Virus record (IMG/VR): IMGVR_UViG_3300025759_000098
Location: 1-61,584 of that record
Length of the DNA stretch: 61,584 nt
Direction: 5' to 3' (one strand)
Source: a virus
The notes beneath the pieces were generated by a model. The model worked only from the letters and a program-made list of their open reading frames with translations. It had not been told where the DNA came from and ran no database searches. Shown one piece after another: positions 1 to 61,584 of the stretch. How positions within the stretch are numbered: position 1 is the first letter of the stretch; each line of letters opens with the position of its first letter. The position numbers and the translations under genes are program-made.

Positions 1-184
1 GAGGGGGGCTAGGAGAGGGGGGGCAACACTACACCCCAATATTTATAATATGGTTTTTTTATGACATTAGCTTATTAAGAAGAATATAGTAACTACCAAA
101 TGTCACACTTTCACTTAAATAAATATTTTTCTATGTAACTATGTAAAATAGTTAACTAAATAAAGAAATATAAAACATAATATT
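1..184. other. Non-coding left end with two G runs
   Basis: No convincing gene is seen here. The first 24 bases are almost pure purine, with a G6 run at 3-8 and a G7 run at 17-23, in a genome where runs of G are otherwise very rare. The rest is A/T-rich and leads into the first plus-strand gene. If the molecule is circular, this stretch plus 61521-61584 forms the divergent intergenic region between the minus-strand and plus-strand blocks, so a promoter for the late block would be expected here; I could not identify one with confidence. The G runs could also be an assembly or sequencing artefact. Confidence 0.6.
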
Positions 185-850
185 ATGGGTAAGTTTAAAA
201 TGAAAGGACCCTCTCTATATAGAAAAGATCCTGTATCACCAATGAAACAAGATAATAGCTTAAGTGAGTATGATGAGCAGGGAACTTTTACGGGAAATGT
301 ACTACCAACGGCTAGTGATGAATTAAAAGATAACAGGTACATGACAAGTGGTGGTGAGTTTACATCAAGACCTATGAGTAAAGGAGAACAAAAGCAAGCT
401 GATTACGCTACAATGTTTACGAAAGGCAAAGGTGATAATCTTAGATATGGAGACAAATCGATACCTGGAAGAACACAGTGGATTAGAGAAAATTATGGTA
501 GAGGCTTGAGCAAGAGAGAACAAAGAAAGGCAGAAATAGCTTTTTACAAAGCACATCCTCCTTCGTCGTTTAGAGTCCCAGCAGGACAAGGTGGTGAACG
601 ACCACAGCAGGGCACACAACAACCAACAGAAACAAAACAATCTCAGAGATATACAATTGAAGAAAAAGGAGATGATCCGACAGAATTAACTAAAGCAGTA
701 TCTCAAGGATATTTTAAACGAGGACAAGGAAGTGAGTATTACAAAAACAGACCAGTACCATCTGACTTTGACGTACCAGGTGAGTATGTAGAAGCTATCA
801 CTAAATTTGATGAAGAATTCAAGAAAAAGTACCCTAACGCAAAATTATAA
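185..850 (+). CDS. FKMKG-tagged basic protein, unknown function
   Basis: 221 residues, hydrophilic and rich in Lys, Gln, Glu and Gly, with no membrane segment or recognisable enzyme domain. It opens with MGKFKMKGPSLYRK and has SPMKQ at about residues 19-23, so it carries both short modules shared by many proteins of this window (FKMKG near the start, SP-x-K shortly after). A Gln/Gly/Pro-rich linker lies around residues 135-155. It is the first gene of the plus-strand block, and the four genes after it are small proteins, three of them tagged. No function is recognised; a small virion-associated or head-packaged protein is a guess based on the company it keeps. Confidence 0.8.
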   Translation: MGKFKMKGPSLYRKDPVSPMKQDNSLSEYDEQGTFTGNVLPTASDELKDNRYMTSGGEFTSRPMSKGEQKQADYATMFTKGKGDNLRYGDKSIPGRTQWIRENYGRGLSKREQRKAEIAFYKAHPPSSFRVPAGQGGERPQQGTQQPTETKQSQRYTIEEKGDDPTELTKAVSQGYFKRGQGSEYYKNRPVPSDFDVPGEYVEAITKFDEEFKKKYPNAKL

Positions 851-873
851 ACTTTAAAGTAAAAAATAAAACA

Positions 874-1803
874 ATGGCATTTAAAATGAAAGGTGACCCA
901 TACAAAATGGGTAAAATCGCAACTAAGAATACTATGGCTCAAATGAGAACATCGTACAAGATGAAAGAAGCTATGGCTAAAATGAAACATGGAGAAAACA
1001 CTAAATCTCCCGATAAAGACGGAATTACTATGAAGAAAAATTCTCCATACCCAGCCGCTAAACCAGATTATCCAGACATCGATGGAGATGGTAACACTAC
1101 TGAGTCTATGAAAAAAGCCGCTGCTGACAAAAAGTCATCACCAGCACAAATGGAAGCAAAAAAAATAATATCAAAATCCGGAGATAAAATTATGTATGCT
1201 AAAGGTGGTAGACATTCGGCGGACGGAAGTACAAAGGAAAAAGGTAGATATACCACTTATACTAAAAAAGACGATGGTACTTATACTAAAAAAGTAGAAA
1301 CAGCTAAAAAAGGATCTAAGAGTGACGATGATAAAAAAGTAAGAAAAGAAAAAACTATTTCTGCTAAAAGAGCTGAGCGTCAAATAAAAAGAAAAGCAAG
1401 AAAAGCAGATAAAAGCGAAAGAAAAGCTGATGTTAAATTCATGAAATCACGTGCTAAACAAGCGGTAAAAGCAGGGGCTGATAAAAAGAAAGTAAGAGCT
1501 GATCTTAAAAAAATAAAAAAAGATATAAAAAATAGACCTTCAGAGCCTATTCCAACAGTCAAATCAAAAACAAAAAGGCCTACGCCAGTAACTATGAAGT
1601 CGCCTTTAGAACAAGAGAAAATTAAAAATAAAAAAAGAAAATTATCAGTATTAGATAAATTGTCTGCAGCTAGCAGGGCTATATCAACATCTGAAGGACC
1701 TTTTGGAGACACTAACTTTATGGATCGTTATAAAGAAGCAAAAAGAGGAATTAGAAAAACAGGTATAAGATCTAAAGATGCGTTAATGGGAAGCAATCGA
1801 TAA
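874..1803 (+). CDS. Lys-rich FKMKG-tagged protein with SPLEQE module
   Basis: 309 residues and extremely lysine-rich, likely binding nucleic acid or packed in the virion (inference). It starts MAFKMKGDPYKMGK. SP motifs recur inside: KNSPY near residue 55, SSPAQ near 85, and MKSPLEQEK from residue 241. The SPLEQE string returns almost unchanged in the 6011-6466 protein and as SPLEAE in the 6456-6851 protein. A DIDGDGNTTE stretch from residue 68 resembles a calcium-binding loop, although the last ligand position is not acidic. The middle is a run of KR-rich helices. No enzyme fold is recognised. It lies 23 nt after the preceding gene and has an A-rich leader with no Shine-Dalgarno. Confidence 0.82.
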   Translation: MAFKMKGDPYKMGKIATKNTMAQMRTSYKMKEAMAKMKHGENTKSPDKDGITMKKNSPYPAAKPDYPDIDGDGNTTESMKKAAADKKSSPAQMEAKKIISKSGDKIMYAKGGRHSADGSTKEKGRYTTYTKKDDGTYTKKVETAKKGSKSDDDKKVRKEKTISAKRAERQIKRKARKADKSERKADVKFMKSRAKQAVKAGADKKKVRADLKKIKKDIKNRPSEPIPTVKSKTKRPTPVTMKSPLEQEKIKNKKRKLSVLDKLSAASRAISTSEGPFGDTNFMDRYKEAKRGIRKTGIRSKDALMGSNR

Positions 1804-1831
1804 ATAAATTATTAACCATAAATAAAACGTT

Positions 1832-2083
1832 ATGTCAGGATTTAAAATGAAAGGAAGCCCAATGCAGAGAAACTTTGGTGTAGGAGCTTCACCAGTGAAA
1901 CACGGTGACGGTTCTTGGGGTGGAACAGACGAAGCGCCTGTAGTAGAAAATGTTATGGAGAAAAAGGCTCAAGCTAGACAAACAAAAAAAGTACCTCAAC
2001 CGCCACCAAGAACAGAATTTCACACAGACAAAACATATGCGCTAACATTAGCTAAATGGAAGCGTGATAATGGAATAGAATAA
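1832..2083 (+). CDS. Small FKMKG/SPVKHG-tagged protein
   Basis: 83 residues. It begins MSGFKMKGSPMQRN and contains ASPVKHGDGS at about residues 20-29, the clearest example of the two shared modules in tandem; a near copy (SSPTKHGS) is in the protein at 41925-42572. The rest is short, hydrophilic and Pro/Lys-rich and has no recognised domain. The leader ATTATTAACCATAAATAAAA upstream is nearly repeated before the next gene (2116), suggesting co-regulated or duplicated initiation regions. Function unknown. Confidence 0.75.
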   Translation: MSGFKMKGSPMQRNFGVGASPVKHGDGSWGGTDEAPVVENVMEKKAQARQTKKVPQPPPRTEFHTDKTYALTLAKWKRDNGIE

Positions 2084-2115
2084 CAAAATAATTATTAACC
2101 AAAAATAAAACCAAA

Positions 2116-2406
2116 ATGACCTATTTGTATTACAAGACCAGTACACTAACTGGCAACCAAAAACCTAATGAAAAAACTATTAACCAATGGAAACATCTTT
2201 CAGATAAAAAGAACTGGAGGATAACTCAATTAGCTAATGGTTATTATCAAACCGAAGTGTCTGAACCAGAAACCGATAATTGGCACGCGGTAACAAGAAG
2301 AGAAACAATAGAAGGTGCCGAAGCCGCTATTGAAGGTAGCATCGAGCACTTTTCTAAGAAACTAGAGTCTGTAAAAGGACCTAAAGTAATAAAAACTTTT
2401 AAATAA
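2116..2406 (+). CDS. Conserved small phage protein, unknown function
   Basis: 96 residues, starting MTYLYYKTSTLTG. It lacks the FKMKG tag although it sits among tagged genes. The middle (WRITQLANGYYQTE) looks like a compact beta fold, and the second half (residues 58-85, RRETIEGAEAAIEGSIEHF) is a predicted amphipathic helix. I have an impression of similar short proteins in marine phages but cannot name a family. It is separated from the neighbouring genes by 32 and 7 nt and is probably co-transcribed with them. Confidence 0.75.
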   Translation: MTYLYYKTSTLTGNQKPNEKTINQWKHLSDKKNWRITQLANGYYQTEVSEPETDNWHAVTRRETIEGAEAAIEGSIEHFSKKLESVKGPKVIKTFK

Positions 2407-2413
2407 AAAAAAT

Positions 2414-2944
2414 ATGGCGTATAAACAAAAAGGTTTTCCAATGCACTCTGTGTCTGCTTTAAAAATGGAAGAGCCTAGAATAGCGAGACGTAGACAAACA
2501 GATTCAGGTATGATGGATAAACCGCAACAGCGTGAAGCTAGATTGGAACGACCAGAAAGAGATCCAATGGCAGAAATGCGTAGAAAAAAACTACAAGGAT
2601 TAATGGACGAACCAGTAAAACCACCAGTTGAAAGATCAATGGTTGAAGAATCAATGATGAAAGGTGCTAATATAGGTGGAGCTGTATCTCCTAGTCAAGT
2701 TGAGACTACACAAAGTACTAGTGGAATGCCTACGTTTAATATCTCTGATTTAGAGGGTGTATCTGATAAGAGAAAATCTATAGCTTATGGTAACATTGCT
2801 GACACACCTAAAAATCAAGCGTTAATACAGAAACAACAAGAATTAAACGAGTGGAAAAATAATAATCCAGATATGTCAGACGCAGATTTTGCTAATTGGC
2901 AAAAACAGATGAATCTAATACGGTCTCAGTTTACTCATAACTAA
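2414..2944 (+). CDS. Tag-variant (MAYKQKGFP) protein, unknown function
   Basis: 176 residues. The N-terminus MAYKQKGFPMHSVSALKMEE is a diverged form of the FKMKG-x-P tag. A charged Arg/Glu-rich helix (about residues 22-75) follows, then a Ser/Thr/Met-rich middle and a C-terminal helix with NEWKNNNPDMSDADFANWQK. There is no membrane segment or catalytic motif. It is the last tagged protein before the chaperonin pair, with a leader of repeated TTTAA units between the two. Function unknown; the tag relates it to its upstream neighbours. Confidence 0.78.
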   Translation: MAYKQKGFPMHSVSALKMEEPRIARRRQTDSGMMDKPQQREARLERPERDPMAEMRRKKLQGLMDEPVKPPVERSMVEESMMKGANIGGAVSPSQVETTQSTSGMPTFNISDLEGVSDKRKSIAYGNIADTPKNQALIQKQQELNEWKNNNPDMSDADFANWQKQMNLIRSQFTHN

Positions 2945-2956
2945 TAGAACGCGTAA

Positions 2957-2981
2957 AAAATTTAATTTAATTTAATAAAAT
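2957..2981 (+). promoter_or_regulatory. A/T pentamer-repeat leader before groEL-like gene
   Basis: The 25 bases before the chaperonin start are A/T only and contain a three-fold TTTAA repeat. There is no Shine-Dalgarno. Nearly the same element precedes the gene at 8826 (8803-8820) and, on the other strand, the RNR-side gene at 47836 and its surroundings. A/T-rich, SD-free leaders of this kind are typical translation start regions in Bacteroidota. Confidence 0.5.
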
Positions 2982-4547
2982 ATGGAATACAATCTACCTA
3001 GCGAGATTGTCAAAGACTTAAACTTTGGCAATGACGCTAAAAAACGAATAATTGCTGGTGTTCATAAGCTAGCACAAGCCGTAAAATCCACACTAGGCGC
3101 TTCTGGTAAGTGCGTAATATACGAAGATGGACGCGGTAAACCGGTTATCACAAAAGACGGAGTAACAGTAGCAGAATCTGTTGTCTTGTTTGATCCGGTT
3201 GAAAACATGGGAGCTACACTTATTAAAGAAGCAGCAAGAAATACTGTAAAAGAAGCCGGAGATGGTACTACTACAGCTACAGTTCTTGCTGAAGCCCTCA
3301 TAAAACAAGTTAACCACGAAAAATACCATGGTACTTCTATAAGAGAAATAAAAGAAGGTATCAATTCTTGTCTTGAAAAAGTAAATAATTACCTAAATGG
3401 CGCTAAAATAGACGTAAAAGGTAACATGTTACACAATGTTAGCGCTATTAGCTGTAATAACGACAAAGAATTAGGTAAAATTATATCAGAAGCTTACGAA
3501 AAAGTAGGTGAAAACGGTGTAGTTTTAATGGAAGAGTCACCAACAGAAGAAACTTACGTTGAGATTGTTGATGGAGCGCAAATAGAGTGTGGTTTAACAT
3601 CACCTCACTTTATAACAGATACTGAAAAACAAAGATCTGTACTAGAAAATCCATATATTCTTATTGTAGAGTCAGAAATACCTAACGTTAGAAAAATACA
3701 AAACGTATTAGAGTTCGTAATTAAGCAAAACCGAGCTTTACTTATAGTAGCTTCAGTAGCACAGCAGGTAAAGTCAGCGCTTTTAATGAATAAAGTTAAA
3801 GGTAATATCAAAGTAAACATAATAGACTTACCAGGCTTTGGTCCTACTAAGAGAGACACTGTAAAAGATTTAGCTATTTTAACAAATGCCATTGTTATAA
3901 ACGAAGAGCTAGGTGATGATTTAGACGGTATATCACTAGATGTGCTAGGTGAAGCTAAGAAAACTGTTACCGAAGACAGAAATACTATAATAACTACTTT
4001 AGACACTGATCAAGAGATAGAAGAAAGAATAAAAGAAGTACATAAACTAATAAAAAAAGAAAAGAACGGTTATATAAAGAAAAAACTAGAAGAAAGACTA
4101 GCTTTATTATCAGGTTCTGTAGGTGTTATAAAGGTTGGTGCTGATTCAAAAGTAGAGCTAAAAGAAAAGAAAGATAGAGTAGAAGATGCTATATATGCCA
4201 CAAAGGCGGCCTTAAAAGAAGGTATCGTACCAGGAGGTGGTGTAGCGCTATTAAACGCATCGGAAAGAGTATGCTCTGAGAATATAGGTGAAACAATACT
4301 ATTAAACGCTATTACAGCTCCTTGTGAAACTATATTATCTAACGCTGGTATAGAAAAAGAAGGAGAACTTGCTGAAGGCCGTGGTATTGATGTTGTAACT
4401 GGTAAAGAGGTTGACATGGTAGAGTTTGGTATCATAGATCCAGTACTTGTTACTAAGACAGCACTTAAAAATGCCGTTTCTGTTGTAACTACTATTATAT
4501 CCGCTGATTGTGTAATTTCAAATATTAGACTAAATGAAGGCAGTTAA
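2982..4547 (+). CDS. groEL: GroEL-like chaperonin
   Basis: 521 residues, against about 545 in bacterial GroEL. It aligns along its whole length: KDLNFGNDAKKRIIAGVHKL at the start, the nucleotide-binding signature GDGTTTATVLAEAL near residues 87-100, the apical domain in the middle, and KVELKEKKDRVEDAIYATKA, which holds the aspartate equivalent to the catalytic D398, followed by PGGGVALL. It lacks the C-terminal GGM tail, and the usual LGPKGR is replaced by TLGASGK. The host form would make a 14-mer folding cage; here it probably folds capsid or tail proteins, or replaces the host machine. The co-chaperonin gene overlaps its 3' end by 14 nt, showing that the pair works together. Confidence 0.96.
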   Translation: MEYNLPSEIVKDLNFGNDAKKRIIAGVHKLAQAVKSTLGASGKCVIYEDGRGKPVITKDGVTVAESVVLFDPVENMGATLIKEAARNTVKEAGDGTTTATVLAEALIKQVNHEKYHGTSIREIKEGINSCLEKVNNYLNGAKIDVKGNMLHNVSAISCNNDKELGKIISEAYEKVGENGVVLMEESPTEETYVEIVDGAQIECGLTSPHFITDTEKQRSVLENPYILIVESEIPNVRKIQNVLEFVIKQNRALLIVASVAQQVKSALLMNKVKGNIKVNIIDLPGFGPTKRDTVKDLAILTNAIVINEELGDDLDGISLDVLGEAKKTVTEDRNTIITTLDTDQEIEERIKEVHKLIKKEKNGYIKKKLEERLALLSGSVGVIKVGADSKVELKEKKDRVEDAIYATKAALKEGIVPGGGVALLNASERVCSENIGETILLNAITAPCETILSNAGIEKEGELAEGRGIDVVTGKEVDMVEFGIIDPVLVTKTALKNAVSVVTTIISADCVISNIRLNEGS

Positions 4548-4791
4548 TTATTACATAATCATAGATCAAATAAAAGATGAGCCTAAGAAAGTTGGTGGAT
4601 TAATACTAACAGAAAGTGTAGATGATGACAATAGGTACTTAAAAGCTAAAGTTATATCTATTGGTAATCTTGTAGAAGGAGTATGTATTAACGATGTTAT
4701 ATATTACGATAAACACGCAGGCCACGGTATACAACATAAAGATAAATTTTACCACGTTATAAAACAACAAGACGTGGTACTTATAGATTAG
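4534..4791 (+). CDS. groES: GroES-like co-chaperonin
   Basis: 85 residues, slightly shorter than GroES (97). The fold order is right: an N-terminal strand NYYIIIDQI, a mobile-loop-like segment KKVGGLILTES matching the GGIVL loop of GroES, a second strand KAKVISIG, then NDVIYYDKHAGHGIQHKDKFY and a final strand QQDVVLID. It should cap the ring made by the overlapping upstream GroEL-like protein. The 14-nt overlap suggests translational coupling and fixed stoichiometry. Assignment is by pattern and context; overall identity to bacterial GroES is low. Confidence 0.88.
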   Translation: MKAVNYYIIIDQIKDEPKKVGGLILTESVDDDNRYLKAKVISIGNLVEGVCINDVIYYDKHAGHGIQHKDKFYHVIKQQDVVLID

Positions 4792-4869
4792 ACCTAAGCC
4801 AGAAACCAAAAACCTTAAACTTAAAACAAACAAACAATTAACCTAATTATTAACTAAAAAATTACAATT

Positions 4870-5178
4870 ATGAAAATGTTTCATTTTGTTGACGCTGCAG
4901 GTACAGACGAACACATTGTACCTATTTCAGAGATCAAAACCATTAAAGTAGCTGATGCGACTTCGGTGATTATATATATCACATCTTTTGATCCAGCTGT
5001 AGCAGCTTATGGTAACGTTGATTTAACAGTTACATCTGGTAAATCTGACGAAGTTGCTTTAAGATTAGCGGAGTACATGTCATCAACTAGTATTGGTGGT
5101 AATAACACGCTTACTATTAAAGCATCTACAGCTCCATTTACAGAAATAAGCGCAGTTGCATGGACTGATGGTGCTTAA
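4870..5178 (+). CDS. Small beta-rich protein, possible virion component
   Basis: 102 residues, neutral, with alternating hydrophobic strands and many Ser, Thr and Ala, the look of a small beta-sandwich structural protein. It begins MKMFHFVDAAGTDEHIVPIS and ends ISAVAWTDGA. No signal peptide or enzyme motif is present. A 78-nt A/T leader with TAATTATTAACTAAAAAATT precedes it, longer than most gaps here and similar to leaders of other probable structural genes, which hints at strong expression. I do not recognise the family. Confidence 0.75.
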   Translation: MKMFHFVDAAGTDEHIVPISEIKTIKVADATSVIIYITSFDPAVAAYGNVDLTVTSGKSDEVALRLAEYMSSTSIGGNNTLTIKASTAPFTEISAVAWTDGA

Positions 5179-5184
5179 TCTTAA

Positions 5185-5625
5185 ATGAGATTAACCGCGC
5201 AAGATCTGCGTGAAATGAATATCCTTAAGTATTACAGGCTCACAAGAAAGTGGGCTTGTAAGACTTACGGATTAACAGATGCAGATTTAGAATTATTAAT
5301 TTACTTAGATTGTAAAGGAAGATTTACACGAAACGAATTTATAGATGGTACTTATACCATGAGCTGGGATAAAAACCGGTGGGAAAAACTAAGAAGAGAA
5401 GGTTGGATAGAAACTTGGAGACACAGAAACAGAACTACAATAAAGTTTTCGGTGTTTAAAACCTCGTTCAAATGTTCTCAGTTAATAAGTAGAATATATA
5501 GAATACTTTTAGGACAAGAAGACCTACCTACTTCAGAGAGAAGTAAGTTTTATAATAACAAATCATATACAGATAAAGTTTATAATAAAGCTATAGATGA
5601 TATGATAAAAGATAAAGACAGATAA
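5185..5625 (+). CDS. Winged-helix (MarR-like) DNA-binding protein
   Basis: 146 residues. GLTDADLELLIYLDCKGRFT near residues 29-48 followed by the predicted recognition helix and a wing (KLRREGWIETWRHRNRTTIK, about 71-90) gives a MarR-like winged-helix layout. The C-terminus is a charged helix. No effector domain is seen. It may regulate late transcription or be a DNA-associated virion protein. It begins 6 nt after the preceding gene and ends just before a tagged gene, so it is part of the same transcription unit. Fold assignment is moderate; role unknown. Confidence 0.72.
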   Translation: MRLTAQDLREMNILKYYRLTRKWACKTYGLTDADLELLIYLDCKGRFTRNEFIDGTYTMSWDKNRWEKLRREGWIETWRHRNRTTIKFSVFKTSFKCSQLISRIYRILLGQEDLPTSERSKFYNNKSYTDKVYNKAIDDMIKDKDR

Positions 5626-5626
5626 T

Positions 5627-6001
5627 ATGGCATTTAAAATGAAAGGCTTTCCTATGATACAAGGATCTTCGCCTGCAAAGAACTACAATAATTTACAAAA
5701 CTATAAAGTGTTTAATATGGGCAATAAACCTGATGGTCCATTTAAACAAGACGACACACCGGGATCACAAAACCCTAAATTTCCAGAAGTAGTGTACACT
5801 ATAGATGGTAAGGCAGTTAAAAGTATTGATATCAACGAAGGGCGGTTAGATTTAAAACCAAGTATAGGGCCAAAAGGAAAATATGTAAACTATGATAAAG
5901 GTGATGGTACAAAAATAAAATACTACTACAAAAACCCTGTAAAAGCACCAGATCAAGGTAAGTTTAGTGATTTAGAAAAATACGACGACGATAAAAACTA
6001 A
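5627..6001 (+). CDS. FKMKG-tagged small protein
   Basis: 124 residues. It begins MAFKMKGFPMIQGSSPAKNY, carrying the tag, the P at +8 and the SPAK module within 18 residues. The rest is Lys/Asp/Gly-rich, with a strand-rich patch (VVYTIDGKAVKSIDINEG) and a basic C-terminus. At the DNA level its first 20 bases match the start of the 874 gene exactly, although the proteins diverge afterwards. Function unknown. Confidence 0.78.
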   Translation: MAFKMKGFPMIQGSSPAKNYNNLQNYKVFNMGNKPDGPFKQDDTPGSQNPKFPEVVYTIDGKAVKSIDINEGRLDLKPSIGPKGKYVNYDKGDGTKIKYYYKNPVKAPDQGKFSDLEKYDDDKN

Positions 6002-6010
6002 AATACAACT

Positions 6011-6466
6011 ATGGGATTTAAAATGAAATACAAAAACCTCCAAGAGGTAGTAAATCAATTAAGAAATGCCGTAAAAGCGCACGGCAAACAAGCTGATGTT
6101 GTAGAGAAGCATATAAAAGAGATGGATAAAAAGTCACCTTTAGAGCAAGAAGATGATCCAGGCTATACTGGTCTTAACTTCGACCCATCCGCTAGCTACA
6201 CTACAACAGGTGTTAAAATACCTGGTTTTAGAGATTTTGTTAGTTTAGAGCAGCAGAAAGCTATTAATAAAAGAATAGACGAAAGAAGGGCTAAAAAAAG
6301 AAAACAAAAAGAATTTAAAGAATTAGAAGAAGCAGGAGGAGGTAAACTTTCTCAAGAACAGTTAGATTATCAAAGATCAACAACAGATCCCGAGGCAGTA
6401 GTAAAAACACCTGGTGATGAGGAAAACGTGTTAAACATAAACACTAGTAGTAACTATGGCATTTAA
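6011..6466 (+). CDS. FKMK-tagged helical protein with SPLEQE module
   Basis: 151 residues. It opens MGFKMKYKNLQEVV, a tag variant without the following Gly-Pro. A predicted helix (residues 9-40) leads to KKSPLEQEDDPGYTG near residue 42, the same SPLEQE string as in the 874-1803 protein. A charged helix rich in Lys/Arg/Glu (about 85-120) follows. No catalytic motif is seen. It overlaps the next gene, which encodes a probable metallopeptidase, by 11 nt, so the two are likely made together and may act together (inference). Confidence 0.77.
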   Translation: MGFKMKYKNLQEVVNQLRNAVKAHGKQADVVEKHIKEMDKKSPLEQEDDPGYTGLNFDPSASYTTTGVKIPGFRDFVSLEQQKAINKRIDERRAKKRKQKEFKELEEAGGGKLSQEQLDYQRSTTDPEAVVKTPGDEENVLNINTSSNYGI

Positions 6467-6851
6467 GATTAACAAATCAATAGTAAGAGGTACTGGTGAG
6501 CATAAAGATCTAGTGTTTAAAATGAAAAGAAAAAAACTAGGTAATGGTATTGCTGGTGAAGCTAATAATGACGGTACAATATTTGTTAGTAAAGACATAC
6601 CTAAAAATAGTCCTTTAGAAGCGGAAGTAGTTGCTCACGAAGGAGATCATATGCTACGTATGGAAACTGGTGAGTTAGGGTATGATGACAACTCTGTAAC
6701 TTGGAGAGGTAATAAATATCCTAGAAAAGACGGTAAAATAAAATATAAGGGGTCATGGAAGCCCGAAGGTGATAAATCATTTCCATGGGAAAAATTAGCG
6801 TACAAAGTAGGTACGAAAGCTAAAAAAGAAGCTACAAAAAAAAATAAATAA
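6456..6851 (+). CDS. Putative small HExxH metallopeptidase, tag-bearing
   Basis: 131 residues. VVAHEGDHMLRME carries an HExxH zinc motif (H61, E62, H65), and PWEKLAY near the C-terminus supplies E112 as a plausible third ligand. The intervening GYDDNSVTWRGNKYPRKDGK resembles a conserved stretch I associate with small putative zincin proteins of Bacteroidetes phages. The start MAFKINK is a degenerate tag and a perfect VFKMKRKK occurs at residues 20-27. KNSPLEAE sits directly before the zinc motif. It overlaps the upstream gene by 11 nt. No signal peptide, so it would act in the cytoplasm or prohead. Peptidase activity is inferred from motif only. Confidence 0.7.
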   Translation: MAFKINKSIVRGTGEHKDLVFKMKRKKLGNGIAGEANNDGTIFVSKDIPKNSPLEAEVVAHEGDHMLRMETGELGYDDNSVTWRGNKYPRKDGKIKYKGSWKPEGDKSFPWEKLAYKVGTKAKKEATKKNK

Positions 6852-6853
6852 AA

Positions 6854-7231
6854 ATGGCAAGAAAATCAAAAGCAAAATTTAAAATGAAGGGTCACACCCT
6901 TCCTGGTATAAACCAAAAATCAGAAACACCAAATTTAAAAGATGGTAGATCACCTTCTTCTGCATTTCAAATGGAAACAAGTGGTGACAGTCCAAATAAG
7001 TTTTTAGGAGCTGGATTAATTGGTGCTGGTATTGGAGCATTAGGAAAAACTAAGTTTGGTAAAAATATAATGAACAAAGGTAAAGGATTACTAGGTGGTG
7101 TAGCTGGTAAAATATTCGGTGGTAAAGGTGGTGGAGGTGACGCTGGAGCTGCAGGAGGTCTTAAAGAAAAAATGGCTCAAAAAGTAGATGAAAAAGTAGA
7201 CGAGGCAGTAGAAGGAGCTTTAGAAGAATAG
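6854..7231 (+). CDS. FKMKG-tagged Gly-rich protein
   Basis: 125 residues in three parts: a basic start with the tag at residues 8-13 (AKFKMKGHTLPG) and RSPSSAFQM downstream, a glycine-rich, weakly hydrophobic middle (about 50-90, repeated GAGLIGAGIGALG and GKGLLGGVAGK) and an acidic/basic C-terminal helix (KMAQKVDEKVDEAVEGAL). The glycine-alanine middle could insert in or fold back on a membrane. It is adjacent to the holin-like gene, one base apart, so a part in membrane permeabilisation or ejection is possible but unproven. Confidence 0.72.
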   Translation: MARKSKAKFKMKGHTLPGINQKSETPNLKDGRSPSSAFQMETSGDSPNKFLGAGLIGAGIGALGKTKFGKNIMNKGKGLLGGVAGKIFGGKGGGGDAGAAGGLKEKMAQKVDEKVDEAVEGALEE

Positions 7232-7232
7232 T

Positions 7233-7625
7233 ATGAGTATATTAGGTAAAATATTTTCAGGTGGAGCTACTGAATTAGTAAAAGGTGTAGGTGGTGTTAT
7301 AGATACTCTACACACTTCTAAAGAAGAAAAGCTTGAAGCTGAAAGAAAAATAAAAGATATGATAATGGGTTACGAAGCTGAGATGCAAAAGCAAGTAACT
7401 GAAAGATGGAAGGTTGATATGCAATCTGATTCTTGGTTATCAAAAAATATAAGACCATTAGTTTTAATATTCTTATGTGTATCAACAGTGTTGTTAATAT
7501 TTATCGATGCTGGTGTTATATCATTTGAAGTTAAAGCTTCATGGGTAGACTTATTACAATTAGTATTAATAACAGTGATCGGTGCTTACTTTGGTGGTAG
7601 ATCACTAGAAAAAGTAAAAAAATAA
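7233..7625 (+). CDS. Holin-like membrane protein (GTA/3TM type)
   Basis: 130 residues. An N-terminal amphipathic stretch (SILGKIFSGGATELVKGVGG) and a charged helix precede WLSKNIRPLVLIFLCVSTVLL, then a second membrane helix (about residues 100-120). The WLS-x-N-x-RP junction before the first membrane helix is characteristic of the GTA-type three-transmembrane holin family. It would sit in the inner membrane and time lysis or deliver the peptidase at 46225 to the wall. The lysis enzyme is 39 kb away in the same strand block. Confidence 0.72.
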   Translation: MSILGKIFSGGATELVKGVGGVIDTLHTSKEEKLEAERKIKDMIMGYEAEMQKQVTERWKVDMQSDSWLSKNIRPLVLIFLCVSTVLLIFIDAGVISFEVKASWVDLLQLVLITVIGAYFGGRSLEKVKK

Positions 7626-7628
7626 ATT

Positions 7629-8000
7629 ATGGCAATATCACAAGATACAGCTTATGGCTTTGGTCAATTAGGATCAGTATATACTACTAACGGGCAAAAT
7701 GCGATTAGCCCACCAACAGGAAAGGTTTTTGTTGCTATCACAATGTTAGCTGACACTGTTTTTGACGCATCTGGAGGTTTAGTTGCTGATACCACAAACA
7801 CGGCAATTGCAGGTTTAGAGTACATAGGTACTGAAGTAGCTGCTCACAATTTAAGTGATGGTAGTGAAACCGCTATATCTGGTTCAGAAGGTTTAGTTGT
7901 AGATTCAGTTACGTTTCCAAAGGGAGTAACTATTTATGGCCGCTGGACTGAAATAGATGTTTCTTCTGGAGGTGGAATTATAGCTTATATAGGAGAATAA
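7629..8000 (+). CDS. Probable virion structural protein
   Basis: 123 residues, Ala/Gly/Ser/Thr-rich and neutral, with strand-rich composition: FVAITMLADTVFDASGGLV, then GLEYIGTEVAAHNL and a final strand IYGRWTEIDVSSGGGIIAYI. There are no catalytic motifs and no membrane helices. Composition resembles the two paralogues at 46746 and 47190 and other probable decoration or fibre proteins. Its stop overlaps the start of the next gene (LamG-like) by one base. Family not recognised. Confidence 0.7.
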   Translation: MAISQDTAYGFGQLGSVYTTNGQNAISPPTGKVFVAITMLADTVFDASGGLVADTTNTAIAGLEYIGTEVAAHNLSDGSETAISGSEGLVVDSVTFPKGVTIYGRWTEIDVSSGGGIIAYIGE

Positions 8001-8794
8001 TGTTAGGATTAGGCGCTAGTTTAGTTTACGGTGGTGGTATAGATACAGAAATAAACCACTCTATATTATTCGACGGAACTAATGACGAAATAGATTTTAC
8101 TACATCTGCTTTTCAAACTGCTTTAGCTGATGGTAATTTTAAACTAACAGGTTCTGTATCTATATGGGCTAGAGTAAACACAACTGGCGCTAATGGACAA
8201 ATGTGGGACTTCGCTATAGACAGTAACAATAGAATACAACTACAGTATAAGCACGGTGATGATAGTTTTACAGGGACATATAGAGCGGGTGGTGCTAACA
8301 AAATAGCAAACTATGCTCCATCGGGCACGCAAGAGGGAGATGGCAACTTTCATCATATAGTAGTTACTTGGGATAGAGCTAGTGAAAACGAACTTAAACT
8401 ATATTACGATGGTAGTTTAAGAACAACTACAACATTAACAGCTACTTTAACCGGAGACTTTGATGACACTGCTGACGGTACACTTGGTCAAGATGGTGCT
8501 GGTGGTGTAGAGTTTTTAGCTGGTACATCATTTAATGGTAACGCAGACTATAATGGTTATCTTGATGACTTTGCTGTATACTCAACTGTTTTATCGTCTA
8601 GTGAAGTTACAACACTTTACAATAGTGGATCATCAAACCCAGGTAACGTTAACACCGTAGGTACAATTATAGCACATTGGCCTTTCAACGAAGGAACAGG
8701 TACTACTGTTACAGATAGAATAAACAGCTATGTAGGTACTCTTGGTGCTGGGGCTAATGCACCTACATTTAGTACTAACAACGCTGCTGGATAA
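8000..8794 (+). CDS. LamG/concanavalin A-like appendage protein
   Basis: 264 residues. SILFDGTNDEIDFTTSAF, SVSIWARVNTTGANGQMW, GNFHHIVVTWDRASENELKL and YYDGSL followed by YNGYLDDFAVYSTVLSSSEV give the full strand order of a LamG (laminin-G-like, concanavalin A) jelly roll spanning about residues 20-220. A short C-terminal extension IIAHWPFNEGTGTTVTD is typical of these domains. LamG domains bind glycans; here it is probably a tail or head fibre contacting host surface polysaccharide (inference). No signal peptide. Confidence 0.83.
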   Translation: MLGLGASLVYGGGIDTEINHSILFDGTNDEIDFTTSAFQTALADGNFKLTGSVSIWARVNTTGANGQMWDFAIDSNNRIQLQYKHGDDSFTGTYRAGGANKIANYAPSGTQEGDGNFHHIVVTWDRASENELKLYYDGSLRTTTTLTATLTGDFDDTADGTLGQDGAGGVEFLAGTSFNGNADYNGYLDDFAVYSTVLSSSEVTTLYNSGSSNPGNVNTVGTIIAHWPFNEGTGTTVTDRINSYVGTLGAGANAPTFSTNNAAG

Positions 8795-8802
8795 AAAAAT
8801 AA

Positions 8803-8825
8803 ATAATTAAATTAAATTAAATAAA
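8803..8825 (+). promoter_or_regulatory. A/T pentamer-repeat leader
   Basis: AATTAAATTAAATTAAAT followed directly by an A-rich start region, without Shine-Dalgarno. This mirrors the leader before the GroEL-like gene at 2957-2981. Likely a translation start region. Confidence 0.45.
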
Positions 8826-9098
8826 ATGGCAAAAAGAAAAACACCGAAGGCTAAAAAGCCTTCAAAAATAACTAACGACGAATTAAATAAAGTACAATCA
8901 ATTATTGATAACATAAACAGGGCTCAACTAGAAATAGGTAGCTTTGAAACTAAGAAACATAATCTATTACATCACGTGACAATAATGCAACAAAACTTAC
9001 GTGACATGCAGTTAGGACTTGAAAAGAGTTATGGTACGGCTGATATTAATATTGAAGATGGTACTATAAATTACGAGAACAATGGCAAAATTAATTAG
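8826..9098 (+). CDS. Small coiled-coil protein
   Basis: 90 residues. A basic N-terminus (MAKRKTPKAKKPSKIT) precedes a continuous predicted coiled coil, about residues 18-72, rich in Asn, Gln and Leu. The acidic tail ends NYENNGKIN. Such proteins are common just upstream of packaging genes but the function is not known. It overlaps the next gene by 17 nt. Confidence 0.72.
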   Translation: MAKRKTPKAKKPSKITNDELNKVQSIIDNINRAQLEIGSFETKKHNLLHHVTIMQQNLRDMQLGLEKSYGTADINIEDGTINYENNGKIN

Positions 9099-9303
9099 AA
9101 AAATTACCGTAGGTAAAGACTATAAGGAAAACGCTATGCACTACGCTGTAGGCCAAGATGTTTATGGTGGGCATACTATATCTAATATTGTTGAAGATGA
9201 AGATAAGTATTCTATATATATAAAAAAGAATAAAGACGTTTTACCTTGGAAAGACTTTAACAAGAACATGGCAATATCTGTAGAATATAATTTAGAGTAC
9301 TAA
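9082..9303 (+). CDS. Small protein of unknown function
   Basis: 73 residues, beta-rich and charged: KITVGKDYKENAMHYAVGQD, then VYGGHTISNIVEDEDKYSIY and a short tail. It reads like a small barrel-type domain. It overlaps both neighbours (17 nt upstream, one base downstream), which supports it being real. No family recognised. Confidence 0.7.
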   Translation: MAKLIRKITVGKDYKENAMHYAVGQDVYGGHTISNIVEDEDKYSIYIKKNKDVLPWKDFNKNMAISVEYNLEY

Positions 9304-9893
9304 TGAAAGCACCTTTTGACTTTGTTATAGAGCCAAAAGGTAGTAGATATAACAATATAACTAAAGTTGGTGATAAAGATCTTATTATTAACACTGAAAT
9401 ATTTAATCATCAATTTGTAAATAGAGAAGCTATTGTTAAATCTGTACCTACAGCTTATAAAACAAAAATAAAACCAGGAGATACTATTATAACTCACCAT
9501 AACGTTTTTAGAAGATGGCTTGATGTCAAGGGAAGAGAAAAGAACAGTAGAAGTTTTTTTAATGAAAATACTTATCTTATAAAAGAAGATCAAATATTTT
9601 TATACAAAAGAAATGACAAGTGGAAAGCTACAGATGGTTACTGTTTTGTACAACCTATAAAACAAAGAAACTCGTTAGATGTAGAGACAGAAGAACAGTG
9701 TGTAGGTATAGTTAAGTATACCGACGGTGTTAATGAGATTGGTGATCTTGTAGGATTTACACCTTTTTCAACTTACGAGTTTGTTATAGACGGTAAACGT
9801 TTATATAGAGTTATGAATAAATTTATTACAATTAAATATGAATACCAAGGAAACGAAGAAGCTTATAATCCAAGCTGGGCACAAAGCAGTTGA
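9303..9893 (+). CDS. Probable double GroES-fold protein
   Basis: 196 residues that split into two similar halves. First half: FVIEPKGSRY, then AIVKSVPTAYKTKIKPGDTI, an extended loop containing KGREKNSRSF, and YLIKEDQIFLYK. Second half: CFVQPIKQRN, then CVGIVKYTDGVNEIGDLVGF and LYRVMNKFITIKYE. Each half has the barrel-strand, G-x-V, GD-x-V and terminal-strand pattern of chaperonin-10. With a GroEL/GroES pair in the same genome, a co-chaperonin or capsid-assembly cofactor role is a reasonable inference (compare T4 gp31 as a function, not a sequence match). Alternatively it is a virion beta-barrel protein. Its 3' end overlaps the next gene by 56 nt. Confidence 0.6.
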   Translation: MKAPFDFVIEPKGSRYNNITKVGDKDLIINTEIFNHQFVNREAIVKSVPTAYKTKIKPGDTIITHHNVFRRWLDVKGREKNSRSFFNENTYLIKEDQIFLYKRNDKWKATDGYCFVQPIKQRNSLDVETEEQCVGIVKYTDGVNEIGDLVGFTPFSTYEFVIDGKRLYRVMNKFITIKYEYQGNEEAYNPSWAQSS

Positions 9894-10116
9894 AGAACTT
9901 ATCAATGTAGCTAGAGAAAAGATTATTACTAATACAGAAGATGATGTTTCTGCTGATAGACTGAAGAACGCTGCAGCTACTAAAAAACTAGCAATATTTG
10001 ACGCGTTTGAAATACTTAACAGAATTCAAGAAGAAAATAACATCCTTGAGGGCAAAACACCTGAAAAGGCAGAGAAAAAAGTCTTTAAAGGATTCGCAGA
10101 AGGTAGATCTAAGTAA
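9838..10116 (+). CDS. Putative small terminase subunit
   Basis: 92 residues, all-helical and charged: KKLIIQAGHKAVEELINVAR, DDVSADRLKNAAATKKLAIF, DAFEILNRIQEENN. Its place directly before the large terminase (one-base overlap) and its short helical make-up fit a small terminase that recognises DNA and forms an oligomer. No classical helix-turn-helix is obvious, so the call rests mainly on position. It overlaps the preceding gene by 56 nt in another frame. Confidence 0.6.
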   Translation: MNTKETKKLIIQAGHKAVEELINVAREKIITNTEDDVSADRLKNAAATKKLAIFDAFEILNRIQEENNILEGKTPEKAEKKVFKGFAEGRSK

Positions 10117-12332
10117 TGTACAGTCAAAGTTTAGTTAAGGTCATAGAACCTGTAAAGAAAACAACAATCACACGTTTAAACCGTGGTAAAAAATGGAAAT
10201 ATGGATACAATAAAGAACATGATATTGTCGTTATATCAAAAACTGGTAAAATTGGTGAAATACTTGAAATCCAAAACTTGCGCATTGCTTTACCACCTGT
10301 GCCCGTGCAAGTACATGGACTGCAAGAAAATAAGTGGAAAAAAATAGATTATCCTCAAGAACTACAAAGAATTAAAAACATATTCGACTGGAGAGCTTAC
10401 CCCGAAGAAAGTAAAGATCAATGGTTCGATTATATAGACGAGGAGTTTAAAAGAAGAGATGAGGGCTTTTGGTTTATGAATAACGGTAAACCAACTTGGA
10501 TAACAGGCACACACTACATGTATTTACAATGGAGCAAGATTGATGTTGGGGCTCCAGATTATAGAGAAGCTAATAGACTGTTTTATATATTCTGGGAAGC
10601 TTGTAAAGCAGATAAAAGATGTTATGGTATGTGTTACCTTAAAAACAGGCGTTCTGGTTTTAGTTTTATGTCTTCAGCTGAAACAGTTAATTTAGCTACA
10701 ATATCAAGTGATAGTAGATATGGTATATTATCTAAATCAGGTGCTGACGCTAAAAAAATGTTTACTGATAAAGTTGTACCAATTAGTATTAACTATCCTT
10801 TCTTTTTCAAACCGATACAAGACGGTATGGATAGACCAAAGTCAGAACTTGCTTATAGAGTACCAGCTAGTAAGTTTACAAGAAAGAAGATTACAACAAA
10901 CGAACAGCTTGAAGATATTAAAGGGTTAGACACAACTATAGATTGGAAAAATACTGGTGACAATAGTTATGATGGAGAAAAACTTAATTTATTAGTTCAC
11001 GATGAAAGTGGTAAGTGGGAAAGACCAGATAATATATTAAACAATTGGAGAGTTACTAAAACTTGTTTAAGGTTAGGTGCTAAAATAGTTGGTAAGTGCA
11101 TGATGGGTTCAACATCAAACGCTTTAGACAAAGGTGGAGATAATTTTAAAAAACTATATAATGATTCTGACGTTACCAAGCGAAATAGAAATGGACAGAC
11201 AAAATCTGGTTTATATTCTCTTTTTATTCCAATGGAGTGGAACTATGAAGGATTTATTGATGAATACGGAAGTCCAGTATTTAATAACCCAAACGATGAT
11301 GTCCTCGGACCAGATGGTGAACTAATAGATATAGGAATAATAGAGCACTGGAACAACGAAGCAGAGGGTTTAAAAGGAGATCCAGATGCTTTAAATGAGT
11401 TTTACAGACAGTTTCCGCGAACTGAAGAACACGCGTTTAGAGATGAAACAAAAAATAGTATATTTAACCTAGTTAAGTTATACGAACAAATAGATTATAA
11501 CGAGGGTATAGGTAGCTCCTCTGTTGTAAATACCGGTAACTTTCAATGGGTAAACGGTATTAAAGACACACAGGTTATATTTTATCCAGACCCACAGGGT
11601 AGATTTAAAATTAGCTGGACACCACCACAACACCTGCAAAATAAAATAATAGTCAAAGGTGGTATTAAATATCCAGCAAACGAACACATGGGTGCTTTCG
11701 GTTGTGACAGTTATGATATATCAGGAACAGTAGACGGTAGAGGTTCTAATGGTGCTTTGCACGGGTTAACTAAGTTTAGCATGGAAGACGCTCCACCTAA
11801 TCAGTTTTTTTTAGAGTATATAGCTAGACCACAAACAGCTGAAATATTTTTTGAAGATGTGTTAATGTCGCTAGTATTTTATGGTATGCCATTACTAGCA
11901 GAAAATAATAAACCAAGGTTGTTATACTATTTAAGACGTAGAGGTTATAGAGGTTATAGTATGAATAGACCTGACAAGGTTTGGAACAAACTATCGGTAA
12001 CAGAAAGAGAGATAGGCGGTATACCAAACTCAAGTGAAGATATAAAACAAGCTCATGCTGCCGCTATAGAGATGTATATACAACAGCACGTGGGTCATTT
12101 AGGCGATGGTAATTACGGTAACATGTATTTTAATAACACACTAAATGATTGGGCTAGATTTGATATAAACAAAAGAACAAAGTTTGACGCAACAATAAGT
12201 AGTGGATTAGCTGTTATGGCCTGTAATAGACATTTGTATGCTCCAAACGCAATAATAGAAAAACCAAAATTAAACATAAATATTGCTAGATATTCTAATA
12301 CAGGCGGTATGTCCAAATTAATTAAAGAATAA
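10116..12332 (+). CDS. terL: Terminase large subunit
   Basis: 738 residues. The ATPase half has an atypical Walker A region, KNRRSGFSFMSS at about residues 176-187, with no GK[ST]; Walker B and the catalytic acid are LLVHDES at 292-298; CMMGSTSN near 328 is coupling motif III. The nuclease half begins around GCDSYDISGT (D531) with the RNase H-like acidic residues, and ends with the Arg-rich YYLRRRGYRGYSMNR. It would translocate DNA into the prohead through the portal and cut concatemers. It is followed at one base by the portal gene, the classical order. Confidence 0.93.
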   Translation: MYSQSLVKVIEPVKKTTITRLNRGKKWKYGYNKEHDIVVISKTGKIGEILEIQNLRIALPPVPVQVHGLQENKWKKIDYPQELQRIKNIFDWRAYPEESKDQWFDYIDEEFKRRDEGFWFMNNGKPTWITGTHYMYLQWSKIDVGAPDYREANRLFYIFWEACKADKRCYGMCYLKNRRSGFSFMSSAETVNLATISSDSRYGILSKSGADAKKMFTDKVVPISINYPFFFKPIQDGMDRPKSELAYRVPASKFTRKKITTNEQLEDIKGLDTTIDWKNTGDNSYDGEKLNLLVHDESGKWERPDNILNNWRVTKTCLRLGAKIVGKCMMGSTSNALDKGGDNFKKLYNDSDVTKRNRNGQTKSGLYSLFIPMEWNYEGFIDEYGSPVFNNPNDDVLGPDGELIDIGIIEHWNNEAEGLKGDPDALNEFYRQFPRTEEHAFRDETKNSIFNLVKLYEQIDYNEGIGSSSVVNTGNFQWVNGIKDTQVIFYPDPQGRFKISWTPPQHLQNKIIVKGGIKYPANEHMGAFGCDSYDISGTVDGRGSNGALHGLTKFSMEDAPPNQFFLEYIARPQTAEIFFEDVLMSLVFYGMPLLAENNKPRLLYYLRRRGYRGYSMNRPDKVWNKLSVTEREIGGIPNSSEDIKQAHAAAIEMYIQQHVGHLGDGNYGNMYFNNTLNDWARFDINKRTKFDATISSGLAVMACNRHLYAPNAIIEKPKLNINIARYSNTGGMSKLIKE

Positions 12333-12333
12333 T

Positions 12334-14724
12334 ATGAGAGGTAACTATAATTTTCCAAGCCAAGTAGTTAGCGATATAGAAAAATCATCGCAGGAGTACG
12401 GTCTAAAAGTAGCTAGAGCTATTGAGGCCGAGTGGTTTGATGGTGAAAGAAACGGTAGGAATAGATATTCTAACCATATAAATAATTTCCACAGACTAAG
12501 ACTATACGCTAGAGGAGAACAATCAATACAAAAATACAAAGATGAGTTATCAATAAATGGTGACTTAAGCTATTTAAACCTAGACTGGAAACCAGTTCCA
12601 ATTATACCTAAATTTGTAGATATTGTTGTAAACGGTATATCTGAAAGACAATACTCTATAAAAGCATATTCTCAAGATCCATACGGAGTAGAAAAAAGAA
12701 CTGCTTATATGGAGGGAGTTTTAAAAGACATGAGAGCTAAAGAGTTTGATAAAATGGCTCAAAACTTAATGAACATGGACTTTACACAAAACAAGGGTGA
12801 AGATGTTCCAGAGACTCAAGAAGAATTAGACTTACATATGTCTTTAAATTATAAGCAGTCTGTTGAGATAGCTGAAGAACAAGCTATAAACACTTTGTTA
12901 GACGGTAACAAATATGATTTAACTAGAAGAAGATTAATATATGATTTAACTGTTTTAGGTATTGGTGCTTGTAAAACTTCTTTTAATACTTCTGAAGGTG
13001 TTACGGTTGATTACGTTGATCCAGCTAATCTAGTATACTCTTATACTGAATCACCTTATTTTGATGATTTGTATTATGTTGGAGAAGTAAAGTCAGTCCC
13101 TGTAAACGAATTGATAAAACAATTTCCAAATATATCTAACGAAGAGTTAAAAGAAATAACAGAAAATAATTATAAGCATAACTATAGATACAGTAACCGT
13201 AGAGCTTATAATGAAGAAGATAAAAATAAAATAGACGTATTGTACTTTAACTATAAAACTTTCAATCACGAAGTGTACAAGTTAAAAGAAACATCTGTTG
13301 GGCTACAAAAACTTATAGAAAAAGACGATAGCTTTAACCCACCCGTAGGTGAGAATTTAGCGTTTGAAAGACTAGGTAGAAAGATAGAGTGTTTATACGA
13401 GGGTGTGTTAATATTAGGCACTGGTAAATTACTTAAATGGAGTAAGGCTAAAAACATGATGCGTCCTAAAAGTGATTTTACTAAAGTAACAATGAACTAT
13501 TCTATATGTGCACCACGTATGTATGAGGGTAGGATAGAAAGTTTAGTTAGTAGAATAACTGGGTTTGCAGATATGATACAGCTAACACACTTGAAACTAC
13601 AGCAAGTAATGTCACGTATGATACCTGATGGTATTTATTTAGATGCTGATGGTTTGGCAGAGATAGATTTAGGTAACGGAACAAACTATAATCCACAAGA
13701 AGCCTTAAACATGTTCTTCCAAACTGGTAGTATAATTGGTAGATCGCAAACAATAGATGGTGCTCCTAATCCAGGTAAAATACCTATTCAAGAAATACAG
13801 TCAGGTGGTGGTGCTAAAATGCAAAGTTTAATTGGTACATACAATTATTACTTGCAAATGATTAGAGATACTACCGGGTTGAACGAGGCTAGAGATGCGG
13901 CTACACCAGATCCAAAGGCTTTAGTCGGTGTACAGAAGTTAGCAGCTGCAAATAGTAATACAGCTACTAGACACATATTACAAGGTGGAGCGTTTTTAAC
14001 ACAAGAGATATGTGAGCAAATATCTTTAAGAATATCAGATATATTAGAATATTCTCCAACCGCAAATGCTTTTATACAAGCTATAGGTTCTCATAATGTA
14101 GCTACGTTACAAGAAATGAAAAACTTACATCTATATGACTTTGGTATATTTTTAGAGTTAGCACCAGATGAAGAAGAAAAGCAGTTGTTAGAAAACAATA
14201 TACAAACAGCCTTGTCTCAACAAACAATAGACTTAGAAGATGTAATTGATTTAAGAGAAATAAAAAATATAAAACTTGCAAATCAACTTTTAAAAATACG
14301 TAGAAAAAAGAAAATGCAAAAAGACCAGCAAATGCAACAGCAAAATATGCAAGCGCAAGCCGAGTCTAATGCACAGCAACAACAAGCAGCGGCCCAAGCT
14401 GAAATGCAAAAATCTAAAGCGGCTTTAGAAAACGAAATGATGTTTGAAGCTAAAAAATCAGAGTTGGCAACTGCTAAATTAAAAGCTGAAGCTGATATGA
14501 AGAAGATGCTAATGGACCACGAGTTTGAGTTGAACATACGTATGAAGAAAATGGAGATGGAACAAATGCAAGAAAAAGATCTTTCAAAAGAAACGTTAAA
14601 AGGTCAAAACCAAGTTAAAACACAACAAGTAAAAAATCAAGCAGAAAAAGCAAAAGGCTTTGAGTCTTCTGGTAATGATGTACTTGGTGGTGGTATGAGG
14701 CTAGGTGCTTTTGACCCTCAATAA
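12334..14724 (+). CDS. Portal protein
   Basis: 796 residues. The N-terminal half contains SYLNLDWKPVPIIPKFVDIV and later LGIGACKTSFNTSEGVTVDY, typical of the clip/stem region of large podoviral portals. DTTGLNEARDAATPDPKALV around residue 515 is characteristic of portals. The last 120 residues form a Gln/Met/Lys-rich coiled coil. It forms the dodecameric ring at the capsid vertex, engaging the terminase and later the connector proteins. Size and placement between terminase and scaffold support the call. Confidence 0.9.
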   Translation: MRGNYNFPSQVVSDIEKSSQEYGLKVARAIEAEWFDGERNGRNRYSNHINNFHRLRLYARGEQSIQKYKDELSINGDLSYLNLDWKPVPIIPKFVDIVVNGISERQYSIKAYSQDPYGVEKRTAYMEGVLKDMRAKEFDKMAQNLMNMDFTQNKGEDVPETQEELDLHMSLNYKQSVEIAEEQAINTLLDGNKYDLTRRRLIYDLTVLGIGACKTSFNTSEGVTVDYVDPANLVYSYTESPYFDDLYYVGEVKSVPVNELIKQFPNISNEELKEITENNYKHNYRYSNRRAYNEEDKNKIDVLYFNYKTFNHEVYKLKETSVGLQKLIEKDDSFNPPVGENLAFERLGRKIECLYEGVLILGTGKLLKWSKAKNMMRPKSDFTKVTMNYSICAPRMYEGRIESLVSRITGFADMIQLTHLKLQQVMSRMIPDGIYLDADGLAEIDLGNGTNYNPQEALNMFFQTGSIIGRSQTIDGAPNPGKIPIQEIQSGGGAKMQSLIGTYNYYLQMIRDTTGLNEARDAATPDPKALVGVQKLAAANSNTATRHILQGGAFLTQEICEQISLRISDILEYSPTANAFIQAIGSHNVATLQEMKNLHLYDFGIFLELAPDEEEKQLLENNIQTALSQQTIDLEDVIDLREIKNIKLANQLLKIRRKKKMQKDQQMQQQNMQAQAESNAQQQQAAAQAEMQKSKAALENEMMFEAKKSELATAKLKAEADMKKMLMDHEFELNIRMKKMEMEQMQEKDLSKETLKGQNQVKTQQVKNQAEKAKGFESSGNDVLGGGMRLGAFDPQ

Positions 14725-14732
14725 AAATTATT

Positions 14733-14752
14733 AATTATTATTATATTATATT
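14733..14752 (+). promoter_or_regulatory. A/T leader before scaffold gene, repeated at 17424
   Basis: ATTATTATTATATTATATT directly precedes ATGGCAAAAAA. Nearly the same leader plus the same first codons recur at 17424-17453. No Shine-Dalgarno is present. It looks like a translation initiation module used twice in the head cluster. Confidence 0.45.
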
Positions 14753-15916
14753 ATGGCAAAAAAAGAAAACAAGGCTGAAGAGCCAAAGGTAGATAATACC
14801 GTAGAAAAAATTAAAGTTAAAAGAAAACCTAAAAAGTTTTCAGATGTTAATGAGACTATAAAAGTTGATTTAACTAAAAAACCAGAAGTCAAAGAAGAGG
14901 TAACAAAAGTTGATTTAGCTGAGAAACCAGAGGTTAAAGAAGAAACACCAGTTGTTGAAGCTGTAGAAGAAGTAAAAGAAACTCCTGTTAAAGAAGAAGT
15001 AAAAGAAACTCCTATTGTAGAAGAGATTACTAATGAAGAAAAAACAGAAGTTACACCTACACCAACACCTGTAAAACAAGAAATAAAACAACCAGAGTTA
15101 CCAGAGAATATACAGAAGTTAATGAGCTTCATGGAAGAGACTGGTGGTGATCTAAACGACTATGTACAACTTAATAGAGATTACTCTGATATGGATAATC
15201 ATACTTTATTAAGAGAGTATTACAAACAAACTAAACCTCATCTTCAACCAGATGAAATTGATTTCATGATGAATGATCAATTTTCTTATGACGAAGAAGA
15301 AGATGAGACAGATATAAAAAGAAAAAAACTAGCGTTAAAAGAGCAAGTTGCCAACGCTAAAACTCAACTGGAAGAGTATAAATCCAAATACTATGAAGAT
15401 ATTAAGGCTGGAAGTAAATTAACAAACGAACAACAGAAAGCTATTGATTTCTTTAATAGATACAACAAAGAGTCTGAGCAAAAAGAAAAAGCTCGTTTGC
15501 AGGCAAAAACTACTTTCCAAAACAAAACAGACCAATTATTTAGTGACGAGTTCAAAGGTTTTGAATATAATGTCGGAGACAAAAGATATAGGTTTAATGT
15601 TAAGGATGTTAGTGAAGTAAAAGAAAACCAAAGTAATATGGATAATTTTATCAAGAAGTTCTTGAATGAAAACAACCAAATTGAAGACGCTGCTGGTTAT
15701 CATAAATCAATGTTTACTGCGAACAATGCTGACGCTATAGCTAAGCACTTCTACGAACAAGGTAAAGCTGATGCTTTAAAAGACAGCATGGCTAAATCTA
15801 AAAACATCGATATGTCACCTAGAGGTTCACACGGAGACGATACGAATAGTGGAGGTTTAAAGTTTAAAGTGTTAAATGATAGCTCGGCCCCTACGTTTAA
15901 ATTTAAAAAAAAATAA
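14753..15916 (+). CDS. Putative scaffold protein
   Basis: 387 residues and highly charged. Residues 1-110 are a low-complexity Lys/Glu/Val/Pro region with imperfect repeats (KVDLTKKPEVKEE, KVDLAEKPEVKEE, EEVKETPVKEEVKETP), the middle is helical and acidic (EIDFMMNDQFSYDEEEDE), and the C-terminus is basic (PTFKFKKK), a usual scaffold feature for binding the capsid inner face. Its position between portal and capsid genes supports a scaffold role. No protease domain is seen within it, so removal by proteolysis would need another protein. Confidence 0.75.
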   Translation: MAKKENKAEEPKVDNTVEKIKVKRKPKKFSDVNETIKVDLTKKPEVKEEVTKVDLAEKPEVKEETPVVEAVEEVKETPVKEEVKETPIVEEITNEEKTEVTPTPTPVKQEIKQPELPENIQKLMSFMEETGGDLNDYVQLNRDYSDMDNHTLLREYYKQTKPHLQPDEIDFMMNDQFSYDEEEDETDIKRKKLALKEQVANAKTQLEEYKSKYYEDIKAGSKLTNEQQKAIDFFNRYNKESEQKEKARLQAKTTFQNKTDQLFSDEFKGFEYNVGDKRYRFNVKDVSEVKENQSNMDNFIKKFLNENNQIEDAAGYHKSMFTANNADAIAKHFYEQGKADALKDSMAKSKNIDMSPRGSHGDDTNSGGLKFKVLNDSSAPTFKFKKK

Positions 15917-15943
15917 GTATTAATTAAAAAACAAAATTAAAAA

Positions 15944-17374
15944 ATGGCAATTACAAGTGCAACGGGGATAGATGCTGCCCCAAGAAAACAAACGTTGTCG
16001 ACTAACTATGTAGACTTTACATCGTCTGCTACTGAAGGTTGGGCGCAACAATATTTACCAGATCTTATGGAAAAAGAAGCTGAGATTTATGGTAAGAGAA
16101 CTATCGCGGGTTTCTTAGCTCAAGTTGGAGCTGAAGAGCCTTCTGCTGCTGATAGAGTTATATGGTCAGAGCAAGGTAGATTACATTTAGCTTATACAGC
16201 GGTTTACAAAGATTCTAACAATGTTTACACAATTCAAAATGATATTGACGGAAATTCTGTTGGTTCAGATCACGGTGTTAGAGTTGGTGACATGGTTGTT
16301 ATGTCTAATCCAAACGCTACAGCAAAAGGTTATGTTTCTGCTGTGTCTGGTGCTGATATAACTGTATTAGCTTACGCTGACGCAAACATGGTTGATGCTG
16401 ACGCGTTAAATTCAACTTCAACGAGTTTAGCTACTAGAGTTTTAGTTATTGGTTCTGAGTTTGAAAAAGGAACTGATGGTAGATCTTCTGCTAACTCTCC
16501 AAAGTTTAAGTCACACTCAAACAAGCATATCATCATGAAAGATTACTACGAAGTATCTGGATCTGATGCTACTTCTATTGGTTGGGTAGAAATATCTGGA
16601 GAAGAAGGGCAAAACGGTTACTTATGGTATTTAAAAGCTGAAGGTGACACAAGAGCTAGATTTGCTGATTACTTAGAAATGACTATGTTAGAAGCTGAAA
16701 CTGCTCACGCTGACGCTGGAGCTATTGGTGGTACTGACGGAGGTGCTTTACAAGATGGTACACAAGGTTTATTCCAAGCTATTACTACAAGAGGTCATCA
16801 AACTACTGGTGTTACTGGTGTTAATGCCGCTACTGATTTAGCTGAGTTTGATGCTATATTAGCTGTATTTGATGCAAATGGAGCTATTGAAGAAAACATG
16901 TTATTTGTTAATAGAGCTACGTCTCTAGCTATGGACGACATGTTAGCTTCTATGAACTCTTATGGAGCTGGTGGTACTTCTTACGGAGTGTTCGACAACG
17001 AAGAAGATATGGCTTTAAATTTAGGTTTCTCTGGATTCAGAAGAGGTTCTTATGACTTCTACAAGTCTGACTTTAAATACCTAAATGACAAAGGAACAAG
17101 AGGAGGTTTAAATGACACTGTTAACGCGATTAGAGGTGTTGTTATTCCTGCTGGTGTATCTTCGGTTTATGACGAGCAATTAGGTAAAAACCTTAAGCGT
17201 CCATTCTTACACGTAAGATACAGACAATCTGAAACTGAGTCTAGAAAGATGAAGTCTTGGGTTACTGGTTCTGTTGGAGCTGCTACATCTGGAAAAGACG
17301 TTATGGAGGTTCACTACTTAACTGAGAGATGTTTAATTACACAAGGAGCTAATAACTTCATGTTAATGAACTAA
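15944..17374 (+). CDS. Major capsid protein
   Basis: 476 residues, neutral and Ala/Gly/Ser-rich. NYVDFTSSATEGWAQQYLPD and EKEAEIYGKRTIAGFLAQVG begin it, and the C-terminus RLLVTERCLITQGANNFMLMN-like stretch (positions 17300-17371) closes it. Internal regions such as RASFADYLEMTMLEAET-like (about residues 240-255) and FGFRRGSYDFYKSD-like strands fit an HK97-type capsid fold, but I do not have a structure-level match. Its place after the scaffold, an initiation region shared with the gene at 46746, and the strong terminator immediately downstream all point to the most abundant virion protein. Confidence 0.86.
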   Translation: MAITSATGIDAAPRKQTLSTNYVDFTSSATEGWAQQYLPDLMEKEAEIYGKRTIAGFLAQVGAEEPSAADRVIWSEQGRLHLAYTAVYKDSNNVYTIQNDIDGNSVGSDHGVRVGDMVVMSNPNATAKGYVSAVSGADITVLAYADANMVDADALNSTSTSLATRVLVIGSEFEKGTDGRSSANSPKFKSHSNKHIIMKDYYEVSGSDATSIGWVEISGEEGQNGYLWYLKAEGDTRARFADYLEMTMLEAETAHADAGAIGGTDGGALQDGTQGLFQAITTRGHQTTGVTGVNAATDLAEFDAILAVFDANGAIEENMLFVNRATSLAMDDMLASMNSYGAGGTSYGVFDNEEDMALNLGFSGFRRGSYDFYKSDFKYLNDKGTRGGLNDTVNAIRGVVIPAGVSSVYDEQLGKNLKRPFLHVRYRQSETESRKMKSWVTGSVGAATSGKDVMEVHYLTERCLITQGANNFMLMN

Positions 17375-17387
17375 TCATTTATATTAA

Positions 17388-17420
17388 GGATCGAGGCTTC
17401 GGCCTCGACCCTTTATTTTA
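17388..17420 (+). terminator. Rho-independent terminator after capsid gene
   Basis: A 10-bp stem GGATCGAGGC / GCCTCGACCC (17388-17397 and 17402-17411, one A-C mismatch) is capped by a TTCG tetraloop and followed by CTTTATTTTA. The extra-stable UUCG loop and U-rich tail make this the clearest terminator in the window. It would partly separate high capsid expression from the downstream tail genes. Confidence 0.88.
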
Positions 17421-17443
17421 TTAATTTTATTATATATTATATT

Positions 17444-18262
17444 ATGGCAAAAAAGAAAAAAGTAGAGGTTGAAGAACCTCAAGTAGAAACAGTTGTTGAA
17501 ACTGTTGTTAAAAAAGAAATAAAAAACAATAGCCCAGAAGCTAATTGGGTTATGAAAGACAGAATGTATTATTTACTTGGTAATAAATCACCTCTTACCT
17601 ATTTAATTAGAGGTAGTAATATTTATTACTTTGACGAGGAAAAAGGTTACGAAAGAGAATTAAAATACACTAAAAACCAAAGAACACCTTTTGTTGATGA
17701 AATGAAAGGTGAACAAAGATTAGAACATATAATTTTTCAAAACGGGTCTTTGTTTGTTCCTAAAGAAAAGACAGTTTTACAAAAGTTATTATCTTTATAT
17801 CACCCTCATAGAGACAAGCTTTTTATAGAGCACAAGCCTGCTGAGATAGCCAAAAGCCAAATCGACTGGTTAGAATTAGAGGTAGAAGCTCTTACAGCAG
17901 CTAGAGATTTAGATATTGATTTAGCAGAAGCTGTCATGAGAGTAGAAATTGGTTCTAAGGTATCAGAGATGAGTTCTAAGGAAATTAGAAGAGATTTATT
18001 ACTATTTGCTAAAAGAAACCCTCAATTGTTCTTAGAGTTAGTAACTGATGAAAATGTACATCTTAGAAATATAGGTATAAAAGCAAGGGAGCAAGGTATT
18101 ATAAAGTTATCACAAGATCAAAGAACCTTTACATGGGCTTCAACTGATAGAAAACTTATGACAGTTCCTTTTGAAGAGCACCCATACACTGCTTTAGCTC
18201 ATTGGTTTAAAACTGATGAAGGTATGGAAATATATGCAAATATAGAAAAAAGATTAAATTAA
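17444..18262 (+). CDS. Head/neck-region protein, unknown function
   Basis: 272 residues. The Lys/Glu/Val N-terminus (MAKKKKVEVEEPQVETVVET) resembles the scaffold start, then a folded domain follows: WVMKDRMYYLLGNKSPLTYL, RGSNIYYFDEEKGYERELKY, and a helical C-terminal part including EVEALTAARDLDIDLAEAVM. It lies between capsid and connector genes and shares its leader with the scaffold gene. Similar conserved proteins occur after the capsid gene in related podoviruses, but I cannot name the function; capsid-binding or head completion is a positional inference. Confidence 0.72.
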   Translation: MAKKKKVEVEEPQVETVVETVVKKEIKNNSPEANWVMKDRMYYLLGNKSPLTYLIRGSNIYYFDEEKGYERELKYTKNQRTPFVDEMKGEQRLEHIIFQNGSLFVPKEKTVLQKLLSLYHPHRDKLFIEHKPAEIAKSQIDWLELEVEALTAARDLDIDLAEAVMRVEIGSKVSEMSSKEIRRDLLLFAKRNPQLFLELVTDENVHLRNIGIKAREQGIIKLSQDQRTFTWASTDRKLMTVPFEEHPYTALAHWFKTDEGMEIYANIEKRLN

Positions 18263-18268
18263 TCAAAC

Positions 18269-18305
18269 TGTAGAGCGGTCGCCCTACGGGGCGATCGTAA
18301 CTACA
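18269..18305 (+). other. Stable intergenic RNA hairpin with TACG loop
   Basis: CGGTCGCCC (18276-18284) pairs with GGGCGATCG (18289-18297) around a TACG tetraloop, with an outer TGTAG/CTACA pair (18269-18273 and 18301-18305). There is no T run after it on the plus strand, so it is more likely an RNA processing or stability element, or a weak attenuator, than a standard terminator. It sits 14 nt upstream of the next start codon. Confidence 0.65.
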
Positions 18306-18318
18306 ATAAAAAAATATT

Positions 18319-18993
18319 ATGGTAAACGTAGATACAGTATATCAAAAAGTATTAATAATAGCTAACAAAGAACAAAGAGGTTATATAACTCCTTTAGAGT
18401 TTAACTTATTAGCAAGTCAAGCTCAAATGGAGATATTCAACAATTATTTCGTTGAGATGTCTCAGTTAAAAGCTATACCTGGTAATGAGTCTGAATATTC
18501 TGATGCTATAAAAACATTAAACGAAAAAATTAGTATATTTAAGAAAAAATCAACTTCACTAAATTTTACTAATAATTTTTTTAAATATCCAAGTGATCTT
18601 TATAAATTAGGAACTGTTTATTTTGCTTCTACAGGTCTTTTGACTGATGGCGTAGAAGTACAAGAAATAACAGACGATGAACTATTAGATTACCATAACT
18701 CACCACTAACATCACCAACAACTAAAAGACCTATATACATACGTAGAGAAGATGATATTAAAGTTTTTCCAAGTACAATTAATTCTGGAATAACTTGTAG
18801 TTATATTAGAAAACCTGTTAAGCCAGAGTGGGGTTATGTAGTTGTAAACGAACAAGCGTTATATAATTCAAACTCAGCAACAAATTTTGAGTTACACGCT
18901 TCAGAAGAAACAACTTTAGTATTAAAAATATTAGGACTAGCTGGTATAGTAATGCAAAAACAAGACATAGCAGCAATAGGACAACAAGCATAA
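18319..18993 (+). CDS. Connector/adaptor-like tail protein
   Basis: 224 residues. GYITPLEFNLLASQAQMEIF near residue 21 and NNFFKYPSDLYKLGTVYFAS near 85 give a mixed fold I associate with ring or adaptor proteins of crAss-like podoviruses. Conserved RPIYIRREDDIKVFPS follows. The layout (helical start, beta middle, C-terminal helix) and location after the capsid genes support a head-tail adaptor. Confidence is moderate because recognition depends on family memory and order. Confidence 0.66.
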   Translation: MVNVDTVYQKVLIIANKEQRGYITPLEFNLLASQAQMEIFNNYFVEMSQLKAIPGNESEYSDAIKTLNEKISIFKKKSTSLNFTNNFFKYPSDLYKLGTVYFASTGLLTDGVEVQEITDDELLDYHNSPLTSPTTKRPIYIRREDDIKVFPSTINSGITCSYIRKPVKPEWGYVVVNEQALYNSNSATNFELHASEETTLVLKILGLAGIVMQKQDIAAIGQQA

Positions 18994-19003
18994 AAATAAA
19001 TAA

Positions 19004-20140
19004 ATGGGATTACTAGACAATCAAACAGAACATAGTTATTATAACAGTAACAACTTTGGTGGCTATCAATTTATATCGTTAGACCATATAATAAACAACT
19101 TTATGATTGCTTATGTTGGAGAGGGTAAAATAATATCTAAAATAAAAAGAACTGACGTAGCATTTCACGCGCAAAGAGCTATACAAGAGTTGAGTTACGA
19201 TACTTTTAAATCTACAAAGTCTCAAGAAATAGAAATACCACCTTCGTTAACAATGTTGTTACCTCAAGATTATGTTAACTACGTGAAGCTTACTTGGGTT
19301 GACTCTCTTGGTATAGAACATATTATTTATCCTACTAGTAAAACATCTAATCCAAAAGCCATAAAACAAAACGCAGACGGTAGTTATGTTTTTACAAACG
19401 ACATTAATTTAGCAGAGCAAACAGAAGGAAACTCAACAGCTGAAACACATGAGACACTATCATTTCCAAGTAGTAACACTATATCTTTAAACGATGCTAA
19501 CGGTAATATAGTGTCTGATATATCGACTGTTTTGTCTTTAGGCATGGAGTTACATGGTTCTGATGCCAACGGTAATGATATACCTCCTGGTATACATATA
19601 ACAGCTTTTGACAGCGCGCAAACACAAGTAGCTTATATAAGTAATACAATACCTGGTGGTACTTATGATGTTACATTTACTAAAGGTCAAAGTTCAAATA
19701 CTTGGGAAAGTTTTAAATCAGCTACGTCTATAAACGAAGACGATGACTATAAAGATGATACTTATTGGCCTAGTTTAGGCGGTAGGTATGGTATAGACCC
19801 AGCTCATGCTCAAATAAACGGATCGTTTTATATAGATGAGTTAAAAGGAAAAATACATTTTTCATCTAATATTTCAGGAAAAACTGTGATACTAAAATAT
19901 ATAAGCGATGGACTAGGTACTGACGAAGAAATGATAGTACACAAATTTGCTGAAGAAGCTATGTATAAATCTATAGCTTATGCTATATTGTCAACCACTA
20001 TAGCTGGACAGCCTTTAGCACCTAGTTTTCAACAACAAAAATCTGCGGCTATAAGAACTGCTAAACTAAGATTATCAAATTTAAAAATAGAAGAGCTTAC
20101 TCAAATAATGAGGGGTAAAGCTAAGTTTATAAAACACTAG
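19004..20140 (+). CDS. Second connector/ring-like protein
   Basis: 378 residues. IINNFMIAYVGEGKIISKIK and VAFHAQRAIQELSYDTFKST (about residues 50-69) form a pattern I link to ring/adaptor proteins of podoviruses. A beta-rich central domain follows (LPQDYVNYVKLTWVDSLGIE), then an acidic insert and a conserved C-terminal helical segment KFAEEAMYKSIAYAILSTTI. It probably forms a dodecameric ring between portal and tail hub. It begins 10 nt after the previous connector gene and ends 3 nt before the tail hub gene. Confidence 0.68.
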   Translation: MGLLDNQTEHSYYNSNNFGGYQFISLDHIINNFMIAYVGEGKIISKIKRTDVAFHAQRAIQELSYDTFKSTKSQEIEIPPSLTMLLPQDYVNYVKLTWVDSLGIEHIIYPTSKTSNPKAIKQNADGSYVFTNDINLAEQTEGNSTAETHETLSFPSSNTISLNDANGNIVSDISTVLSLGMELHGSDANGNDIPPGIHITAFDSAQTQVAYISNTIPGGTYDVTFTKGQSSNTWESFKSATSINEDDDYKDDTYWPSLGGRYGIDPAHAQINGSFYIDELKGKIHFSSNISGKTVILKYISDGLGTDEEMIVHKFAEEAMYKSIAYAILSTTIAGQPLAPSFQQQKSAAIRTAKLRLSNLKIEELTQIMRGKAKFIKH

Positions 20141-20143
20141 AAT

Positions 20144-21937
20144 ATGCCAGAATTGAAACGTGGTTTCGGTGCTGCTAAAATGAATAAGGATGCGGACGAA
20201 AGAACAATTCCTAATGGCGAGTACAGAGAAGCTTTAAATATACAAATAACTACTTCTGACGAATCTGACGTTGGTACATTGCAAACTTTATTAGGTAACA
20301 CTAAAATAGAGTTTAACACATTAACAACGTTACAACTGTCTACTAATGCTAAGTGCGTAGGATCTGTTGCAGACGAACAAAAAAATAGAATATTTTACTA
20401 CGTAAAAGACAGTCAAAATTTCACTGATTATATATTTCAATATAACCTAAACGACAATCAAATAGTACCTATAGTCGTCGATAAATATAGAGTTACCGTA
20501 CAAGTTAGTACAATCAACTCTGGCACCACTGGAACTGTTAGAAGTTTTATAATATCAGACCTAGGTAATTCTTTAGAAAATATAACTAACGTTAGACCTG
20601 GCATGAAAATAATACAAGCTAGTTTTGACAATGGTAACTCTCCTGTGTCCGCTTCTAATAATATAAAAGTTATAAGTTTAAAAAATTTTGGAACTAACGA
20701 ATGGGAAGTTTTGTTAGATGATTTTTCTGATTCAGGATTATTTTTTAACACAGTTTCTCAAACGCAAGGGCAAATAATTTTAGAAGCTCCAAAAGCTTTA
20801 AATTTACCAGATAAATTAATAACAGGTATAAACATATTAGATGACACTTTATTTTGGACAGACGGTAAATCAGAACCTAAATATATAGACGTGTCACGTG
20901 TTCAAACTCGTTTTTCTGGAGAAATACATACTAAGTACGTAGTAAAAGACGAGTACAACAATATAATAATGGATAGTGTTAACAAAATAGATTTTAGAGA
21001 AAATCCAGACTACATAAAAGAAGAGCACTTGACCGTTATTAAAAAATCCCCTTTATATCCCCCAACTTTATTACTAAGTAATACTTCAGACTTTAGGTTT
21101 GATTCTGCAGGTAGTTCTACACTTACAGGTACTATAAACGATGTATTCGTAGATAACAACGACGATCCTTTAGAAGCGGGTACGATAAAGACTGTTTTAT
21201 TTGATCAACCAATACCTGATTATGAGGTTGGTGATGTTTTAATACTTAGAAGAGAAACTAGTTTTGAAGAAGGGGATTTAGACGACTTTGAAATAATAGT
21301 AGAATTGTTAGAGTTTAACTCTACTGCCGCAACAGGTAAAATTAAAATAAACTTTATAAAAGACCTAACAGGACATACATTTACCGTACCTCAAGTTTTT
21401 AATGTTATGATACAACAAGAAAAACCTTTGTACGAATTTAAGTTTCCTAGGTTTGCTTTTAGATACAAGTACCAAAACTCACAATACTCTCCACTTTCAC
21501 CATTTTCAGAACCAGCATTTTTACCAGGAACATTTAGCTATAATCCAAAAGAAGGTTTTAACTTAGGTATGGTTAACAACTTAAGATCTCTTTACGTTAT
21601 GGATTTTGTACCAGACGAAGACACTTTACCTAAAGACGTTATTGAAATAGATATTGTTTATAAAGAATCTGACACGAATAATATATACGTAGTAAAAACT
21701 ATAGAATATGGTACGCCTGAATGGATCGCTCGAGGTTCAGATATTAATACTAACGCTAGTGCTTTTGCTAGAACAAAAGGAGCTTTATTAATAACTTCAG
21801 AAATGGTTAAATCAGCTATTGAGTCAAATCAAATACTAAGACCTTGGGACAATGTTCCTAGATCTGCTAAAGCACAAGAGATAGTAGGTAATAGACTTGT
21901 GTACGCTAACTATTTACAAAACTATAATTTAAGATAA
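20144..21937 (+). CDS. Tail hub/stabilisation protein, N-terminal part
   Basis: 597 residues. The start KRGFGAAKMNKDADERTIPN and EYREALNIQITTSDESDVGT match the opening of large tail stabilisation-type proteins of crAss-like podoviruses as I remember them. Repeated beta motifs follow, with SPLSPFSEPAFLPGTFSYN near residue 450. The protein stops at DNVPRSAKAQEIVGNRLVYA plus a few residues, where homologues appear to continue directly into the sequence of the next gene. The stop and the next start are one base apart (TAATATG), so the two halves are probably translated in tandem and assemble together. Confidence 0.72.
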   Translation: MPELKRGFGAAKMNKDADERTIPNGEYREALNIQITTSDESDVGTLQTLLGNTKIEFNTLTTLQLSTNAKCVGSVADEQKNRIFYYVKDSQNFTDYIFQYNLNDNQIVPIVVDKYRVTVQVSTINSGTTGTVRSFIISDLGNSLENITNVRPGMKIIQASFDNGNSPVSASNNIKVISLKNFGTNEWEVLLDDFSDSGLFFNTVSQTQGQIILEAPKALNLPDKLITGINILDDTLFWTDGKSEPKYIDVSRVQTRFSGEIHTKYVVKDEYNNIIMDSVNKIDFRENPDYIKEEHLTVIKKSPLYPPTLLLSNTSDFRFDSAGSSTLTGTINDVFVDNNDDPLEAGTIKTVLFDQPIPDYEVGDVLILRRETSFEEGDLDDFEIIVELLEFNSTAATGKIKINFIKDLTGHTFTVPQVFNVMIQQEKPLYEFKFPRFAFRYKYQNSQYSPLSPFSEPAFLPGTFSYNPKEGFNLGMVNNLRSLYVMDFVPDEDTLPKDVIEIDIVYKESDTNNIYVVKTIEYGTPEWIARGSDINTNASAFARTKGALLITSEMVKSAIESNQILRPWDNVPRSAKAQEIVGNRLVYANYLQNYNLR

Positions 21938-21938
21938 T

Positions 21939-24900
21939 ATGCCAGTATCAAACTCAAAAGTAAATATAACAGCAAATGTACAAGCTGTTGATAAATCTAC
22001 AAACATAGCTGAAAAGTCTTTGAAGTCACAAAGAACTTATCAGGTTGGCGTAGTATTCAAAGATATATATGGTAGAGAAACACCTGTGTTTACAGATAAA
22101 GCTGGTACGTTTACAGTGCCAAAAGCAATGTGTAATAAGGTAAACTCCGTAACAACTACTTTAAATAGCCAGGTACCTTCATGGGTTGACACTTATAAGT
22201 TTTTTGTTAAAGAGACTTCTAATGAATATTACAATGCTTGTATGGATAGATGGTATGACTCTGAAGATGGTAATCTTTGGTTAAGTTTTCCATCGGCTGA
22301 AAGAAATAAAATACAAGAAGAAGGCTTTATAATATTGAAGAAACAAGCTTCTAGTCAAGACGCTGTTATTGAAGAAGCTAGATACAAAGTAATAGATATA
22401 AAAAACGAAGCGCCTGAAGATATAAAAACATATTATGAGTTATACGGTAATGATCAGGTTACTGTAAAAGCATCTGGTGCTATAGCTGGTACTAAAACTA
22501 TAACTTTCACAGGGGGTGCAGGGGGTAACGATTGGGAAGACTCGGTGTTTCACGATGATATTGTAGCAGACACTTCTAATGGAGCTGGTACTTCTGAGTC
22601 TGGTTTTATAGGTTGGCCTTTAGATAGCGTTGCTATAAAATTACAAAACGCAAGTGGTACTAATACAGGTTGGATGGACGTTGCTAACATATACAAAGAC
22701 AGTAGTGATTACAAAGTAGAGTTATCAAGACCAATGCAGGGTAACTCTGTAGACGGTGGTATAATTGACGAGATAATACTTGATTCATCTTCTAATTCTG
22801 ACGTTACAGTTAAAATAGCTAAAAAAGTAGTTAAAAATAAAAAAGAATTTGATGGTAAGTTTTTTGTTAAGATAGCTAGAGACGCTGTTTTAGAAGAAAA
22901 AGTTAGAGAAGTTGGAACAACAAATGTTAACTTTTCGGTTGACGCTCAAGTAAAACAATATTCATTTACACAAAGTTCTGCTGATAGTACTCAATCATTT
23001 TGGCAAAGCGTTGGGGAAACTTGGTTTATAGATGACGCTAGTAGGGCTAATGTTGGTACAGGTGCCGCTATTAATTATAATGGGCCTTACGATAGGGACA
23101 ATGGGTTTGGTATAAGAGGAGATGAAACAGGCGCTAGAAGTGGTGACTCACAGTCTAGCCTACGTTGCACCATGGAGTTAACTTTAAATAACATAAATGA
23201 TACTAATAAAGACGGCTACGATATAAGTAATAACAGTTCTGAAAACCAAACGTTTTACGAAAAGATACAGAAAAAAGGAACTTTATTTAGATGGAAAGAA
23301 GACCCGTACCAACACGTGTACAGAGTTGTTAGTTGTAAAAACAGCCAAGACTACAATGGCTCCAACCAAGGACCACCCAATCACAGTTATAAAAAAGGTA
23401 TATTAAATTTTTCTTCTTACAAACATAGAAGAAAAGACCCTGAAAATAAATGTATTAGATTATATTTAACTTTTGTAACCGCTGGCTACAGGCTTGCAAG
23501 TGTACAATCTGGTGGTGTTTTTGGGGGAACTTATGAGACACACGACGCTGGATTAAGACCTTTTAGATTTCAAAATCAATACACTCCTCCTACAGGTGAC
23601 TGGGAACCTGTAGACAGAGGTTACGGTCAATACACAAGTTCTACTCCAGCAGATGCTACTGGTGATATTAATCAAAACACAGCGTCATTTAATGACAATG
23701 CAAGCAAGCATAATACAATACAGATAGTCAAGCTAGAGTCTGGTGGAGATGAAGAGCCTGTTTTTACTGATGAACCAGCAATATGGGAAACAGAACCTAG
23801 AGAAGATGTAGGTTTAGATATATACTACGAAGCTAGTCAAGCTTATCCTGCTAAGTTGACAGATCAAACAAACGAGCTGTTTGCACCTTACGGTTGCACT
23901 GTAACCTGTGTAGATGTTATAAACAATAAAACTTTCTTTTTACCAGAAGGAACACAACTGTACGACTGGGCACCAAACGGTAATGGTGGTAACACTTTGT
24001 TGTTAACCGCTAGGGCAGATGAAGTTGGTATACTTGACAAATCCGTTGCTACAAATAACTCTAACTATCTAACAACATTAACAGGTGGTCAGCACGAGGT
24101 TAACGGAGTAAATATTGATCCTGCTAATACCTCAAATACTTTATTTTTTGACTTACAAAACAGTCTTAGAGGTTTAGAGTTAAGATTTACAAGACAAGAC
24201 GGTAGCTATACAACTGCTAATATAGCAGAGTTTTCTGTATGGTCACCAAATAACCAAAACTTTAATCCAAACATACCTGTTTTTAATTCAGCTTTTAATA
24301 ACAATCGTATTAAAATTACTTTAAAAAGAAATTTAGGTAACAATACTGTAAGACTACCTTATTTTAATTGTTACTCGTTTGGTAACGGTGTAGAGTCTGA
24401 TAGAATAAGAGATGATTTTAATCAAGTTAGAATAGGCAAAGGTGTCAAGGCTTCTACTGTACCACCTGTGCCTTACAAAGAAGAAAGCAAAACTAATGGC
24501 TTAATATATTCAGGTATATGGAACTCTAACAATGGTATCAATAGATTAAACCAGTTTATTGCCGCTGAAAAAATAACCAAAGATGTTTCGCCTACTTATG
24601 GTAGTATACAAAAAATAAAAGCTAGAGATACTGACTTAGTTACTTTTTGTGAGGATAAAATATTAAAGATACAAGCATATAAAGATGCTTTGTATAGTGC
24701 TGACGGTAAGCCACAATTAATAGCGTCTAACAATGTATTAGGTGATGTAAGTTCTTTCGCTGGTGAATTTGGTATATCTACAAATCCAGAGTCTTACGCT
24801 GAAGATGGATTTAGAATGTATTGTACAGATAAACAAAGAGGTGAAGTGTTAAGAATATCAATGGACGGTATTACACCTATATCTAACGTGGGTATGGACG

Positions 24901-25754
24901 ATTACTTTGGTGATAATTTGAAACTAAATCAAGAGTTGATAGGTAGTTTTGATGATAGAAAAGATGAATACAACATATCACTGCAAGATACAAGTGGTGA
25001 TAAAATAACGGTTTCTTTTAGCGAAAAAGCAAAAGGCTGGACTAGTTTTAAATCTTTTATACCAGAAGATGGTGTAAGTATAAACAACAATTATTATACG
25101 TTTAAAAATGGTATGCCTTATATACACCACACAAACGAAATACGAAATAATTTTTACGATGTACAGTATGATTCTTATTTAGACTTAGTTTTTAACGAGA
25201 TGCCTAACGTTGTTAAAAACTTTACTTATATGGTTTATGAAGGTACTCAATCTAAGATAACGCAAAACTTAGGACATACAGACGCAAACGGAGTGTTTTA
25301 TCCAGATAATGAGTATTACAACAATATCGCAAAAGATGGTTGGTATATAGAAAATGGGTTTACTGATTTACAAGAGGCTGGAAGTATGGAGTTTAAAGAC
25401 AAAGAAGGTAAATGGTTTTCTTATATGAAAGGTACTTCAGTAAAAGATATTAGCGATTTAAACAGTAAAGAAATAACGTTTCAAGGTATAGCTACTTTTG
25501 ATAGCATAAGAACAGAACCAGACGTAGATCCAGGAAACGATATTTTTGGATGTACTGATCCAACAGCTCTAAATTACGATCCTTTAGCTACAGCTGACGA
25601 TGGCAGTTGTGTATTACCTGTACATGGATGTACAAATCCTAATGCTACTAACTACAATCCTAATGCTAATGTAGATGATGGAAGTTGTATAATACCACCA
25701 CCTGCTCCTACTACGTTTACGATAACGTTTAACGAAATAGGAGACGAAGACTAA
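21939..25754 (+). CDS. Tail hub/stabilisation protein, C-terminal part with GCTD repeats
   Basis: 1271 residues, beta-rich. It starts inside what is normally one fold: SLKSQRTYQVGVVFKDIYGR and ETPVFTDKAGTFTVPKAM near the N-terminus continue the hub of the preceding gene. A long insertion region with Gly/Thr-rich strands follows, then GLIYSGIWNSNNGINRLNQF near residue 855 and a conserved YCTDKQRGEVLRISMDGITP block. The last 75 residues hold two cysteine repeats, FGCTDPTALNYDP and HGCTNPNATNYNP, each ending DDGSC, the same repeat found eleven times in the secreted protein at 42569. These may be the receptor-facing tip (inference). Confidence 0.76.
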   Translation: MPVSNSKVNITANVQAVDKSTNIAEKSLKSQRTYQVGVVFKDIYGRETPVFTDKAGTFTVPKAMCNKVNSVTTTLNSQVPSWVDTYKFFVKETSNEYYNACMDRWYDSEDGNLWLSFPSAERNKIQEEGFIILKKQASSQDAVIEEARYKVIDIKNEAPEDIKTYYELYGNDQVTVKASGAIAGTKTITFTGGAGGNDWEDSVFHDDIVADTSNGAGTSESGFIGWPLDSVAIKLQNASGTNTGWMDVANIYKDSSDYKVELSRPMQGNSVDGGIIDEIILDSSSNSDVTVKIAKKVVKNKKEFDGKFFVKIARDAVLEEKVREVGTTNVNFSVDAQVKQYSFTQSSADSTQSFWQSVGETWFIDDASRANVGTGAAINYNGPYDRDNGFGIRGDETGARSGDSQSSLRCTMELTLNNINDTNKDGYDISNNSSENQTFYEKIQKKGTLFRWKEDPYQHVYRVVSCKNSQDYNGSNQGPPNHSYKKGILNFSSYKHRRKDPENKCIRLYLTFVTAGYRLASVQSGGVFGGTYETHDAGLRPFRFQNQYTPPTGDWEPVDRGYGQYTSSTPADATGDINQNTASFNDNASKHNTIQIVKLESGGDEEPVFTDEPAIWETEPREDVGLDIYYEASQAYPAKLTDQTNELFAPYGCTVTCVDVINNKTFFLPEGTQLYDWAPNGNGGNTLLLTARADEVGILDKSVATNNSNYLTTLTGGQHEVNGVNIDPANTSNTLFFDLQNSLRGLELRFTRQDGSYTTANIAEFSVWSPNNQNFNPNIPVFNSAFNNNRIKITLKRNLGNNTVRLPYFNCYSFGNGVESDRIRDDFNQVRIGKGVKASTVPPVPYKEESKTNGLIYSGIWNSNNGINRLNQFIAAEKITKDVSPTYGSIQKIKARDTDLVTFCEDKILKIQAYKDALYSADGKPQLIASNNVLGDVSSFAGEFGISTNPESYAEDGFRMYCTDKQRGEVLRISMDGITPISNVGMDDYFGDNLKLNQELIGSFDDRKDEYNISLQDTSGDKITVSFSEKAKGWTSFKSFIPEDGVSINNNYYTFKNGMPYIHHTNEIRNNFYDVQYDSYLDLVFNEMPNVVKNFTYMVYEGTQSKITQNLGHTDANGVFYPDNEYYNNIAKDGWYIENGFTDLQEAGSMEFKDKEGKWFSYMKGTSVKDISDLNSKEITFQGIATFDSIRTEPDVDPGNDIFGCTDPTALNYDPLATADDGSCVLPVHGCTNPNATNYNPNANVDDGSCIIPPPAPTTFTITFNEIGDED
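25548..25688 (+). repeat. Two GCTD-x-NY-x-DDGSC repeats in tail protein
   Basis: Two tandem copies, each about 25 codons, of GCT[DN]P..NY.P.A..DDGSC. They close the tail hub protein and match the repeats in the secreted adhesin at 43307-44473. In flavobacteria such repeats are common near the C-termini of secreted surface proteins. Confidence 0.8.
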
Positions 25755-25765
25755 AAAAAAATAAT

Positions 25766-26317
25766 ATGAATATATATACAACAAACTCAATAACTACAGT
25801 TGACATAGATATTAACACTGGTATTTTAGACCAACCAAATATTTTTCCTCCGTTAAGTAATTATTTTTTAACAATTACACCTAACGTAGGAGAAGATATA
25901 GCTGCTAAATTTTTTAGATGTGGACCTGGTACTATACCGTTAGAATTAGCTATGCAAGGAGACCCAGATAGTCACACGCAGTTTCCCTCTAAATTTGAAT
26001 GGAGAATGCCCTCAAATGTAATTAACCAACCTGTGGCTTACCACAAAATAGTTTTACAAGACTCTGAAAATCCAACTAATGATCCTAATTTTACAGGAGG
26101 TGGTACTAATCAAGTTTATGTTTGGATATATTTTGGTAGTCCTATTTTAACGACAACTACAGCTCTTGAACCATTTATATGGACACAAACGTCAAACCAT
26201 TTAACAAGTGTTGACATAGATTATGATCCTGATCCTTTAACTTTAAATGATGTTTTACAACCAGGATCTGTAGGATCTTCTACTTCTGTAGGTACTATTA
26301 ACACTATAACTATATAA
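25766..26317 (+). CDS. Tail-region beta-rich protein
   Basis: 183 residues with mostly strands and many Pro, Asn and Thr: NIYTTNSITTVDIDINTGIL, NYFLTITPNVGEDIAAKFFR, YHKIVLQDSENPTNDPNF and VWIYFGSPILTTTT. No signal peptide, coiled coil or catalytic motif. It lies between the tail hub and a longer beta-rich protein with only a base or so between genes. Appendage or baseplate-like subunit is a positional guess. Confidence 0.68.
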   Translation: MNIYTTNSITTVDIDINTGILDQPNIFPPLSNYFLTITPNVGEDIAAKFFRCGPGTIPLELAMQGDPDSHTQFPSKFEWRMPSNVINQPVAYHKIVLQDSENPTNDPNFTGGGTNQVYVWIYFGSPILTTTTALEPFIWTQTSNHLTSVDIDYDPDPLTLNDVLQPGSVGSSTSVGTINTITI

Positions 26318-26318
26318 C

Positions 26319-27566
26319 ATGGCTACAACTACAACTATATCAAGAGAGGGTCAAACTAAAACTATTAAAATAACAGGCGTACCTAATACTATGTTTGAGT
26401 TTTATGTAAAACAAGGTTCTAATTATTATAATTTTAATACCGAAAGTTTTACTTCTAGTATAAGTATACTTAAAAAACAAACAATACCAGCTAAAGGTTT
26501 ATACACTGTAGATGTTGTTATACCAACAGTAACTTCTGACACTAAATATGATTTTTTTATAACACCTATAGGTGGTGCTAAATTAAACATAGAAACTACT
26601 GCTGATTTAAAAATAGGTACATTGTACCAAAAAGGCACTGCTACATTAACGGTTACAACAACTGACGATACAACTCTTAGTATAGCTAGTGCTTTAACAG
26701 GTGGCACAGCTACAACTGCTGGAGCAACAGTTTCTCAATCAGGAGCTATAACAGAAGCTAGTGGTAATCTTGTTTATTTACATAGTATACCAACTTGGAA
26801 CTCATCAACAGGTGGTGCTTGGACAAACAGTAGAAAAGTTACACAAACTATAGTTCATGGTCATGGAACCGTGTGGCACGTAGAAGATGGAACTAATATA
26901 ACCACAGGGCTATCTGTTACTGGCGTGGGTATAATAGACGAAATAACAGTGTCAGCTATTAGTGGTAATAAAGTAACTTTATCTGCTGCTCAAAATTTAA
27001 AACCAGGACAAGAATTAGTTTTTACACCTAGCCAATGGGAGTTTTCGTCTATATTTGCTAAGGCAAATCCAAATGAAAGACAGTCTGGAACAACTTCTAT
27101 TTCATTTACAAACGAGGTTAACGTCGCAAAGGTAGGTATAGCTAATTTAACTGTAGAGCTTGATGTAGACGAGTATGTTAGTATAAAGCCGAACGCTTTT
27201 CCGGTAAATGTTAATTGTCCGGTTGGTACTACTATTGAAATAGACTGTAAAGCAGAGTGTACTAATTTTTTTAATAAGCTAGGTGATTTAGACCAAAACA
27301 CTAAAACTTTTAAAGTTCAATCTATTCCAGCTCACGCTACTTCTAGCGCAGCTATAAGGATGGCTGATACCTCTATAATAGGAACAATATCAAAAGCAGC
27401 AGACGAAGCGTTTGGTAGTGCTGGCGTTGGTATAATAGAGTATACTCCCCATGCAAGTATGATACCAGGAGACACAGATGTTTTTTATTACAAAACAGTA
27501 GATGCCCAGTCATCACCACAAACAAGTTCATTAACACAAGGTAAAGTAACCGTAACAATAGTATAA
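26319..27566 (+). CDS. Tail appendage-like Thr-rich protein
   Basis: 415 residues, Thr/Gly/Ser-rich and strand-dominated: ISREGQTKTIKITGVPNTMF at the start, then repeated Ig-like segments (YTVDVVIPTVTSDTKYDFFI; GTATLTVTTTDDTTLSIASA), a fibre-like middle (GLSVTGVGIIDEITVSAISG) and ADEAFGSAGVGIIEYTPHAS near the end. It resembles repetitive Ig-like appendage proteins. Starts one base after the previous gene and stops one base before the next. Structural; precise place in the virion unknown. Confidence 0.7.
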   Translation: MATTTTISREGQTKTIKITGVPNTMFEFYVKQGSNYYNFNTESFTSSISILKKQTIPAKGLYTVDVVIPTVTSDTKYDFFITPIGGAKLNIETTADLKIGTLYQKGTATLTVTTTDDTTLSIASALTGGTATTAGATVSQSGAITEASGNLVYLHSIPTWNSSTGGAWTNSRKVTQTIVHGHGTVWHVEDGTNITTGLSVTGVGIIDEITVSAISGNKVTLSAAQNLKPGQELVFTPSQWEFSSIFAKANPNERQSGTTSISFTNEVNVAKVGIANLTVELDVDEYVSIKPNAFPVNVNCPVGTTIEIDCKAECTNFFNKLGDLDQNTKTFKVQSIPAHATSSAAIRMADTSIIGTISKAADEAFGSAGVGIIEYTPHASMIPGDTDVFYYKTVDAQSSPQTSSLTQGKVTVTIV

Positions 27567-27567
27567 T

Positions 27568-27918
27568 ATGCCAGTAACTACATTAACATTTTCTAATGAC
27601 ATAAACGTTTCAGTACAGATAGGTGATATAATTTACTACGCACCATCTAGTACAGTAAGTGTTCCACACCAAGAATTAGTAGGTAATATAATTCAATTTG
27701 GTGTAGTAACTGATATTGATAACAACGATATAATAGTTACGCACGCATCAAACGTAAATCCACCTGGAGCAAACGATTTCATTATGTTTGCTAAAGACAG
27801 ATCTGTTAACATGTCTAGTCTTTTAGGTTACTTTGCGGAGTTTAGAATTAGAAACAACTCAACAAGTAAGTCAGAAATGTACAGTTTGTCCGTGGACGTC
27901 ACGGAGAGTAGTAAATAA
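27568..27918 (+). CDS. Small beta-barrel-like virion protein
   Basis: 116 residues. SNDINVSVQIGDIIYYAPSS, GNIIQFGVVTDIDNNDIIVT and NDFIMFAKDRSVNMSSLLGY, with MYSLSVDVTESSK at the end, suggest a small beta-barrel. It starts in TAATATGCCAGTA, identical to the start of the tail hub C-terminal gene at 21939 although the encoded proteins differ. No function recognised; tail accessory subunit by position. Confidence 0.68.
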   Translation: MPVTTLTFSNDINVSVQIGDIIYYAPSSTVSVPHQELVGNIIQFGVVTDIDNNDIIVTHASNVNPPGANDFIMFAKDRSVNMSSLLGYFAEFRIRNNSTSKSEMYSLSVDVTESSK

Positions 27919-27961
27919 TTTTAAAAAAGTGTGACTATATAGGTGAAATATAATTTAATCT

Positions 27962-28408
27962 ATGGAGTTAAAAACAAGAGAGCATATAGAAGAACTACAA
28001 AAGTTTTTAATATCTATTGCTGACAATGAAAATATAATAGCAGACGGCGGTAATATAGTTTATCGTGAAAAGTTTAAATACAAACATACCTTTGCAGATG
28101 GTATTTACGTTAGAGAAATGACCATTGAAAAAGACGAAGTAATAATTGGAGCCATACATAAACACTTACATGTGTGGTTTTTATTATCTGGAAACATAAC
28201 TGTTTTAACAGAGGGTAAATTAAAAGAATATCAGGCACCATGTACTGTCTTATCTGAACCAGGAGTCAAAAGAGTTATATATGGAAATGAAGAATCTGTG
28301 TTTGTTAACGTACATAAAAATCCAACTAACACGCAAGATATTAAAGAACTAGAAGAACAAATAGTAGCTTTAAATTACAATGAATATGAAGAATACATTA
28401 AAAAATAA
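27962..28408 (+). CDS. Cupin-like protein
   Basis: 148 residues. GAIHKHLHVWFLLSGNITVL at about residues 62-81 and GVKRVIYGNEESVFVNVHKN near 105-124 match the two cupin motifs (His-x-His, Gly, then a second His), so a metal-binding cupin barrel is likely. The N-terminus is a helix (TREHIEELQKFLISIADNEN) and the C-terminus another. Related small cupin-fold proteins occur among phage tail and head genes, but whether it is an enzyme or a structural subunit is not known. It follows a 43-nt gap with an A/T leader. Confidence 0.7.
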   Translation: MELKTREHIEELQKFLISIADNENIIADGGNIVYREKFKYKHTFADGIYVREMTIEKDEVIIGAIHKHLHVWFLLSGNITVLTEGKLKEYQAPCTVLSEPGVKRVIYGNEESVFVNVHKNPTNTQDIKELEEQIVALNYNEYEEYIKK

Positions 28409-28414
28409 TACATT

Positions 28415-29023
28415 ATGAGTTTTGCAGTAGTAGCAGTAGCAGGTGCGGTATTAGGCGCCGGTAAAATGATAAAAGGTGGTATAGATAAGTCTAAGGCTAG
28501 AAAAAGACAGAACGCCGCTAAAGAACAGTTAGAAGCACAGATGGATGAGTACATGAATCAAGAAGTTAAAAATCCTTATGAAGGTATGGAAAACATGTCT
28601 GAAGACCTTACTGTTGATACAAAGGCAGCTGAGTTTGCAGCGCAAAAATCTGAACAAGCTAGAGCAGACACAATGGGTAGTTTAGCGGCTTCCGCAGGTT
28701 CTAGTGGTATAGCAGCTTTAGCACAGTCTATGGCTAACCAAGCTACACAAGAAGCACAGGCGGCATCACAGTCTATAGCTAGTCAAGAACAAGCTAATCA
28801 AGCAGCAGAAAGAGCTGAAGCTGGTAATATACAAGAAAAAATGAGACAAGGTGAAATAATGGTTCAAAATATTAAAGACCAGAAAATGGGTACTAGAATG
28901 GGTATGACACAACAAGAGATGGCAGCTGAACAACAAAACATGGCTGATGCAGATGCTTTGATGGCCAGTGGTATGAGCGACATAGGCTCTGCTGTCGGTG
29001 GAATGGATTTTGGAAAAGAATAA
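28415..29023 (+). CDS. Internal virion/ejection protein, alanine-rich
   Basis: 202 residues. FAVVAVAGAVLGAGKMIKGG is a short hydrophobic, glycine-containing N-terminal segment able to cross a membrane. The rest is a long Ala/Gln/Met-rich helical region (AAEFAAQKSEQARADTMGSL; AGSSGIAALAQSMANQATQE). This architecture matches internal core proteins of T7- and crAss-like podoviruses that are ejected with DNA to form a conduit. It starts directly before the other internal protein gene. Confidence 0.77.
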   Translation: MSFAVVAVAGAVLGAGKMIKGGIDKSKARKRQNAAKEQLEAQMDEYMNQEVKNPYEGMENMSEDLTVDTKAAEFAAQKSEQARADTMGSLAASAGSSGIAALAQSMANQATQEAQAASQSIASQEQANQAAERAEAGNIQEKMRQGEIMVQNIKDQKMGTRMGMTQQEMAAEQQNMADADALMASGMSDIGSAVGGMDFGKE

Positions 29024-29037
29024 ATAAAATATAAAAA

Positions 29038-30492
29038 ATGGCAGAAGATAATTACACTCCAAGACTTACAGGCATAGGTGCTAGCACGCAACAACAGTTG
29101 TTAACAGGTGCTTATAATATAGCTAGAGCTAACGCCCCTAGATATGACACTTTAAATTTAATAGGACAAGGTATTGAGTCTTTTTCTAAAGAAGTAGAAA
29201 ACCGTAGAGCTGATAATAAAGCAAAGAAAGATTTAATTATTGGTAAGATAGATGGTATAGTAGACGGCATATACGAAAAAGGTGGTAGTATGCCACAGGG
29301 ATATTATGACCAAGCTTATGACTATGCTAATCAATTAAGGGAAGAATACATACTAGCTGAAGAATCAGGAGATAAAAAAAGAGCTGCTCAAATAAGAGGG
29401 CAGCTAAATACATTTTCTACCTCTGTACAAACTACTAAAAAATCTTTAGAACAATATGGTGAAACTTGGAGAGAAGATGCTTTGATACCTAAAGAAAACA
29501 TGACGCCAGGTCAATTAAATGTATTAAATTCTTTTACAGAAGGAAATGCTGTTTTAATTGATGGTGTTTTTCAATGGAAAAATAATAATTACGATCCAAA
29601 TAATCCTAACTCAAAAGAATATTTTACAGAAAAAGATCTTGACAAAGCGCTTCCACTTAGAGACGACATAACAAAAGAAGCGTATTTAAAAAACAATAAC
29701 GCGGTGTTAGAAAATAGAGAAAAATGGTTAAATGGCGAAGGTGGTGATTTTGATTACAGATCAAATTACAATAAGAACATGAAGCTTATAGACAACTCTA
29801 TTCAAACAAACGGTATACAATCTTTATTATATGATGATGTAACAGGCCAGGGATCTTTTGCTAGCACTTTTGAAGGTGACACACCACATCCTGATTATAC
29901 AAACTTCTTTGAAAACATGATGACTGAAGACGGTTTGAAAAATGTTAAAGCAATAGGTCTTTACGATAATTCAGGAGATGGTATTATTGGTTACGAAGAT
30001 TTTATTGATATGAGTGTTATACCTGGTTATTCTGAGATGGATACAGATGGTACGCCTGGTATATCTAATGCTGAGTTAATAGCGGCAATTGAAAAAGATC
30101 CTAGTCTAGAAGATAAATTAAAAGACTTAGTTGCACCAAAAATAAAAGACGCTTTATTAAACATAGATAACCCTAGCTACGACGAAAACACAACAAAAAA
30201 ATTGTTAAATGATTTTTTAACTAACAGACAGCGTCAAATGTTTTATGGTGGTGATTCTGAAACTTATAAAACTTTAGTTCCAAATCCTGGCGGTAGAAGT
30301 GCTGATAGTGAAAATTATTACAGAAAAGGTAAGCTTTATATCAACGGAGAAGAAATAACATCTTTAGAACAGTACACGAAAATGGGTGGTAGTTATACAC
30401 ACTTAAAAGACCAAGGTTATATTTGGGATGATAACGATGGCAAGTGGAAACAAACTAAATCATTTACCAAACCGAGTAAAGTAAAATATTAA
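29038..30492 (+). CDS. Internal virion protein with paired calcium-binding loops
   Basis: 484 residues. The N-terminal half is helical (NIARANAPRYDTLNLIGQGI). Around residues 310-346 there are two loops matching EF-hand/dockerin-type calcium sites: DNSGDGIIGYED (D310, S312, D314, I317, D321) and DTDGTPGISNAE (D335, D337, I342, E346), 25 residues apart. The C-terminus is strand-rich and basic. It sits between a probable ejection protein and the giant virion protein, so it is likely an internal or tail-tip component; the loops would make it sensitive to seawater calcium (inference). Confidence 0.7.
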   Translation: MAEDNYTPRLTGIGASTQQQLLTGAYNIARANAPRYDTLNLIGQGIESFSKEVENRRADNKAKKDLIIGKIDGIVDGIYEKGGSMPQGYYDQAYDYANQLREEYILAEESGDKKRAAQIRGQLNTFSTSVQTTKKSLEQYGETWREDALIPKENMTPGQLNVLNSFTEGNAVLIDGVFQWKNNNYDPNNPNSKEYFTEKDLDKALPLRDDITKEAYLKNNNAVLENREKWLNGEGGDFDYRSNYNKNMKLIDNSIQTNGIQSLLYDDVTGQGSFASTFEGDTPHPDYTNFFENMMTEDGLKNVKAIGLYDNSGDGIIGYEDFIDMSVIPGYSEMDTDGTPGISNAELIAAIEKDPSLEDKLKDLVAPKIKDALLNIDNPSYDENTTKKLLNDFLTNRQRQMFYGGDSETYKTLVPNPGGRSADSENYYRKGKLYINGEEITSLEQYTKMGGSYTHLKDQGYIWDDNDGKWKQTKSFTKPSKVKY

Positions 30493-30502
30493 AATTAAAT
30501 AA

Positions 30503-33500
30503 ATGAGTACAGAGTTTTTATATAGCGGACTGGTTGAAGACAATCTTACCGATAGATCTTTTGAAGATTTTAAAAATCATTATTCTAATGAAGGTAATCA
30601 AAAATATCTTTACAATGGACTTATTGGAGATGGTAGTTTTAAAGGTAGTTTTCAAGACTTTAAAAATAAATATTTTCCTGGCACGGTAAGTACTCAGCCA
30701 CAAACAACAACTTCATCACGTAAAAAATCAACTAAAACAAAACAACCAGAACAACCAGAACAACAAGAACCTACTTTTGTAAATGAAGATTTTTGGAAAA
30801 CACAAAAGTACGCTAGAGAAGACTACATACGTAAAGATGGTAAATGGTACTACAAAAATCCAAAAAGCGGTAAAGAAGTAGAAATATCTAAAATATCACC
30901 AAATCAAAAGCAAGCAAACTCTGGAACTATACAACGTTACGAGGAACTTGAAAAAGAACGTAAAGCAGAGCTTGAATATAAAAAATCTAAATTAGAATTA
31001 GAGCAAGAGGTATTAAGTGGAAAAGAAAACAAAACAGAAGAAGATATACAAAAACAATTAGAGCTTGAAAATCAATTAAATTCATTAGATCAACAATCTA
31101 CTTCGGATGAAAACAAAAAGCTTTTAGAAAACAAAAAGCTAGGTAGTATAAAAATGCGTGAAGTAACAAAAGATATTACCGAACTAGATGACGAAGACTC
31201 AATAGCTTTGTTAAACAAACAGTACGCTGAATACGGTTTTACTTTTAGAGTTGATGAAGATTTTGAAGATAAAGTACTTGTAACTTCTATATACAATGAA
31301 AATGGAGAGTTAAAGCAAACGCAAGAGTACTTTACTTTTGACCAAGGGTTTTTCATGGATGATGACGAGGCTAATAGTGCAGAAGCAAAACGTATGGATA
31401 ATTGGATGCGTAGCCGTGCTGTTAAAGGTACAAGTGCAAAAACGTTGCAAAGCACCTTTGCTGAAGATAAAACAGATGAACAAAGAAAAGAAGAGGGTAG
31501 TAATAGCATAAGTAAAAATATTAGAGACGATGAAACTACGAAGTATATAAATAACAATAGAAGTAACATACCTTTTAAACTTAGTGATTTTGACAAAGAT
31601 AATTTACCAGAAGGTCTTGAAAAAATAGTAAATGATTATTGGGATGGTGATATAGATGCTTTGCTAGAATATATGTATGGTCATAAGTATACCTCTACAA
31701 TAGTAGAAGGTAAGAGTAGTATGCCTGTTAAAGATAGAAGTGATAAATACTTAAAAGGTTCTAAACAAGAACAAGTGCAATATTTTGGAGGTGGAACTAT
31801 GATAAATTACGATGGATTTAATAAAGACACTTCAAGAAAAAAAGATATAGAACAAGGTATATTAAACTATGCTATATCTCAATGGCAAAAAGAAAATCCA
31901 GGCGTTGAGTTTGATCAAAAAAACCCAGAGCATTACGGAAGTGTAAAAGAAATTCAAAGTGTAGCCGAGCAAGAATGGCAGAATTTATCTAAACCTGAGA
32001 ACGAAGAGGTTATGCTTGAAAGTGACATTTATAAAAATATTATAGAAACATCAGCAGCAACCATTAAGGCTAGTGATATACGGAAAAATATTAAGGATTA
32101 TGTTGAGGATCAAGATGGTAATGCGTTTTCTAGAGGTGTTTCTCAATTAATGTCTGGTGAGGCAGCTACAAAAGAGTTTGACGCGTTACAAGAAAAATCT
32201 AAAAAATTATTAAACGAAAAATCCGCTATTGAAGAGTCTATAACTGTTTCTGACACAAAATTAAAAGAAACATTAAAGTGGTTTGAGAACAACGATATAA
32301 AAGCTCAAATAGAAGAAATACGTAATAAAAAATATACTACACAACAAGAAGTTGACGCGGCTCAAGATAAAATAGAGACATTACAAAATACTTATAATTC
32401 AAAAATCAAAGATTATAACGATGCGAAGTTTGAAATGGAGCAATCTGTTATAGCTGCTAAAACTTTACAAAGAGAGTTTGTTGATGTTATAGAAGACAGA
32501 GAGGATTTTGAGGAAATATCTAAGTATCTTAATCAAAATTATCAATGGGGTACTATGACGGTAGAAGCGCTTGGTGATGCTGGTGCTGATTTACTTCAAT
32601 CTTTAGGTACTGCCGTAGAAGTTGTTGCCAACCTACCTGGTCTTGTTAATAGAGAGTTTGCTAGAACTTTACTAGATTATGGCGCGGCAAATCCTGACTC
32701 TGCTATAGGTGGTTTTATAAACTCACCAACCGTTACAAGTGGTTTACGAGGTGTTGAAAAAGTAGGTGACGCGATGACAAATAGTAGATTTGACGATGAT
32801 CCTACTACTAGATCTTTACCACAAAAACTCCACGATGCTATTGATAAGTTTCAAGAGTCTAATATAATGAACGTTGCTGATCCAACTGCTTTTGGTGATA
32901 TAGATGGGTGGGGAGATTTTGGTAAATGGACATCTACTATGTTGGCTAGTCAAGCTCCACAGCTTGCTATGATTATAGCTAGTGGTGGTTCTTCTGCATT
33001 AACTCAATCTGCTTTATTAACTGCTAGCGCTGCGGGCTCAAAGTTTTCTGGTATGGAAGAACAAAGAGACTTATACCTTCAGACTGGAGGTTTATATGGA
33101 AAAGATTATAGCTTTGGTAACATGATACTTAGTAGTACTGCAGTTGGTTTGGCTGAAGCCTTATCTGAAAGAGTAACAATAGGACAGCTTAAAAATGTTT
33201 CAAAAGCATTAAAAAGATCTAACTTAGAGCTAATTGAAGCAGGAGCTAAAGGTGTTAAAAGAGGTTTTAATAAAGAGTTTATAGGAGGTTATACTAAACA
33301 CATGATGAACACTGTGTTTAATCCTAAATTAATGCTTGCCGCCGGGTACGATAGACTTCAAGAGGGTGTATCTGAATCTTTAGCTACTATGTCTGAAAAT
33401 TTAGTAGATATATTCAACGGTGAAGATGTTAGTATATTTGACAACGTTGATCAAGCTTTCGTAAGTGGAACTATAATGTCTCAAGCTATTAATACTCCAG

Positions 33501-36500
33501 TAGTGTTTAATCACATGGCCGCTCCTTTTAGATCAGTTAATACTCAAAGTATACTAGATAGAAACACAGCGCGTATGGACCAGTTGTTACAAGAGATACA
33601 TTTATACAACAATAACCCAGCTAAAGAACAAGAGCTTATTAACGAATACAAAGACTTGAAAGAAGAGTCTATGAGAGTCATGGAGCTGGATGTTAAGAGA
33701 GTTGATGCTATGACTGAGTTTGAAAAAGGTAAACTTATAGAAGTACATAAAAACACAAATAGATTAAAAAAAGAAGTTAATGATTTACAAAAGAAACTTG
33801 ACAGCGGCGAAATAACGCAAGAGCAAGCTAACCAACAGTACAAAGATTTAGAAAACCAATTTAAACGTATCGATAGTCAAAAGCAACAAATATTAGACAA
33901 GTATGATGTAAACTTTATAAATACTACTTATGAAAAAACCATGAATAGTATGAGGCAAAGAGCTAAAGAAATAAGCGATGCTTCTGGCGCTAGTATAAAT
34001 ATAAACATCCAAGAAGGTAACGATGGAACTTTTACGCAGTGGCAAATAGAAAACGGAGGTTATACAGTTACTGAAAGTGATGCTAACGGAAACCCGACTA
34101 GAATTATAATGAAAGAAAATACTAGAAAGGGTAAAATTAAAGAGTTTAAAAACCAATTAAACGATCCTAATTTAACAAACAAAGAAAGATCTGCAATTGA
34201 AAGTAATTTAAAAGTTTTAGAAAGTGGTGTTGACGTAGGTATGGATATAAACCAGTACAACCAAATAATGAACGACTCAAGTAATTATGGTTCGTTTGTT
34301 CCTAAGTACGATAACGATGGGAATTACATAGGTCAAGAAATATTTATAAATAAAAATGCCGCTCACGATGGTGGAGAGTTTTCTATAGCTGCTCACGAGT
34401 TCATGCATGGTATGTTGTACTCTACGTTAAAAGGAGATATGAGAACTCAAAACGCTTTAACTAATACTATTTTAAATACATTAGAACAAAAAGGTGTTAA
34501 GGTACCAGAAGGTGTTATGAACAAAATAAATTCATACGCACAAGACGGCACAAGAGGAGAGGAGATAATGACAGTTTTATCACAAGCTATTAGTGATGGT
34601 GATATTAAGCTACCTAAGACTGCTTTAGGAGGGTTTAAAAACTTTTTCCGTAGATATGGTTATAATCATCAAGGAGCTGCTATAGAGTTTGATACAGATC
34701 AAGACATAATAAACTTCTTAAAAGATTATACTTACTCTATGAAAAACAACAAGCAGAACAAAGCTTTAACAAACATGTTTATTCATGGTGCTTCTGGTAA
34801 GCTTATAGAGAAACAACAACGTTATAGAGACCTAAGAAAAAAGTATAGAGAAAATGCAGCCGAAAGAAACAATCAAGCTATGTTTTCTAAAAACGTAGAA
34901 CAAGTAATAAAAAGCCAACCTGACTTAATGTCAGAGATAGACTCTCTTGTTAAGAACGCAGACGGCACACCAAAATATAAAACTCAAAATGAATTTATAA
35001 ATTCTATAGATGGTGGTGAAGCTTATAATTTAATAACAAATACTAAAAAGCTAGATGGTTTAATTCAAGCTGGTATTATGGCACAGGGCATAAATACGCC
35101 TCAAGCTATAGGTGAGTTTACTAGAAACGTAAAAGATAAACTAGGTGAGAGATTATTAAAGAACTTTGACCCAGCTAAAAACGATAGTTTGTTTGGTTGG
35201 TTAACTGGTGTCTCAGGTGGTGCTGGGCAATCAATTATTTACAGAGCAAAAGGTGATGTAATGGTTGATTATAAAAAACAATTACAAACTACTTCTGCTG
35301 ACGTAGGTGTAAGAACTGATACCGGCGAAACAATAGGTACTCAGTTTGAAGCAGATGTAGATACTGATGTACAAGCTTTTGAAAATGAAATTATAATACC
35401 AGGTTCTAATGTTAGAGTTGATAAAAATCAAACTGATGTAGTATTTTTAGAAAGTGTAAATGCAAAAGTTACTAAAACAAAAATAGATAATATAGTACAA
35501 GACTCTGGTATAAACTTAAAAGGACTTACATACAACGGTACAAAGAAAATGCTAGTACAGCATGATGGTGGTAAACCAAAGTCAAAGCGTAAACCTACTG
35601 GTCCTTTATATGGCGCTCTTCAATCAACTAGTAATTTGTTCGGTGTTGACCCATTACGTATAATAAAAGAACAAGATTTAACAGCCACGCAAAGAGAACT
35701 TGCTAGAGATTTTATAAAAGAAAATACACAACAGTTAATAGATATGTTACCTGAAGGAGAAAACAGAAGTGGTGATGCGACAGGTGTTGCTAATACTGTT
35801 TTAAAAGAATTTTACGTTGAAGGCGAAAGAATATCAATGGCTGAAAGTGGTAGTGCTAAGGGTAAAAAGAGACAAACAAAAAGAGACAACATAACGACAC
35901 AAGAGTTTATAGAGTTTTTTAATAAGCCAGGTACAAAATCAGATGGAGCAATAAGAGCTTTAATAGTGCAATCGGCAACAATAGCTTCTAATCAGGCAAT
36001 AAGACAAAATGCTATAGAAAAATCTACTGATCCATTTAGTGACATAGCACTAGTTGGAGATGGTAAGTCTGCTGTTATGTTTAGTAAAAGAAATAATATA
36101 CCTAATTTAAAAAATGCTGATAAAATACCTAACTACAAAAGATTAGGCGCTTTTGATGCAAGACTAAACGAACAAAAAAGAAATATATTTTGGAACAGAG
36201 TAGAACAATTAGCTGGTACCATATCTGCTAACAACGCTGTTCCACTTAGAAACAAACAAGGTGATATTGTTAATGAAGATTTATCTAGACGATCTATAAA
36301 AGAAATGGTAACTGATGTTTATAGAGACGTATTTACACAGTCGGAAATAAATGAATTAGCTGATAGTATTTATGATGTTGTTTCTTCTAAGTCCTTAAAA
36401 TACAGCGTTGAGATTGAAGGTAAAATTAAAAACAGAACACCCAAGCTTAACAAGGATGGAAGTTATAGTGTGGAACAGCAAGGTGCTATAGTAGAAGCTC

Positions 36501-39500
36501 TGTATACATCCAAGCAAGACGCTAACACCAAAATATCTAGCTTTGTAGGAGCAGGAGTAACTACGGCAAGTTTAGGTAATGATACAGATTTAATGAACGT
36601 GTCTAGAGCTAGAATCAAAACCTATATTGATACTAGAGTAGATGAAATTAAAAAAGAATATGCTGGACAAGGTGACGCTGTTATTGGTGGGCAGATAATA
36701 AAAATGTTATCAGAACAAATGGACCAGCACGTTACGGCTGGTAAAGTTTGGGATGGTAGACAACAATTGTTTGCTGCTACGCCTGACTTTGTTTTAAACG
36801 TAGCTTCTAAAATACCAGGTTTAAACTTTGCTATCAAGGTTGCTAAAGATGGTAAAACTGAAATAGATATTAAAACAGCAACTTATGACTCTAATAGTAA
36901 TATAACTAGAAGTTTTGATAATTTATTATCTACAGATACTAGAAGTAAAAGATCAGAAAAATTAAGTCAAAAAGATGTTAGCAAAAGAAAAAGCTCTGTA
37001 TTTACAAAGCTTGATCCTAATTTACCAGGCACAGCTATACAACAACAAAGATTTAAAAATTATCCTCAGTCAGGACCAAGTTTAATAGCAGATTTTATTT
37101 TTGATAAAAACAAAGTTTTAGAAAGAAAACAAGACGCTTTAAATGCACAGTTAGAATTAAACAATTTTGTTAGGTTTGTAGCTAAAGAATACAAAGAAGG
37201 TAGGATGTCGGAAAGAGAATTACAGGTTCACATGGCTACGTTGCTTTCTAATATGAAACCTACTTTAGCAAGAGCAGCTATGCCTAAGTATATAGCTAAA
37301 AGCTTATTGCCTGATGGTTATCAAGAAATGACCAAAAAAGAAATACAAGATTATTTGAAAAACACAGGCGCCGTGTACGAACACATGCAACCTAGAGTTG
37401 GTATGATTATACATTTGTTTAACCAACATATAAATGGCAACGGTGTAACAGACGTGCAGGTTCCTGATTTCTTTTCAAGGTATAACATAGCTATTATACC
37501 TGAAGCTATGGATAAAAAAGCTATAAATGCAGTTGGATTAAGAGAATCTTTAGCCACAGGACAAACAATGACTATGCCAGAGTGGATGAGATACTATAAC
37601 GTTGATACAGAGCAGAAGATGGAACATCTAGATAGTTTAATAGATATTGACACTGGAGTAGAATTAGAGCCTACTGCTCACATAAGTAAAACTAAAGAAA
37701 TATTAAATACTCAACGTAGTGAATCTATAATGTTTAGCAAAGCTGTTAACAATGCTAATGCTATAAACGAAAATACGCCATCAAGAGGTGCTTCTGTATT
37801 TGACTTTGATGAAACATTAATTGATAAAGGTGAAAACATTATTGTTGCTACTAACCCAGAGACAGGTGACAAAGTAGAAATAAGTAGTGGACAATGGCCT
37901 ATACAAGGACCTAAGTATGCGGAGCAAGGTTATAGTTTTGATTTTAGTGATTTTACATTTGTTAAAGGTGGTGTTGAGGGGCCGTTATTACAGAAACTTA
38001 GAAATAGAATAAAAAAGTTTGGACCTGAAAACAACTACGTTTTAACAGCTAGACCAGCTGATGCAGCTCCGCACATACACGAATGGTTAAAGTCAAAAGA
38101 TATAAACATACCATTAGAAAATATTACAGGATTAGGTAACAGTACTGGTGAGGCTAAAGCTTTATGGATGGCTCAAAAGTATTCTGAGGGTTATAATGAC
38201 ATGTATTTTGTAGACGATGCTATGCCTAATGTTGACGCTGTTAAAGACATAATGGATCAGCTAGATATTAAAGGTAAATCTGTTCAAGCTAAAATTAAAT
38301 TTAGTAAAAGAATTAAATCTGAGTTTAGTAACATAATAAATAAAGCTGCGCAACAAGAAATGGATCTTGATTTTAATAGAATCTTAGAACAAACTAAAGG
38401 CGTAAAGGCTGAGTCTAGATTTTCTGATGCACAAGCAAAAGTTAGAGGTAGTAAAAAAGGTAAGTACGCTTTCTTTGTTCCACCATCAGCCGAAGATTTT
38501 AAAGGTTTAATATATAGATTTTTATCTAAGGGTAAAGTTGGTGAACAACAAATGGCTTTCTTTAAAAAGGCTCTGTTTGATCCTTTTGGTAGAGCAACAA
38601 CTTCTATTGATATTCAAAAACAAAAAATACAAAACGAGTATAGACAATTATTAAAACAGTTTCCTGATGTAAAGGCAGATTTAAACGAGGTTATATACAA
38701 CAACTTTACGTTGGGACAAATGATAAGAGTTTACAATTGGAACAAGGCTGGTTTTGAAATACCTGGTTTATCACAAAGAGATTTAAACAATATAGTAAAA
38801 GAAATGGAAGCAGACGCAGAGGCTTTAGCCTTTGCTAATTCACTAGGTATAATAACAAATCAAAACGATGGTTATATAGAACCTGGAGAGTTTTGGTTAG
38901 TAGAAAACATACAAAGTGATTTAAACAAAATTACAAACGAGATAAACAGAGATTTACATCTACAGGAGTTTAAACAAAATAGAGAAAAAATATTTGGCGA
39001 GTGGCAAGGTGATAGACTTGTTGGTCCTAATATGAATAAAATAGAAGCTATATATGGTTCTAATTTTAGAGAGGCTCTTGAAGATATATTGTACCGTATG
39101 GAGTATGGTACTAAAAGAAACAAAGGTAACAATAGACTTGTAAACGCTTTTAACAATTGGGCTAACCAATCAGTTGGTGCAATCATGTTCTTTAACATGA
39201 GGTCAGCTTTACTACAAACTATATCTTCTGTTAACTATTTAAACTGGTCAGACAATAATCCTTTAAAAGCTGGTTTAGCATTAGCTAACTTCCCACAGTT
39301 TTTAAAAGACTTTTCAATGATATTTAACTCTGATATGTTAAAGCAAAGACGTGCTGGTAACCAAAGGGGTATTAATGAAGCTGAACTTGCTCAAGCTGTA
39401 GGTGGTGTTGGTGTGGCTAACAGAGTTAAAGCTATGTTGAACTGGTTACTAACAAAAGGATTTTTACCTACACAAATAGCAGATAGTTTTGCTATTGCTT

Positions 39501-40666
39501 CTGGTGGTGCTACGTTTTTTAGAAACAGAGTTAACAGTTATGTTAAACAAGGTTATACACAAACCGAGGCTGAAACAAAAGCTTTTCAAGATTTTCAAGA
39601 AGTAACTGAGGAGTCACAACAGTCTTCAAGACCTGATATGATTTCACAACAACAAGCTTCACCGCTAGGTAGATATATACTAGCTTTTAAAAATACACCT
39701 ATGCAGTATGCTAGATTAATGAAGAGAGCTTATTTAGATTTAGTAAACGGTAGAGGTGATTACAAAACAAACGTTGGTAAAATTATATATTATGGTGGTA
39801 TACAAAACTTAATATTTAACGGGCTACAAGCAGCGCTAGGTGCTCTTATTGGAGATGATGAAGAAGAAGATAAGAAAACAAATGAACATGTTAGAATTGC
39901 AAATTCAATGGTTGATTCTATTCTTGGTGGTTTAGGTTTTGGAGGTAATGCTGTTATGACTATTAAGAATACTATACTAGAATATAACAAACAAAATAAT
40001 AAAAAGTGGAACTCTGACCATACATATACAATACTTAAGTTAGTAGGTTTTTCTCCTACTGTTGGTAGTAAGTTAAGAAAAGTATACTCAAGTATACAAA
40101 CTGAAAAGTTTAACAAAGATGTTATTAAAGAAATGAGTATGTTGGATATAGATAATCCTAGATGGTCTGCTATAGCAAATCTTGTTTCTGGTATAACTAA
40201 TATACCATTAGACAGGTTGGTTAAAAAAATGGACAACATAGATGCTGCTCTTACTGAAGACATATCTAATATGGAAAGATTTGCTTTGTTAATGGGTTGG
40301 AATACTTGGGATTTAGGTATTGAAGATCAAGATATAATAGCTGTTGAAAACGAAATAAAAGAAAAGAAACAGATAGAGAAAAAAGAAAAAAGAGAAAAAA
40401 AGAAAGAGGAAAACAAAAGAAAAAAAGAAGAAGAAGATAAAGTAAAAGAAGAAGAAAATAAAAAGAAAAAAGACGGTGTTTGTATCGCTATAAGTAAGAA
40501 AGGAACTAGATGTAGAAACAAAGCAGAGTCAGGAGGATACTGTACTGTACATGCTAAAGTAGAGCAAGGCACGAAACAAGTTCAATGTAGTAAGATTAAG
40601 TCTGATGGTGAGAGATGCAAAATGAAAACTAAGGCTAAAAGTGGTTTGTGTTATTATCACGATTAA
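30503..40666 (+). CDS. Giant multidomain virion (polyvalent-type) protein
   Basis: 3387 residues, the largest product here. In order: two N-terminal LY-x-GL repeats (about 6-30 and 36-61); a Lys/Gln/Pro linker; coiled coil (150-210); an Ala/Gly-rich hydrophobic segment (about 806-895); an HEFMH zinc-peptidase motif (1298-1302); unknown domains; a HAD phosphatase-like domain with DFDET (2434-2438), T2515 and DD at 2571-2572; a conserved helical region; a Lys/Glu-rich linker; and two C-terminal Cys/His zinc-knuckle-like repeats (C3327, C3337, C3347, H3350; C3362, C3372, C3383, H3386). FSK motifs at 1460-1463, 1859-1862, 2410-2413 and 2599-2602 mark domain edges. Probably ejected into the cell to act early (inference from polyvalent proteins). 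Confidence 0.82.
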   Translation: MSTEFLYSGLVEDNLTDRSFEDFKNHYSNEGNQKYLYNGLIGDGSFKGSFQDFKNKYFPGTVSTQPQTTTSSRKKSTKTKQPEQPEQQEPTFVNEDFWKTQKYAREDYIRKDGKWYYKNPKSGKEVEISKISPNQKQANSGTIQRYEELEKERKAELEYKKSKLELEQEVLSGKENKTEEDIQKQLELENQLNSLDQQSTSDENKKLLENKKLGSIKMREVTKDITELDDEDSIALLNKQYAEYGFTFRVDEDFEDKVLVTSIYNENGELKQTQEYFTFDQGFFMDDDEANSAEAKRMDNWMRSRAVKGTSAKTLQSTFAEDKTDEQRKEEGSNSISKNIRDDETTKYINNNRSNIPFKLSDFDKDNLPEGLEKIVNDYWDGDIDALLEYMYGHKYTSTIVEGKSSMPVKDRSDKYLKGSKQEQVQYFGGGTMINYDGFNKDTSRKKDIEQGILNYAISQWQKENPGVEFDQKNPEHYGSVKEIQSVAEQEWQNLSKPENEEVMLESDIYKNIIETSAATIKASDIRKNIKDYVEDQDGNAFSRGVSQLMSGEAATKEFDALQEKSKKLLNEKSAIEESITVSDTKLKETLKWFENNDIKAQIEEIRNKKYTTQQEVDAAQDKIETLQNTYNSKIKDYNDAKFEMEQSVIAAKTLQREFVDVIEDREDFEEISKYLNQNYQWGTMTVEALGDAGADLLQSLGTAVEVVANLPGLVNREFARTLLDYGAANPDSAIGGFINSPTVTSGLRGVEKVGDAMTNSRFDDDPTTRSLPQKLHDAIDKFQESNIMNVADPTAFGDIDGWGDFGKWTSTMLASQAPQLAMIIASGGSSALTQSALLTASAAGSKFSGMEEQRDLYLQTGGLYGKDYSFGNMILSSTAVGLAEALSERVTIGQLKNVSKALKRSNLELIEAGAKGVKRGFNKEFIGGYTKHMMNTVFNPKLMLAAGYDRLQEGVSESLATMSENLVDIFNGEDVSIFDNVDQAFVSGTIMSQAINTPVVFNHMAAPFRSVNTQSILDRNTARMDQLLQEIHLYNNNPAKEQELINEYKDLKEESMRVMELDVKRVDAMTEFEKGKLIEVHKNTNRLKKEVNDLQKKLDSGEITQEQANQQYKDLENQFKRIDSQKQQILDKYDVNFINTTYEKTMNSMRQRAKEISDASGASININIQEGNDGTFTQWQIENGGYTVTESDANGNPTRIIMKENTRKGKIKEFKNQLNDPNLTNKERSAIESNLKVLESGVDVGMDINQYNQIMNDSSNYGSFVPKYDNDGNYIGQEIFINKNAAHDGGEFSIAAHEFMHGMLYSTLKGDMRTQNALTNTILNTLEQKGVKVPEGVMNKINSYAQDGTRGEEIMTVLSQAISDGDIKLPKTALGGFKNFFRRYGYNHQGAAIEFDTDQDIINFLKDYTYSMKNNKQNKALTNMFIHGASGKLIEKQQRYRDLRKKYRENAAERNNQAMFSKNVEQVIKSQPDLMSEIDSLVKNADGTPKYKTQNEFINSIDGGEAYNLITNTKKLDGLIQAGIMAQGINTPQAIGEFTRNVKDKLGERLLKNFDPAKNDSLFGWLTGVSGGAGQSIIYRAKGDVMVDYKKQLQTTSADVGVRTDTGETIGTQFEADVDTDVQAFENEIIIPGSNVRVDKNQTDVVFLESVNAKVTKTKIDNIVQDSGINLKGLTYNGTKKMLVQHDGGKPKSKRKPTGPLYGALQSTSNLFGVDPLRIIKEQDLTATQRELARDFIKENTQQLIDMLPEGENRSGDATGVANTVLKEFYVEGERISMAESGSAKGKKRQTKRDNITTQEFIEFFNKPGTKSDGAIRALIVQSATIASNQAIRQNAIEKSTDPFSDIALVGDGKSAVMFSKRNNIPNLKNADKIPNYKRLGAFDARLNEQKRNIFWNRVEQLAGTISANNAVPLRNKQGDIVNEDLSRRSIKEMVTDVYRDVFTQSEINELADSIYDVVSSKSLKYSVEIEGKIKNRTPKLNKDGSYSVEQQGAIVEALYTSKQDANTKISSFVGAGVTTASLGNDTDLMNVSRARIKTYIDTRVDEIKKEYAGQGDAVIGGQIIKMLSEQMDQHVTAGKVWDGRQQLFAATPDFVLNVASKIPGLNFAIKVAKDGKTEIDIKTATYDSNSNITRSFDNLLSTDTRSKRSEKLSQKDVSKRKSSVFTKLDPNLPGTAIQQQRFKNYPQSGPSLIADFIFDKNKVLERKQDALNAQLELNNFVRFVAKEYKEGRMSERELQVHMATLLSNMKPTLARAAMPKYIAKSLLPDGYQEMTKKEIQDYLKNTGAVYEHMQPRVGMIIHLFNQHINGNGVTDVQVPDFFSRYNIAIIPEAMDKKAINAVGLRESLATGQTMTMPEWMRYYNVDTEQKMEHLDSLIDIDTGVELEPTAHISKTKEILNTQRSESIMFSKAVNNANAINENTPSRGASVFDFDETLIDKGENIIVATNPETGDKVEISSGQWPIQGPKYAEQGYSFDFSDFTFVKGGVEGPLLQKLRNRIKKFGPENNYVLTARPADAAPHIHEWLKSKDINIPLENITGLGNSTGEAKALWMAQKYSEGYNDMYFVDDAMPNVDAVKDIMDQLDIKGKSVQAKIKFSKRIKSEFSNIINKAAQQEMDLDFNRILEQTKGVKAESRFSDAQAKVRGSKKGKYAFFVPPSAEDFKGLIYRFLSKGKVGEQQMAFFKKALFDPFGRATTSIDIQKQKIQNEYRQLLKQFPDVKADLNEVIYNNFTLGQMIRVYNWNKAGFEIPGLSQRDLNNIVKEMEADAEALAFANSLGIITNQNDGYIEPGEFWLVENIQSDLNKITNEINRDLHLQEFKQNREKIFGEWQGDRLVGPNMNKIEAIYGSNFREALEDILYRMEYGTKRNKGNNRLVNAFNNWANQSVGAIMFFNMRSALLQTISSVNYLNWSDNNPLKAGLALANFPQFLKDFSMIFNSDMLKQRRAGNQRGINEAELAQAVGGVGVANRVKAMLNWLLTKGFLPTQIADSFAIASGGATFFRNRVNSYVKQGYTQTEAETKAFQDFQEVTEESQQSSRPDMISQQQASPLGRYILAFKNTPMQYARLMKRAYLDLVNGRGDYKTNVGKIIYYGGIQNLIFNGLQAALGALIGDDEEEDKKTNEHVRIANSMVDSILGGLGFGGNAVMTIKNTILEYNKQNNKKWNSDHTYTILKLVGFSPTVGSKLRKVYSSIQTEKFNKDVIKEMSMLDIDNPRWSAIANLVSGITNIPLDRLVKKMDNIDAALTEDISNMERFALLMGWNTWDLGIEDQDIIAVENEIKEKKQIEKKEKREKKKEENKRKKEEEDKVKEEENKKKKDGVCIAISKKGTRCRNKAESGGYCTVHAKVEQGTKQVQCSKIKSDGERCKMKTKAKSGLCYYHD

Positions 40667-40714
40667 AAATAGCGAAAAACAAGTAATCTTATAAAAATAA
40701 AGTACACTTAAAAA

Positions 40715-40993
40715 ATGGCAAAAGAATTAAACGAAGATACTAGCTTTCAAATAAGCATTAAGACACTAGGTGGTATAGCTGCTTTAATAGCTACATTAGT
40801 AGGTATGTGGTTTACTTTGCAGGCAGACATTGCTGAAGCAAAAGAGTTACCAGCACCACCAGACCCTGAGGTTACACGTATGGAGTTTGACATGAAGGAT
40901 CAAATGATACGACAAACTATCATGACTACACAGGACGACGTTAAAGAAATTAAAAAGTCTATTGAAAAAATAGAAGAAAAACTTTACGAATAA
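40715..40993 (+). CDS. Membrane-anchored coiled-coil protein
   Basis: 92 residues. IKTLGGIAALIATLVGMWFT (about residues 15-34) is one membrane helix. A Pro-rich spacer (ELPAPPDPEV) precedes a C-terminal coiled coil (MTTQDDVKEIKKSIEKIEEK). This design, inner-membrane anchor with an exposed coil, occurs in i-spanin-like and accessory lysis proteins, but it lacks further evidence for that. It begins the accessory cassette after the giant protein and overlaps the next gene by one base. Confidence 0.68.
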   Translation: MAKELNEDTSFQISIKTLGGIAALIATLVGMWFTLQADIAEAKELPAPPDPEVTRMEFDMKDQMIRQTIMTTQDDVKEIKKSIEKIEEKLYE

Positions 40994-41331
40994 TGAAAAA
41001 AATTATATTAATAGTATTAATGTTTTTATTTGTAAGTGCTAATAGCCAAAACATTTGCAAGACAGATGTATGTGTAGTTGAGTTTAATGCTGGTTGGAAC
41101 AAAGCTAATAGTGTAGACTGGTTAGATAAGTTAAATGATTGTGGAGTTCAAAGAATAAATATAGACGAAGGTGATTGGCAAAAGAAATATAATATAGTTG
41201 TAGTACCTACAATTATAGTTTTCAACGGTGAAGAAGTAAAACGTTATCAAGCAGATCTTAGTTTTACTATGGCTGTAACAAGAAAAGAAGTACAGGAAGA
41301 AGTTGACGAGATATTAATGGAAGATTTTTAA
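40993..41331 (+). CDS. Exported thioredoxin-fold protein lacking active cysteines
   Basis: 112 residues. MKKIILIVLMFLFVSANSQ is a signal peptide (cleavage probably after Ser18 or nearby). VVEFNAGWNKAN aligns with the thioredoxin VEF-x-A-x-WCxxC segment, but both redox cysteines are absent (N36 and N39). VVVPTIIVFNGEEVKR carries the cis-proline (P72) and strands expected of the fold. Two to three other cysteines (C22, C27, C50) remain. It would fold in the periplasm but not act as a normal disulfide reductase; a binding or chaperone role is likelier. Confidence 0.75.
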   Translation: MKKIILIVLMFLFVSANSQNICKTDVCVVEFNAGWNKANSVDWLDKLNDCGVQRINIDEGDWQKKYNIVVVPTIIVFNGEEVKRYQADLSFTMAVTRKEVQEEVDEILMEDF

Positions 41332-41333
41332 TC

Positions 41334-41723
41334 ATGGCTTACAAACAACCAAATAATCCTTTTGTTAAAACACAGTGTGGTAGACGTTACGCTCCTCTTG
41401 CTGTACAAATAAAAGCAAAGTTTAATTCTCCTTTTGCAAAAGCAGATCCACCTAGAACTATAGGTAAAGGTAAAAATTTTAATCCAGTTTCAGAAGACAA
41501 AGGCGCTACAGGCGCGGCAGCTGGAGGAGGTATGAGTCCAAGAGGAGTAGCTGCATACAAACGTAATAACCCAGATAGTAAATTAAAAACAGCAGTAACA
41601 ACCAAACCTTCAAAGTTAAAACCAGGTAGCAAGGCGGCTAAACGTAGAAAATCGTTTTGTGCTAGATCAAAAAGCTGGACTAGTGAAAGAGGTAAAGCAG
41701 CAAGAAGAAGATGGAACTGTTAA
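41334..41723 (+). CDS. Small basic Cys-containing protein
   Basis: 129 residues, strongly basic. The start MAYKQPNNPFVKTQCGRRYA and KFNSPFAKADP (a variant of the SP-x-K module) link it to the tagged family. The C-terminus KRRKSFCARSKSWTSERGKA followed by ARRRWNC is a short conserved motif found in phage and giant virus basic proteins, I believe. Cysteines at the two ends of that motif could bind a metal. Likely nucleic-acid-associated and virion-packaged; function unknown. Confidence 0.75.
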   Translation: MAYKQPNNPFVKTQCGRRYAPLAVQIKAKFNSPFAKADPPRTIGKGKNFNPVSEDKGATGAAAGGGMSPRGVAAYKRNNPDSKLKTAVTTKPSKLKPGSKAAKRRKSFCARSKSWTSERGKAARRRWNC

Positions 41724-41754
41724 GTAATATGTACAACTATATAAAAAATAAGAT

Positions 41755-41925
41755 ATGAGAAACGCACCATTAAAAGCATTTGCATCACCTGTTAAAGGTA
41801 AGAAAGATGCATGCTATCATAAAGTAAAAGCAAGTGCCGATGTGTGGCCTAGTGCTTATGCCTCAGGTAGACTTGTACAGTGTAGAAAAGTTGGCGCTGC
41901 TAACTATGGTAAAAGTAAAAAGTAA
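41755..41925 (+). CDS. 56-residue basic peptide, YKVK-WPSAYAS type
   Basis: 56 residues, starting MRNAPLKAFASPVKGKK and continuing with DACYHKVKASADVWPSAYAS and RLVQCRKVGAANYGKSKK. The KDAC-x-KVK ... WPSAYASG-x-LV-x-CRK-x-GA signature is a short motif I recall from many marine phages and large viruses. It has a SPVK module like the tagged proteins. Start chosen at the only ATG in frame; the stop overlaps the next gene's ATG by one base, which supports a real coding gene. Confidence 0.74.
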   Translation: MRNAPLKAFASPVKGKKDACYHKVKASADVWPSAYASGRLVQCRKVGAANYGKSKK

Positions 41926-42572
41926 TGGCTTACGATATTAAATCTAAGTTTAAAGCTAACAGTCCTCTTCCTTGTTGGAAAGGTTATGAACGTGTACCTG
42001 GTACAAGGCCAGGCGCAAAGGGTAGTTGTCGTAAATCTTCACCTACTAAACATGGTTCACTCGAAGACTTTCAGCGTGGAAGAAACGGTCACAACCCAGA
42101 CACTATGTCAGCAAAGCACGAAGACTTTCATTTGAAACAATCTAAGAGCTCACCTAATAAAACTATGGGTTACGAGGTTAAAATAGAAAAAGGTAAGGTT
42201 GTTAGTGAGAAAGAAAGACCTCACAATAATTTTAAACCAGGTAGAGAAGGTGAAAGTCAACACGAAGCTTATCATAATAGATTTCCAGAAAAACCTTTTA
42301 CAGACGCAGAAGGTAGACCTTTAAAACAACAGAAAGGTGGTGGTACTAAAAAAGTATGTTTACCCAAAGCAAAAGTAAACGCAATGAGTGAGTCTAAAAG
42401 AAAGTCGTTAGCTAGCGCTAAAAGCAAAGCTGGTTCTAAAGGTGAGTACAAAAGACCATCGAGTACTAATGTAAAAGGTGCTCGTAAAAAAGGAGCTACA
42501 CTAAAAGACTGGTTTGAAAAAGAAAACTGGGTACAAGTTGGTAACCCAAGTAAAAAATGTGGAGAAGCATGA
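41925..42572 (+). CDS. Basic protein with PCWKGYER motif and tag-like SP modules
   Basis: 215 residues, Lys/Ser/Gly-rich. Near the start SKFKANSPLPCWKGYERVPG carries a conserved PCWKGYE-x-VPGT ... GSCRK unit, followed by SSPTKHGSLEDF (tag-family SP-x-KHG). The C-terminal half has KKVCLPKAKVNAMSESKRKS and KGATLKDWFEKENWVQV, a motif typical of basic phage packaging-type proteins. Four cysteines in two pairs could bind zinc. Function not known, probably virion-associated and DNA-binding. Its stop overlaps the next start as ATGA. Confidence 0.76.
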   Translation: MAYDIKSKFKANSPLPCWKGYERVPGTRPGAKGSCRKSSPTKHGSLEDFQRGRNGHNPDTMSAKHEDFHLKQSKSSPNKTMGYEVKIEKGKVVSEKERPHNNFKPGREGESQHEAYHNRFPEKPFTDAEGRPLKQQKGGGTKKVCLPKAKVNAMSESKRKSLASAKSKAGSKGEYKRPSSTNVKGARKKGATLKDWFEKENWVQVGNPSKKCGEA

Positions 42573-44764
42573 TTAGATTTTTATTACTAGCATTATTACC
42601 AACACTGGTATTTGCACAGAAAGAAGTTGTTATACATATAAAAACAGATGGTTATCCTAGTGAAACTAGATGGATATTATACGACTCTGTTTATCAAGGT
42701 GACACTATAGATTATGTTGACTACGGTCATTATACACAGCCTAACTTTATGCATAGAGATACTTTGTATATTGATAGTATACAAAATATATCGTTTGTTA
42801 TATACGATAGTTATGGTGACGGTATTATAAACGGTGAGTATTATGTTACTATATGTGGTGACACTGTAGTTGATTATCCTGTTAGTACTTTTACTAGTGG
42901 TTTAATACACAATAGAGTTGTACCACAATGTATGCCACAACCACCTCCACCAGGTCAATGCGTGCCAGCTATGGTAAATATAAACTTAGATCAATTTACT
43001 AGTGAAACTAGTTGGGAAATAACAGATACAATGGGTAATTTATTAGCAGCAGGAGGCCCATATCCAAACGCTCCTGATTACCAACCACAACATATTCCAG
43101 TTTGCCTACCTACAGGTGTTTTAAGGTTTACGATATTTGATACGTACGGAGATGGTTTAGCTGGAAGCCAGTGGGGTGGAAACGATGGTTCGTATTATGT
43201 AATGCAATGTGGCGATACCTTGGTGTTTGGTACCACACCTAATTTTGGGACAGACTCCACACATGTATTTACCTCTGATACTTGTACACCACCACCGCCA
43301 GTGCCGGGCTGTATGGACAACAATTATATTGAATTTAATCCAGCAGCCACAGTAAGTGACAGTAGCTGTGCTACTTTAAAAATATATGGTTGTACTGATA
43401 GTACAATGTTTAACTACGACTCAACTGCAAACACTATGGATTACATAGACAGTTGCGATTACACTCTCATACTGCATGATCTTGCGGGTAATGGTTGGGT
43501 TGGTAGTAGATTAGAGATTTATCAAGACGACACATCACAGTTTGTAATGACTTCTGGTTTTAATCAAACTTACACTCTACAATTAAAAGCACCTAAGCTA
43601 GTAAGAGCTAAGTTTTTTATTAATCAACAAGCTTCGCAAACAGCGCCTGAATGTGGGTTTACTTTAATAAATCCTATGGGTGATACTGTTATAAGTGTCA
43701 AGCCTCCATTTATGCAGCCGTTTTTTGTGTATGGTGGCATAACTTATTGTGGTAATGAGTGTATTGAAATAGTTGAGGGCTGTATGGATAACATGGCGTT
43801 TAACTACGATAGTACTGCAAACACACCACTACCTTGTTATTATGTACCCGGTTGTATGTCTCCTGCGTATCTAGAGTATCATATCGATACATCTAACGGG
43901 GTTTATACAGATTTTAATATACAGGATAGCTGTAACACATTAGCTGTGTTTGGATGTACAGATACGGCTTCGTTTAATTACGACTCTACTGCTAACGTAG
44001 ACAATGGTGGTTGTTTACCAGTTATCATAGGTTGTATGGAAAGTCTAGCTTTAAATTATAATCCGCTAGCAAACACACCTGATACGTGTATACCTTATAT
44101 ATACGGATGTACAGACCCGACAATGTTTAACTATGATAGCTTAGCTAATACAGACGACGGTAGTTGTGAGCCGTTTGTTTACGGTTGTATGGACTCAATA
44201 ATGTTTAACTTTAACCCACTTGCTAATGCAAATGATACTTGCGTACCTTATATTTATGGTTGTACTGATCCGAGTATGTACAATTACGAAGCATCGGCAA
44301 ACACAGAGGATTTTAGTTGCGTGCCTTTTATTTATGGGTGTACCGACAGTCTTGCTATTAATTATAATCCTGACGCTAATACAGATAATAATTCTTGTAT
44401 TGAAGTGGTTGTTGGATGTATGGATCAAGATGCGTGGAACTATGAAGAACTAGCAAACGTGCCTGACACTTGTTTATTTTCAGCTGAGTGTATAACTGGA
44501 CCAGGTGAACCATATTGGTTAAATGATCCTTGTTATGCTTGGGTTATAGATGTTGATGAATACTGTTGTACAAACGACTGGGATAGTATATGTCAATTAA
44601 CTTATGATTACTGCGAAGGAACTTGGGTGGGACCAATACCGCAACGTATATCACAGTTAATAATGATAACAGATATATTAGGTAGACCTGCAAGAATAGA
44701 GAAAAACAAACTATTGTTCTTTATATATAAAGACGGAACAGTTGAAAAGAAATTTATAAAATGA
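42569..44764 (+). CDS. Secreted T9SS-like adhesin with cysteine repeats
   Basis: 731 residues from the ATG at 42569, chosen because MIRFLLLALLPTLVFAQ is a clean signal peptide cut after A16 and the start overlaps the previous stop (ATGA). Two SF-x-IYDSYGDG-like units (about 75-90 and 185-205) are followed by eleven cysteine repeats GC[TM]D ... NY ... C, then a YCCTNDWDSICQLTYDYC motif usual in Bacteroidetes exoproteins. The end, TDILGRPARIEKNKLLFFIY then KDGTVEKKFIK, matches the short type IX secretion C-terminal signal. A phage-coded surface adhesin or receptor-masking protein is inferred. Confidence 0.82.
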   Translation: MIRFLLLALLPTLVFAQKEVVIHIKTDGYPSETRWILYDSVYQGDTIDYVDYGHYTQPNFMHRDTLYIDSIQNISFVIYDSYGDGIINGEYYVTICGDTVVDYPVSTFTSGLIHNRVVPQCMPQPPPPGQCVPAMVNINLDQFTSETSWEITDTMGNLLAAGGPYPNAPDYQPQHIPVCLPTGVLRFTIFDTYGDGLAGSQWGGNDGSYYVMQCGDTLVFGTTPNFGTDSTHVFTSDTCTPPPPVPGCMDNNYIEFNPAATVSDSSCATLKIYGCTDSTMFNYDSTANTMDYIDSCDYTLILHDLAGNGWVGSRLEIYQDDTSQFVMTSGFNQTYTLQLKAPKLVRAKFFINQQASQTAPECGFTLINPMGDTVISVKPPFMQPFFVYGGITYCGNECIEIVEGCMDNMAFNYDSTANTPLPCYYVPGCMSPAYLEYHIDTSNGVYTDFNIQDSCNTLAVFGCTDTASFNYDSTANVDNGGCLPVIIGCMESLALNYNPLANTPDTCIPYIYGCTDPTMFNYDSLANTDDGSCEPFVYGCMDSIMFNFNPLANANDTCVPYIYGCTDPSMYNYEASANTEDFSCVPFIYGCTDSLAINYNPDANTDNNSCIEVVVGCMDQDAWNYEELANVPDTCLFSAECITGPGEPYWLNDPCYAWVIDVDEYCCTNDWDSICQLTYDYCEGTWVGPIPQRISQLIMITDILGRPARIEKNKLLFFIYKDGTVEKKFIK
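43307..44473 (+). repeat. Eleven degenerate GC[TM]D...NY...C coding repeats
   Basis: The repeats code for units of about 20-30 residues with a leading GC[TM]D, an inner NY or NF and a closing Cys, separated by short YI/FV linkers. Most diverged copies (for example GCMSPAY...) still keep both cysteines. Several adjacent copies (44090-44400) are very alike, suggesting recent duplication or recombination. This is a protein repeat, not a CRISPR array. Confidence 0.85.
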
Positions 44765-45810
44765 AAAAAGTACTATTAGTTATATTAGTTTTTCTAACGT
44801 CTTGTGTTGCACCTAAAAAATGTTGTGGGCAAGATAATATAAAAAACATATTTAAGTTTTCTACATTTTATGCTGCTGTTAATGGTGGTACTTCTATATC
44901 AGACGTAGAAACTTATAGTGTTACAGATGGTTTAGGTATTGAAACAATACAAACGCCTTATGATTACAACTTAACTTTAGGTATACGTAAAATAGCTAGA
45001 TTTGGTTATGAAAACAGAGCTAATACATTTTATGATGGTACTGAATCTAATTATAGTGATGCTGCTACAATAGGCAAAAGAAATGGTACAGAGTTTTTGT
45101 TTCAAGTAGATTACAAAAGACAAGAAGGTGTAGAGTATTTAGATCAACACCACTTTGTAAGATATGTAGCTGACGACTGGATAGCTAAAGCAGAGTACTT
45201 AGTAGATGGTTTTGCAGATATAGAGTATTTTGAGACGTCACAAAGGTACAGGTGTGATATTGGTAAAATAAGTTTTAATATTGGAGCCGTACAAAGATTA
45301 TCTGAGCCTTATGGTTACGATCCACTTGCTAGCTGGAAGTTAGATAATGGTAATATACACTACACGTATCTAGCTTTACAGGAAGGATATAACGTAGATG
45401 TTTATCATGACATGTATTATAATCCAGATGGCGACGTGGTAGCTTTTTCATCAGATGTATGGGAACAAATTGTAATACCAGAAGTATTAGCTAACTACGT
45501 TGAAAAGAAGCGTAATGAGTTAGATAACAAATTACAACACTCGTTGGTAGTAGGTTTAGATTACTATTATTATAATAAAAGTGTTTGGGTTCATACGTGG
45601 GCTAACTTAATGCCATATCACTACAACGATAAAGATGAGTTTAGTTACCACAACTATATTGATGGTCAATGGTTAGATTACTCAGGCGGCTTGATATTTG
45701 GACAAAAGATAAATAAAAGATTAGGTGTATTTGCGGAAGGTAAATACAATAAGTACTGGAACAGAGAGTGGTACGATTTTAAAATGGGTATTAATTATAT
45801 AATAAGATAA
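44761..45810 (+). CDS. Predicted lipoprotein/outer-membrane beta protein
   Basis: 349 residues. MKKVLLVILVFLTSC is a lipoprotein signal with the lipobox LTSC (lipidated Cys15); CCGQDN follows. The body is dominated by alternating aromatic strands (YNLTLGIRKIARFGYENRAN; LVVGLDYYYYNKSVWVHTWA; LGVFAEGKYNKYWN) and ends WYDFKMGINYIIR, resembling an outer-membrane barrel end. It probably lies in or on the outer membrane of the infected cell. Possible roles are superinfection exclusion or a host surface change; nothing decides between them. Start overlaps the previous stop as ATGA. Confidence 0.73.
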   Translation: MKKVLLVILVFLTSCVAPKKCCGQDNIKNIFKFSTFYAAVNGGTSISDVETYSVTDGLGIETIQTPYDYNLTLGIRKIARFGYENRANTFYDGTESNYSDAATIGKRNGTEFLFQVDYKRQEGVEYLDQHHFVRYVADDWIAKAEYLVDGFADIEYFETSQRYRCDIGKISFNIGAVQRLSEPYGYDPLASWKLDNGNIHYTYLALQEGYNVDVYHDMYYNPDGDVVAFSSDVWEQIVIPEVLANYVEKKRNELDNKLQHSLVVGLDYYYYNKSVWVHTWANLMPYHYNDKDEFSYHNYIDGQWLDYSGGLIFGQKINKRLGVFAEGKYNKYWNREWYDFKMGINYIIR

Positions 45811-45813
45811 ATT

Positions 45814-45909
45814 ATGAAAGGTAGATTTTGTAAATGGTTTCAAGCAATAACGTTTGGATTAGTATGTTTTGGTTGGTGTAAAATGTGTTGTAATAATTGT
45901 GAGTGTTAA
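45814..45909 (+). CDS. 31-residue cysteine-rich micropeptide
   Basis: Encodes 31 residues, MKGRFCKWFQAITFGLVCFG then WCKMCCNNCEC: seven cysteines, six of them in the last 14 residues. The central stretch is hydrophobic and could be a short membrane anchor. The CxxxCxxCC pattern suggests metal binding or disulfides. It fits exactly between genes: 3 nt after the lipoprotein gene, and its TAA shares a base with the next ATG (TAATG). It is short, so it needs expression evidence. Confidence 0.6.
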   Translation: MKGRFCKWFQAITFGLVCFGWCKMCCNNCEC

Positions 45910-46223
45910 TGGCTTTTAAAATGAAAGGATGGAGCCCATTTGCTCAAAAACCAAAGACTAGACAAGGTGATGTTTACGTTGGTGATAAGAAGTTTTCAGA
46001 CAAACCAATGTACGAAGGACAAAAACCGTCTACACATCTAATGGCTTATGGAGAATCTGATGGTAAGTTTGTAGCTTATCCTACTTTGTTTCAAGATGAC
46101 GATGGTACATGGCAGCAACCAGATGATGCTTTTAGAGAAGCTATAAAGAGAAAAGAAATATATCAATTTAACACAGAACAAGAAGCAAAAGAATTTGCTG
46201 ATGGTAGCTGGAAAAATAAATAA
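45909..46223 (+). CDS. FKMKG-tagged protein of the 'YPTLFQ' type
   Basis: 104 residues from the ATG at 45909; an upstream GTG in frame is less likely because the ATG overlaps the preceding TAA. It begins MAFKMKGWSPFAQKPKTRQG, tag plus SP module. A folded domain follows: LMAYGESDGKFVAYPTLFQD, DDAFREAIKRKEIYQFNTEQ and EAKEFADGSWK, a conserved phage domain seen in many virion-associated proteins, I believe. This is the only tagged protein adjacent to the lysis enzyme. Function unknown. Confidence 0.76.
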   Translation: MAFKMKGWSPFAQKPKTRQGDVYVGDKKFSDKPMYEGQKPSTHLMAYGESDGKFVAYPTLFQDDDGTWQQPDDAFREAIKRKEIYQFNTEQEAKEFADGSWKNK

Positions 46224-46224
46224 T

Positions 46225-46719
46225 ATGGAAAGAATAAGTAAACACGTAAGTTGGAAAGAAGGTACATATAGTAGAACAGGTGAAAGATTAAATTTAGACA
46301 ACACTCCTAATGAAGAGCAATTAAAATGCATGAAAGAGGTTGCGGAAAATTTGTTTGAACCATTAAGAGAGTGGGTTGGTGGACCAATAAAAATAAATAG
46401 CTTTTTTAGAGGCGAGCCTGTTAACACTGCTATAGGCGGTGAGAAACGTTCACAACACATGAAGGGTCAAGCTATAGATATGGACGATACCTTTGGTCAT
46501 AAGACAAATGCAGAGATGTATCATTATATAAAAGATAATTTAGATTTTGATCAAATGGTTTGGGAGTTTGGTACTGAATATCCTGACGGTAATCCTAATT
46601 GGGTTCATATTAGCTGGGTATCACATAGGCCTAATAGAAAACAAGAGGTTATTGCTATTAAGAAAAATGGCAGGACTAGATATATAAAAGATATTGAAGA
46701 GTATTTAAAAAACAAATAA
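46225..46719 (+). CDS. M15 peptidase-type endolysin
   Basis: 164 residues from the ATG at 46225. The M15/VanY-type zinc motif is complete: KRSQHMKGQAIDMDD (H78, D85) and NWVHISW (H128), with WEFGTE in between. Such enzymes cleave peptide cross-links of peptidoglycan. No signal peptide is present, so release depends on a holin, probably the 3TM protein at 7233. The N-terminus MERISKHVSWKEGTYS and the compact length (about 160 residues) match single-domain phage endolysins. Confidence 0.86.
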   Translation: MERISKHVSWKEGTYSRTGERLNLDNTPNEEQLKCMKEVAENLFEPLREWVGGPIKINSFFRGEPVNTAIGGEKRSQHMKGQAIDMDDTFGHKTNAEMYHYIKDNLDFDQMVWEFGTEYPDGNPNWVHISWVSHRPNRKQEVIAIKKNGRTRYIKDIEEYLKNK

Positions 46720-46745
46720 CAATTAATTAATTAAAAAACAAAATT

Positions 46746-47162
46746 ATGGCAACAACGACAGCGACTTTAACGCTAACAAGTACTGACTTGCTGACAGACT
46801 CATTATCGCTGTCGGCTACGTCAACATTGTACAAAGCAGGTACGACAACGGGATTGGACAGTATCCAATACGAAAGATTAGAAGTTCCAACTGGTGATGT
46901 TTATGATATGATAGACGCTACTTCTGCAGGGGCAAACAAAGCTAACAAAATATATATAGCTAACAAAGGTACTGACGCTACTAAATATGTAGATATTTAT
47001 ATAGCTTCTTTAAACATTGGTAGATTATATGCTGGTGACTGGGCTTTCTTTCCACTAGAAGCGGCGGCAGCAACTCAAGATGTGGGTGTAGAAGCTATTG
47101 GTGCTGCACAAGTAGTTGAGTTCGCTTTAATTCACGAAGGTAAAACACTAGTAGCATCATAG
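46746..47162 (+). CDS. Virion decoration/fibre-like protein A
   Basis: 138 residues, Ala/Thr/Ser-rich. MATTTATLTLTSTDLLTDSL opens it and IASLNIGRLYAGDWAFFPLE ends the core. It is a paralogue of the next gene (matching openings and the shared IGRLYxGDW unit). The leader TTAATTAAAAAACAAAATT is almost the same as that of the major capsid gene, suggesting high expression. Probably an abundant beta-sandwich decoration or fibre protein (inference). Confidence 0.74.
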   Translation: MATTTATLTLTSTDLLTDSLSLSATSTLYKAGTTTGLDSIQYERLEVPTGDVYDMIDATSAGANKANKIYIANKGTDATKYVDIYIASLNIGRLYAGDWAFFPLEAAAATQDVGVEAIGAAQVVEFALIHEGKTLVAS

Positions 47163-47189
47163 TATTAATATAAAAAAAAATAAATAAAA

Positions 47190-47609
47190 ATGGCGACAAC
47201 AACAGCACAAATAACATTAACTAGTACAGACATAGCTGATAACGCATTATCTATTTCTAATACGATGACGCTTACTACAGCAGGAACTGAGACTGGTTTA
47301 ACAGAAACAACTGGATTAGCTAGAAAGAAAGTAGCTAGCGCTAGTTTAGCAGACTTGATTACAGTAGCAAACACAGATGTAACAGCGGCTAAATCAGCTA
47401 AAGTATACATTAAGAACACTAGTACCGCTACAGATAAATATGGGTTAATAGGTATTGGAGATTCAAGTGGAACACCAATTTATATTGGTAGGTTATATGG
47501 AGGTGATTGGATGTTAATTCCATGGGACGCAAACTCTGGAGAAGACATTACGCTTACCATGAGCGATTCTACTGAAACAATTATTGAATACATGGTATTC
47601 TTTGAATAA
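47190..47609 (+). CDS. Virion decoration/fibre-like protein B
   Basis: 139 residues, paralogous to the preceding gene: MATTTAQITLTSTDIADNAL at the start and IYIGRLYGGDWMLIPWDANS near the end. It is the last plus-strand gene, followed at once by a bidirectional-looking terminator. Slightly more acidic at the C-terminus (STETIIEYMVFFE). The pair likely arose by tandem duplication. Structural by composition; partner or location unknown. Confidence 0.74.
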   Translation: MATTTAQITLTSTDIADNALSISNTMTLTTAGTETGLTETTGLARKKVASASLADLITVANTDVTAAKSAKVYIKNTSTATDKYGLIGIGDSSGTPIYIGRLYGGDWMLIPWDANSGEDITLTMSDSTETIIEYMVFFE

Positions 47610-47612
47610 AAG

Positions 47613-47637
47613 AAAAGGGGCTTACGCCCCTTTTTTT
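47613..47637. terminator. Hairpin terminator between convergent gene blocks
   Basis: AAAAGGGGC (47613-47621) pairs with GCCCCTTTT (47626-47634) around TTAC and is followed by TTT on the plus strand. Read from the minus strand the stem is flanked by a shorter T stretch, so it may work both ways. It lies exactly where the plus-strand block (ends 47609) meets the minus-strand block (ends 47636). Confidence 0.9.
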
Positions 47638-47836
47638 AATTTAGTACTGAATTTTTTTGGTTCTGAACCTCAACCCTGACTTGTTGAGCTATGTTCTTAA
47701 TATTTTGCATAGCTTTTCTAAGTCTAGTTCCAGCTGAGTTATTACCTTCTACAAACTTTTCAGCATCAACTTCAACACTGTTAAGCTCATTACCCATTTG
47801 TTGTAATAGTTTTATTACTTCGTTTTCTCCGTACAT
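47636..47836 (-). CDS. Histone-H1-like nucleoid protein
   Basis: 66 residues. NSAGTRLRKAMQNIKNIAQQ followed by VRVEVQNQKNS resembles the NKAAGTR-x-RKG-x-QELK unit of Bacteroidetes histone-H1-like proteins, preceded by a helix with the matching VEVDAEKFVEGN stretch. It probably binds DNA nonspecifically and may alter host nucleoid packing or its own DNA condensation. It is the last gene of the minus block; its leader has the TTAAATTAAATT repeat. The similarity is at motif level and the protein is short. Confidence 0.73.
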   Translation of the reverse strand: MYGENEVIKLLQQMGNELNSVEVDAEKFVEGNNSAGTRLRKAMQNIKNIAQQVRVEVQNQKNSVLN

Positions 47837-47851
47837 TTAATTTAATTTAAG

Positions 47852-49720
47852 TTATAGGCTTGTTACTTCACAAGATCCACCGGCACAAGCCAGTTCGCCT
47901 GATAGATCTGTATTATCATTTAACTCTACTACTTTAGTTAAGTCTATATCCTGAAGTAGCTTTGTCATTTCATCATACTTAGCTTTAGTTATATCTTCAA
48001 ATGGAGCCTGAGTATATGTACCTCCGTCGTAAGGTAAAACAGACAAACCATTATAGTTGTTTCTGTTTTCCCACATCCACTCACCTGCTGGTTCCCAGTC
48101 TTTATCTTTCAAACTTATTGTAGCTGAAACATTATGTGTGTTACTACCAGACTTATGTCCTGTTGCAACCCACTCTGTAGCTACTTTTTTAACACGTTCT
48201 AATAAATCAAAAGCAGACTCTGTTCTTATAATAGAACCTTTAGGTGCGGCTTGTGGTATTTCTATAACAGCAGTATCATGAGGTCTAAAGTATTCATCTT
48301 GTACTAACTCTGGATGGTGCATAGCAAGGTAACTATAAATAGCTTCGTTTTTACCTACGCGCATCCTACGAATATAATATTTGTTATGCCATGCATGAAT
48401 ACCCGAAGACGTACCGAGCACCAGAGATGTTGTCCCTGCAGGTTTAACACACGTCGTGCGAGCCGCAGGATTAATACCAATAGTCTTAGCTACTATTCTA
48501 TTCATCATTTTAACTTGATCTGCAGCTTGGTTTAAGTCTAAGTTTAAAACTTTACCGCTACCAATACCTGTCATTGAAACACCAATCAACGCATCTCTCT
48601 CTGTTGTCTCTTGCCAAACTTCTCTAAGATAATGAAACTCTGTATAACCAGCTTGTAACGTACCTATAAAAGCAGCAGCGGCAACTCTATCGTTTAATTC
48701 CTCTTGCGTGTCTACATCAGATACGTTTACTTCACATAAGTTACAAAACTGAAAAGGTCTTAATGCTATTTCACAGCATGGATTAGTTCCCCAGTCTTTA
48801 TCGTTATTAAAATATATACCAGGCTCACCAGAACCAGATAGCTCTATACGTTTCCACAAGTCCATAAAAAACTCTTTTGTTATTTTATGTCTCATAAGTA
48901 CCGCTGAGTTATTAGCTCTACCTCTTTGTGGATTTGTTTCCCACCATTGACCTGATTTACAAGCTATCATCTCCTCATCATACGCGGAAAATAACGATAT
49001 AAGAGCAGCTCTACGTATACCGCCAGCGAGTACGGCATCTGCGATATGACAAACGATGTCATGAACTTCAATACTTTTGAGTTTATCTCCATCTTGTTTT
49101 GCATCTAATATACCTTTAATTTTTACTAAACACTCTCTTAGTGGTTGAGGTCCTGGTGCTTTACCACCTGATGTAACTAGCCTAGCACCTTTAGGTCTTA
49201 TATCTGAGTAATCAAACTTTATTTTAGACGAACGTTTGCTACCCATATAAGATTTAATTAGCACTTTAATAGCATCAGACCAACCTTCAATACTATCGCC
49301 AATAACAAACCTACGTTTTCTTACAGCATGAGGCTTGATTACCTCTGGTAGCTTTTTTATATTGTGTAGCTGCACTGAATAACCTACACCACAACCTGAT
49401 AACAATAAAAACATAACTTCACTAAAAGCATCAATATGATCAACAGGAAGGTAGGCACAATTATAAAGTCTATTAGGACTAATTTCAATAGGCTTACCAC
49501 CGAATTGCAGCGATCGCATTGACGGGAGGACTTTCTTTTCATATACATATTTATAATAAGTTTCTATATCATTTTTTAAACTCGGATATTTTCTTATGTG
49601 CATTTGCTTGTTACGATCAACTAACTCTTCCCAAGTTTCTCTACGTTGTAACTCAGGAATATACTTAGCGTACTTCATATGCACGGTAATATCTGAGAGT
49701 ATATTATTGTTTATATTCAT
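47852..49720 (-). CDS. nrdJ: Class II (B12-dependent) ribonucleotide reductase
   Basis: 622 residues, close to a monomeric adenosylcobalamin RTPR. NRLYNCAYLPVD holds the first redox Cys (C88). TNPCCEIALRPFQFCNLCEV holds N313, C315 (thiyl radical), E317 and C326, matching N406/C408/E410/C419 of the Lactobacillus enzyme, but with Cys316 where most have Gly. The C-terminal ACAGGSCEV pair (C612, C617) is the reductant relay. It makes deoxyribonucleotides for replication without oxygen or a second subunit and needs host cobalamin. The next small gene overlaps its start (TAATG). Confidence 0.95.
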   Translation of the reverse strand: MNINNNILSDITVHMKYAKYIPELQRRETWEELVDRNKQMHIRKYPSLKNDIETYYKYVYEKKVLPSMRSLQFGGKPIEISPNRLYNCAYLPVDHIDAFSEVMFLLLSGCGVGYSVQLHNIKKLPEVIKPHAVRKRRFVIGDSIEGWSDAIKVLIKSYMGSKRSSKIKFDYSDIRPKGARLVTSGGKAPGPQPLRECLVKIKGILDAKQDGDKLKSIEVHDIVCHIADAVLAGGIRRAALISLFSAYDEEMIACKSGQWWETNPQRGRANNSAVLMRHKITKEFFMDLWKRIELSGSGEPGIYFNNDKDWGTNPCCEIALRPFQFCNLCEVNVSDVDTQEELNDRVAAAAFIGTLQAGYTEFHYLREVWQETTERDALIGVSMTGIGSGKVLNLDLNQAADQVKMMNRIVAKTIGINPAARTTCVKPAGTTSLVLGTSSGIHAWHNKYYIRRMRVGKNEAIYSYLAMHHPELVQDEYFRPHDTAVIEIPQAAPKGSIIRTESAFDLLERVKKVATEWVATGHKSGSNTHNVSATISLKDKDWEPAGEWMWENRNNYNGLSVLPYDGGTYTQAPFEDITKAKYDEMTKLLQDIDLTKVVELNDNTDLSGELACAGGSCEVTSL

Positions 49721-49860
49721 TATTTATAAATAGTTAAACACGCGTCTATAAACGGTAAGTATAACACATGATTAGTTTTAACTTCTTCTTCATAAGACCT
49801 AAACCCTGTTAATATACCAGGATAAAATCCAAAACTTAATTCCCAATTTTTATTTTTCAT
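49720..49860 (-). CDS. Small conserved protein upstream of RNR
   Basis: 46 residues: MKNKNWELSFGFYPGILTGF, RSYEEEVKTNHVLYLPFIDA, CLTIYK. The GFYPGILTG and HVLYLPF phrases look conserved in phage genomes near metabolism genes (memory-based). Its stop shares a base with the RNR start (TAATG) and its start lies inside the endonuclease gene, a typical overlap in this block. No function is recognised; a small accessory protein of the RNR or membrane-facing peptide is possible. Confidence 0.68.
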   Translation of the reverse strand: MKNKNWELSFGFYPGILTGFRSYEEEVKTNHVLYLPFIDACLTIYK

Positions 49861-50305
49861 CTTTTCTTTTTTTAATTATTAATTCTACTACTTTGTCACA
49901 TTCCTTTTGGTTCTGAGGTTTATATAAAGTTACATATGGTAAGTTTTCTTTTACATACTTTTTAAACATTTTCCAACGCATTGGAAAACTTTCGTTTGCT
50001 CTACCTTTACATTCAATTATAAACGAGTCAGATACAAAATCAGGCGTGTACTTTATGTTTAATATTTTTTTACTACCTCTATTAACCATATCACCCTTAC
50101 CATTACTTTGTCTTTCATAACTTTCATTATCAAACATAAATCCATCTTGCAGTACAAATGTTTCTCCTTCGTATACTGCTCGTATTTTATTTTTCTTTAA
50201 TGCTTGATACATATACTTCTCTAAACCAGAGGCAAATGTAACCCCGTCAAAAGTAACTTTCTTACTTCTGACAGGACCACGCTTACGTTTAAATTTCTTC
50301 TTCAT
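49850..50305 (-). CDS. PD-(D/E)XK endonuclease/resolvase-like
   Basis: 151 residues from the ATG at 50305; a TTG 18 nt upstream in frame is less likely. KVTFDGVTFASGLEKYMYQA (E29), TPDF (D89) and SFIIECKGRAN (E98, K100) give the nuclease catalytic set, with ESFPMRWKMFKKYV following as in phage Holliday-junction or T7-endonuclease-I-like proteins. It probably cleaves branched DNA formed during replication and recombination. Overlaps the MazG-like gene by 17 nt. Basic N-terminus fits DNA binding. Confidence 0.83.
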   Translation of the reverse strand: MKKKFKRKRGPVRSKKVTFDGVTFASGLEKYMYQALKKNKIRAVYEGETFVLQDGFMFDNESYERQSNGKGDMVNRGSKKILNIKYTPDFVSDSFIIECKGRANESFPMRWKMFKKYVKENLPYVTLYKPQNQKECDKVVELIIKKRKDEK

Positions 50306-50600
50306 CGTACTTAATCTTGTCAATTAAAGCTTCTTCAGATAAATCTTGTAATTCATCTCTGGCTGCTTGTATATATAATATAGCATCCATAAGCTCTTCT
50401 TGTACATCGTTTAAATACTTTTGAAGACCTTTCATTTTAAATCTACGTTCATCATCTAACGTTGAACCATATTTAGCATAGCCAACATCTGAACGTTTAA
50501 CAAACTTATCAACCACAGTTCTAACTACAGGATCTCTAAATCCATATTCTTTTCTTGATGTGATACCGTTCTTGGCATCGTATATTTCTCTACTTGACAT
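50289..50600 (-). CDS. MazG-like nucleotide pyrophosphohydrolase-type protein
   Basis: 103 residues, all helical. VGYAKYGSTLDDERRFKMKG and NDVQEELMDAILYIQAARDE show the four-helix, EE-x-x-D metal-binding arrangement of the all-alpha NTP pyrophosphatase group. Members hydrolyse (deoxy)nucleoside triphosphates to monophosphates. Alongside an RNR, a dCMP-hydroxymethylase-like protein and a second MazG protein it probably shapes the nucleotide pool. FKMKG here is inside a helix and probably coincidental. Confidence 0.72.
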   Translation of the reverse strand: MSSREIYDAKNGITSRKEYGFRDPVVRTVVDKFVKRSDVGYAKYGSTLDDERRFKMKGLQKYLNDVQEELMDAILYIQAARDELQDLSEEALIDKIKYDEEEI

Positions 50601-50602
50601 AA

Positions 50603-51475
50603 TTAATCTTTTTTAAATGTTCCGTTTTCCATTTTACCAGTTCTATCTTTAATCTCAAAGTAAGCTTGTTCAATACAACCTTCAATTGATTCACCTAGTA
50701 ATTCAGCTAAGTTAGTTAGTACAACTACACAGTCGCCAATACCATCAATAGCTTCCATATCGTTACCTTTTAATATAGCTCTACAAGTTTCACCAACCTC
50801 TTCAACAAGTTTTAACGCTTGAGTTTTAGGGTCGCCTTTATCATACAAACCTCTTTTGTCGGCCCACTCTCTTATTAATTCAAACATACTAACTTCTGAA
50901 CAGCTTTCGTCACAGTACTTTTGTTGTCTAATACCTGTTGGCGCTAGACCACCAGTTAGTGTACCGTTTCTTTTATGTTCAACACCATTCATTTGTTTAG
51001 CGTTGTCAAATATGTTTTCGTAAGCACTATTGTTATCAAACCATCTAGCAAAAGCCCTATTGTATACATAACATCTATCATTAGTATATTGAGATCGTTT
51101 AACGTTTTGCATTATCCACTCAATTGATTTCGTTGTTATACAGACTCTACCGAAATCTGTTTCCCATGACATACCTTTATTGTCCATAAGTCTGCCTTTA
51201 AGTTTATTGACTGGACATGGGAAAGTCGTAGTCATTTCTGTTACATTTATTTTCATTTTATTACATTTTAATTTACTATATAATTTCATATCTACTCTAT
51301 ATCCAAGAGCTTTTTGTAATTGTCTTTCTTTTTCAGACACTAAATCTATATCTGTAGTAGACATTATTACTTCGTACTCATCTGGATAATAACCTTGTTG
51401 ACGTTCAACTCTGTCTTCAAGATTTGTTGTTACACCTATTTTTACACCCGGTACATGGTACAAATAATACATCAT
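50603..51475 (-). CDS. GIY-YIG nuclease-like / MazG fusion
   Basis: 290 residues with two domains. Residues 1-75: MYYLYHVPGVKIGVTTNLED and VERQQGY followed by SEKERQLQKALGY match the Y-x-Y/KIG, Arg and Glu features of GIY-YIG (T5orf172-like) domains. Residues 195-275: FELIREWADKRGLYDKGDPK, ALKLVEEVGETCRAIL (EE 225-226, E229) and DGIGDCVVVLTNL (D245, D248) match MazG. The linker holds CITTKSIEWIMQNV. Its start ATG overlaps the previous gene's TGA. MazG-type proteins degrade dNTPs; the coupling with a nuclease-like domain is unusual. Confidence 0.84.
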   Translation of the reverse strand: MMYYLYHVPGVKIGVTTNLEDRVERQQGYYPDEYEVIMSTTDIDLVSEKERQLQKALGYRVDMKLYSKLKCNKMKINVTEMTTTFPCPVNKLKGRLMDNKGMSWETDFGRVCITTKSIEWIMQNVKRSQYTNDRCYVYNRAFARWFDNNSAYENIFDNAKQMNGVEHKRNGTLTGGLAPTGIRQQKYCDESCSEVSMFELIREWADKRGLYDKGDPKTQALKLVEEVGETCRAILKGNDMEAIDGIGDCVVVLTNLAELLGESIEGCIEQAYFEIKDRTGKMENGTFKKD

Positions 51476-52110
51476 ATTTTATCATTATATAGATGCATAT
51501 TATGTGCGAAATGATAATATACACCCGGTTCAATATTAAGTCTGTTAGAGACCATCTTTTGCAGCTTAGAGAAACAGTATTGATCGTTACAAAAACCATA
51601 CCACAAATCATTACTACGCATTGTCACACACATGTCAAGTCTACCATGTAGTATTGTGAACTGAACGGCGTAAGTGCAAGGTGTGTCGTTTGTATATTCT
51701 TTATACTCTTTACAATCATATATTGATATTGCAGCTTGCCTTGTATCTGGATTGTACTTAAGTAAATTAACAACGTGATCTATTTGGTTGTTACGTTTCC
51801 ACTGCCAACCATAGTTAGAGTTTACGTTACCATCTTCGTCAGCCATACGTTTCCATATAGCTGGAACTTTACCATACAGATCACCTAGTTTAGCTATGTT
51901 ACGATCACCAGATAAATACCACTGCCATTCAGCTTCTGCATACCTTATTTTCCAGTCACGTTCTTTATTTATTATCTTGTTGTCTTGTGAGTCTGTAATA
52001 TACACACCAACATTAAACAAGGCTTTAGTGCCTGCAAAGTCTACGCCATCTTGTATTATCCTGTCGTGTAAGTATTCATACGCGTCGTTTGCTGTTCTAA
52101 ATTTATGCAT
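51472..52110 (-). CDS. dCMP hydroxymethylase-like enzyme
   Basis: 212 residues of the thymidylate synthase fold. NDTPCTYAVQFTILHGRLDM holds the catalytic Cys145. VTMRSNDLWYGFCNDQYCFS matches the T4 gp42 signature MRSND-x-x-x-GF-x-ND, with Asp176 where thymidylate synthases have Asn; this switch favours cytosine over uracil bases. GNVNSNYGWQW also follows T4 gp42. It should make 5-hydroxymethyl-dCMP from dCMP and methylene-tetrahydrofolate. It overlaps the MazG fusion gene (ATGATG), implying a common nucleotide-modification unit. Confidence 0.85.
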   Translation of the reverse strand: MHKFRTANDAYEYLHDRIIQDGVDFAGTKALFNVGVYITDSQDNKIINKERDWKIRYAEAEWQWYLSGDRNIAKLGDLYGKVPAIWKRMADEDGNVNSNYGWQWKRNNQIDHVVNLLKYNPDTRQAAISIYDCKEYKEYTNDTPCTYAVQFTILHGRLDMCVTMRSNDLWYGFCNDQYCFSKLQKMVSNRLNIEPGVYYHFAHNMHLYNDKI

Positions 52111-52258
52111 AATATTCTCCTTTATATTTAATAAAATTAGTTAAGTCTTTTATACTATAATCATCTACACCAGGTATAACCTTAAAGTACGTTTTTGACT
52201 CACCATTTTTAGTTAGTTTAATTACGTTTTTATTTATTTGTTTTAATTTATTATCCAT
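52103..52258 (-). CDS. Small 51-residue protein
   Basis: 51 residues: MDNKLKQINKNVIKLTKNGE, SKTYFKVIPGVDDYSIKDLT, NFIKYKGEYYA. Start and stop overlap both neighbouring genes by 8 nt, which supports it being translated. A short beta hairpin (VIKLTKNGESKTYFKV) and helix suggest a small folded domain. Its leader holds one copy of the 18-nt repeat AAYACAAAYTAAATACGA, only 6 nt from the ATG. No known family. Confidence 0.6.
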   Translation of the reverse strand: MDNKLKQINKNVIKLTKNGESKTYFKVIPGVDDYSIKDLTNFIKYKGEYYA

Positions 52259-52541
52259 CTTTATTCGTATTTAGTTTGTATTTGCCATAATAATATTCAT
52301 AATATTCTACTACTTTATTATAAATATCTCGATCATCATATCTATTGGGATCGGTATGCCATTTACTATTATTAACTTTAATATCTATTTGCCAGTGCCA
52401 CGCCTCGTGTTTCCAGTCTGGTGATATACCTATTTTAACACCGTTCTTAATAACCACACCAACCATCTCTCTTTGTTCAGGAGTCCACGTATAGTCTGGT
52501 GGTTTTCTAGTCGGTGCTTTGTTAAACTTTTTCCAACCCAT
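52251..52541 (-). CDS. Small conserved protein, unknown function
   Basis: 96 residues: FNKAPTRKPPDYTWTPEQRE, GVVIKNGVKIGISPDWKHEA, WHWQIDIKVNNSKWHTDP, then DIYNKVVEYYEYYYGKYK. Several Trp and Tyr residues and basic ends suggest nucleic-acid contact. Positioned directly behind the primase-helicase (shared base) and before a 51-residue gene. I do not recognise the family; replication accessory role is from neighbours only. Its last codons contain the 52265-52282 repeat copy. Confidence 0.7.
   Translation of the reverse strand: MGWKKFNKAPTRKPPDYTWTPEQREMVGVVIKNGVKIGISPDWKHEAWHWQIDIKVNNSKWHTDPNRYDDRDIYNKVVEYYEYYYGKYKLNTNKDG
52265..52282 (-). repeat. 18-nt repeat copy 1 (AAYACAAAYTAAATACGA)
   Basis: AATACAAACTAAATACGA on the minus strand, within the end of the 96-residue gene and 6 nt before the next start. 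Same 18-mer, 2 variable positions, at 59572-59589 and 61554-61571, both upstream of minus genes. Confidence 0.6.
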
Positions 52542-54247
52542 TATTCCCAGGGCATTGGTTCGTTAGACATATCTACCGTTTCGTGAGGAACAAAAGCACC
52601 TGACTTAGGTTCCCAAGTGAAATGAGCTTCAGCGCCGTTTTCACCGAGGTTTTGAAACTTAACTTTAAGTACTTTAACTTTAGTTGTTTTAGCCTCATAG
52701 TCTCTGTGTACTAACAAACCATGGTAACTAGCATCGTACCATTCACCACCACCTTTAATATTGTACATTGTTGGCTCTTCAATTTTACCATCTTGGCCTT
52801 TATACATTTTAGTAGGGTGAGCAACTATAAAAGTTAGTACATCATACTTTTTACAGAAAGCTTCAATCTTAGCTAAGTAATCCATTGTGTAACGGTTTAC
52901 GTCATCTGACGCTGCGTTTGTATCTCTAATCTTATTAAACGGGTCTAGTACTAAACATTTAATACCTTTACGTTTTACAAGCTCAGCGCCTTTACGTAGC
53001 ACAGCATCAAGATTATATTTATCCATGTCAATAAAGTAGTAATTATCATTGACATGATCTGTTACTTGTTCCCATTTATTACCTCCAATATCACCTACAC
53101 GTGGCATGTCTTGCCAGTGTTTTCTCATGAGCTTGTGCGCGTGCAGATAGACTGGTTGGTTTTCAGGACTAGCATACGCAGTCTTCCAACCATAGAGTTG
53201 GTTATATCCCACAACCATCTGGTCAACGAAGTCAGACTTCCCAGAGCTAGGTATGCCGGTAACAGTAATAAACTGACCGGTGTAAGTACTGAAAATAGAA
53301 TCAAAGTTTTTAAGTCCGATTTGAAATCCGGGCTTAAATCCATTTTTAACAAAGTCTTTAAGTTCATCTTCTATATCTTTTAATGTTGATACATTTTCTA
53401 GTGGTACTGGTCTAGCTTTATTTACAGCATCACGTAAAGCTTCAGCACCATGTTCTATTAAGAAATCGTTAGCGTCTTTGTTACCGTTAAAATCTATTAT
53501 GTAACATACTTCTGCACCAAGACGTCTAACAAGCTCTCGTTGTAACATTTGACCAGGTTCGTCTGCATCAACAGCGATTATTATTTTATTTTTGTCATCA
53601 AAGTAATCAATACAATTATCTAAGTAATCTAAATTGTTACGATTCAACGTGGCTCCATTAGGAACTGAAATAACATTTTTAACACCGGCTTCATATAATG
53701 CTAGTACATCCATCTCGCCTTCAACAATAACACAAGTTTCATAACCTATAATACTGTTGATGTTATAAAATACTTTTTCAGCGCCTTTATAAAGCTTGAA
53801 GTTTTTTCTACCGTCACGATACTTAACATTGATAAGCTGATCACCCATATAGTAATTAAACTGTATTGTGTTTTCTTGCTTACCGGTTTGTGGCATAAAC
53901 TCTTGGCCTTCACTTACACGTAAGTCGGCCAGAGTTTGTTTACTTATACCACGTGATTTAAACCACTCTTCAACTTTGGTCCCTACTTCATTTAAAGGTT
54001 CAGTCTTAGGTCTTATATATACCTTTTCACTGGCACCTTTACGTTGGTATGTGTGAAGCTGAAAAGTAGTATCACAATTGTGACATGTACCGAGACCACG
54101 TTCCCAATCATACGAAGCACATTGTAACTTCTGATTCTTAGGTTTCCTAGTATGTGAACACAGGGGACAAATCCCCTGCGTTGCTTTTTCTTTTAGGCCG
54201 TATTGATTGTACTTATCAATCAAAAATCCATTGATCTCTTGACTCAT
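52541..54247 (-). CDS. Primase-helicase (T7 gp4/Twinkle type)
   Basis: 568 residues with the classic two-part build. A zinc ribbon C27-x2-C30 ... C55-x2-C58 sits at the N-terminus; the TOPRIM core has VEGEMD (175-180) and AVDADEPG (225-232). The helicase half has Walker A TGIPSSGKSD (330-339), Walker B CLVLDPFNKI (431-440) and FIVAHPTK (473-480). It would unwind DNA and lay primers at the fork as a hexameric ring. It is flanked by the SSB-like gene and two small genes with one-base junctions. A perfect inverted repeat lies over its zinc region. Confidence 0.94.
   Translation of the reverse strand: MSQEINGFLIDKYNQYGLKEKATQGICPLCSHTRKPKNQKLQCASYDWERGLGTCHNCDTTFQLHTYQRKGASEKVYIRPKTEPLNEVGTKVEEWFKSRGISKQTLADLRVSEGQEFMPQTGKQENTIQFNYYMGDQLINVKYRDGRKNFKLYKGAEKVFYNINSIIGYETCVIVEGEMDVLALYEAGVKNVISVPNGATLNRNNLDYLDNCIDYFDDKNKIIIAVDADEPGQMLQRELVRRLGAEVCYIIDFNGNKDANDFLIEHGAEALRDAVNKARPVPLENVSTLKDIEDELKDFVKNGFKPGFQIGLKNFDSIFSTYTGQFITVTGIPSSGKSDFVDQMVVGYNQLYGWKTAYASPENQPVYLHAHKLMRKHWQDMPRVGDIGGNKWEQVTDHVNDNYYFIDMDKYNLDAVLRKGAELVKRKGIKCLVLDPFNKIRDTNAASDDVNRYTMDYLAKIEAFCKKYDVLTFIVAHPTKMYKGQDGKIEEPTMYNIKGGGEWYDASYHGLLVHRDYEAKTTKVKVLKVKFQNLGENGAEAHFTWEPKSGAFVPHETVDMSNEPMPWE
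54161..54178. other. Perfect GC-rich inverted repeat within primase gene
   Basis: CAGGGGA / TCCCCTG with a CAAA loop (54161-54178). Shares the 10-mer CACAGGGGAC (54160-54169) with the hairpin at 57675-57697 (reverse strand). In this AT-rich genome such GC-rich palindromes are notable; candidate binding or origin element. Confidence 0.4.
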
Positions 54248-54250
54248 TTA

Positions 54251-54562
54251 TTAAAATGGTAAGTCTGCGTCAGCGGCAGCCGGAGCAGAGGCTGGAGCTG
54301 ATTGGTTATCATCTCTTGGAGCTGTGTCAACGTTTTGACCATTAGTCCAAACTACTTTTACGTTACCAAGATAAGTCTTAGGCGCTTTAGCATCTCTCTC
54401 ATCTTTGGTTTGTTCTACAACTACAGGGCCTTGATTACCGAACTGATCTGGTTCATCATTTAGTGTAATTGTAATTGGTAAGTATTTACCTTTTTTACCT
54501 ACAAAAATCTTTTCTTTTGGTATTTCATTAAGGTTGATACTTGCTTTAATAATACTTGCCAT
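54251..54562 (-). CDS. ssb: Single-stranded DNA-binding protein (OB type)
   Basis: 103 residues. Beta-rich core SINLNEIPKEKIFVGKKGKY, LPITITLNDEPDQFGNQG, YLGNVKVVWTNGQNVD, then a flexible Ala/Ser/Pro tail ending DADLPF, the acidic hydrophobic tip that binds SSB partners. Fold strands are consistent with a short OB barrel. It would coat exposed single strands at the fork beside the primase-helicase. The call rests on tail plus context since sequence identity is low. Confidence 0.8.
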   Translation of the reverse strand: MASIIKASINLNEIPKEKIFVGKKGKYLPITITLNDEPDQFGNQGPVVVEQTKDERDAKAPKTYLGNVKVVWTNGQNVDTAPRDDNQSAPASAPAAADADLPF

Positions 54563-54572
54563 ATATAATTAT

Positions 54573-55319
54573 TTATAAGGTTTTGCTTATGAAGTACTGT
54601 TTAGGATCAAAGTCCTTGGTCTTATAAAACAAGTCATAAGCTTCACTTGCTTTACTCACCTTGTCTTCACCGCGTTGATAAAACTCGGGTGAACAATCAA
54701 ACATACCTATTTGGTGTGTCGTCTTATCAATAACTATGAATAACATCTCATACCCGAATAACTTACTATAAATATAAGCTTGTGAATCATAGTTAAATTT
54801 ACTGGCTGACCATTTAAACCTGTCAATATCACCAGTTGTTTTTAAGTCGATAATTAATTTTTCTTCATGATTAATAATATCTGCTTTACCTTTCCATTGA
54901 TTGCCAAATAACTCTGTAACACCTGGAACTTCATATTCAATATCGATACCAGAATTAGTAGTACCTCGTATTAAATCTTTACATATATCATTGCCCATGA
55001 GTTTATCTCTCATCAACTCTATTTCGTCTACCTCTTTTTGTAGTAGACATAGCTCACCACCACTTACATCTTTGTATTCTTTTGTATTTCTAGTACTAGA
55101 CTTAACAACTCTAAAACTTTCTATTTTGTCTGGCTCTAGTATACAGGTGTGAAAATAACCACCAACTAAAAACGCTGGTGATGGTTTGCTAGGCTTGAAG
55201 ACATTTAACGGGTCTTTTAGTAATTTACCAACGTGTGAGTTAGATAAAAACTGATTACCAAAATCACCATAATAGTCTTCGTCATTTTTAAGCCGTTGTA
55301 AGACTTTTTCTTTGTTCAT
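54573..55319 (-). CDS. RecE-like PD-(D/E)XK exonuclease
   Basis: 248 residues. YYGDFGNQFLSNSHVGKLLK and AFLVGGYFHTCILEP (H57), then WKGKADIINHEEKLIIDLKT (D147, D158, K160) and YDSQAYIYSKL (Q180, Y182) match the RecE/Cas4-like nuclease set. It should resect double strands 5' to 3' to give single strands for annealing. It overlaps the upstream ERF gene by 32 nt, a typical exonuclease/annealase pair. No helicase is fused to it. Confidence 0.86.
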   Translation of the reverse strand: MNKEKVLQRLKNDEDYYGDFGNQFLSNSHVGKLLKDPLNVFKPSKPSPAFLVGGYFHTCILEPDKIESFRVVKSSTRNTKEYKDVSGGELCLLQKEVDEIELMRDKLMGNDICKDLIRGTTNSGIDIEYEVPGVTELFGNQWKGKADIINHEEKLIIDLKTTGDIDRFKWSASKFNYDSQAYIYSKLFGYEMLFIVIDKTTHQIGMFDCSPEFYQRGEDKVSKASEAYDLFYKTKDFDPKQYFISKTL

Positions 55320-55881
55320 CTGTTAATTTATATTTAGTTTCTATTGCAGCGATGTTACCACCAGCAGTTATATACTCTTTAGCTTTTGTTAATTGCTCTT
55401 TTGTTATAGCTGGCTTAGCCGCTTGTTTAATTTTATTTACAGCACCATTTTTACCGTGTTGATTAGTAGAGTCAGCATCAGCTGTATCATCGATTAGAAA
55501 TAAATTACCTAAAGCATATTTCTTACCGTATGAAGAAGCGGCACCGAACTGCTGAGCGGTTTGCATACCTTTTTGATTAAGGTCTACACCGACTATAGCA
55601 GTAGCGTGTATACTGTCTTTACCATCTGATATTGTTGCTGTTGATTTGATTGTTGGAACAGGGTCAGTCATGATTAACTCTTCATTAAGAGTGACTGTGA
55701 CGCCATGTTTCAAAAGGAAAGGCTTTGTAGCCTCTAGTATATCTTCGGCTTTCCTGAAATAATACTTACCGAACGAGTTGTAACTCGATTTTTTAGCTTT
55801 TAATTCAGTCTGAATTGTAGCTAGTTTTTGGTTTAATTCTTTCATATTATTGGTATTTGGTGTACTATTATAGTCACACAT
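55288..55881 (-). CDS. erf: ERF-family single-strand annealing protein
   Basis: 197 residues; an in-frame internal ATG at 55845 could be an alternative start. YNSFGKYYFRKAEDILEATK is the ERF entry, and AQQFGAASSYGKKYALGNLF with LIDDTADADS is the ERF signature (SYGKRYALxxLF...DDTADAD). A linker and C-terminal helix TKAKEYITAGGNIAAIETK follow. It would anneal complementary strands made by the adjoining exonuclease, forming concatemers and recombination joints. Confidence 0.9.
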   Translation of the reverse strand: MCDYNSTPNTNNMKELNQKLATIQTELKAKKSSYNSFGKYYFRKAEDILEATKPFLLKHGVTVTLNEELIMTDPVPTIKSTATISDGKDSIHATAIVGVDLNQKGMQTAQQFGAASSYGKKYALGNLFLIDDTADADSTNQHGKNGAVNKIKQAAKPAITKEQLTKAKEYITAGGNIAAIETKYKLTDEQRKSLTTA

Positions 55882-55906
55882 TATTATTCATTTTTAACTG
55901 TATAAC

Positions 55907-56662
55907 CTACAGAAAGTCAATCACTTGCGAGTGATCTACATTATCTATAAGTTTGTTTACTGCTTGCTTTTTTAACTGTGATACACGTACATAAGAACTA
56001 CTACCTGTTATGTTCAACTTTTTAGCTATTTCATTAGCACTATGTTTCTCACAGTCTAGACCATAACTAAGCCTCAATACTTCATATTCTTTAGTGTCTA
56101 AATGTTGTTTTAACAAACTCATTAGATATGAATTTAACATTTGTACGTTGTAAGGTTCTGATTCATCAGGTATTTGATATGCCATATCTTCATCTGAAGG
56201 CGAAGCATCAATACTTAGAAACAAACTATTAAAATACATTTCAACCATCTTTTTATCTTTATCAAAGTTTTTACGTATCTCGTTTATTTTATGTTCAGGT
56301 ATTCTCATTGTACCTCTGTTTTTATCTATTTGTCTACGTATACTACCTTTAATTCTTTTTGAAAAGAAAGACTTTATTGTTTTTTCCATATCATCAGACT
56401 CGTTCCACTTTTCATAATCAATTTTTTGACTAGCTTGTACTAAACCTAAATTACCTGACTGTATCAAATCCATTATAGTCATTACACCAGAAGCTTGTTG
56501 TGTTGTACTAAACTTTCTAGCTATATTTTCTACAAGAGGTAAGAATTTTATTACTAGTTCTTCTCTAGTATATTCGTCCCACATTTTGCCCTCTAGTCTT
56601 TTTATAGCCTTTTCAACATCTCTTTTGTATGAAACATAGTTTCTAATATTGTACTTTTTCAT
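55907..56662 (-). CDS. RNA polymerase sigma factor (sigma-70 family)
   Basis: 251 residues. Region 2: KFLPLVENIARKFSTTQQAS, IMDLIQSGNLGLVQASQKID, RIKGSIRRQIDKN; region 4: EYEVLRLSYGLDCEKHSANE, IAKKLNITGSSSYVRVSQLK. Region 1 and most of region 3 are absent, like ECF or group-3 factors. It would redirect the host RNA polymerase to phage promoters; candidate targets are the 18-nt repeats. The first 20 nt of the next gene (exported protein) overlap with it. Confidence 0.92.
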   Translation of the reverse strand: MKKYNIRNYVSYKRDVEKAIKRLEGKMWDEYTREELVIKFLPLVENIARKFSTTQQASGVMTIMDLIQSGNLGLVQASQKIDYEKWNESDDMEKTIKSFFSKRIKGSIRRQIDKNRGTMRIPEHKINEIRKNFDKDKKMVEMYFNSLFLSIDASPSDEDMAYQIPDESEPYNVQMLNSYLMSLLKQHLDTKEYEVLRLSYGLDCEKHSANEIAKKLNITGSSSYVRVSQLKKQAVNKLIDNVDHSQVIDFL

Positions 56663-57035
56663 TTTTAATAGGTTGTTTAATAATTACTTTTTTAATTTTA
56701 TTTCCATTGAATAATAAAGTTGTGTCACTACTGTTTACAGTTATAGTTTTTTGTAATCCTAAAAAGTTCATAGTAGTAATATCTTTTTGTTTATTATCTA
56801 TATGATATTCTACACAATCACAGTCATCATATAAATCTAAAACTAATATCTCATTGTTTTTTATTCTTAGTTTTACACTTTTTACTGGACTTATTACTGT
56901 GTTTATTTTGCTAGTGTAATAGTTAAATTCAAAGTGAATGTTACCAGCCACCATACTACATATTGTATCTTTCGCTTGTGAATAACTAAATCCAGCTATC
57001 AACAAGCCTGCTATTGTTAGTTTTATTTTCTTCAT
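56643..57035 (-). CDS. Exported small protein, unknown function
   Basis: 130 residues. MKKIKLTIAGLLIAGFSYSQ is a signal peptide (cleaved about after S19). The mature part is beta-rich and has C26 plus CDCVEYHIDNKQKDIT; it ends IIKQPIKNEKVQY. An exported protein in the early regulatory block is out of place compared with the late cassette at 40993-45810. It overlaps both neighbours (20 and 4 nt). Could act in the periplasm against competing phages or stress; unproven. Confidence 0.7.
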   Translation of the reverse strand: MKKIKLTIAGLLIAGFSYSQAKDTICSMVAGNIHFEFNYYTSKINTVISPVKSVKLRIKNNEILVLDLYDDCDCVEYHIDNKQKDITTMNFLGLQKTITVNSSDTTLLFNGNKIKKVIIKQPIKNEKVQY

Positions 57036-57652
57036 AATTGTTTATTTAATAGTTGTTTTTCACGTTTTAATTCTACACCCATGTTTCTATGTATAGTTCG
57101 ACTAGTACATTTTAATAGCTTTGCTAGTTTAGCTATGGTAATTTTATTACCATTATTATTTATTTCTAACATACAGTCATAGATGTCATCTTCTGTTATA
57201 CGCTTCGTTCTACCTATTAATTCACCTACAACTCTTAATTTTTCTTGTTTACATAAGTTATTATATGGTTTGAATATAACTTTACGTAGTTTATTTTTTG
57301 GTGGTTGATCTAAATCTAGCATGCTAACTTCATATACTATTTTATCTAACAAAGCGCTAGATATGTTAAAACTTACAAAACCATTTTGTTTGTGAGTTAT
57401 AAATTCAGCTACTTCATTAAATTTAGTCTGATCCATGTCTGGGTTTAGATACCATATAACAAGTAAATGCCACTTTAGTGATTTGTAAGTTGTTATCTGA
57501 GCCGTACTTCTAAACAGTTCATAACACTCGTACGTACCATCTTCATAAAACATATAGCACTCGTTTTCTATAGTAGGTTTGTCTGTTATAGGAAACCTTC
57601 TATATACGATGCGCCACATATCTAGTGTATTTGTTTTTCTGTTTTGTGACAT
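57032..57652 (-). CDS. HTH DNA-binding protein
   Basis: 206 residues. The N-terminal 150 residues resemble a regulator or replication-initiation type domain: WRIVYRRFPITDKPTIENEC, MFYEDGTYECYELFRSTAQI, LKWHLLVIWYLNPDMDQTKF. The C-terminal KITIAKLAKLLKCTSRTIHR is a helix-turn-helix. It may control early transcription or bind an origin. It lies directly downstream of a 47-residue gene, 8 nt apart, with a stable hairpin just upstream of its start. Confidence 0.76.
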   Translation of the reverse strand: MSQNRKTNTLDMWRIVYRRFPITDKPTIENECYMFYEDGTYECYELFRSTAQITTYKSLKWHLLVIWYLNPDMDQTKFNEVAEFITHKQNGFVSFNISSALLDKIVYEVSMLDLDQPPKNKLRKVIFKPYNNLCKQEKLRVVGELIGRTKRITEDDIYDCMLEINNNGNKITIAKLAKLLKCTSRTIHRNMGVELKREKQLLNKQL

Positions 57653-57659
57653 TAGCCTA

Positions 57660-57803
57660 TTACTCTTTATTCTTAGGGGCTGTTGTCACAGTCCCCTGTG
57701 GTTTTAATTTTGCAAGAATTATTCTTGTTCTTTCTGGGTAATCTATATTACCGTATTTAATATCATTAAATTGTTTTATTCTTTTAATAAGGTCTTCGTT
57801 CAT
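57660..57803 (-). CDS. Small 47-residue protein
   Basis: 47 residues: MNEDLIKRIKQFNDIKYGNI, DYPERTRIILAKLKPQGTVT, TAPKNKE. Overlaps the upstream gene start by 20 nt and ends 8 nt before the HTH gene. Its 3' part encodes the GC-rich hairpin at 57675-57697. A single basic helix is predicted; no family is recognised. Whether it is translated would need evidence. Confidence 0.5.
   Translation of the reverse strand: MNEDLIKRIKQFNDIKYGNIDYPERTRIILAKLKPQGTVTTAPKNKE
57675..57697 (-). other. GC-rich hairpin upstream of HTH gene
   Basis: Minus strand: AGGGG-A-CTG ... CAG-CCCCT with a TGACAA loop, about 23 nt before the 57652 start codon. Shares CACAGGGGAC with the palindrome at 54161-54178. Possible operator, regulatory RNA fold or processing site. 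Confidence 0.4.
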
Positions 57804-58257
57804 ATATCTTTTCTTTTTTAGGGTTTGCTACTATATATTTTTCACCTATGTAATAATTCCAATAAGCTTGTATACTACACGGGTCTTTGTACTCATCAGG
57901 CATTGCTTGTGGTGGTTGTGTGAAACCATTATCATATATACCACCTGGTACATATTTTAATACGTCAGCACATTTAGTTATTGATAAATGTATTTTACCA
58001 TAACGTTTACTGTACTCACGACCTAAGGCTATCATATGATTGTATAACCATTCATAATGAGGTTTAGACTGTCTACACCATATAGTTGACGGATGATTCT
58101 TATGAGCTATTTTGTAAGGTACATTCTTACCATGTATATCTACATGATGAGCCGTACATAACATTTGAGCTGACTCAAGTATCATTTTAACTACATGTTT
58201 GTTATATTGTAATTTAGCCGCTTTTTCAGGGCATTTGTCTAAGTAAAATATATTCAT
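57784..58257 (-). CDS. Conserved phage protein of unknown function
   Basis: 157 residues. MNIFYLDKCPEKAAKLQYNK followed by HVVKMILESAQMLCTAHHVD is a strongly conserved opening of a widespread tailed-phage family, and IYDNGFTQPPQAMPDEYKDP and IQAYWNYYIGEKY fill its end. Several invariant His residues suggest metal binding or catalysis. No function is known to me; some databases label relatives as hypothetical. Its position beside DNA ligase suggests nucleic acid metabolism. Overlaps the ligase gene by one base. Confidence 0.85.
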   Translation of the reverse strand: MNIFYLDKCPEKAAKLQYNKHVVKMILESAQMLCTAHHVDIHGKNVPYKIAHKNHPSTIWCRQSKPHYEWLYNHMIALGREYSKRYGKIHLSITKCADVLKYVPGGIYDNGFTQPPQAMPDEYKDPCSIQAYWNYYIGEKYIVANPKKEKIYERRPY

Positions 58258-59117
58258 TATTCGTAATCTCTAATACATTTAAACAATGGGTGTCTGTAAC
58301 TACCCGCTTTAGTTCTTTCAAAGAATGTAAAAGTTGCTGTTGCACCTATATAATAAGGCGCTCTAAACAATAGATTTTTTAAATCTTTGTAATTGTAACC
58401 TTTACCTGGTGGACAACCAAACTCTATACCGTTTTCGTCAACCATAAGGAATTTACCTAACGTACCTTTACGTTTACCTTTACCTTCAACAAAGCCTACA
58501 ATAGTAGCTTCAGCATCGGAAAAGTCTTTGAACTTTCTTAGACTGTGTGATCTTTTACATTGATACACATCATTAGTACGTAGTATAGAGCCTTCGTAAC
58601 CTGCATCTAGGTTTTGTTGGTGTATAACTTTAGATAAAGACTCACTAGCGACTGCTTGTGTCTTTACATGTTTGATACAGTAACTTGGTTTAACGTGTTT
58701 ACTAATAAAGTAATTACGCTCTTCAAACGTAAGTGTTTCATCAATTATATCATAACAATGAAATTGTACGTTTTCGGCTGATTTAAGTATGTCCTTGTCA
58801 GTCGGTTTTGTTTTTCTGACCATAGATATGATTTGTTCAAAATCGTCTTTAAAATCATGATTATACAACTCGCCATCGAGTATAACATTAGGATGTTTGT
58901 CAAAGAAAGGTACAAGCTCTTGTAGTATGTGATCAATATTTTTCCACTCTTTACCCGTACGTGAATAAGCTTTTACTTTCATATCTTTAAATACATCTGT
59001 AAATTCAGCTTGTATCACACATCTAACACCATCTAGTTTTGGTTGCATAGACACTTTGTCATATATAATTGGTTTATTGTTAACAGGATATGCTAACATT
59101 GGTTTTTTTCTTATCAT
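58257..59117 (-). CDS. ATP-dependent DNA ligase
   Basis: 286 residues, short like T7-type ligases. Motif I SMQPKLDGVRCVI has adenylated K27; SRTGKEW (52-58) is Ia; VILDGELYN (79-86) is III; GYEGSILR (173-180) is IV; LRKFKDF (193-199) is V. An OB-type C-terminal domain follows (residues 200-286, GFVEGKGKRKGTLGKFLM). It seals nicks from lagging-strand synthesis and recombination. Four-base overlap with the next gene suggests coupling. Confidence 0.95.
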   Translation of the reverse strand: MIRKKPMLAYPVNNKPIIYDKVSMQPKLDGVRCVIQAEFTDVFKDMKVKAYSRTGKEWKNIDHILQELVPFFDKHPNVILDGELYNHDFKDDFEQIISMVRKTKPTDKDILKSAENVQFHCYDIIDETLTFEERNYFISKHVKPSYCIKHVKTQAVASESLSKVIHQQNLDAGYEGSILRTNDVYQCKRSHSLRKFKDFSDAEATIVGFVEGKGKRKGTLGKFLMVDENGIEFGCPPGKGYNYKDLKNLLFRAPYYIGATATFTFFERTKAGSYRHPLFKCIRDYE

Positions 59118-59545
59118 CTGTCTTCGTATTCAAATTTAGTTATTAATTTATCTGGTTTACCTACAAATATACAATTATCATTGTAATCGAATATACTTAT
59201 CCATACACCATGACCTTCTTTACACCATATAAAGTATTCATAGTCTTCCCAGTCTCTTTCACCTGGTTTACGTAAGTATATTTGACCTGGTTCATCTTTT
59301 AGGTATTTAACTGTTTGAGCTGCTAAACAACCCATACCATTGGCCACTTTTTCTTGGTCATAAGCACCTAACCCATTTACTACTTTAAAGTCTTGTAGAT
59401 AACTAGCTAGTGTCACACCTAAACCTGACGGATAACCATCGTAGTGGTTATATATTTGTATGTGTATTTTATCCACACCTGGATGTTCGCTGAAAGTTAC
59501 TCCATCTTCTCTTTCAACGAAATTTATTAATGCTCTTGTTGCCAT
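59114..59545 (-). CDS. Conserved protein (MATRALI-HYDGYP type)
   Basis: 143 residues. MATRALINFVEREDGVTFSE, HIQIYNHYDGYPSGLGVTLA, and GMGCLAAQTVKYLKDEPGQI with YFIWCKEGHGVWISIFDYND form a compact alpha/beta fold. HYDGYPSG is a conserved phrase seen in many phages and bacteria with no known role (memory-based). The 18-nt repeat copy 2 lies 26 nt before its start. Function unknown. Confidence 0.8.
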   Translation of the reverse strand: MATRALINFVEREDGVTFSEHPGVDKIHIQIYNHYDGYPSGLGVTLASYLQDFKVVNGLGAYDQEKVANGMGCLAAQTVKYLKDEPGQIYLRKPGERDWEDYEYFIWCKEGHGVWISIFDYNDNCIFVGKPDKLITKFEYEDR

Positions 59546-59571
59546 ATTTTATTTATATTATCTGTTACTAT

Positions 59572-59589
59572 TCGTATTTAATTTGTATT
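59572..59589 (-). repeat. 18-nt repeat copy 2 (AAYACAAAYTAAATACGA)
   Basis: AATACAAATTAAATACGA on the minus strand, directly after the tRNA-like fold and 26 nt upstream of the 59545 start. It matches copies at 52265 and 61554 with two base differences overall. Confidence 0.65.
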
Positions 59590-59592
59590 AGT

Positions 59593-59632
59593 GGTAGGTA
59601 AGGAGTCGAACCTTACAAATAACCATTCTACC
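59593..59632 (-). other. tRNA acceptor/T-arm-like mini-RNA
   Basis: Minus strand: GGTAG (59632-59628), an 11-nt loop AATGGTTATTT, GTAAGG (59616-59611), a TTCGACT T-loop, CCTTAC (59603-59598), then CTACC (59597-59593). The T-stem and T-loop (TTC-x-A-x-x) are canonical, and GGTAG/CTACC stacks on it like an acceptor stem. D-arm and anticodon arm are missing, so it is not an intact tRNA. It starts at the base after the stop of the 59899 gene. Could be a tRNA remnant, a tRNA mimic or the core of an attachment site. Confidence 0.55.
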
Positions 59633-59899
59633 TTAGTCTAGTAAGACCATATAAGCTTCTGGACTGTACTTTTTAAACCAGTCTAGACCCTTTCTAAGAT
59701 CTTGTACGTGTTGAGGAGTATTGAACATACCCATTTCAATAACTACTGAAGCACCGATACAGAAATCATACATACTGAGTTCTATATTGTTCAGTTCTAT
59801 ACTACCTCCTCCAAACCTATTTTGTACTACGTCGCCTTTGTCGTAAATTTGACCGTTAAACCAGCTAGGTACTGGTTGTTCTTTAGTTGTTGTACTCAT
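59633..59899 (-). CDS. Conserved small phage protein
   Basis: 88 residues. TKEQPVPSWFNGQIYDKGDV, VQNRFGGGSIELNNIELSMY, DFCIGASVVIEMG and QDLRKGLDWFKKYSPEAYMV make a compact, conserved-looking protein with an aromatic start typical of a group I know from marine phages, without a known function. It overlaps the next gene by 17 nt. Confidence 0.75.
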   Translation of the reverse strand: MSTTTKEQPVPSWFNGQIYDKGDVVQNRFGGGSIELNNIELSMYDFCIGASVVIEMGMFNTPQHVQDLRKGLDWFKKYSPEAYMVLLD

Positions 59900-60167
59900 A
59901 ATATTTCATTTTTAATTTTTCAATAATTGCTCTACCTGTTCCCGTGTTAAAACCATAACTATGTGTATGTAGTTGAGGTATAGGATCATTAAAGAACAAT
60001 AGTTTCATCAAATCTTTAGCCGTTACGCTTTTGTCATAAAATTTACTTGATTTAAAGTTTAAAACTACGTCATTACACGCTTTAGATACAGCTATGGGAC
60101 AATGTCTAAACTTCTCATCTGTCCTCCACGCCATATATTCTTCTACTTGTTTACTTGTTATCTTCAT
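59883..60167 (-). CDS. Small basic protein, unknown
   Basis: 94 residues: SKQVEEYMAWRTDEKFRHCP, AVSKACNDVVLNFKSSKFYD, SVTAKDLMKLLFFNDPIPQL, HTHSYGFNTGTGRAIIEKLK. It is helix-rich; His/Thr-rich HTHS... could bind metal. One base apart from the upstream coiled-coil gene. Family not recognised. Confidence 0.7.
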   Translation of the reverse strand: MKITSKQVEEYMAWRTDEKFRHCPIAVSKACNDVVLNFKSSKFYDKSVTAKDLMKLLFFNDPIPQLHTHSYGFNTGTGRAIIEKLKMKYYEYNN

Positions 60168-60168
60168 A

Positions 60169-60543
60169 TTATATTATTTTTTGTGCTTCAGTTATTGTAT
60201 TTTCTTCTGTACTCAATGGTAATACATTGAATCTTTGATCTATCTTATTCATAATAGAGTTTGTTAGTTCATAAGTAGACTGCATACCAATACTTTCGAT
60301 GTATACTCTACCATCGTACTCCATACCGAAATCAACGTCATAGCCATCTGGATCATCAAAGTTAAAACCTTCGACAGCATCTTCGATCGCATTACCTATT
60401 TCTTCGTACAGTTCTCCTGTGATTTTAGTTTTACTTACATTTTCTAACTCTTTTTGTTTAGTCGTTAAGTCAGTTTGTAATGACTGTATTTTTTCTTGTA
60501 AGCCTTTTACTGTAGCTTCTAACAGTTCTTTTGTTTCACTCAT
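60169..60543 (-). CDS. Coiled-coil acidic protein
   Basis: 124 residues. A long N-terminal coiled coil (LLEATVKGLQEKIQSLQTDL then TKQKELENVSKTK) is followed by an acidic domain (EEIGNAIEDAVEGFNFDDPD, YDVDFGMEYDGRVYIESIGM). The acidic part may act as a decoy or binder of basic proteins; no family recognised. Co-transcribed with its neighbours by position. Confidence 0.7.
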   Translation of the reverse strand: MSETKELLEATVKGLQEKIQSLQTDLTTKQKELENVSKTKITGELYEEIGNAIEDAVEGFNFDDPDGYDVDFGMEYDGRVYIESIGMQSTYELTNSIMNKIDQRFNVLPLSTEENTITEAQKII

Positions 60544-60545
60544 AA

Positions 60546-60689
60546 TTATTTAATTTTATTATTACTATTTTTTTCATATTCTTCTATATTCTTATTAAAT
60601 ATACTTTTCCGTATACTACATTTTATCTGTGAGGTGATATACATACCGAGTACTACACCTACACCTAATATTATTATTAATTCTATCAT
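60546..60689 (-). CDS. Small membrane peptide
   Basis: 47 residues: MIELIIILGVGVVLGMYITS then QIKCSIRKSIFNKNIEEYEK and NSNNKIK. The first 19 residues form one strongly hydrophobic membrane helix with a basic-acidic tail. Its start overlaps the end of the upstream gene by 4 nt. Possibly a membrane-anchored inhibitor; unproven. Confidence 0.58.
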   Translation of the reverse strand: MIELIIILGVGVVLGMYITSQIKCSIRKSIFNKNIEEYEKNSNNKIK

Positions 60690-61189
60690 GTTATATTATA
60701 TCTATGTCCGTTAATAATTACTTTTACTTCTGGTTCTTCTTTTTGTACGTTTTCTAAATCAAATTCATACTTCCACTTAGGTACAAACTTACCATCTTCA
60801 ACCTGATTCGCTTGTTTTATGTAGTAATTTTTGAGACAATAGTCTACTAAGTACTCAAGTCTATCAACTTCATTTGGTATTAGTTTACACGTTCTTGTGG
60901 TAAATTTTCTATACAATGGTCTACCACACCAGTCTTTCTTATCTGTACTATAATACTGTGGTTCACTTTCACATCTTTTGTTTAGTTGATAAGGTGTATA
61001 ACCACCGTTCATACGTCTTACATAACCTTTTTTGAAACTACCAACTTCTATATATTGTCCATACATTTTTATTGGTAATCTAAATACTCTTGTACCATTT
61101 TTCTTTTGTCTTGATGTTGTAACGTCTTGAAAACCAAGTAGTTTCATTTTAAACATTACATCACCATAACCTGTGTAATTTTTACTCAT
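60686..61189 (-). CDS. Unknown basic protein with conserved Cys
   Basis: 167 residues. GTRVFRLPIKMYGQYIEVGS, RRMNGGYTPYQLNKRCESEP, KKDWCGRPLYRKFTTRTCKL, RLEYLVDYCLKNYYIK. Four cysteines in the middle hint at a metal site, with a C-terminal strand VKVIINGHRYNIT. MFKMKLLG near the start resembles the tag but is not at the N-terminus. Family not recognised; overlaps its 47-residue neighbour. Confidence 0.7.
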   Translation of the reverse strand: MSKNYTGYGDVMFKMKLLGFQDVTTSRQKKNGTRVFRLPIKMYGQYIEVGSFKKGYVRRMNGGYTPYQLNKRCESEPQYYSTDKKDWCGRPLYRKFTTRTCKLIPNEVDRLEYLVDYCLKNYYIKQANQVEDGKFVPKWKYEFDLENVQKEEPEVKVIINGHRYNIT

Positions 61190-61190
61190 A

Positions 61191-61520
61191 TTATTTATTT
61201 TTATTATCTATTACTTCTTTCATTGTTAGACCATCTTCATTTACGTAATTTTCAAAAGCGTAATTAAGTAATTCTTGGTCGTTTTCATCCAACTTTGTAC
61301 CGTCTTCAAGTGTCCAGTTAGGAGACTTATGGTCTACAAACACCGTATCTTCAGGAACTTCTTCAATGTCAATTAGTTGTGTTATGTAGTCACCATGTCC
61401 ACAAATCAACTCCATTTGAAAGTTTTGAATCGCTTTTTTCACACTTCTACCGTATACTATTTGTATACATCTCATTTCTGTAGAGTCTTTGTACTCTATT
61501 TTAAATCTTTTTTGTTTCAT
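61191..61520 (-). CDS. Unknown acidic protein, first gene of minus block
   Basis: 109 residues. RFKIEYKDSTEMRCIQIVYG, SVKKAIQNFQMELICGHGDY, then an acidic tail (DEEVPEDTVFVDHKSPNWTL-like) and LLNYAFENYVNEDGLTMKEV. A single-domain early-type protein by position, first after the probable divergent promoter. The 18-nt repeat copy 3 lies 33 nt upstream. No family is recognised. Confidence 0.7.
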   Translation of the reverse strand: MKQKRFKIEYKDSTEMRCIQIVYGRSVKKAIQNFQMELICGHGDYITQLIDIEEVPEDTVFVDHKSPNWTLEDGTKLDENDQELLNYAFENYVNEDGLTMKEVIDNKNK

Positions 61521-61553
61521 ATTATTATATTTTATTATATTATCCTTCTCGTG

Positions 61554-61571
61554 TCGTATTTAGTTTGTGTT
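61554..61571 (-). repeat. 18-nt repeat copy 3 (AAYACAAAYTAAATACGA)
   Basis: AACACAAACTAAATACGA on the minus strand, 33 nt before the 61520 start, at the far right edge of the window. It is the most upstream copy and could be the control site of the minus block. Confidence 0.6.
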
Positions 61572-61584
61572 AACATAACATTGT

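Follow-up and report, generated by a model that had tools for sequence, protein, structure and literature searches.

Genes at the end of the late region

The window, by which we mean the whole 61.6-kb virus record analysed, has structural genes on the + strand up to 47.6 kb, early genes on the - strand and a GroEL gene. Its terminase shares 64% identity with that of the uncultured podovirus MW202828, 45% with those of the Flavobacterium elemo phages and 37-39% with those of Cellulophaga phages. At the end of the late genes, all on the + strand, are genes that we designate TMcc (starting at 40715) and TRX (40993), three genes encoding basic proteins, REP (42569) and BARREL (44761), followed by genes for a 31-aa cysteine peptide, a 104-aa protein and an M15 endolysin (46225). 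Several of the gene ends overlap, with ATGA at 42569 and 44761, the two ends of REP, as originally predicted, and TAATG at 40993, 41925 and 45909. A strongly hydrophobic N-terminus is present in 6 of the 66 window genes examined, and four of these six fall within the 10-gene stretch 40715-46719 (hypergeometric P ~0.004). The original prediction had placed a cassette of exported proteins at 40993-46719; the clustering of signal-peptide and membrane proteins is there, but the unit starts at 40715. It very probably has a four-part anatomy, with four exported or membrane proteins, TMcc, TRX, REP and BARREL, encoded within 40715-45810.

TMcc (40715-40993, + strand; 92 aa) has, from hydropathy and sequence, a single N-terminal membrane helix followed by a charged, coil-like region, with topology and orientation predicted, and its stop codon is the one that overlaps the TRX start. 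A holin is not the first choice for this protein, as a strong holin match lies elsewhere in the window (7233-7625, + strand; phrog_3427 holin, E 5e-32, with a weak PF11351 match) and divergent carriers of the module have other holin-like genes. TRX (40993-41331, + strand; 112 aa) is the thioredoxin-like exported protein of the original prediction, with a signal peptide and a thioredoxin fold that lacks CxxC. A profile built from 59 TRX sequences matches thioredoxins in the PDB (best E 5e-9), and the AF2 model is small with a thioredoxin-like order of elements, with a structural Z of only ~3. The fold and cis-proline loop are those of thioredoxin (PF00085), but TRX is secreted and both catalytic cysteines are missing from all 59 aligned sequences. 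N36 and N39 are invariant (59/59), so that W/F-N-x-x-N occupies the position of the thioredoxin W-C-x-x-C; an alternative HMMER alignment puts a gap at this site, and the cysteines are absent under either alignment.

BARREL (44761-45810, + strand; 349 aa) combines an export signal, with a lipobox in the window copy, and a predicted outer-membrane beta barrel. The earlier label of lipoprotein agrees with the signal in the window copy, but no more than 32 of 69 aligned relatives have a lipobox, and a barrel is predicted for the mature part; an export-type, hydrophobic N-terminus is found in all 78 relatives examined. The AF2 model, calculated from 69 sequences, is a barrel (pLDDT 75, poor at residues 80-107) that VIA-align matches to 12-strand outer-membrane barrels with Z values of 12-13.5, the scores being tied with no family ahead. 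The 14-strand T9SS barrels (PorV, PorP/SprF) are absent among the structure matches listed, and there is no sequence match to the PDB. BARREL is accordingly not assigned as a known enzyme or specific porin; it is predicted to be an outer-membrane beta barrel that is a lipoprotein only in some relatives.

The remaining genes differ in kind. The three basic proteins encoded at 41334-42572 on the + strand (41334-41723, DUF6321; 41755-41925, phrog_727-like; 41925-42572) are not exported, nor is the 104-aa protein (45909-46223, + strand); the exported content claimed for the cassette holds for 40993-41331, 42569-44764 and 44761-45810. A cysteine micropeptide had also been predicted, and is encoded at 45814-45909 (+ strand; 31 aa). 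The predicted wall peptidase, at 46225-46719 (+ strand), is a Peptidase_M15_3 protein (PF08291, E 6e-11; 42.9 bits versus a cut-off of 23.2), but it lacks a signal peptide, and its match is to a family of phage endolysins (phrog_894, E 4e-23); none of its 21 relatives has a hydrophobic N-terminus, and it adjoins the module within the same phage lineage. With the holin far from the module and an endolysin that has no signal peptide, a holin-endolysin pathway is apparent in this phage, which leaves the outer membrane still to be passed.

Conservation and spread of the four genes

A search seeded with BARREL identified 105 relatives, from which 80 loci were kept. TMcc, TRX and REP travel with BARREL at these loci, and the remaining genes come and go. 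Because this locus set had been chosen by BARREL, the search was repeated with the TRX alignment as seed. At least 533 TRX relatives were confirmed in IMG/VR, and co-occurrence was counted in the best 80 of these at least 533 loci, a full flank being at least 3.5 kb on each side. Among these, all four genes are present at 49/49 viral loci with full flanks, and at all 61 loci where the four are visible they follow a single cyclic order, TMcc>TRX>REP>BARREL, beginning with BARREL (43), TMcc (12) or REP (6). The TRX-seeded loci are related to one another and so are not independent counts, and no exception to the set or its order was found among them. No other exported family occurs near the module in more than 5 of 84 loci. 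Judged by sequence comparison, TMcc, TRX, REP and BARREL constitute an obligate four-gene unit.

The variable content that had been predicted is therefore a feature of the neighbours, but not of the four exported genes conserved together in 49/49 loci. The basic proteins of 41334-42572 are encoded downstream of BARREL in the close relatives L002, L003 and L006, and the cysteine peptide is present, among the BARREL loci, only in L003, L006 and L010. Both are variable passengers, the 104-aa protein is likewise a passenger, and variation is confined to the neighbours of the core set. The differences among copies of the cysteine peptide are too few to decide whether it is under selection.

The carriers are marine phages of Bacteroidota-type bacteria and belong to several lineages. 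When the window terminase was searched for in 32 module-bearing records, it was found with 73-93% identity in 19, one of them the MAG that holds locus L082, with 29-30% identity in G005, G021 and G023 and with 25% identity in G029; it was undetectable in G007, G009, G022, G024, G025, G026, G028, G030 and G031, some of which may be fragments. A giant virion protein adjoins the module at 17 of 18 loci of the same lineage as the window and at none of 21 divergent loci, and BARREL remains at least 58% identical across loci. The simplest reading of these comparisons is that the set is transferred between phage lineages as one block. Genes encoding holin-like, endolysin-like or DUF5675 proteins lie near the module in divergent carriers, and in several lineages its neighbours are lysis genes (the M15 endolysin, holin-like genes, an endolysin-like family and DUF5675). 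No match to BARREL or TRX was found in 50,697 records of cultured or deposited phages. A cellular origin for BARREL was also considered; a scan of genomes gave three MAG contigs, of which at least two (L082 and L083) have the module and phage neighbours. To call the cassette accessory is thus apt in part: sequenced cultured relatives show no match to the set, which crosses lineages, yet its own four genes are an obligate unit.

REP and its two C-terminal tails

REP (42569-44764, + strand) has a signal peptide, variable N-terminal domains, ~10 cysteine repeats, a conserved cysteine box and a sorting tail, and so is the T9SS-like adhesin of the original prediction. The N-terminus is strongly hydrophobic in every REP protein whose 5' end is closed (54/54). 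Across the family the N-terminal domains are of several types, one with a MAM domain, the number of cysteine repeats ranges from 6 to 22, and the C-terminal cysteine box contains all 14 invariant columns.

Two different tails follow this box. In 23 of 49 REP proteins, the region after the last conserved cysteine is of the canonical YPNPT...KKIIK type and matches PF18962 (Por_Secre_tail), above the curated cut-off in the several checked; TIGR04183 matches those tested. The other 26 proteins, including the window copy (44651-44764, + strand; SQLIMITDILGRPARIEKNKLLFFIYKDGTVEKKFIK), end in a short tail of ~37 residues, LIMITDILGRPxxxxKNxLLFFIYxDGTVEKKxIK, that has no PF18962 match and is covered by no Pfam or NCBIfam model in the proteins scanned. 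L027 and L049 encode REP proteins with 96% identity over 632 residues and completely different tails.

Among 198 genomes of one class, eight contained matches to a profile of the short tail (17 in all), and another genome, of one order, added two. Those cellular matches that could be read are at the extreme C-terminus, several on proteins with a signal peptide, and the Bacteroidota proteins concerned are a GH16 glycanase, beta-lactamase-family hydrolases, M43 metallopeptidases, a FISUMP protein and an LRR protein. As the two tails alternate on near-identical bodies and the short tail also forms the C-termini of cellular secreted proteins, it behaves like an interchangeable sorting tail, one that, on these sequence patterns, can take the place of the T9SS domain. 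It resembles the T9SS type A sorting domain (PF18962 / TIGR04183) in its C-terminal position on signal-peptide proteins and in alternating with it on the same REP body, but it is only ~37 residues long and lacks the YPNP part. Homology of the two tails finds no support, with an hhalign score of 14.0 compared with up to 16.3 for shuffled controls. All eight genomes that carry the short tail encode SprA, as do 191 of the 198 genomes overall, so this co-occurrence is uninformative as proof of a link to T9SS. REP is probably exported through the host T9SS.

Phage proteins with T9SS type A sorting domains have been described by Bellas et al. (2020) in 'Cryophage', where they were presumed to use the host system (PMC7468147), and this was the sole relevant report of phage T9SS cargo found in the literature searched. 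Compared by description, the Cryophage proteins are variable enzymes and a PA14 protein in one phage, termed a unique occurrence, whereas REP is a cysteine-repeat protein in a fixed four-gene set that is present in many phages and ends, in half of them, in a short uncatalogued tail. In the open-access literature searched, no account of the four-gene set was found, and phage T9SS cargo has one published precedent (PMC7468147).

Possible roles at the host envelope

The predicted placing at the cell surface is supported by the conserved export signals, by PF18962 in 23/49 REP proteins and by the predicted outer-membrane barrel, and the conservation of export-type N-termini argues against signal peptides that do not function. 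The best reading is that of a late, envelope-spanning module, with a component predicted in every envelope layer of the infected cell. TMcc would be an inner-membrane-anchored protein whose coil extends into the periplasm, TRX would be a redox-dead periplasmic adaptor and BARREL would reside in the outer membrane; REP would exit via Sec and the host T9SS and remain at the surface, perhaps docked on BARREL. Late in infection the four would form an envelope-spanning complex.

Spanin-like genes are distributed as though the module could take their place. All five module-free relatives have, near the endolysin, a gene for a spanin-like protein with a TM and a periplasmic region (MW202828, 35390-36013; elemoF, 30391-30936; phi38:1 gp084; Gundel_1 gp087; phi46:3 gp091), whereas none of six carriers in the same lineage (the window, G002, G003, G012, G018 and G027) has a late spanin-like protein besides the module. 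The difference has a Fisher P of 0.002, or 0.015 if one relative is regarded as doubtful, in a comparison of few, related and so non-independent genomes, with three of the five that lack the module read only in part. This pattern suggests a spanin-like role, and the position of the module beside late and lysis genes, with holin-like and endolysin neighbours in divergent carriers, fits a spanin equivalent. In the unrelated carriers G005 and G030, only module proteins pass the hydropathy filter; in G009, two small ORFs on the opposite strand also pass. The spanin-like protein of the module-free relatives parallels the module in its location near the endolysin and in its N-terminal membrane helix and long periplasmic region, but it is one protein rather than four and has no T9SS or thioredoxin part. 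With two-component spanins of the Rz/Rz1 type, the module shares a small, putatively inner-membrane protein with a coil-like region (TMcc), a predicted outer-membrane partner and a nearby endolysin; it differs in that this partner is a 349-aa barrel, with a lipobox in 32/69, rather than a small lipoprotein, in having two further obligate partners (TRX and REP) and in having no sequence match to a spanin. Kongari et al. suggested an outer-membrane protein as a possible o-spanin and listed 91 genomes without recognisable spanins, flavobacterial Croceibacter phages included (PMC6139136).

That the module handles the outer membrane at host exit, replacing the spanin, is accordingly a tentative proposal, with somewhat less than even chances. 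After the endolysin has cut the wall, a TMcc-TRX-BARREL bridge would help to open the outer membrane, and REP would coat or act on the cell surface during exit. Three observations count against a lysis role: REP is adhesin-like with no obvious part in lysis, BARREL, at 59% identity or more among aligned relatives, is conserved to a degree unusual for lysis genes, and the G025/G028 lineage has, besides the module, an additional TM-plus-coil protein of 176-186 aa. The full proposal, in which phages of T9SS-bearing Bacteroidota have a new exit machine, a bridge of coil, redox-dead thioredoxin and barrel that replaces spanins together with a T9SS-exported adhesin whose short, uncatalogued sorting tail is also present on secreted proteins of cells, is possible but rather unlikely in its entirety.

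The adhesin-like character of REP is in keeping with the main rival, surface exclusion or masking, in which late in infection BARREL and T9SS-exported REP would form a coat on the cell, or fill sites at its surface or on the T9SS, and so block adsorption of other phages, or of progeny bound to debris, with TMcc and TRX helping to build or anchor the coat. A mosaic protein with variable N-terminal domains, 6-22 repeats and a surface-sorting tail would suit such a coat, and absence of the set from relatives is as expected for an accessory function; the strict four-part conservation, extending to a type II membrane protein and TRX, would however be left unexplained, as would the repeated occurrence beside lysis genes and the carriers without spanin-like genes. 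We regard exclusion as a serious rival, though one less likely than not. The resemblance of REP to secreted adhesins, one with a MAM domain, could also be accommodated if REP and BARREL altered how the infected cell attaches, aggregates or takes up nutrients, as an auxiliary metabolic or dispersal function. The substrate porins Tsx, KdgM and NanC are among the BARREL structure matches, but these matches are generic with tied Z values and no cellular relatives of BARREL were found beyond the three MAG contigs, and such a role seems improbable.

Location at the end of the structural operon might instead point to four components of the virion, such as fibre or internal proteins, rather than envelope proteins, and similar cysteine repeats occur in a cyanophage S-CAM3 gene annotated as a virion structural protein. 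Export-type N-termini are, however, kept while the type of signal varies, a recognised secretion domain ends 23/49 REP proteins and BARREL is modelled as an outer-membrane barrel, which makes the virion assignment very unlikely. Exclusion was also among the roles that had originally been proposed, beside cell-surface remodelling; the lysis gene neighbourhood and the spanin-like genes of the module-free relatives fit an outer-membrane lysis step at least as well.

For the means by which phages lacking recognisable spanins breach the outer membrane, this module is a concrete, testable candidate. Phage T9SS cargo, known from a single earlier report, is here seen as part of a fixed module of wide distribution. 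That two tails alternate on REP bodies almost identical in sequence is a pointer to a short sorting signal at the C-terminus of Bacteroidota proteins, one that lies outside the domain libraries searched (Pfam and NCBIfam) and would change predictions of secretomes.

Insertions in the module and other window genes

Three very basic proteins, of the DUF6321 and phrog_727 types, are encoded at 41334-42572 of the window as a block between TRX (thioredoxin fold) and REP (cysteine repeats and a sorting tail), whereas L002, L003 and L006, which are close relatives, have this block 3′ of BARREL, the gene for a predicted outer-membrane barrel. An additional protein of 101-114 aa, with a single, N-terminal membrane helix, sits inside the module in L053, L058 and L064, in the interval between TMcc (membrane helix and coil) and TRX. 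Two tandem paralogues with the N-terminus MATTTA are encoded at 46746-47609, and their family has between one and four members close to the module at 45 of 84 loci. The giant 3387-aa protein (30503-40666) carries, at its C-terminal end, repeated CxxxxxC...C..H motifs that perhaps bind zinc.

Exported proteins and the short C-terminal tail

In the early region of the window, a 130-aa protein with a signal peptide is encoded on the minus strand (56643-57035) and has no Pfam or PHROG match. Small exported barrel-like proteins (~137-151 aa) are encoded in three module-bearing phages, G028 (L222, 19168-19881), G025 (L218, 1841-2554) and G018 (L204, 3280-3961), each adjoining a 76-80-aa membrane protein at a site distant from the module. 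G028 also encodes a 607-aa signal-peptide protein (L224, 17748-19571) that begins like Omp28, ends in a stretch resembling a sorting tail and is possibly a second phage-encoded cargo of type IX secretion.

The short C-terminal tail of the window REP also terminates secreted hydrolases, peptidases and adhesin-like proteins in cellular genomes (L089, L092, L094, L096, L101, L105), with eight matches in one genome, G199. None of the Pfam and NCBIfam models scanned covers this tail in the cellular proteins.

An endolysin neighbour in module-free relatives

Related phages that lack the module encode, near the endolysin, a protein of ~180-207 aa (L085, 35390-36013; L188, 10392-10937; L210, 21185-21784) with an N-terminal membrane helix. 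Its C-terminus resembles a few amphipathic strands in MW202828, elemoF and phi38:1, and it is possibly a single protein that bridges both membranes.

Follow-up and report, generated by a model that had tools for sequence, protein, structure and literature searches.

How far does a phage-encoded protein travel out of the cell when it begins with a signal peptide and ends in a short tail that resembles a sorting signal of its hosts? The question is raised by a gene (here, the cargo gene) in a viral record 61,584 bases long, which was analysed over its full length and is called the window. The initial annotation had begun this gene at 42569, which is the second in-frame ATG (731 aa from there) of a plus-strand ORF that itself opens at 42557 and ends at 44764 (735 aa). 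That ATG is preceded by a better-placed GGAGAA and overlaps as ATGA with the stop of the upstream ORF; it may be the true start. The signal peptide, the repeats and the terminal motif that had been described for this ORF are all there in the sequence. The gene belongs to a forward run, with structural genes before it and an endolysin gene after it; scanning the window for tRNAs and against Rfam gave no matches. Phages of Flavobacterium, Cellulophaga, Maribacter, and Tenacibaculum are matched by the portal protein (42–53% among the matches listed), and those portal relatives for which a host is named infect Flavobacteriia, which points to a phage of Flavobacteriia or their close kin. No close homologue of the cargo was found among the isolates of the phage collection searched; two relatives are public database entries, A0A7S9XDT1 of Virus NIOZ-UU157 (59% identical) and A0A218MM41 of an uncultured virus (26% identical; 734 aa), the latter bearing the database name “Secretion system C-terminal sorting domain-containing protein.” We know of no study on either entry.

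Table 1. Features of the cargo gene and its surroundings (positions within the window)
Feature	Positions	Strand	Basis or remark
TM92, one-helix membrane protein (judged from sequence)	40715..40993	+	Cargo neighbour, upstream in most loci
Trx112, exported thioredoxin-like protein without CXXC	40993..41331	+	Thioredoxin matches below cut-off; upstream of cargo in most loci
Cargo gene	42557..44764	+	735 aa (731 aa from ATG 42569); relatives at 27 or more viral loci
Signal peptide MIRFLLLALLPTLVFA, then Gln	42569..42616	+	Sequence; Q-rule
Beta domain 1 (DSYGDG type)	42620..42919	+	AF2 strands, blocks of pLDDT about 77–91
Beta domain 2 (DTYGDG type)	42962..43276	+	AF2, blocks of pLDDT 51–81
Ten GC[TM]Dxx..NYxxxAN...C repeats	43307..44473	+	Sequence
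Cys-rich domain CITGPG.PYWLNDPCYAWVIDVDEYCC..DWDSICQ, just before tail	44489..44614	+	240 viral loci (A6 scan)
Short C-terminal sorting tail (putative)	44651..44761	+	Three predicted beta strands, blocks of pLDDT 76–84
OM349, predicted outer-membrane beta barrel	44761..45810	+	Near cargo gene in many loci, on either side
M15 endolysin	46195..46719	+	PF08291 and phrog_894

Judged from its sequence, the cargo is a modular protein (Table 1), and its modules have kin in Flavobacteriales proteins, some of which end in a type A domain of the type IX secretion system (T9SS) and some in the short tail discussed below. Cleavage of the signal peptide is placed, by rule, between LVFA and QKE; a Gln directly after the cleavage site is the “Q-rule” of Bacteroidetes (PMC5837995). 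Gln stands at +1 in 98 of the 103 viral sequences scanned (of the five without it, two are truncated), so that a Sec signal peptide, as expected of a T9SS type A substrate, is found by this rule in nearly all homologues. Beta domain 1 is related to Flavobacteriales proteins, beta domain 2 matches an ORF of G001, a flavobacterial genome of 1.92 Mb (E=6e-14), and a third beta domain (about 43450–43770) interrupts the run of ten repeats. The repeats are kin to those of host proteins of both the type A and the short-tail kind; by themselves they are no evidence of secretion, since a muzzle-like virion protein of the same phage (21939–25754, crAss_MUZ_C), which has no signal peptide, ends in two GCTDPxxxNYN repeats. 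Across the viral loci L028–L106 several unrelated-looking types of cargo N-terminus (TDxYPSETxW, FPWxxDFEN, TDTCMYGYA, VQFDFYxPxES) are joined to one conserved C-terminal part; such variation among phages at one end with conservation of the other fits a protein that meets the outside. The cargo contains 37 cysteines in all, and Trx112 stands near it without a CXXC site. A Foldseek search of the PDB with the whole cargo model (mean pLDDT 52) returned C2/ferlin-like structures with TM-scores near 0.1, and no function was drawn from it.

The tail itself comprises some 37 residues (about residues 700–735), LIMITDILGR...LLFFIYKDGTVEKKFIK. An HMM made only from host tails detects it with E=4e-14 (Z=100,000); with a combined host and phage HMM no other ORF of the window was significant, nor did any of 13,710 shuffled C-termini match, so the resemblance is far beyond chance. 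The check proposed in the initial annotation, a T9SS domain profile on the cargo C-terminus, failed for the cargo itself (no match to TIGR04183 or PF18962) and succeeded for those homologues in which a curated type A domain sits at the same place. None of 35 varied short tails passed the curated T9SS profiles either, the best reaching E=0.075 to TIGR04183; type B and type C (NF033708) profiles fared no better on the cargo, which matched no NCBIfam family at E up to 10. No Pfam or NCBIfam family matched the tail, and no PHROGs family the whole cargo. The structure prediction gives the tail three strands at residues 701–734, compared with the seven strands of the Ig-like fold of T9SS C-terminal domains (CTDs). 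When profiles were compared with each other (hhalign), the short tail did align with type A (probability 81%, score 26.4; the highest score among 300 column shuffles was 17.6), while the comparison with a phage-only type A set of three sequences was not significant. The alignment covers the part where motifs D and E, with the Lys residues of the latter, would lie (borders set by eye); on the type A side it covers the “D.LG+” strand and the domain end. The short tail is like type A (TIGR04183, PF18962) in being C-terminal behind a Sec signal peptide and in having the “D.LG+” strand and a Lys-rich end, and unlike it in length (about 37 versus about 72 residues), in lacking “YPNP” and the middle part, and in being missed by the profiles.

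That curated profiles miss the tail is what one would expect if export of the cargo stopped at the periplasm and the tail were a structural end domain without a role in the T9SS. What viral homologues carry at this position bears on this reading. In a search meant to avoid bias, in which proteins were picked by the Cys domain preceding the tail, 73 distinct viral proteins with complete C-termini were obtained: 58 end in the short tail and 15 in a T9SS domain of type A, with no third kind of ending. The sample consists of the loci of the first search plus the best 80 of the 240 loci by similarity of the Cys domain; the 58:15 ratio holds for this set. The Cys-domain pattern also missed some proteins, among them those of L013, L019, and L027, which end in curated type A domains and have several neighbouring genes in common with the cargo locus. 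NCBIfam was searched with ten of the 15 type A tails; every one exceeded the TIGR04183 cut-off, as do L013, L019, and L027. In a tree built from the region that precedes the tail (242 columns, partly repetitive; L313 unlabelled) the tail label changes eight times, at least five of the changes being forced by well-supported branches, although recombination could also cause them. The two kinds of ending do, as far as comparison goes, replace each other, and the phage family, in which one cargo has repeatedly exchanged one of two tails for the other, amounts to a swap experiment done by nature and opens the minimal T9SS signal to direct testing.

The short tail is also, again by comparison, a tag of host proteins. 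Scanning genomes with a query narrower than the broad alignment A1 found it at no fewer than 285 loci; all 77 among the matches listed are from Bacteroidota, nearly all of them named Flavobacteriales, Cryomorphaceae, or Crocinitomicaceae. The genome G001 encodes 46 short-tail ORFs, 40 of them with the tail at the C-terminus, and 55 type A matches (local HMM), of which 30 are strictly C-terminal; both together occur in no ORF of this genome. By a simple rule, a signal-peptide-like start is present in 33 of the 40 C-terminal short-tail ORFs, 23 of the 30 type A ones, and 338 of the 1233 others (p=2e-12 for short-tail versus other ORFs), and paralogues exist whose body regions are 58–60% identical and whose tails differ. 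Among 248 genomes from the order, the tail occurs in 42, and SprA exceeds the cut-off in 41 of these; no genome scored SprA-negative among the 248 has it. The co-occurrence (Fisher p=3e-4) is confounded by kinship, and many SprA-negative genomes are about 0.6 Mb in size and endosymbiont-like. G179, the single weak case, tail-bearing but without SprA over the cut-off, has PorV and PorU, which each exceed the cut-off in 18 of the 19 tail-bearing genomes tested; in G077 both are weak matches only, perhaps because the assembly is fragmented. SprA, PorV, and PorU were thus seen in genomes that use the tag, which may not be those of the host of this phage. Each of the 18 tail-rich genomes tested uses type A as well. 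When sampling was widened across the phylum, just one more tail-bearing genome turned up, so the tag is lineage-specific. In some marine flavobacteria it is about as frequent as type A and is missed by profiles; as T9SS signals are sought by profiles, the secretomes of such organisms are undercounted.

Export to the periplasm alone is consequently an improbable reading: type A, and nothing else, takes the place of the tail in 15 of the 73 homologues, and the tail ends dozens of unrelated exported host proteins. Very probably, the cargo is exported by Sec and then carried across the outer membrane by the host T9SS, which would read the short tail as a reduced CTD. Export through the T9SS, as proposed in the initial annotation, is in this form the best-supported reading, by comparison rather than by a direct profile match. 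The phage would encode a mosaic surface protein built from modules of flavobacterial secreted proteins; Sec would export it and the signal peptide would be cut before Gln; the T9SS would recognise the tail of about 37 residues as a shortened C-terminal domain, in which an “I.D.LGR” strand, an “LFFIY” strand, and the Lys-rich end appear to be kept; and the cargo would pass through SprA to the cell surface or into the medium. A signal this short is plausible as the last 22 residues (motifs D and E) of the CTD of HBP35 from Porphyromonas gingivalis suffice for the secretion of GFP (PMC10202324). The sequences themselves show the modular build of the cargo, the identity of its tail with the host tag, and the interchange with type A domains; from these we infer passage through the T9SS, display or location at the surface, and late timing of the cargo. 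It suggests a widespread group of phages that alter the surface of the infected cell through the host's own secretion machine. What the displayed cargo would do there is a matter of guesswork; masking of receptors against superinfection comes first to mind, tentatively, and adhesion next.

Could the cargo be a part of the particle instead, a fibre or decoration protein whose repeats are a virion feature? The muzzle-like protein carries two such repeats, and they also occur in a cyanophage protein whose annotation reads virion structural protein, but nearly all homologues have a Q-rule signal peptide, the cargo bears host secretion tags, and its gene lies beside genes for exported, membrane, and lysis proteins, which makes this highly improbable. 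Equally remote is a tail that serves another route, such as anchoring by the phage's own barrel OM349 without the host T9SS, for although OM349 is a conserved neighbour (66 loci) and a predicted barrel, host genomes put the tail on many proteins, and Foldseek likens OM349 to porins and autotransporters of a generic kind, the 50 best matches including no T9SS shuttle.

Against this background the short tail is probably a natural T9SS sorting signal of a fourth class, in addition to types A, B, and C, employed for dozens of proteins per genome in marine Flavobacteriales with small genomes. That it is all of this at once, namely a fourth class, traded by phages with type A, and served by OM349, encoded in the cargo's own gene cluster, as a dedicated shuttle or anchor of the cargo, is unlikely. 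The use of the T9SS by a phage, which had been put forward as new, is not: T9SS sorting domains were noted in crAss-BACON phages in 2019 (PMC6949934), and phage-encoded T9SS cargo was reported for Cryophage in 2020 (PMC7468147). Like the cargo proteins of Cryophage and of crAss-BACON cluster 2, the present one is a phage gene product with a T9SS-type sorting end; there, annotated T9SS domains (type A in Cryophage) are found on enzymes, PA14 or BACON proteins, whereas here an adhesin-like mosaic carries a short tag for which there is no model. The 22-residue end of the HBP35 CTD is likewise a shortened signal with motifs D and E, but it is an experimental truncation of a full CTD and not a natural short signal; the interchange of short tail and type A, in turn, occurs in phage homologues and host paralogues alike. 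No paper on the short tag was found in the literature covered, which holds few subscription journals, and what looks new is this short, unmodelled tag common to hosts and phages.

Other genes of the window deserve brief mention. The model of OM349 has 14 long strands (mean pLDDT 72) and no Pfam family; it was considered as a shuttle of the PorV/SprF kind and set aside, only generic barrels having been matched. After the structural genes lies an ORF of 3387 aa (30503–40666), for which the only Pfam match is DUF5763, just under the cut-off and near the C-terminus. Further upstream (2982–4791) the phage encodes a chaperonin pair, a GroEL-like Cpn60 overlapping a GroES-like Cpn10, both over the Pfam cut-off; the phage GroEL and its G001 counterpart are 39% identical.
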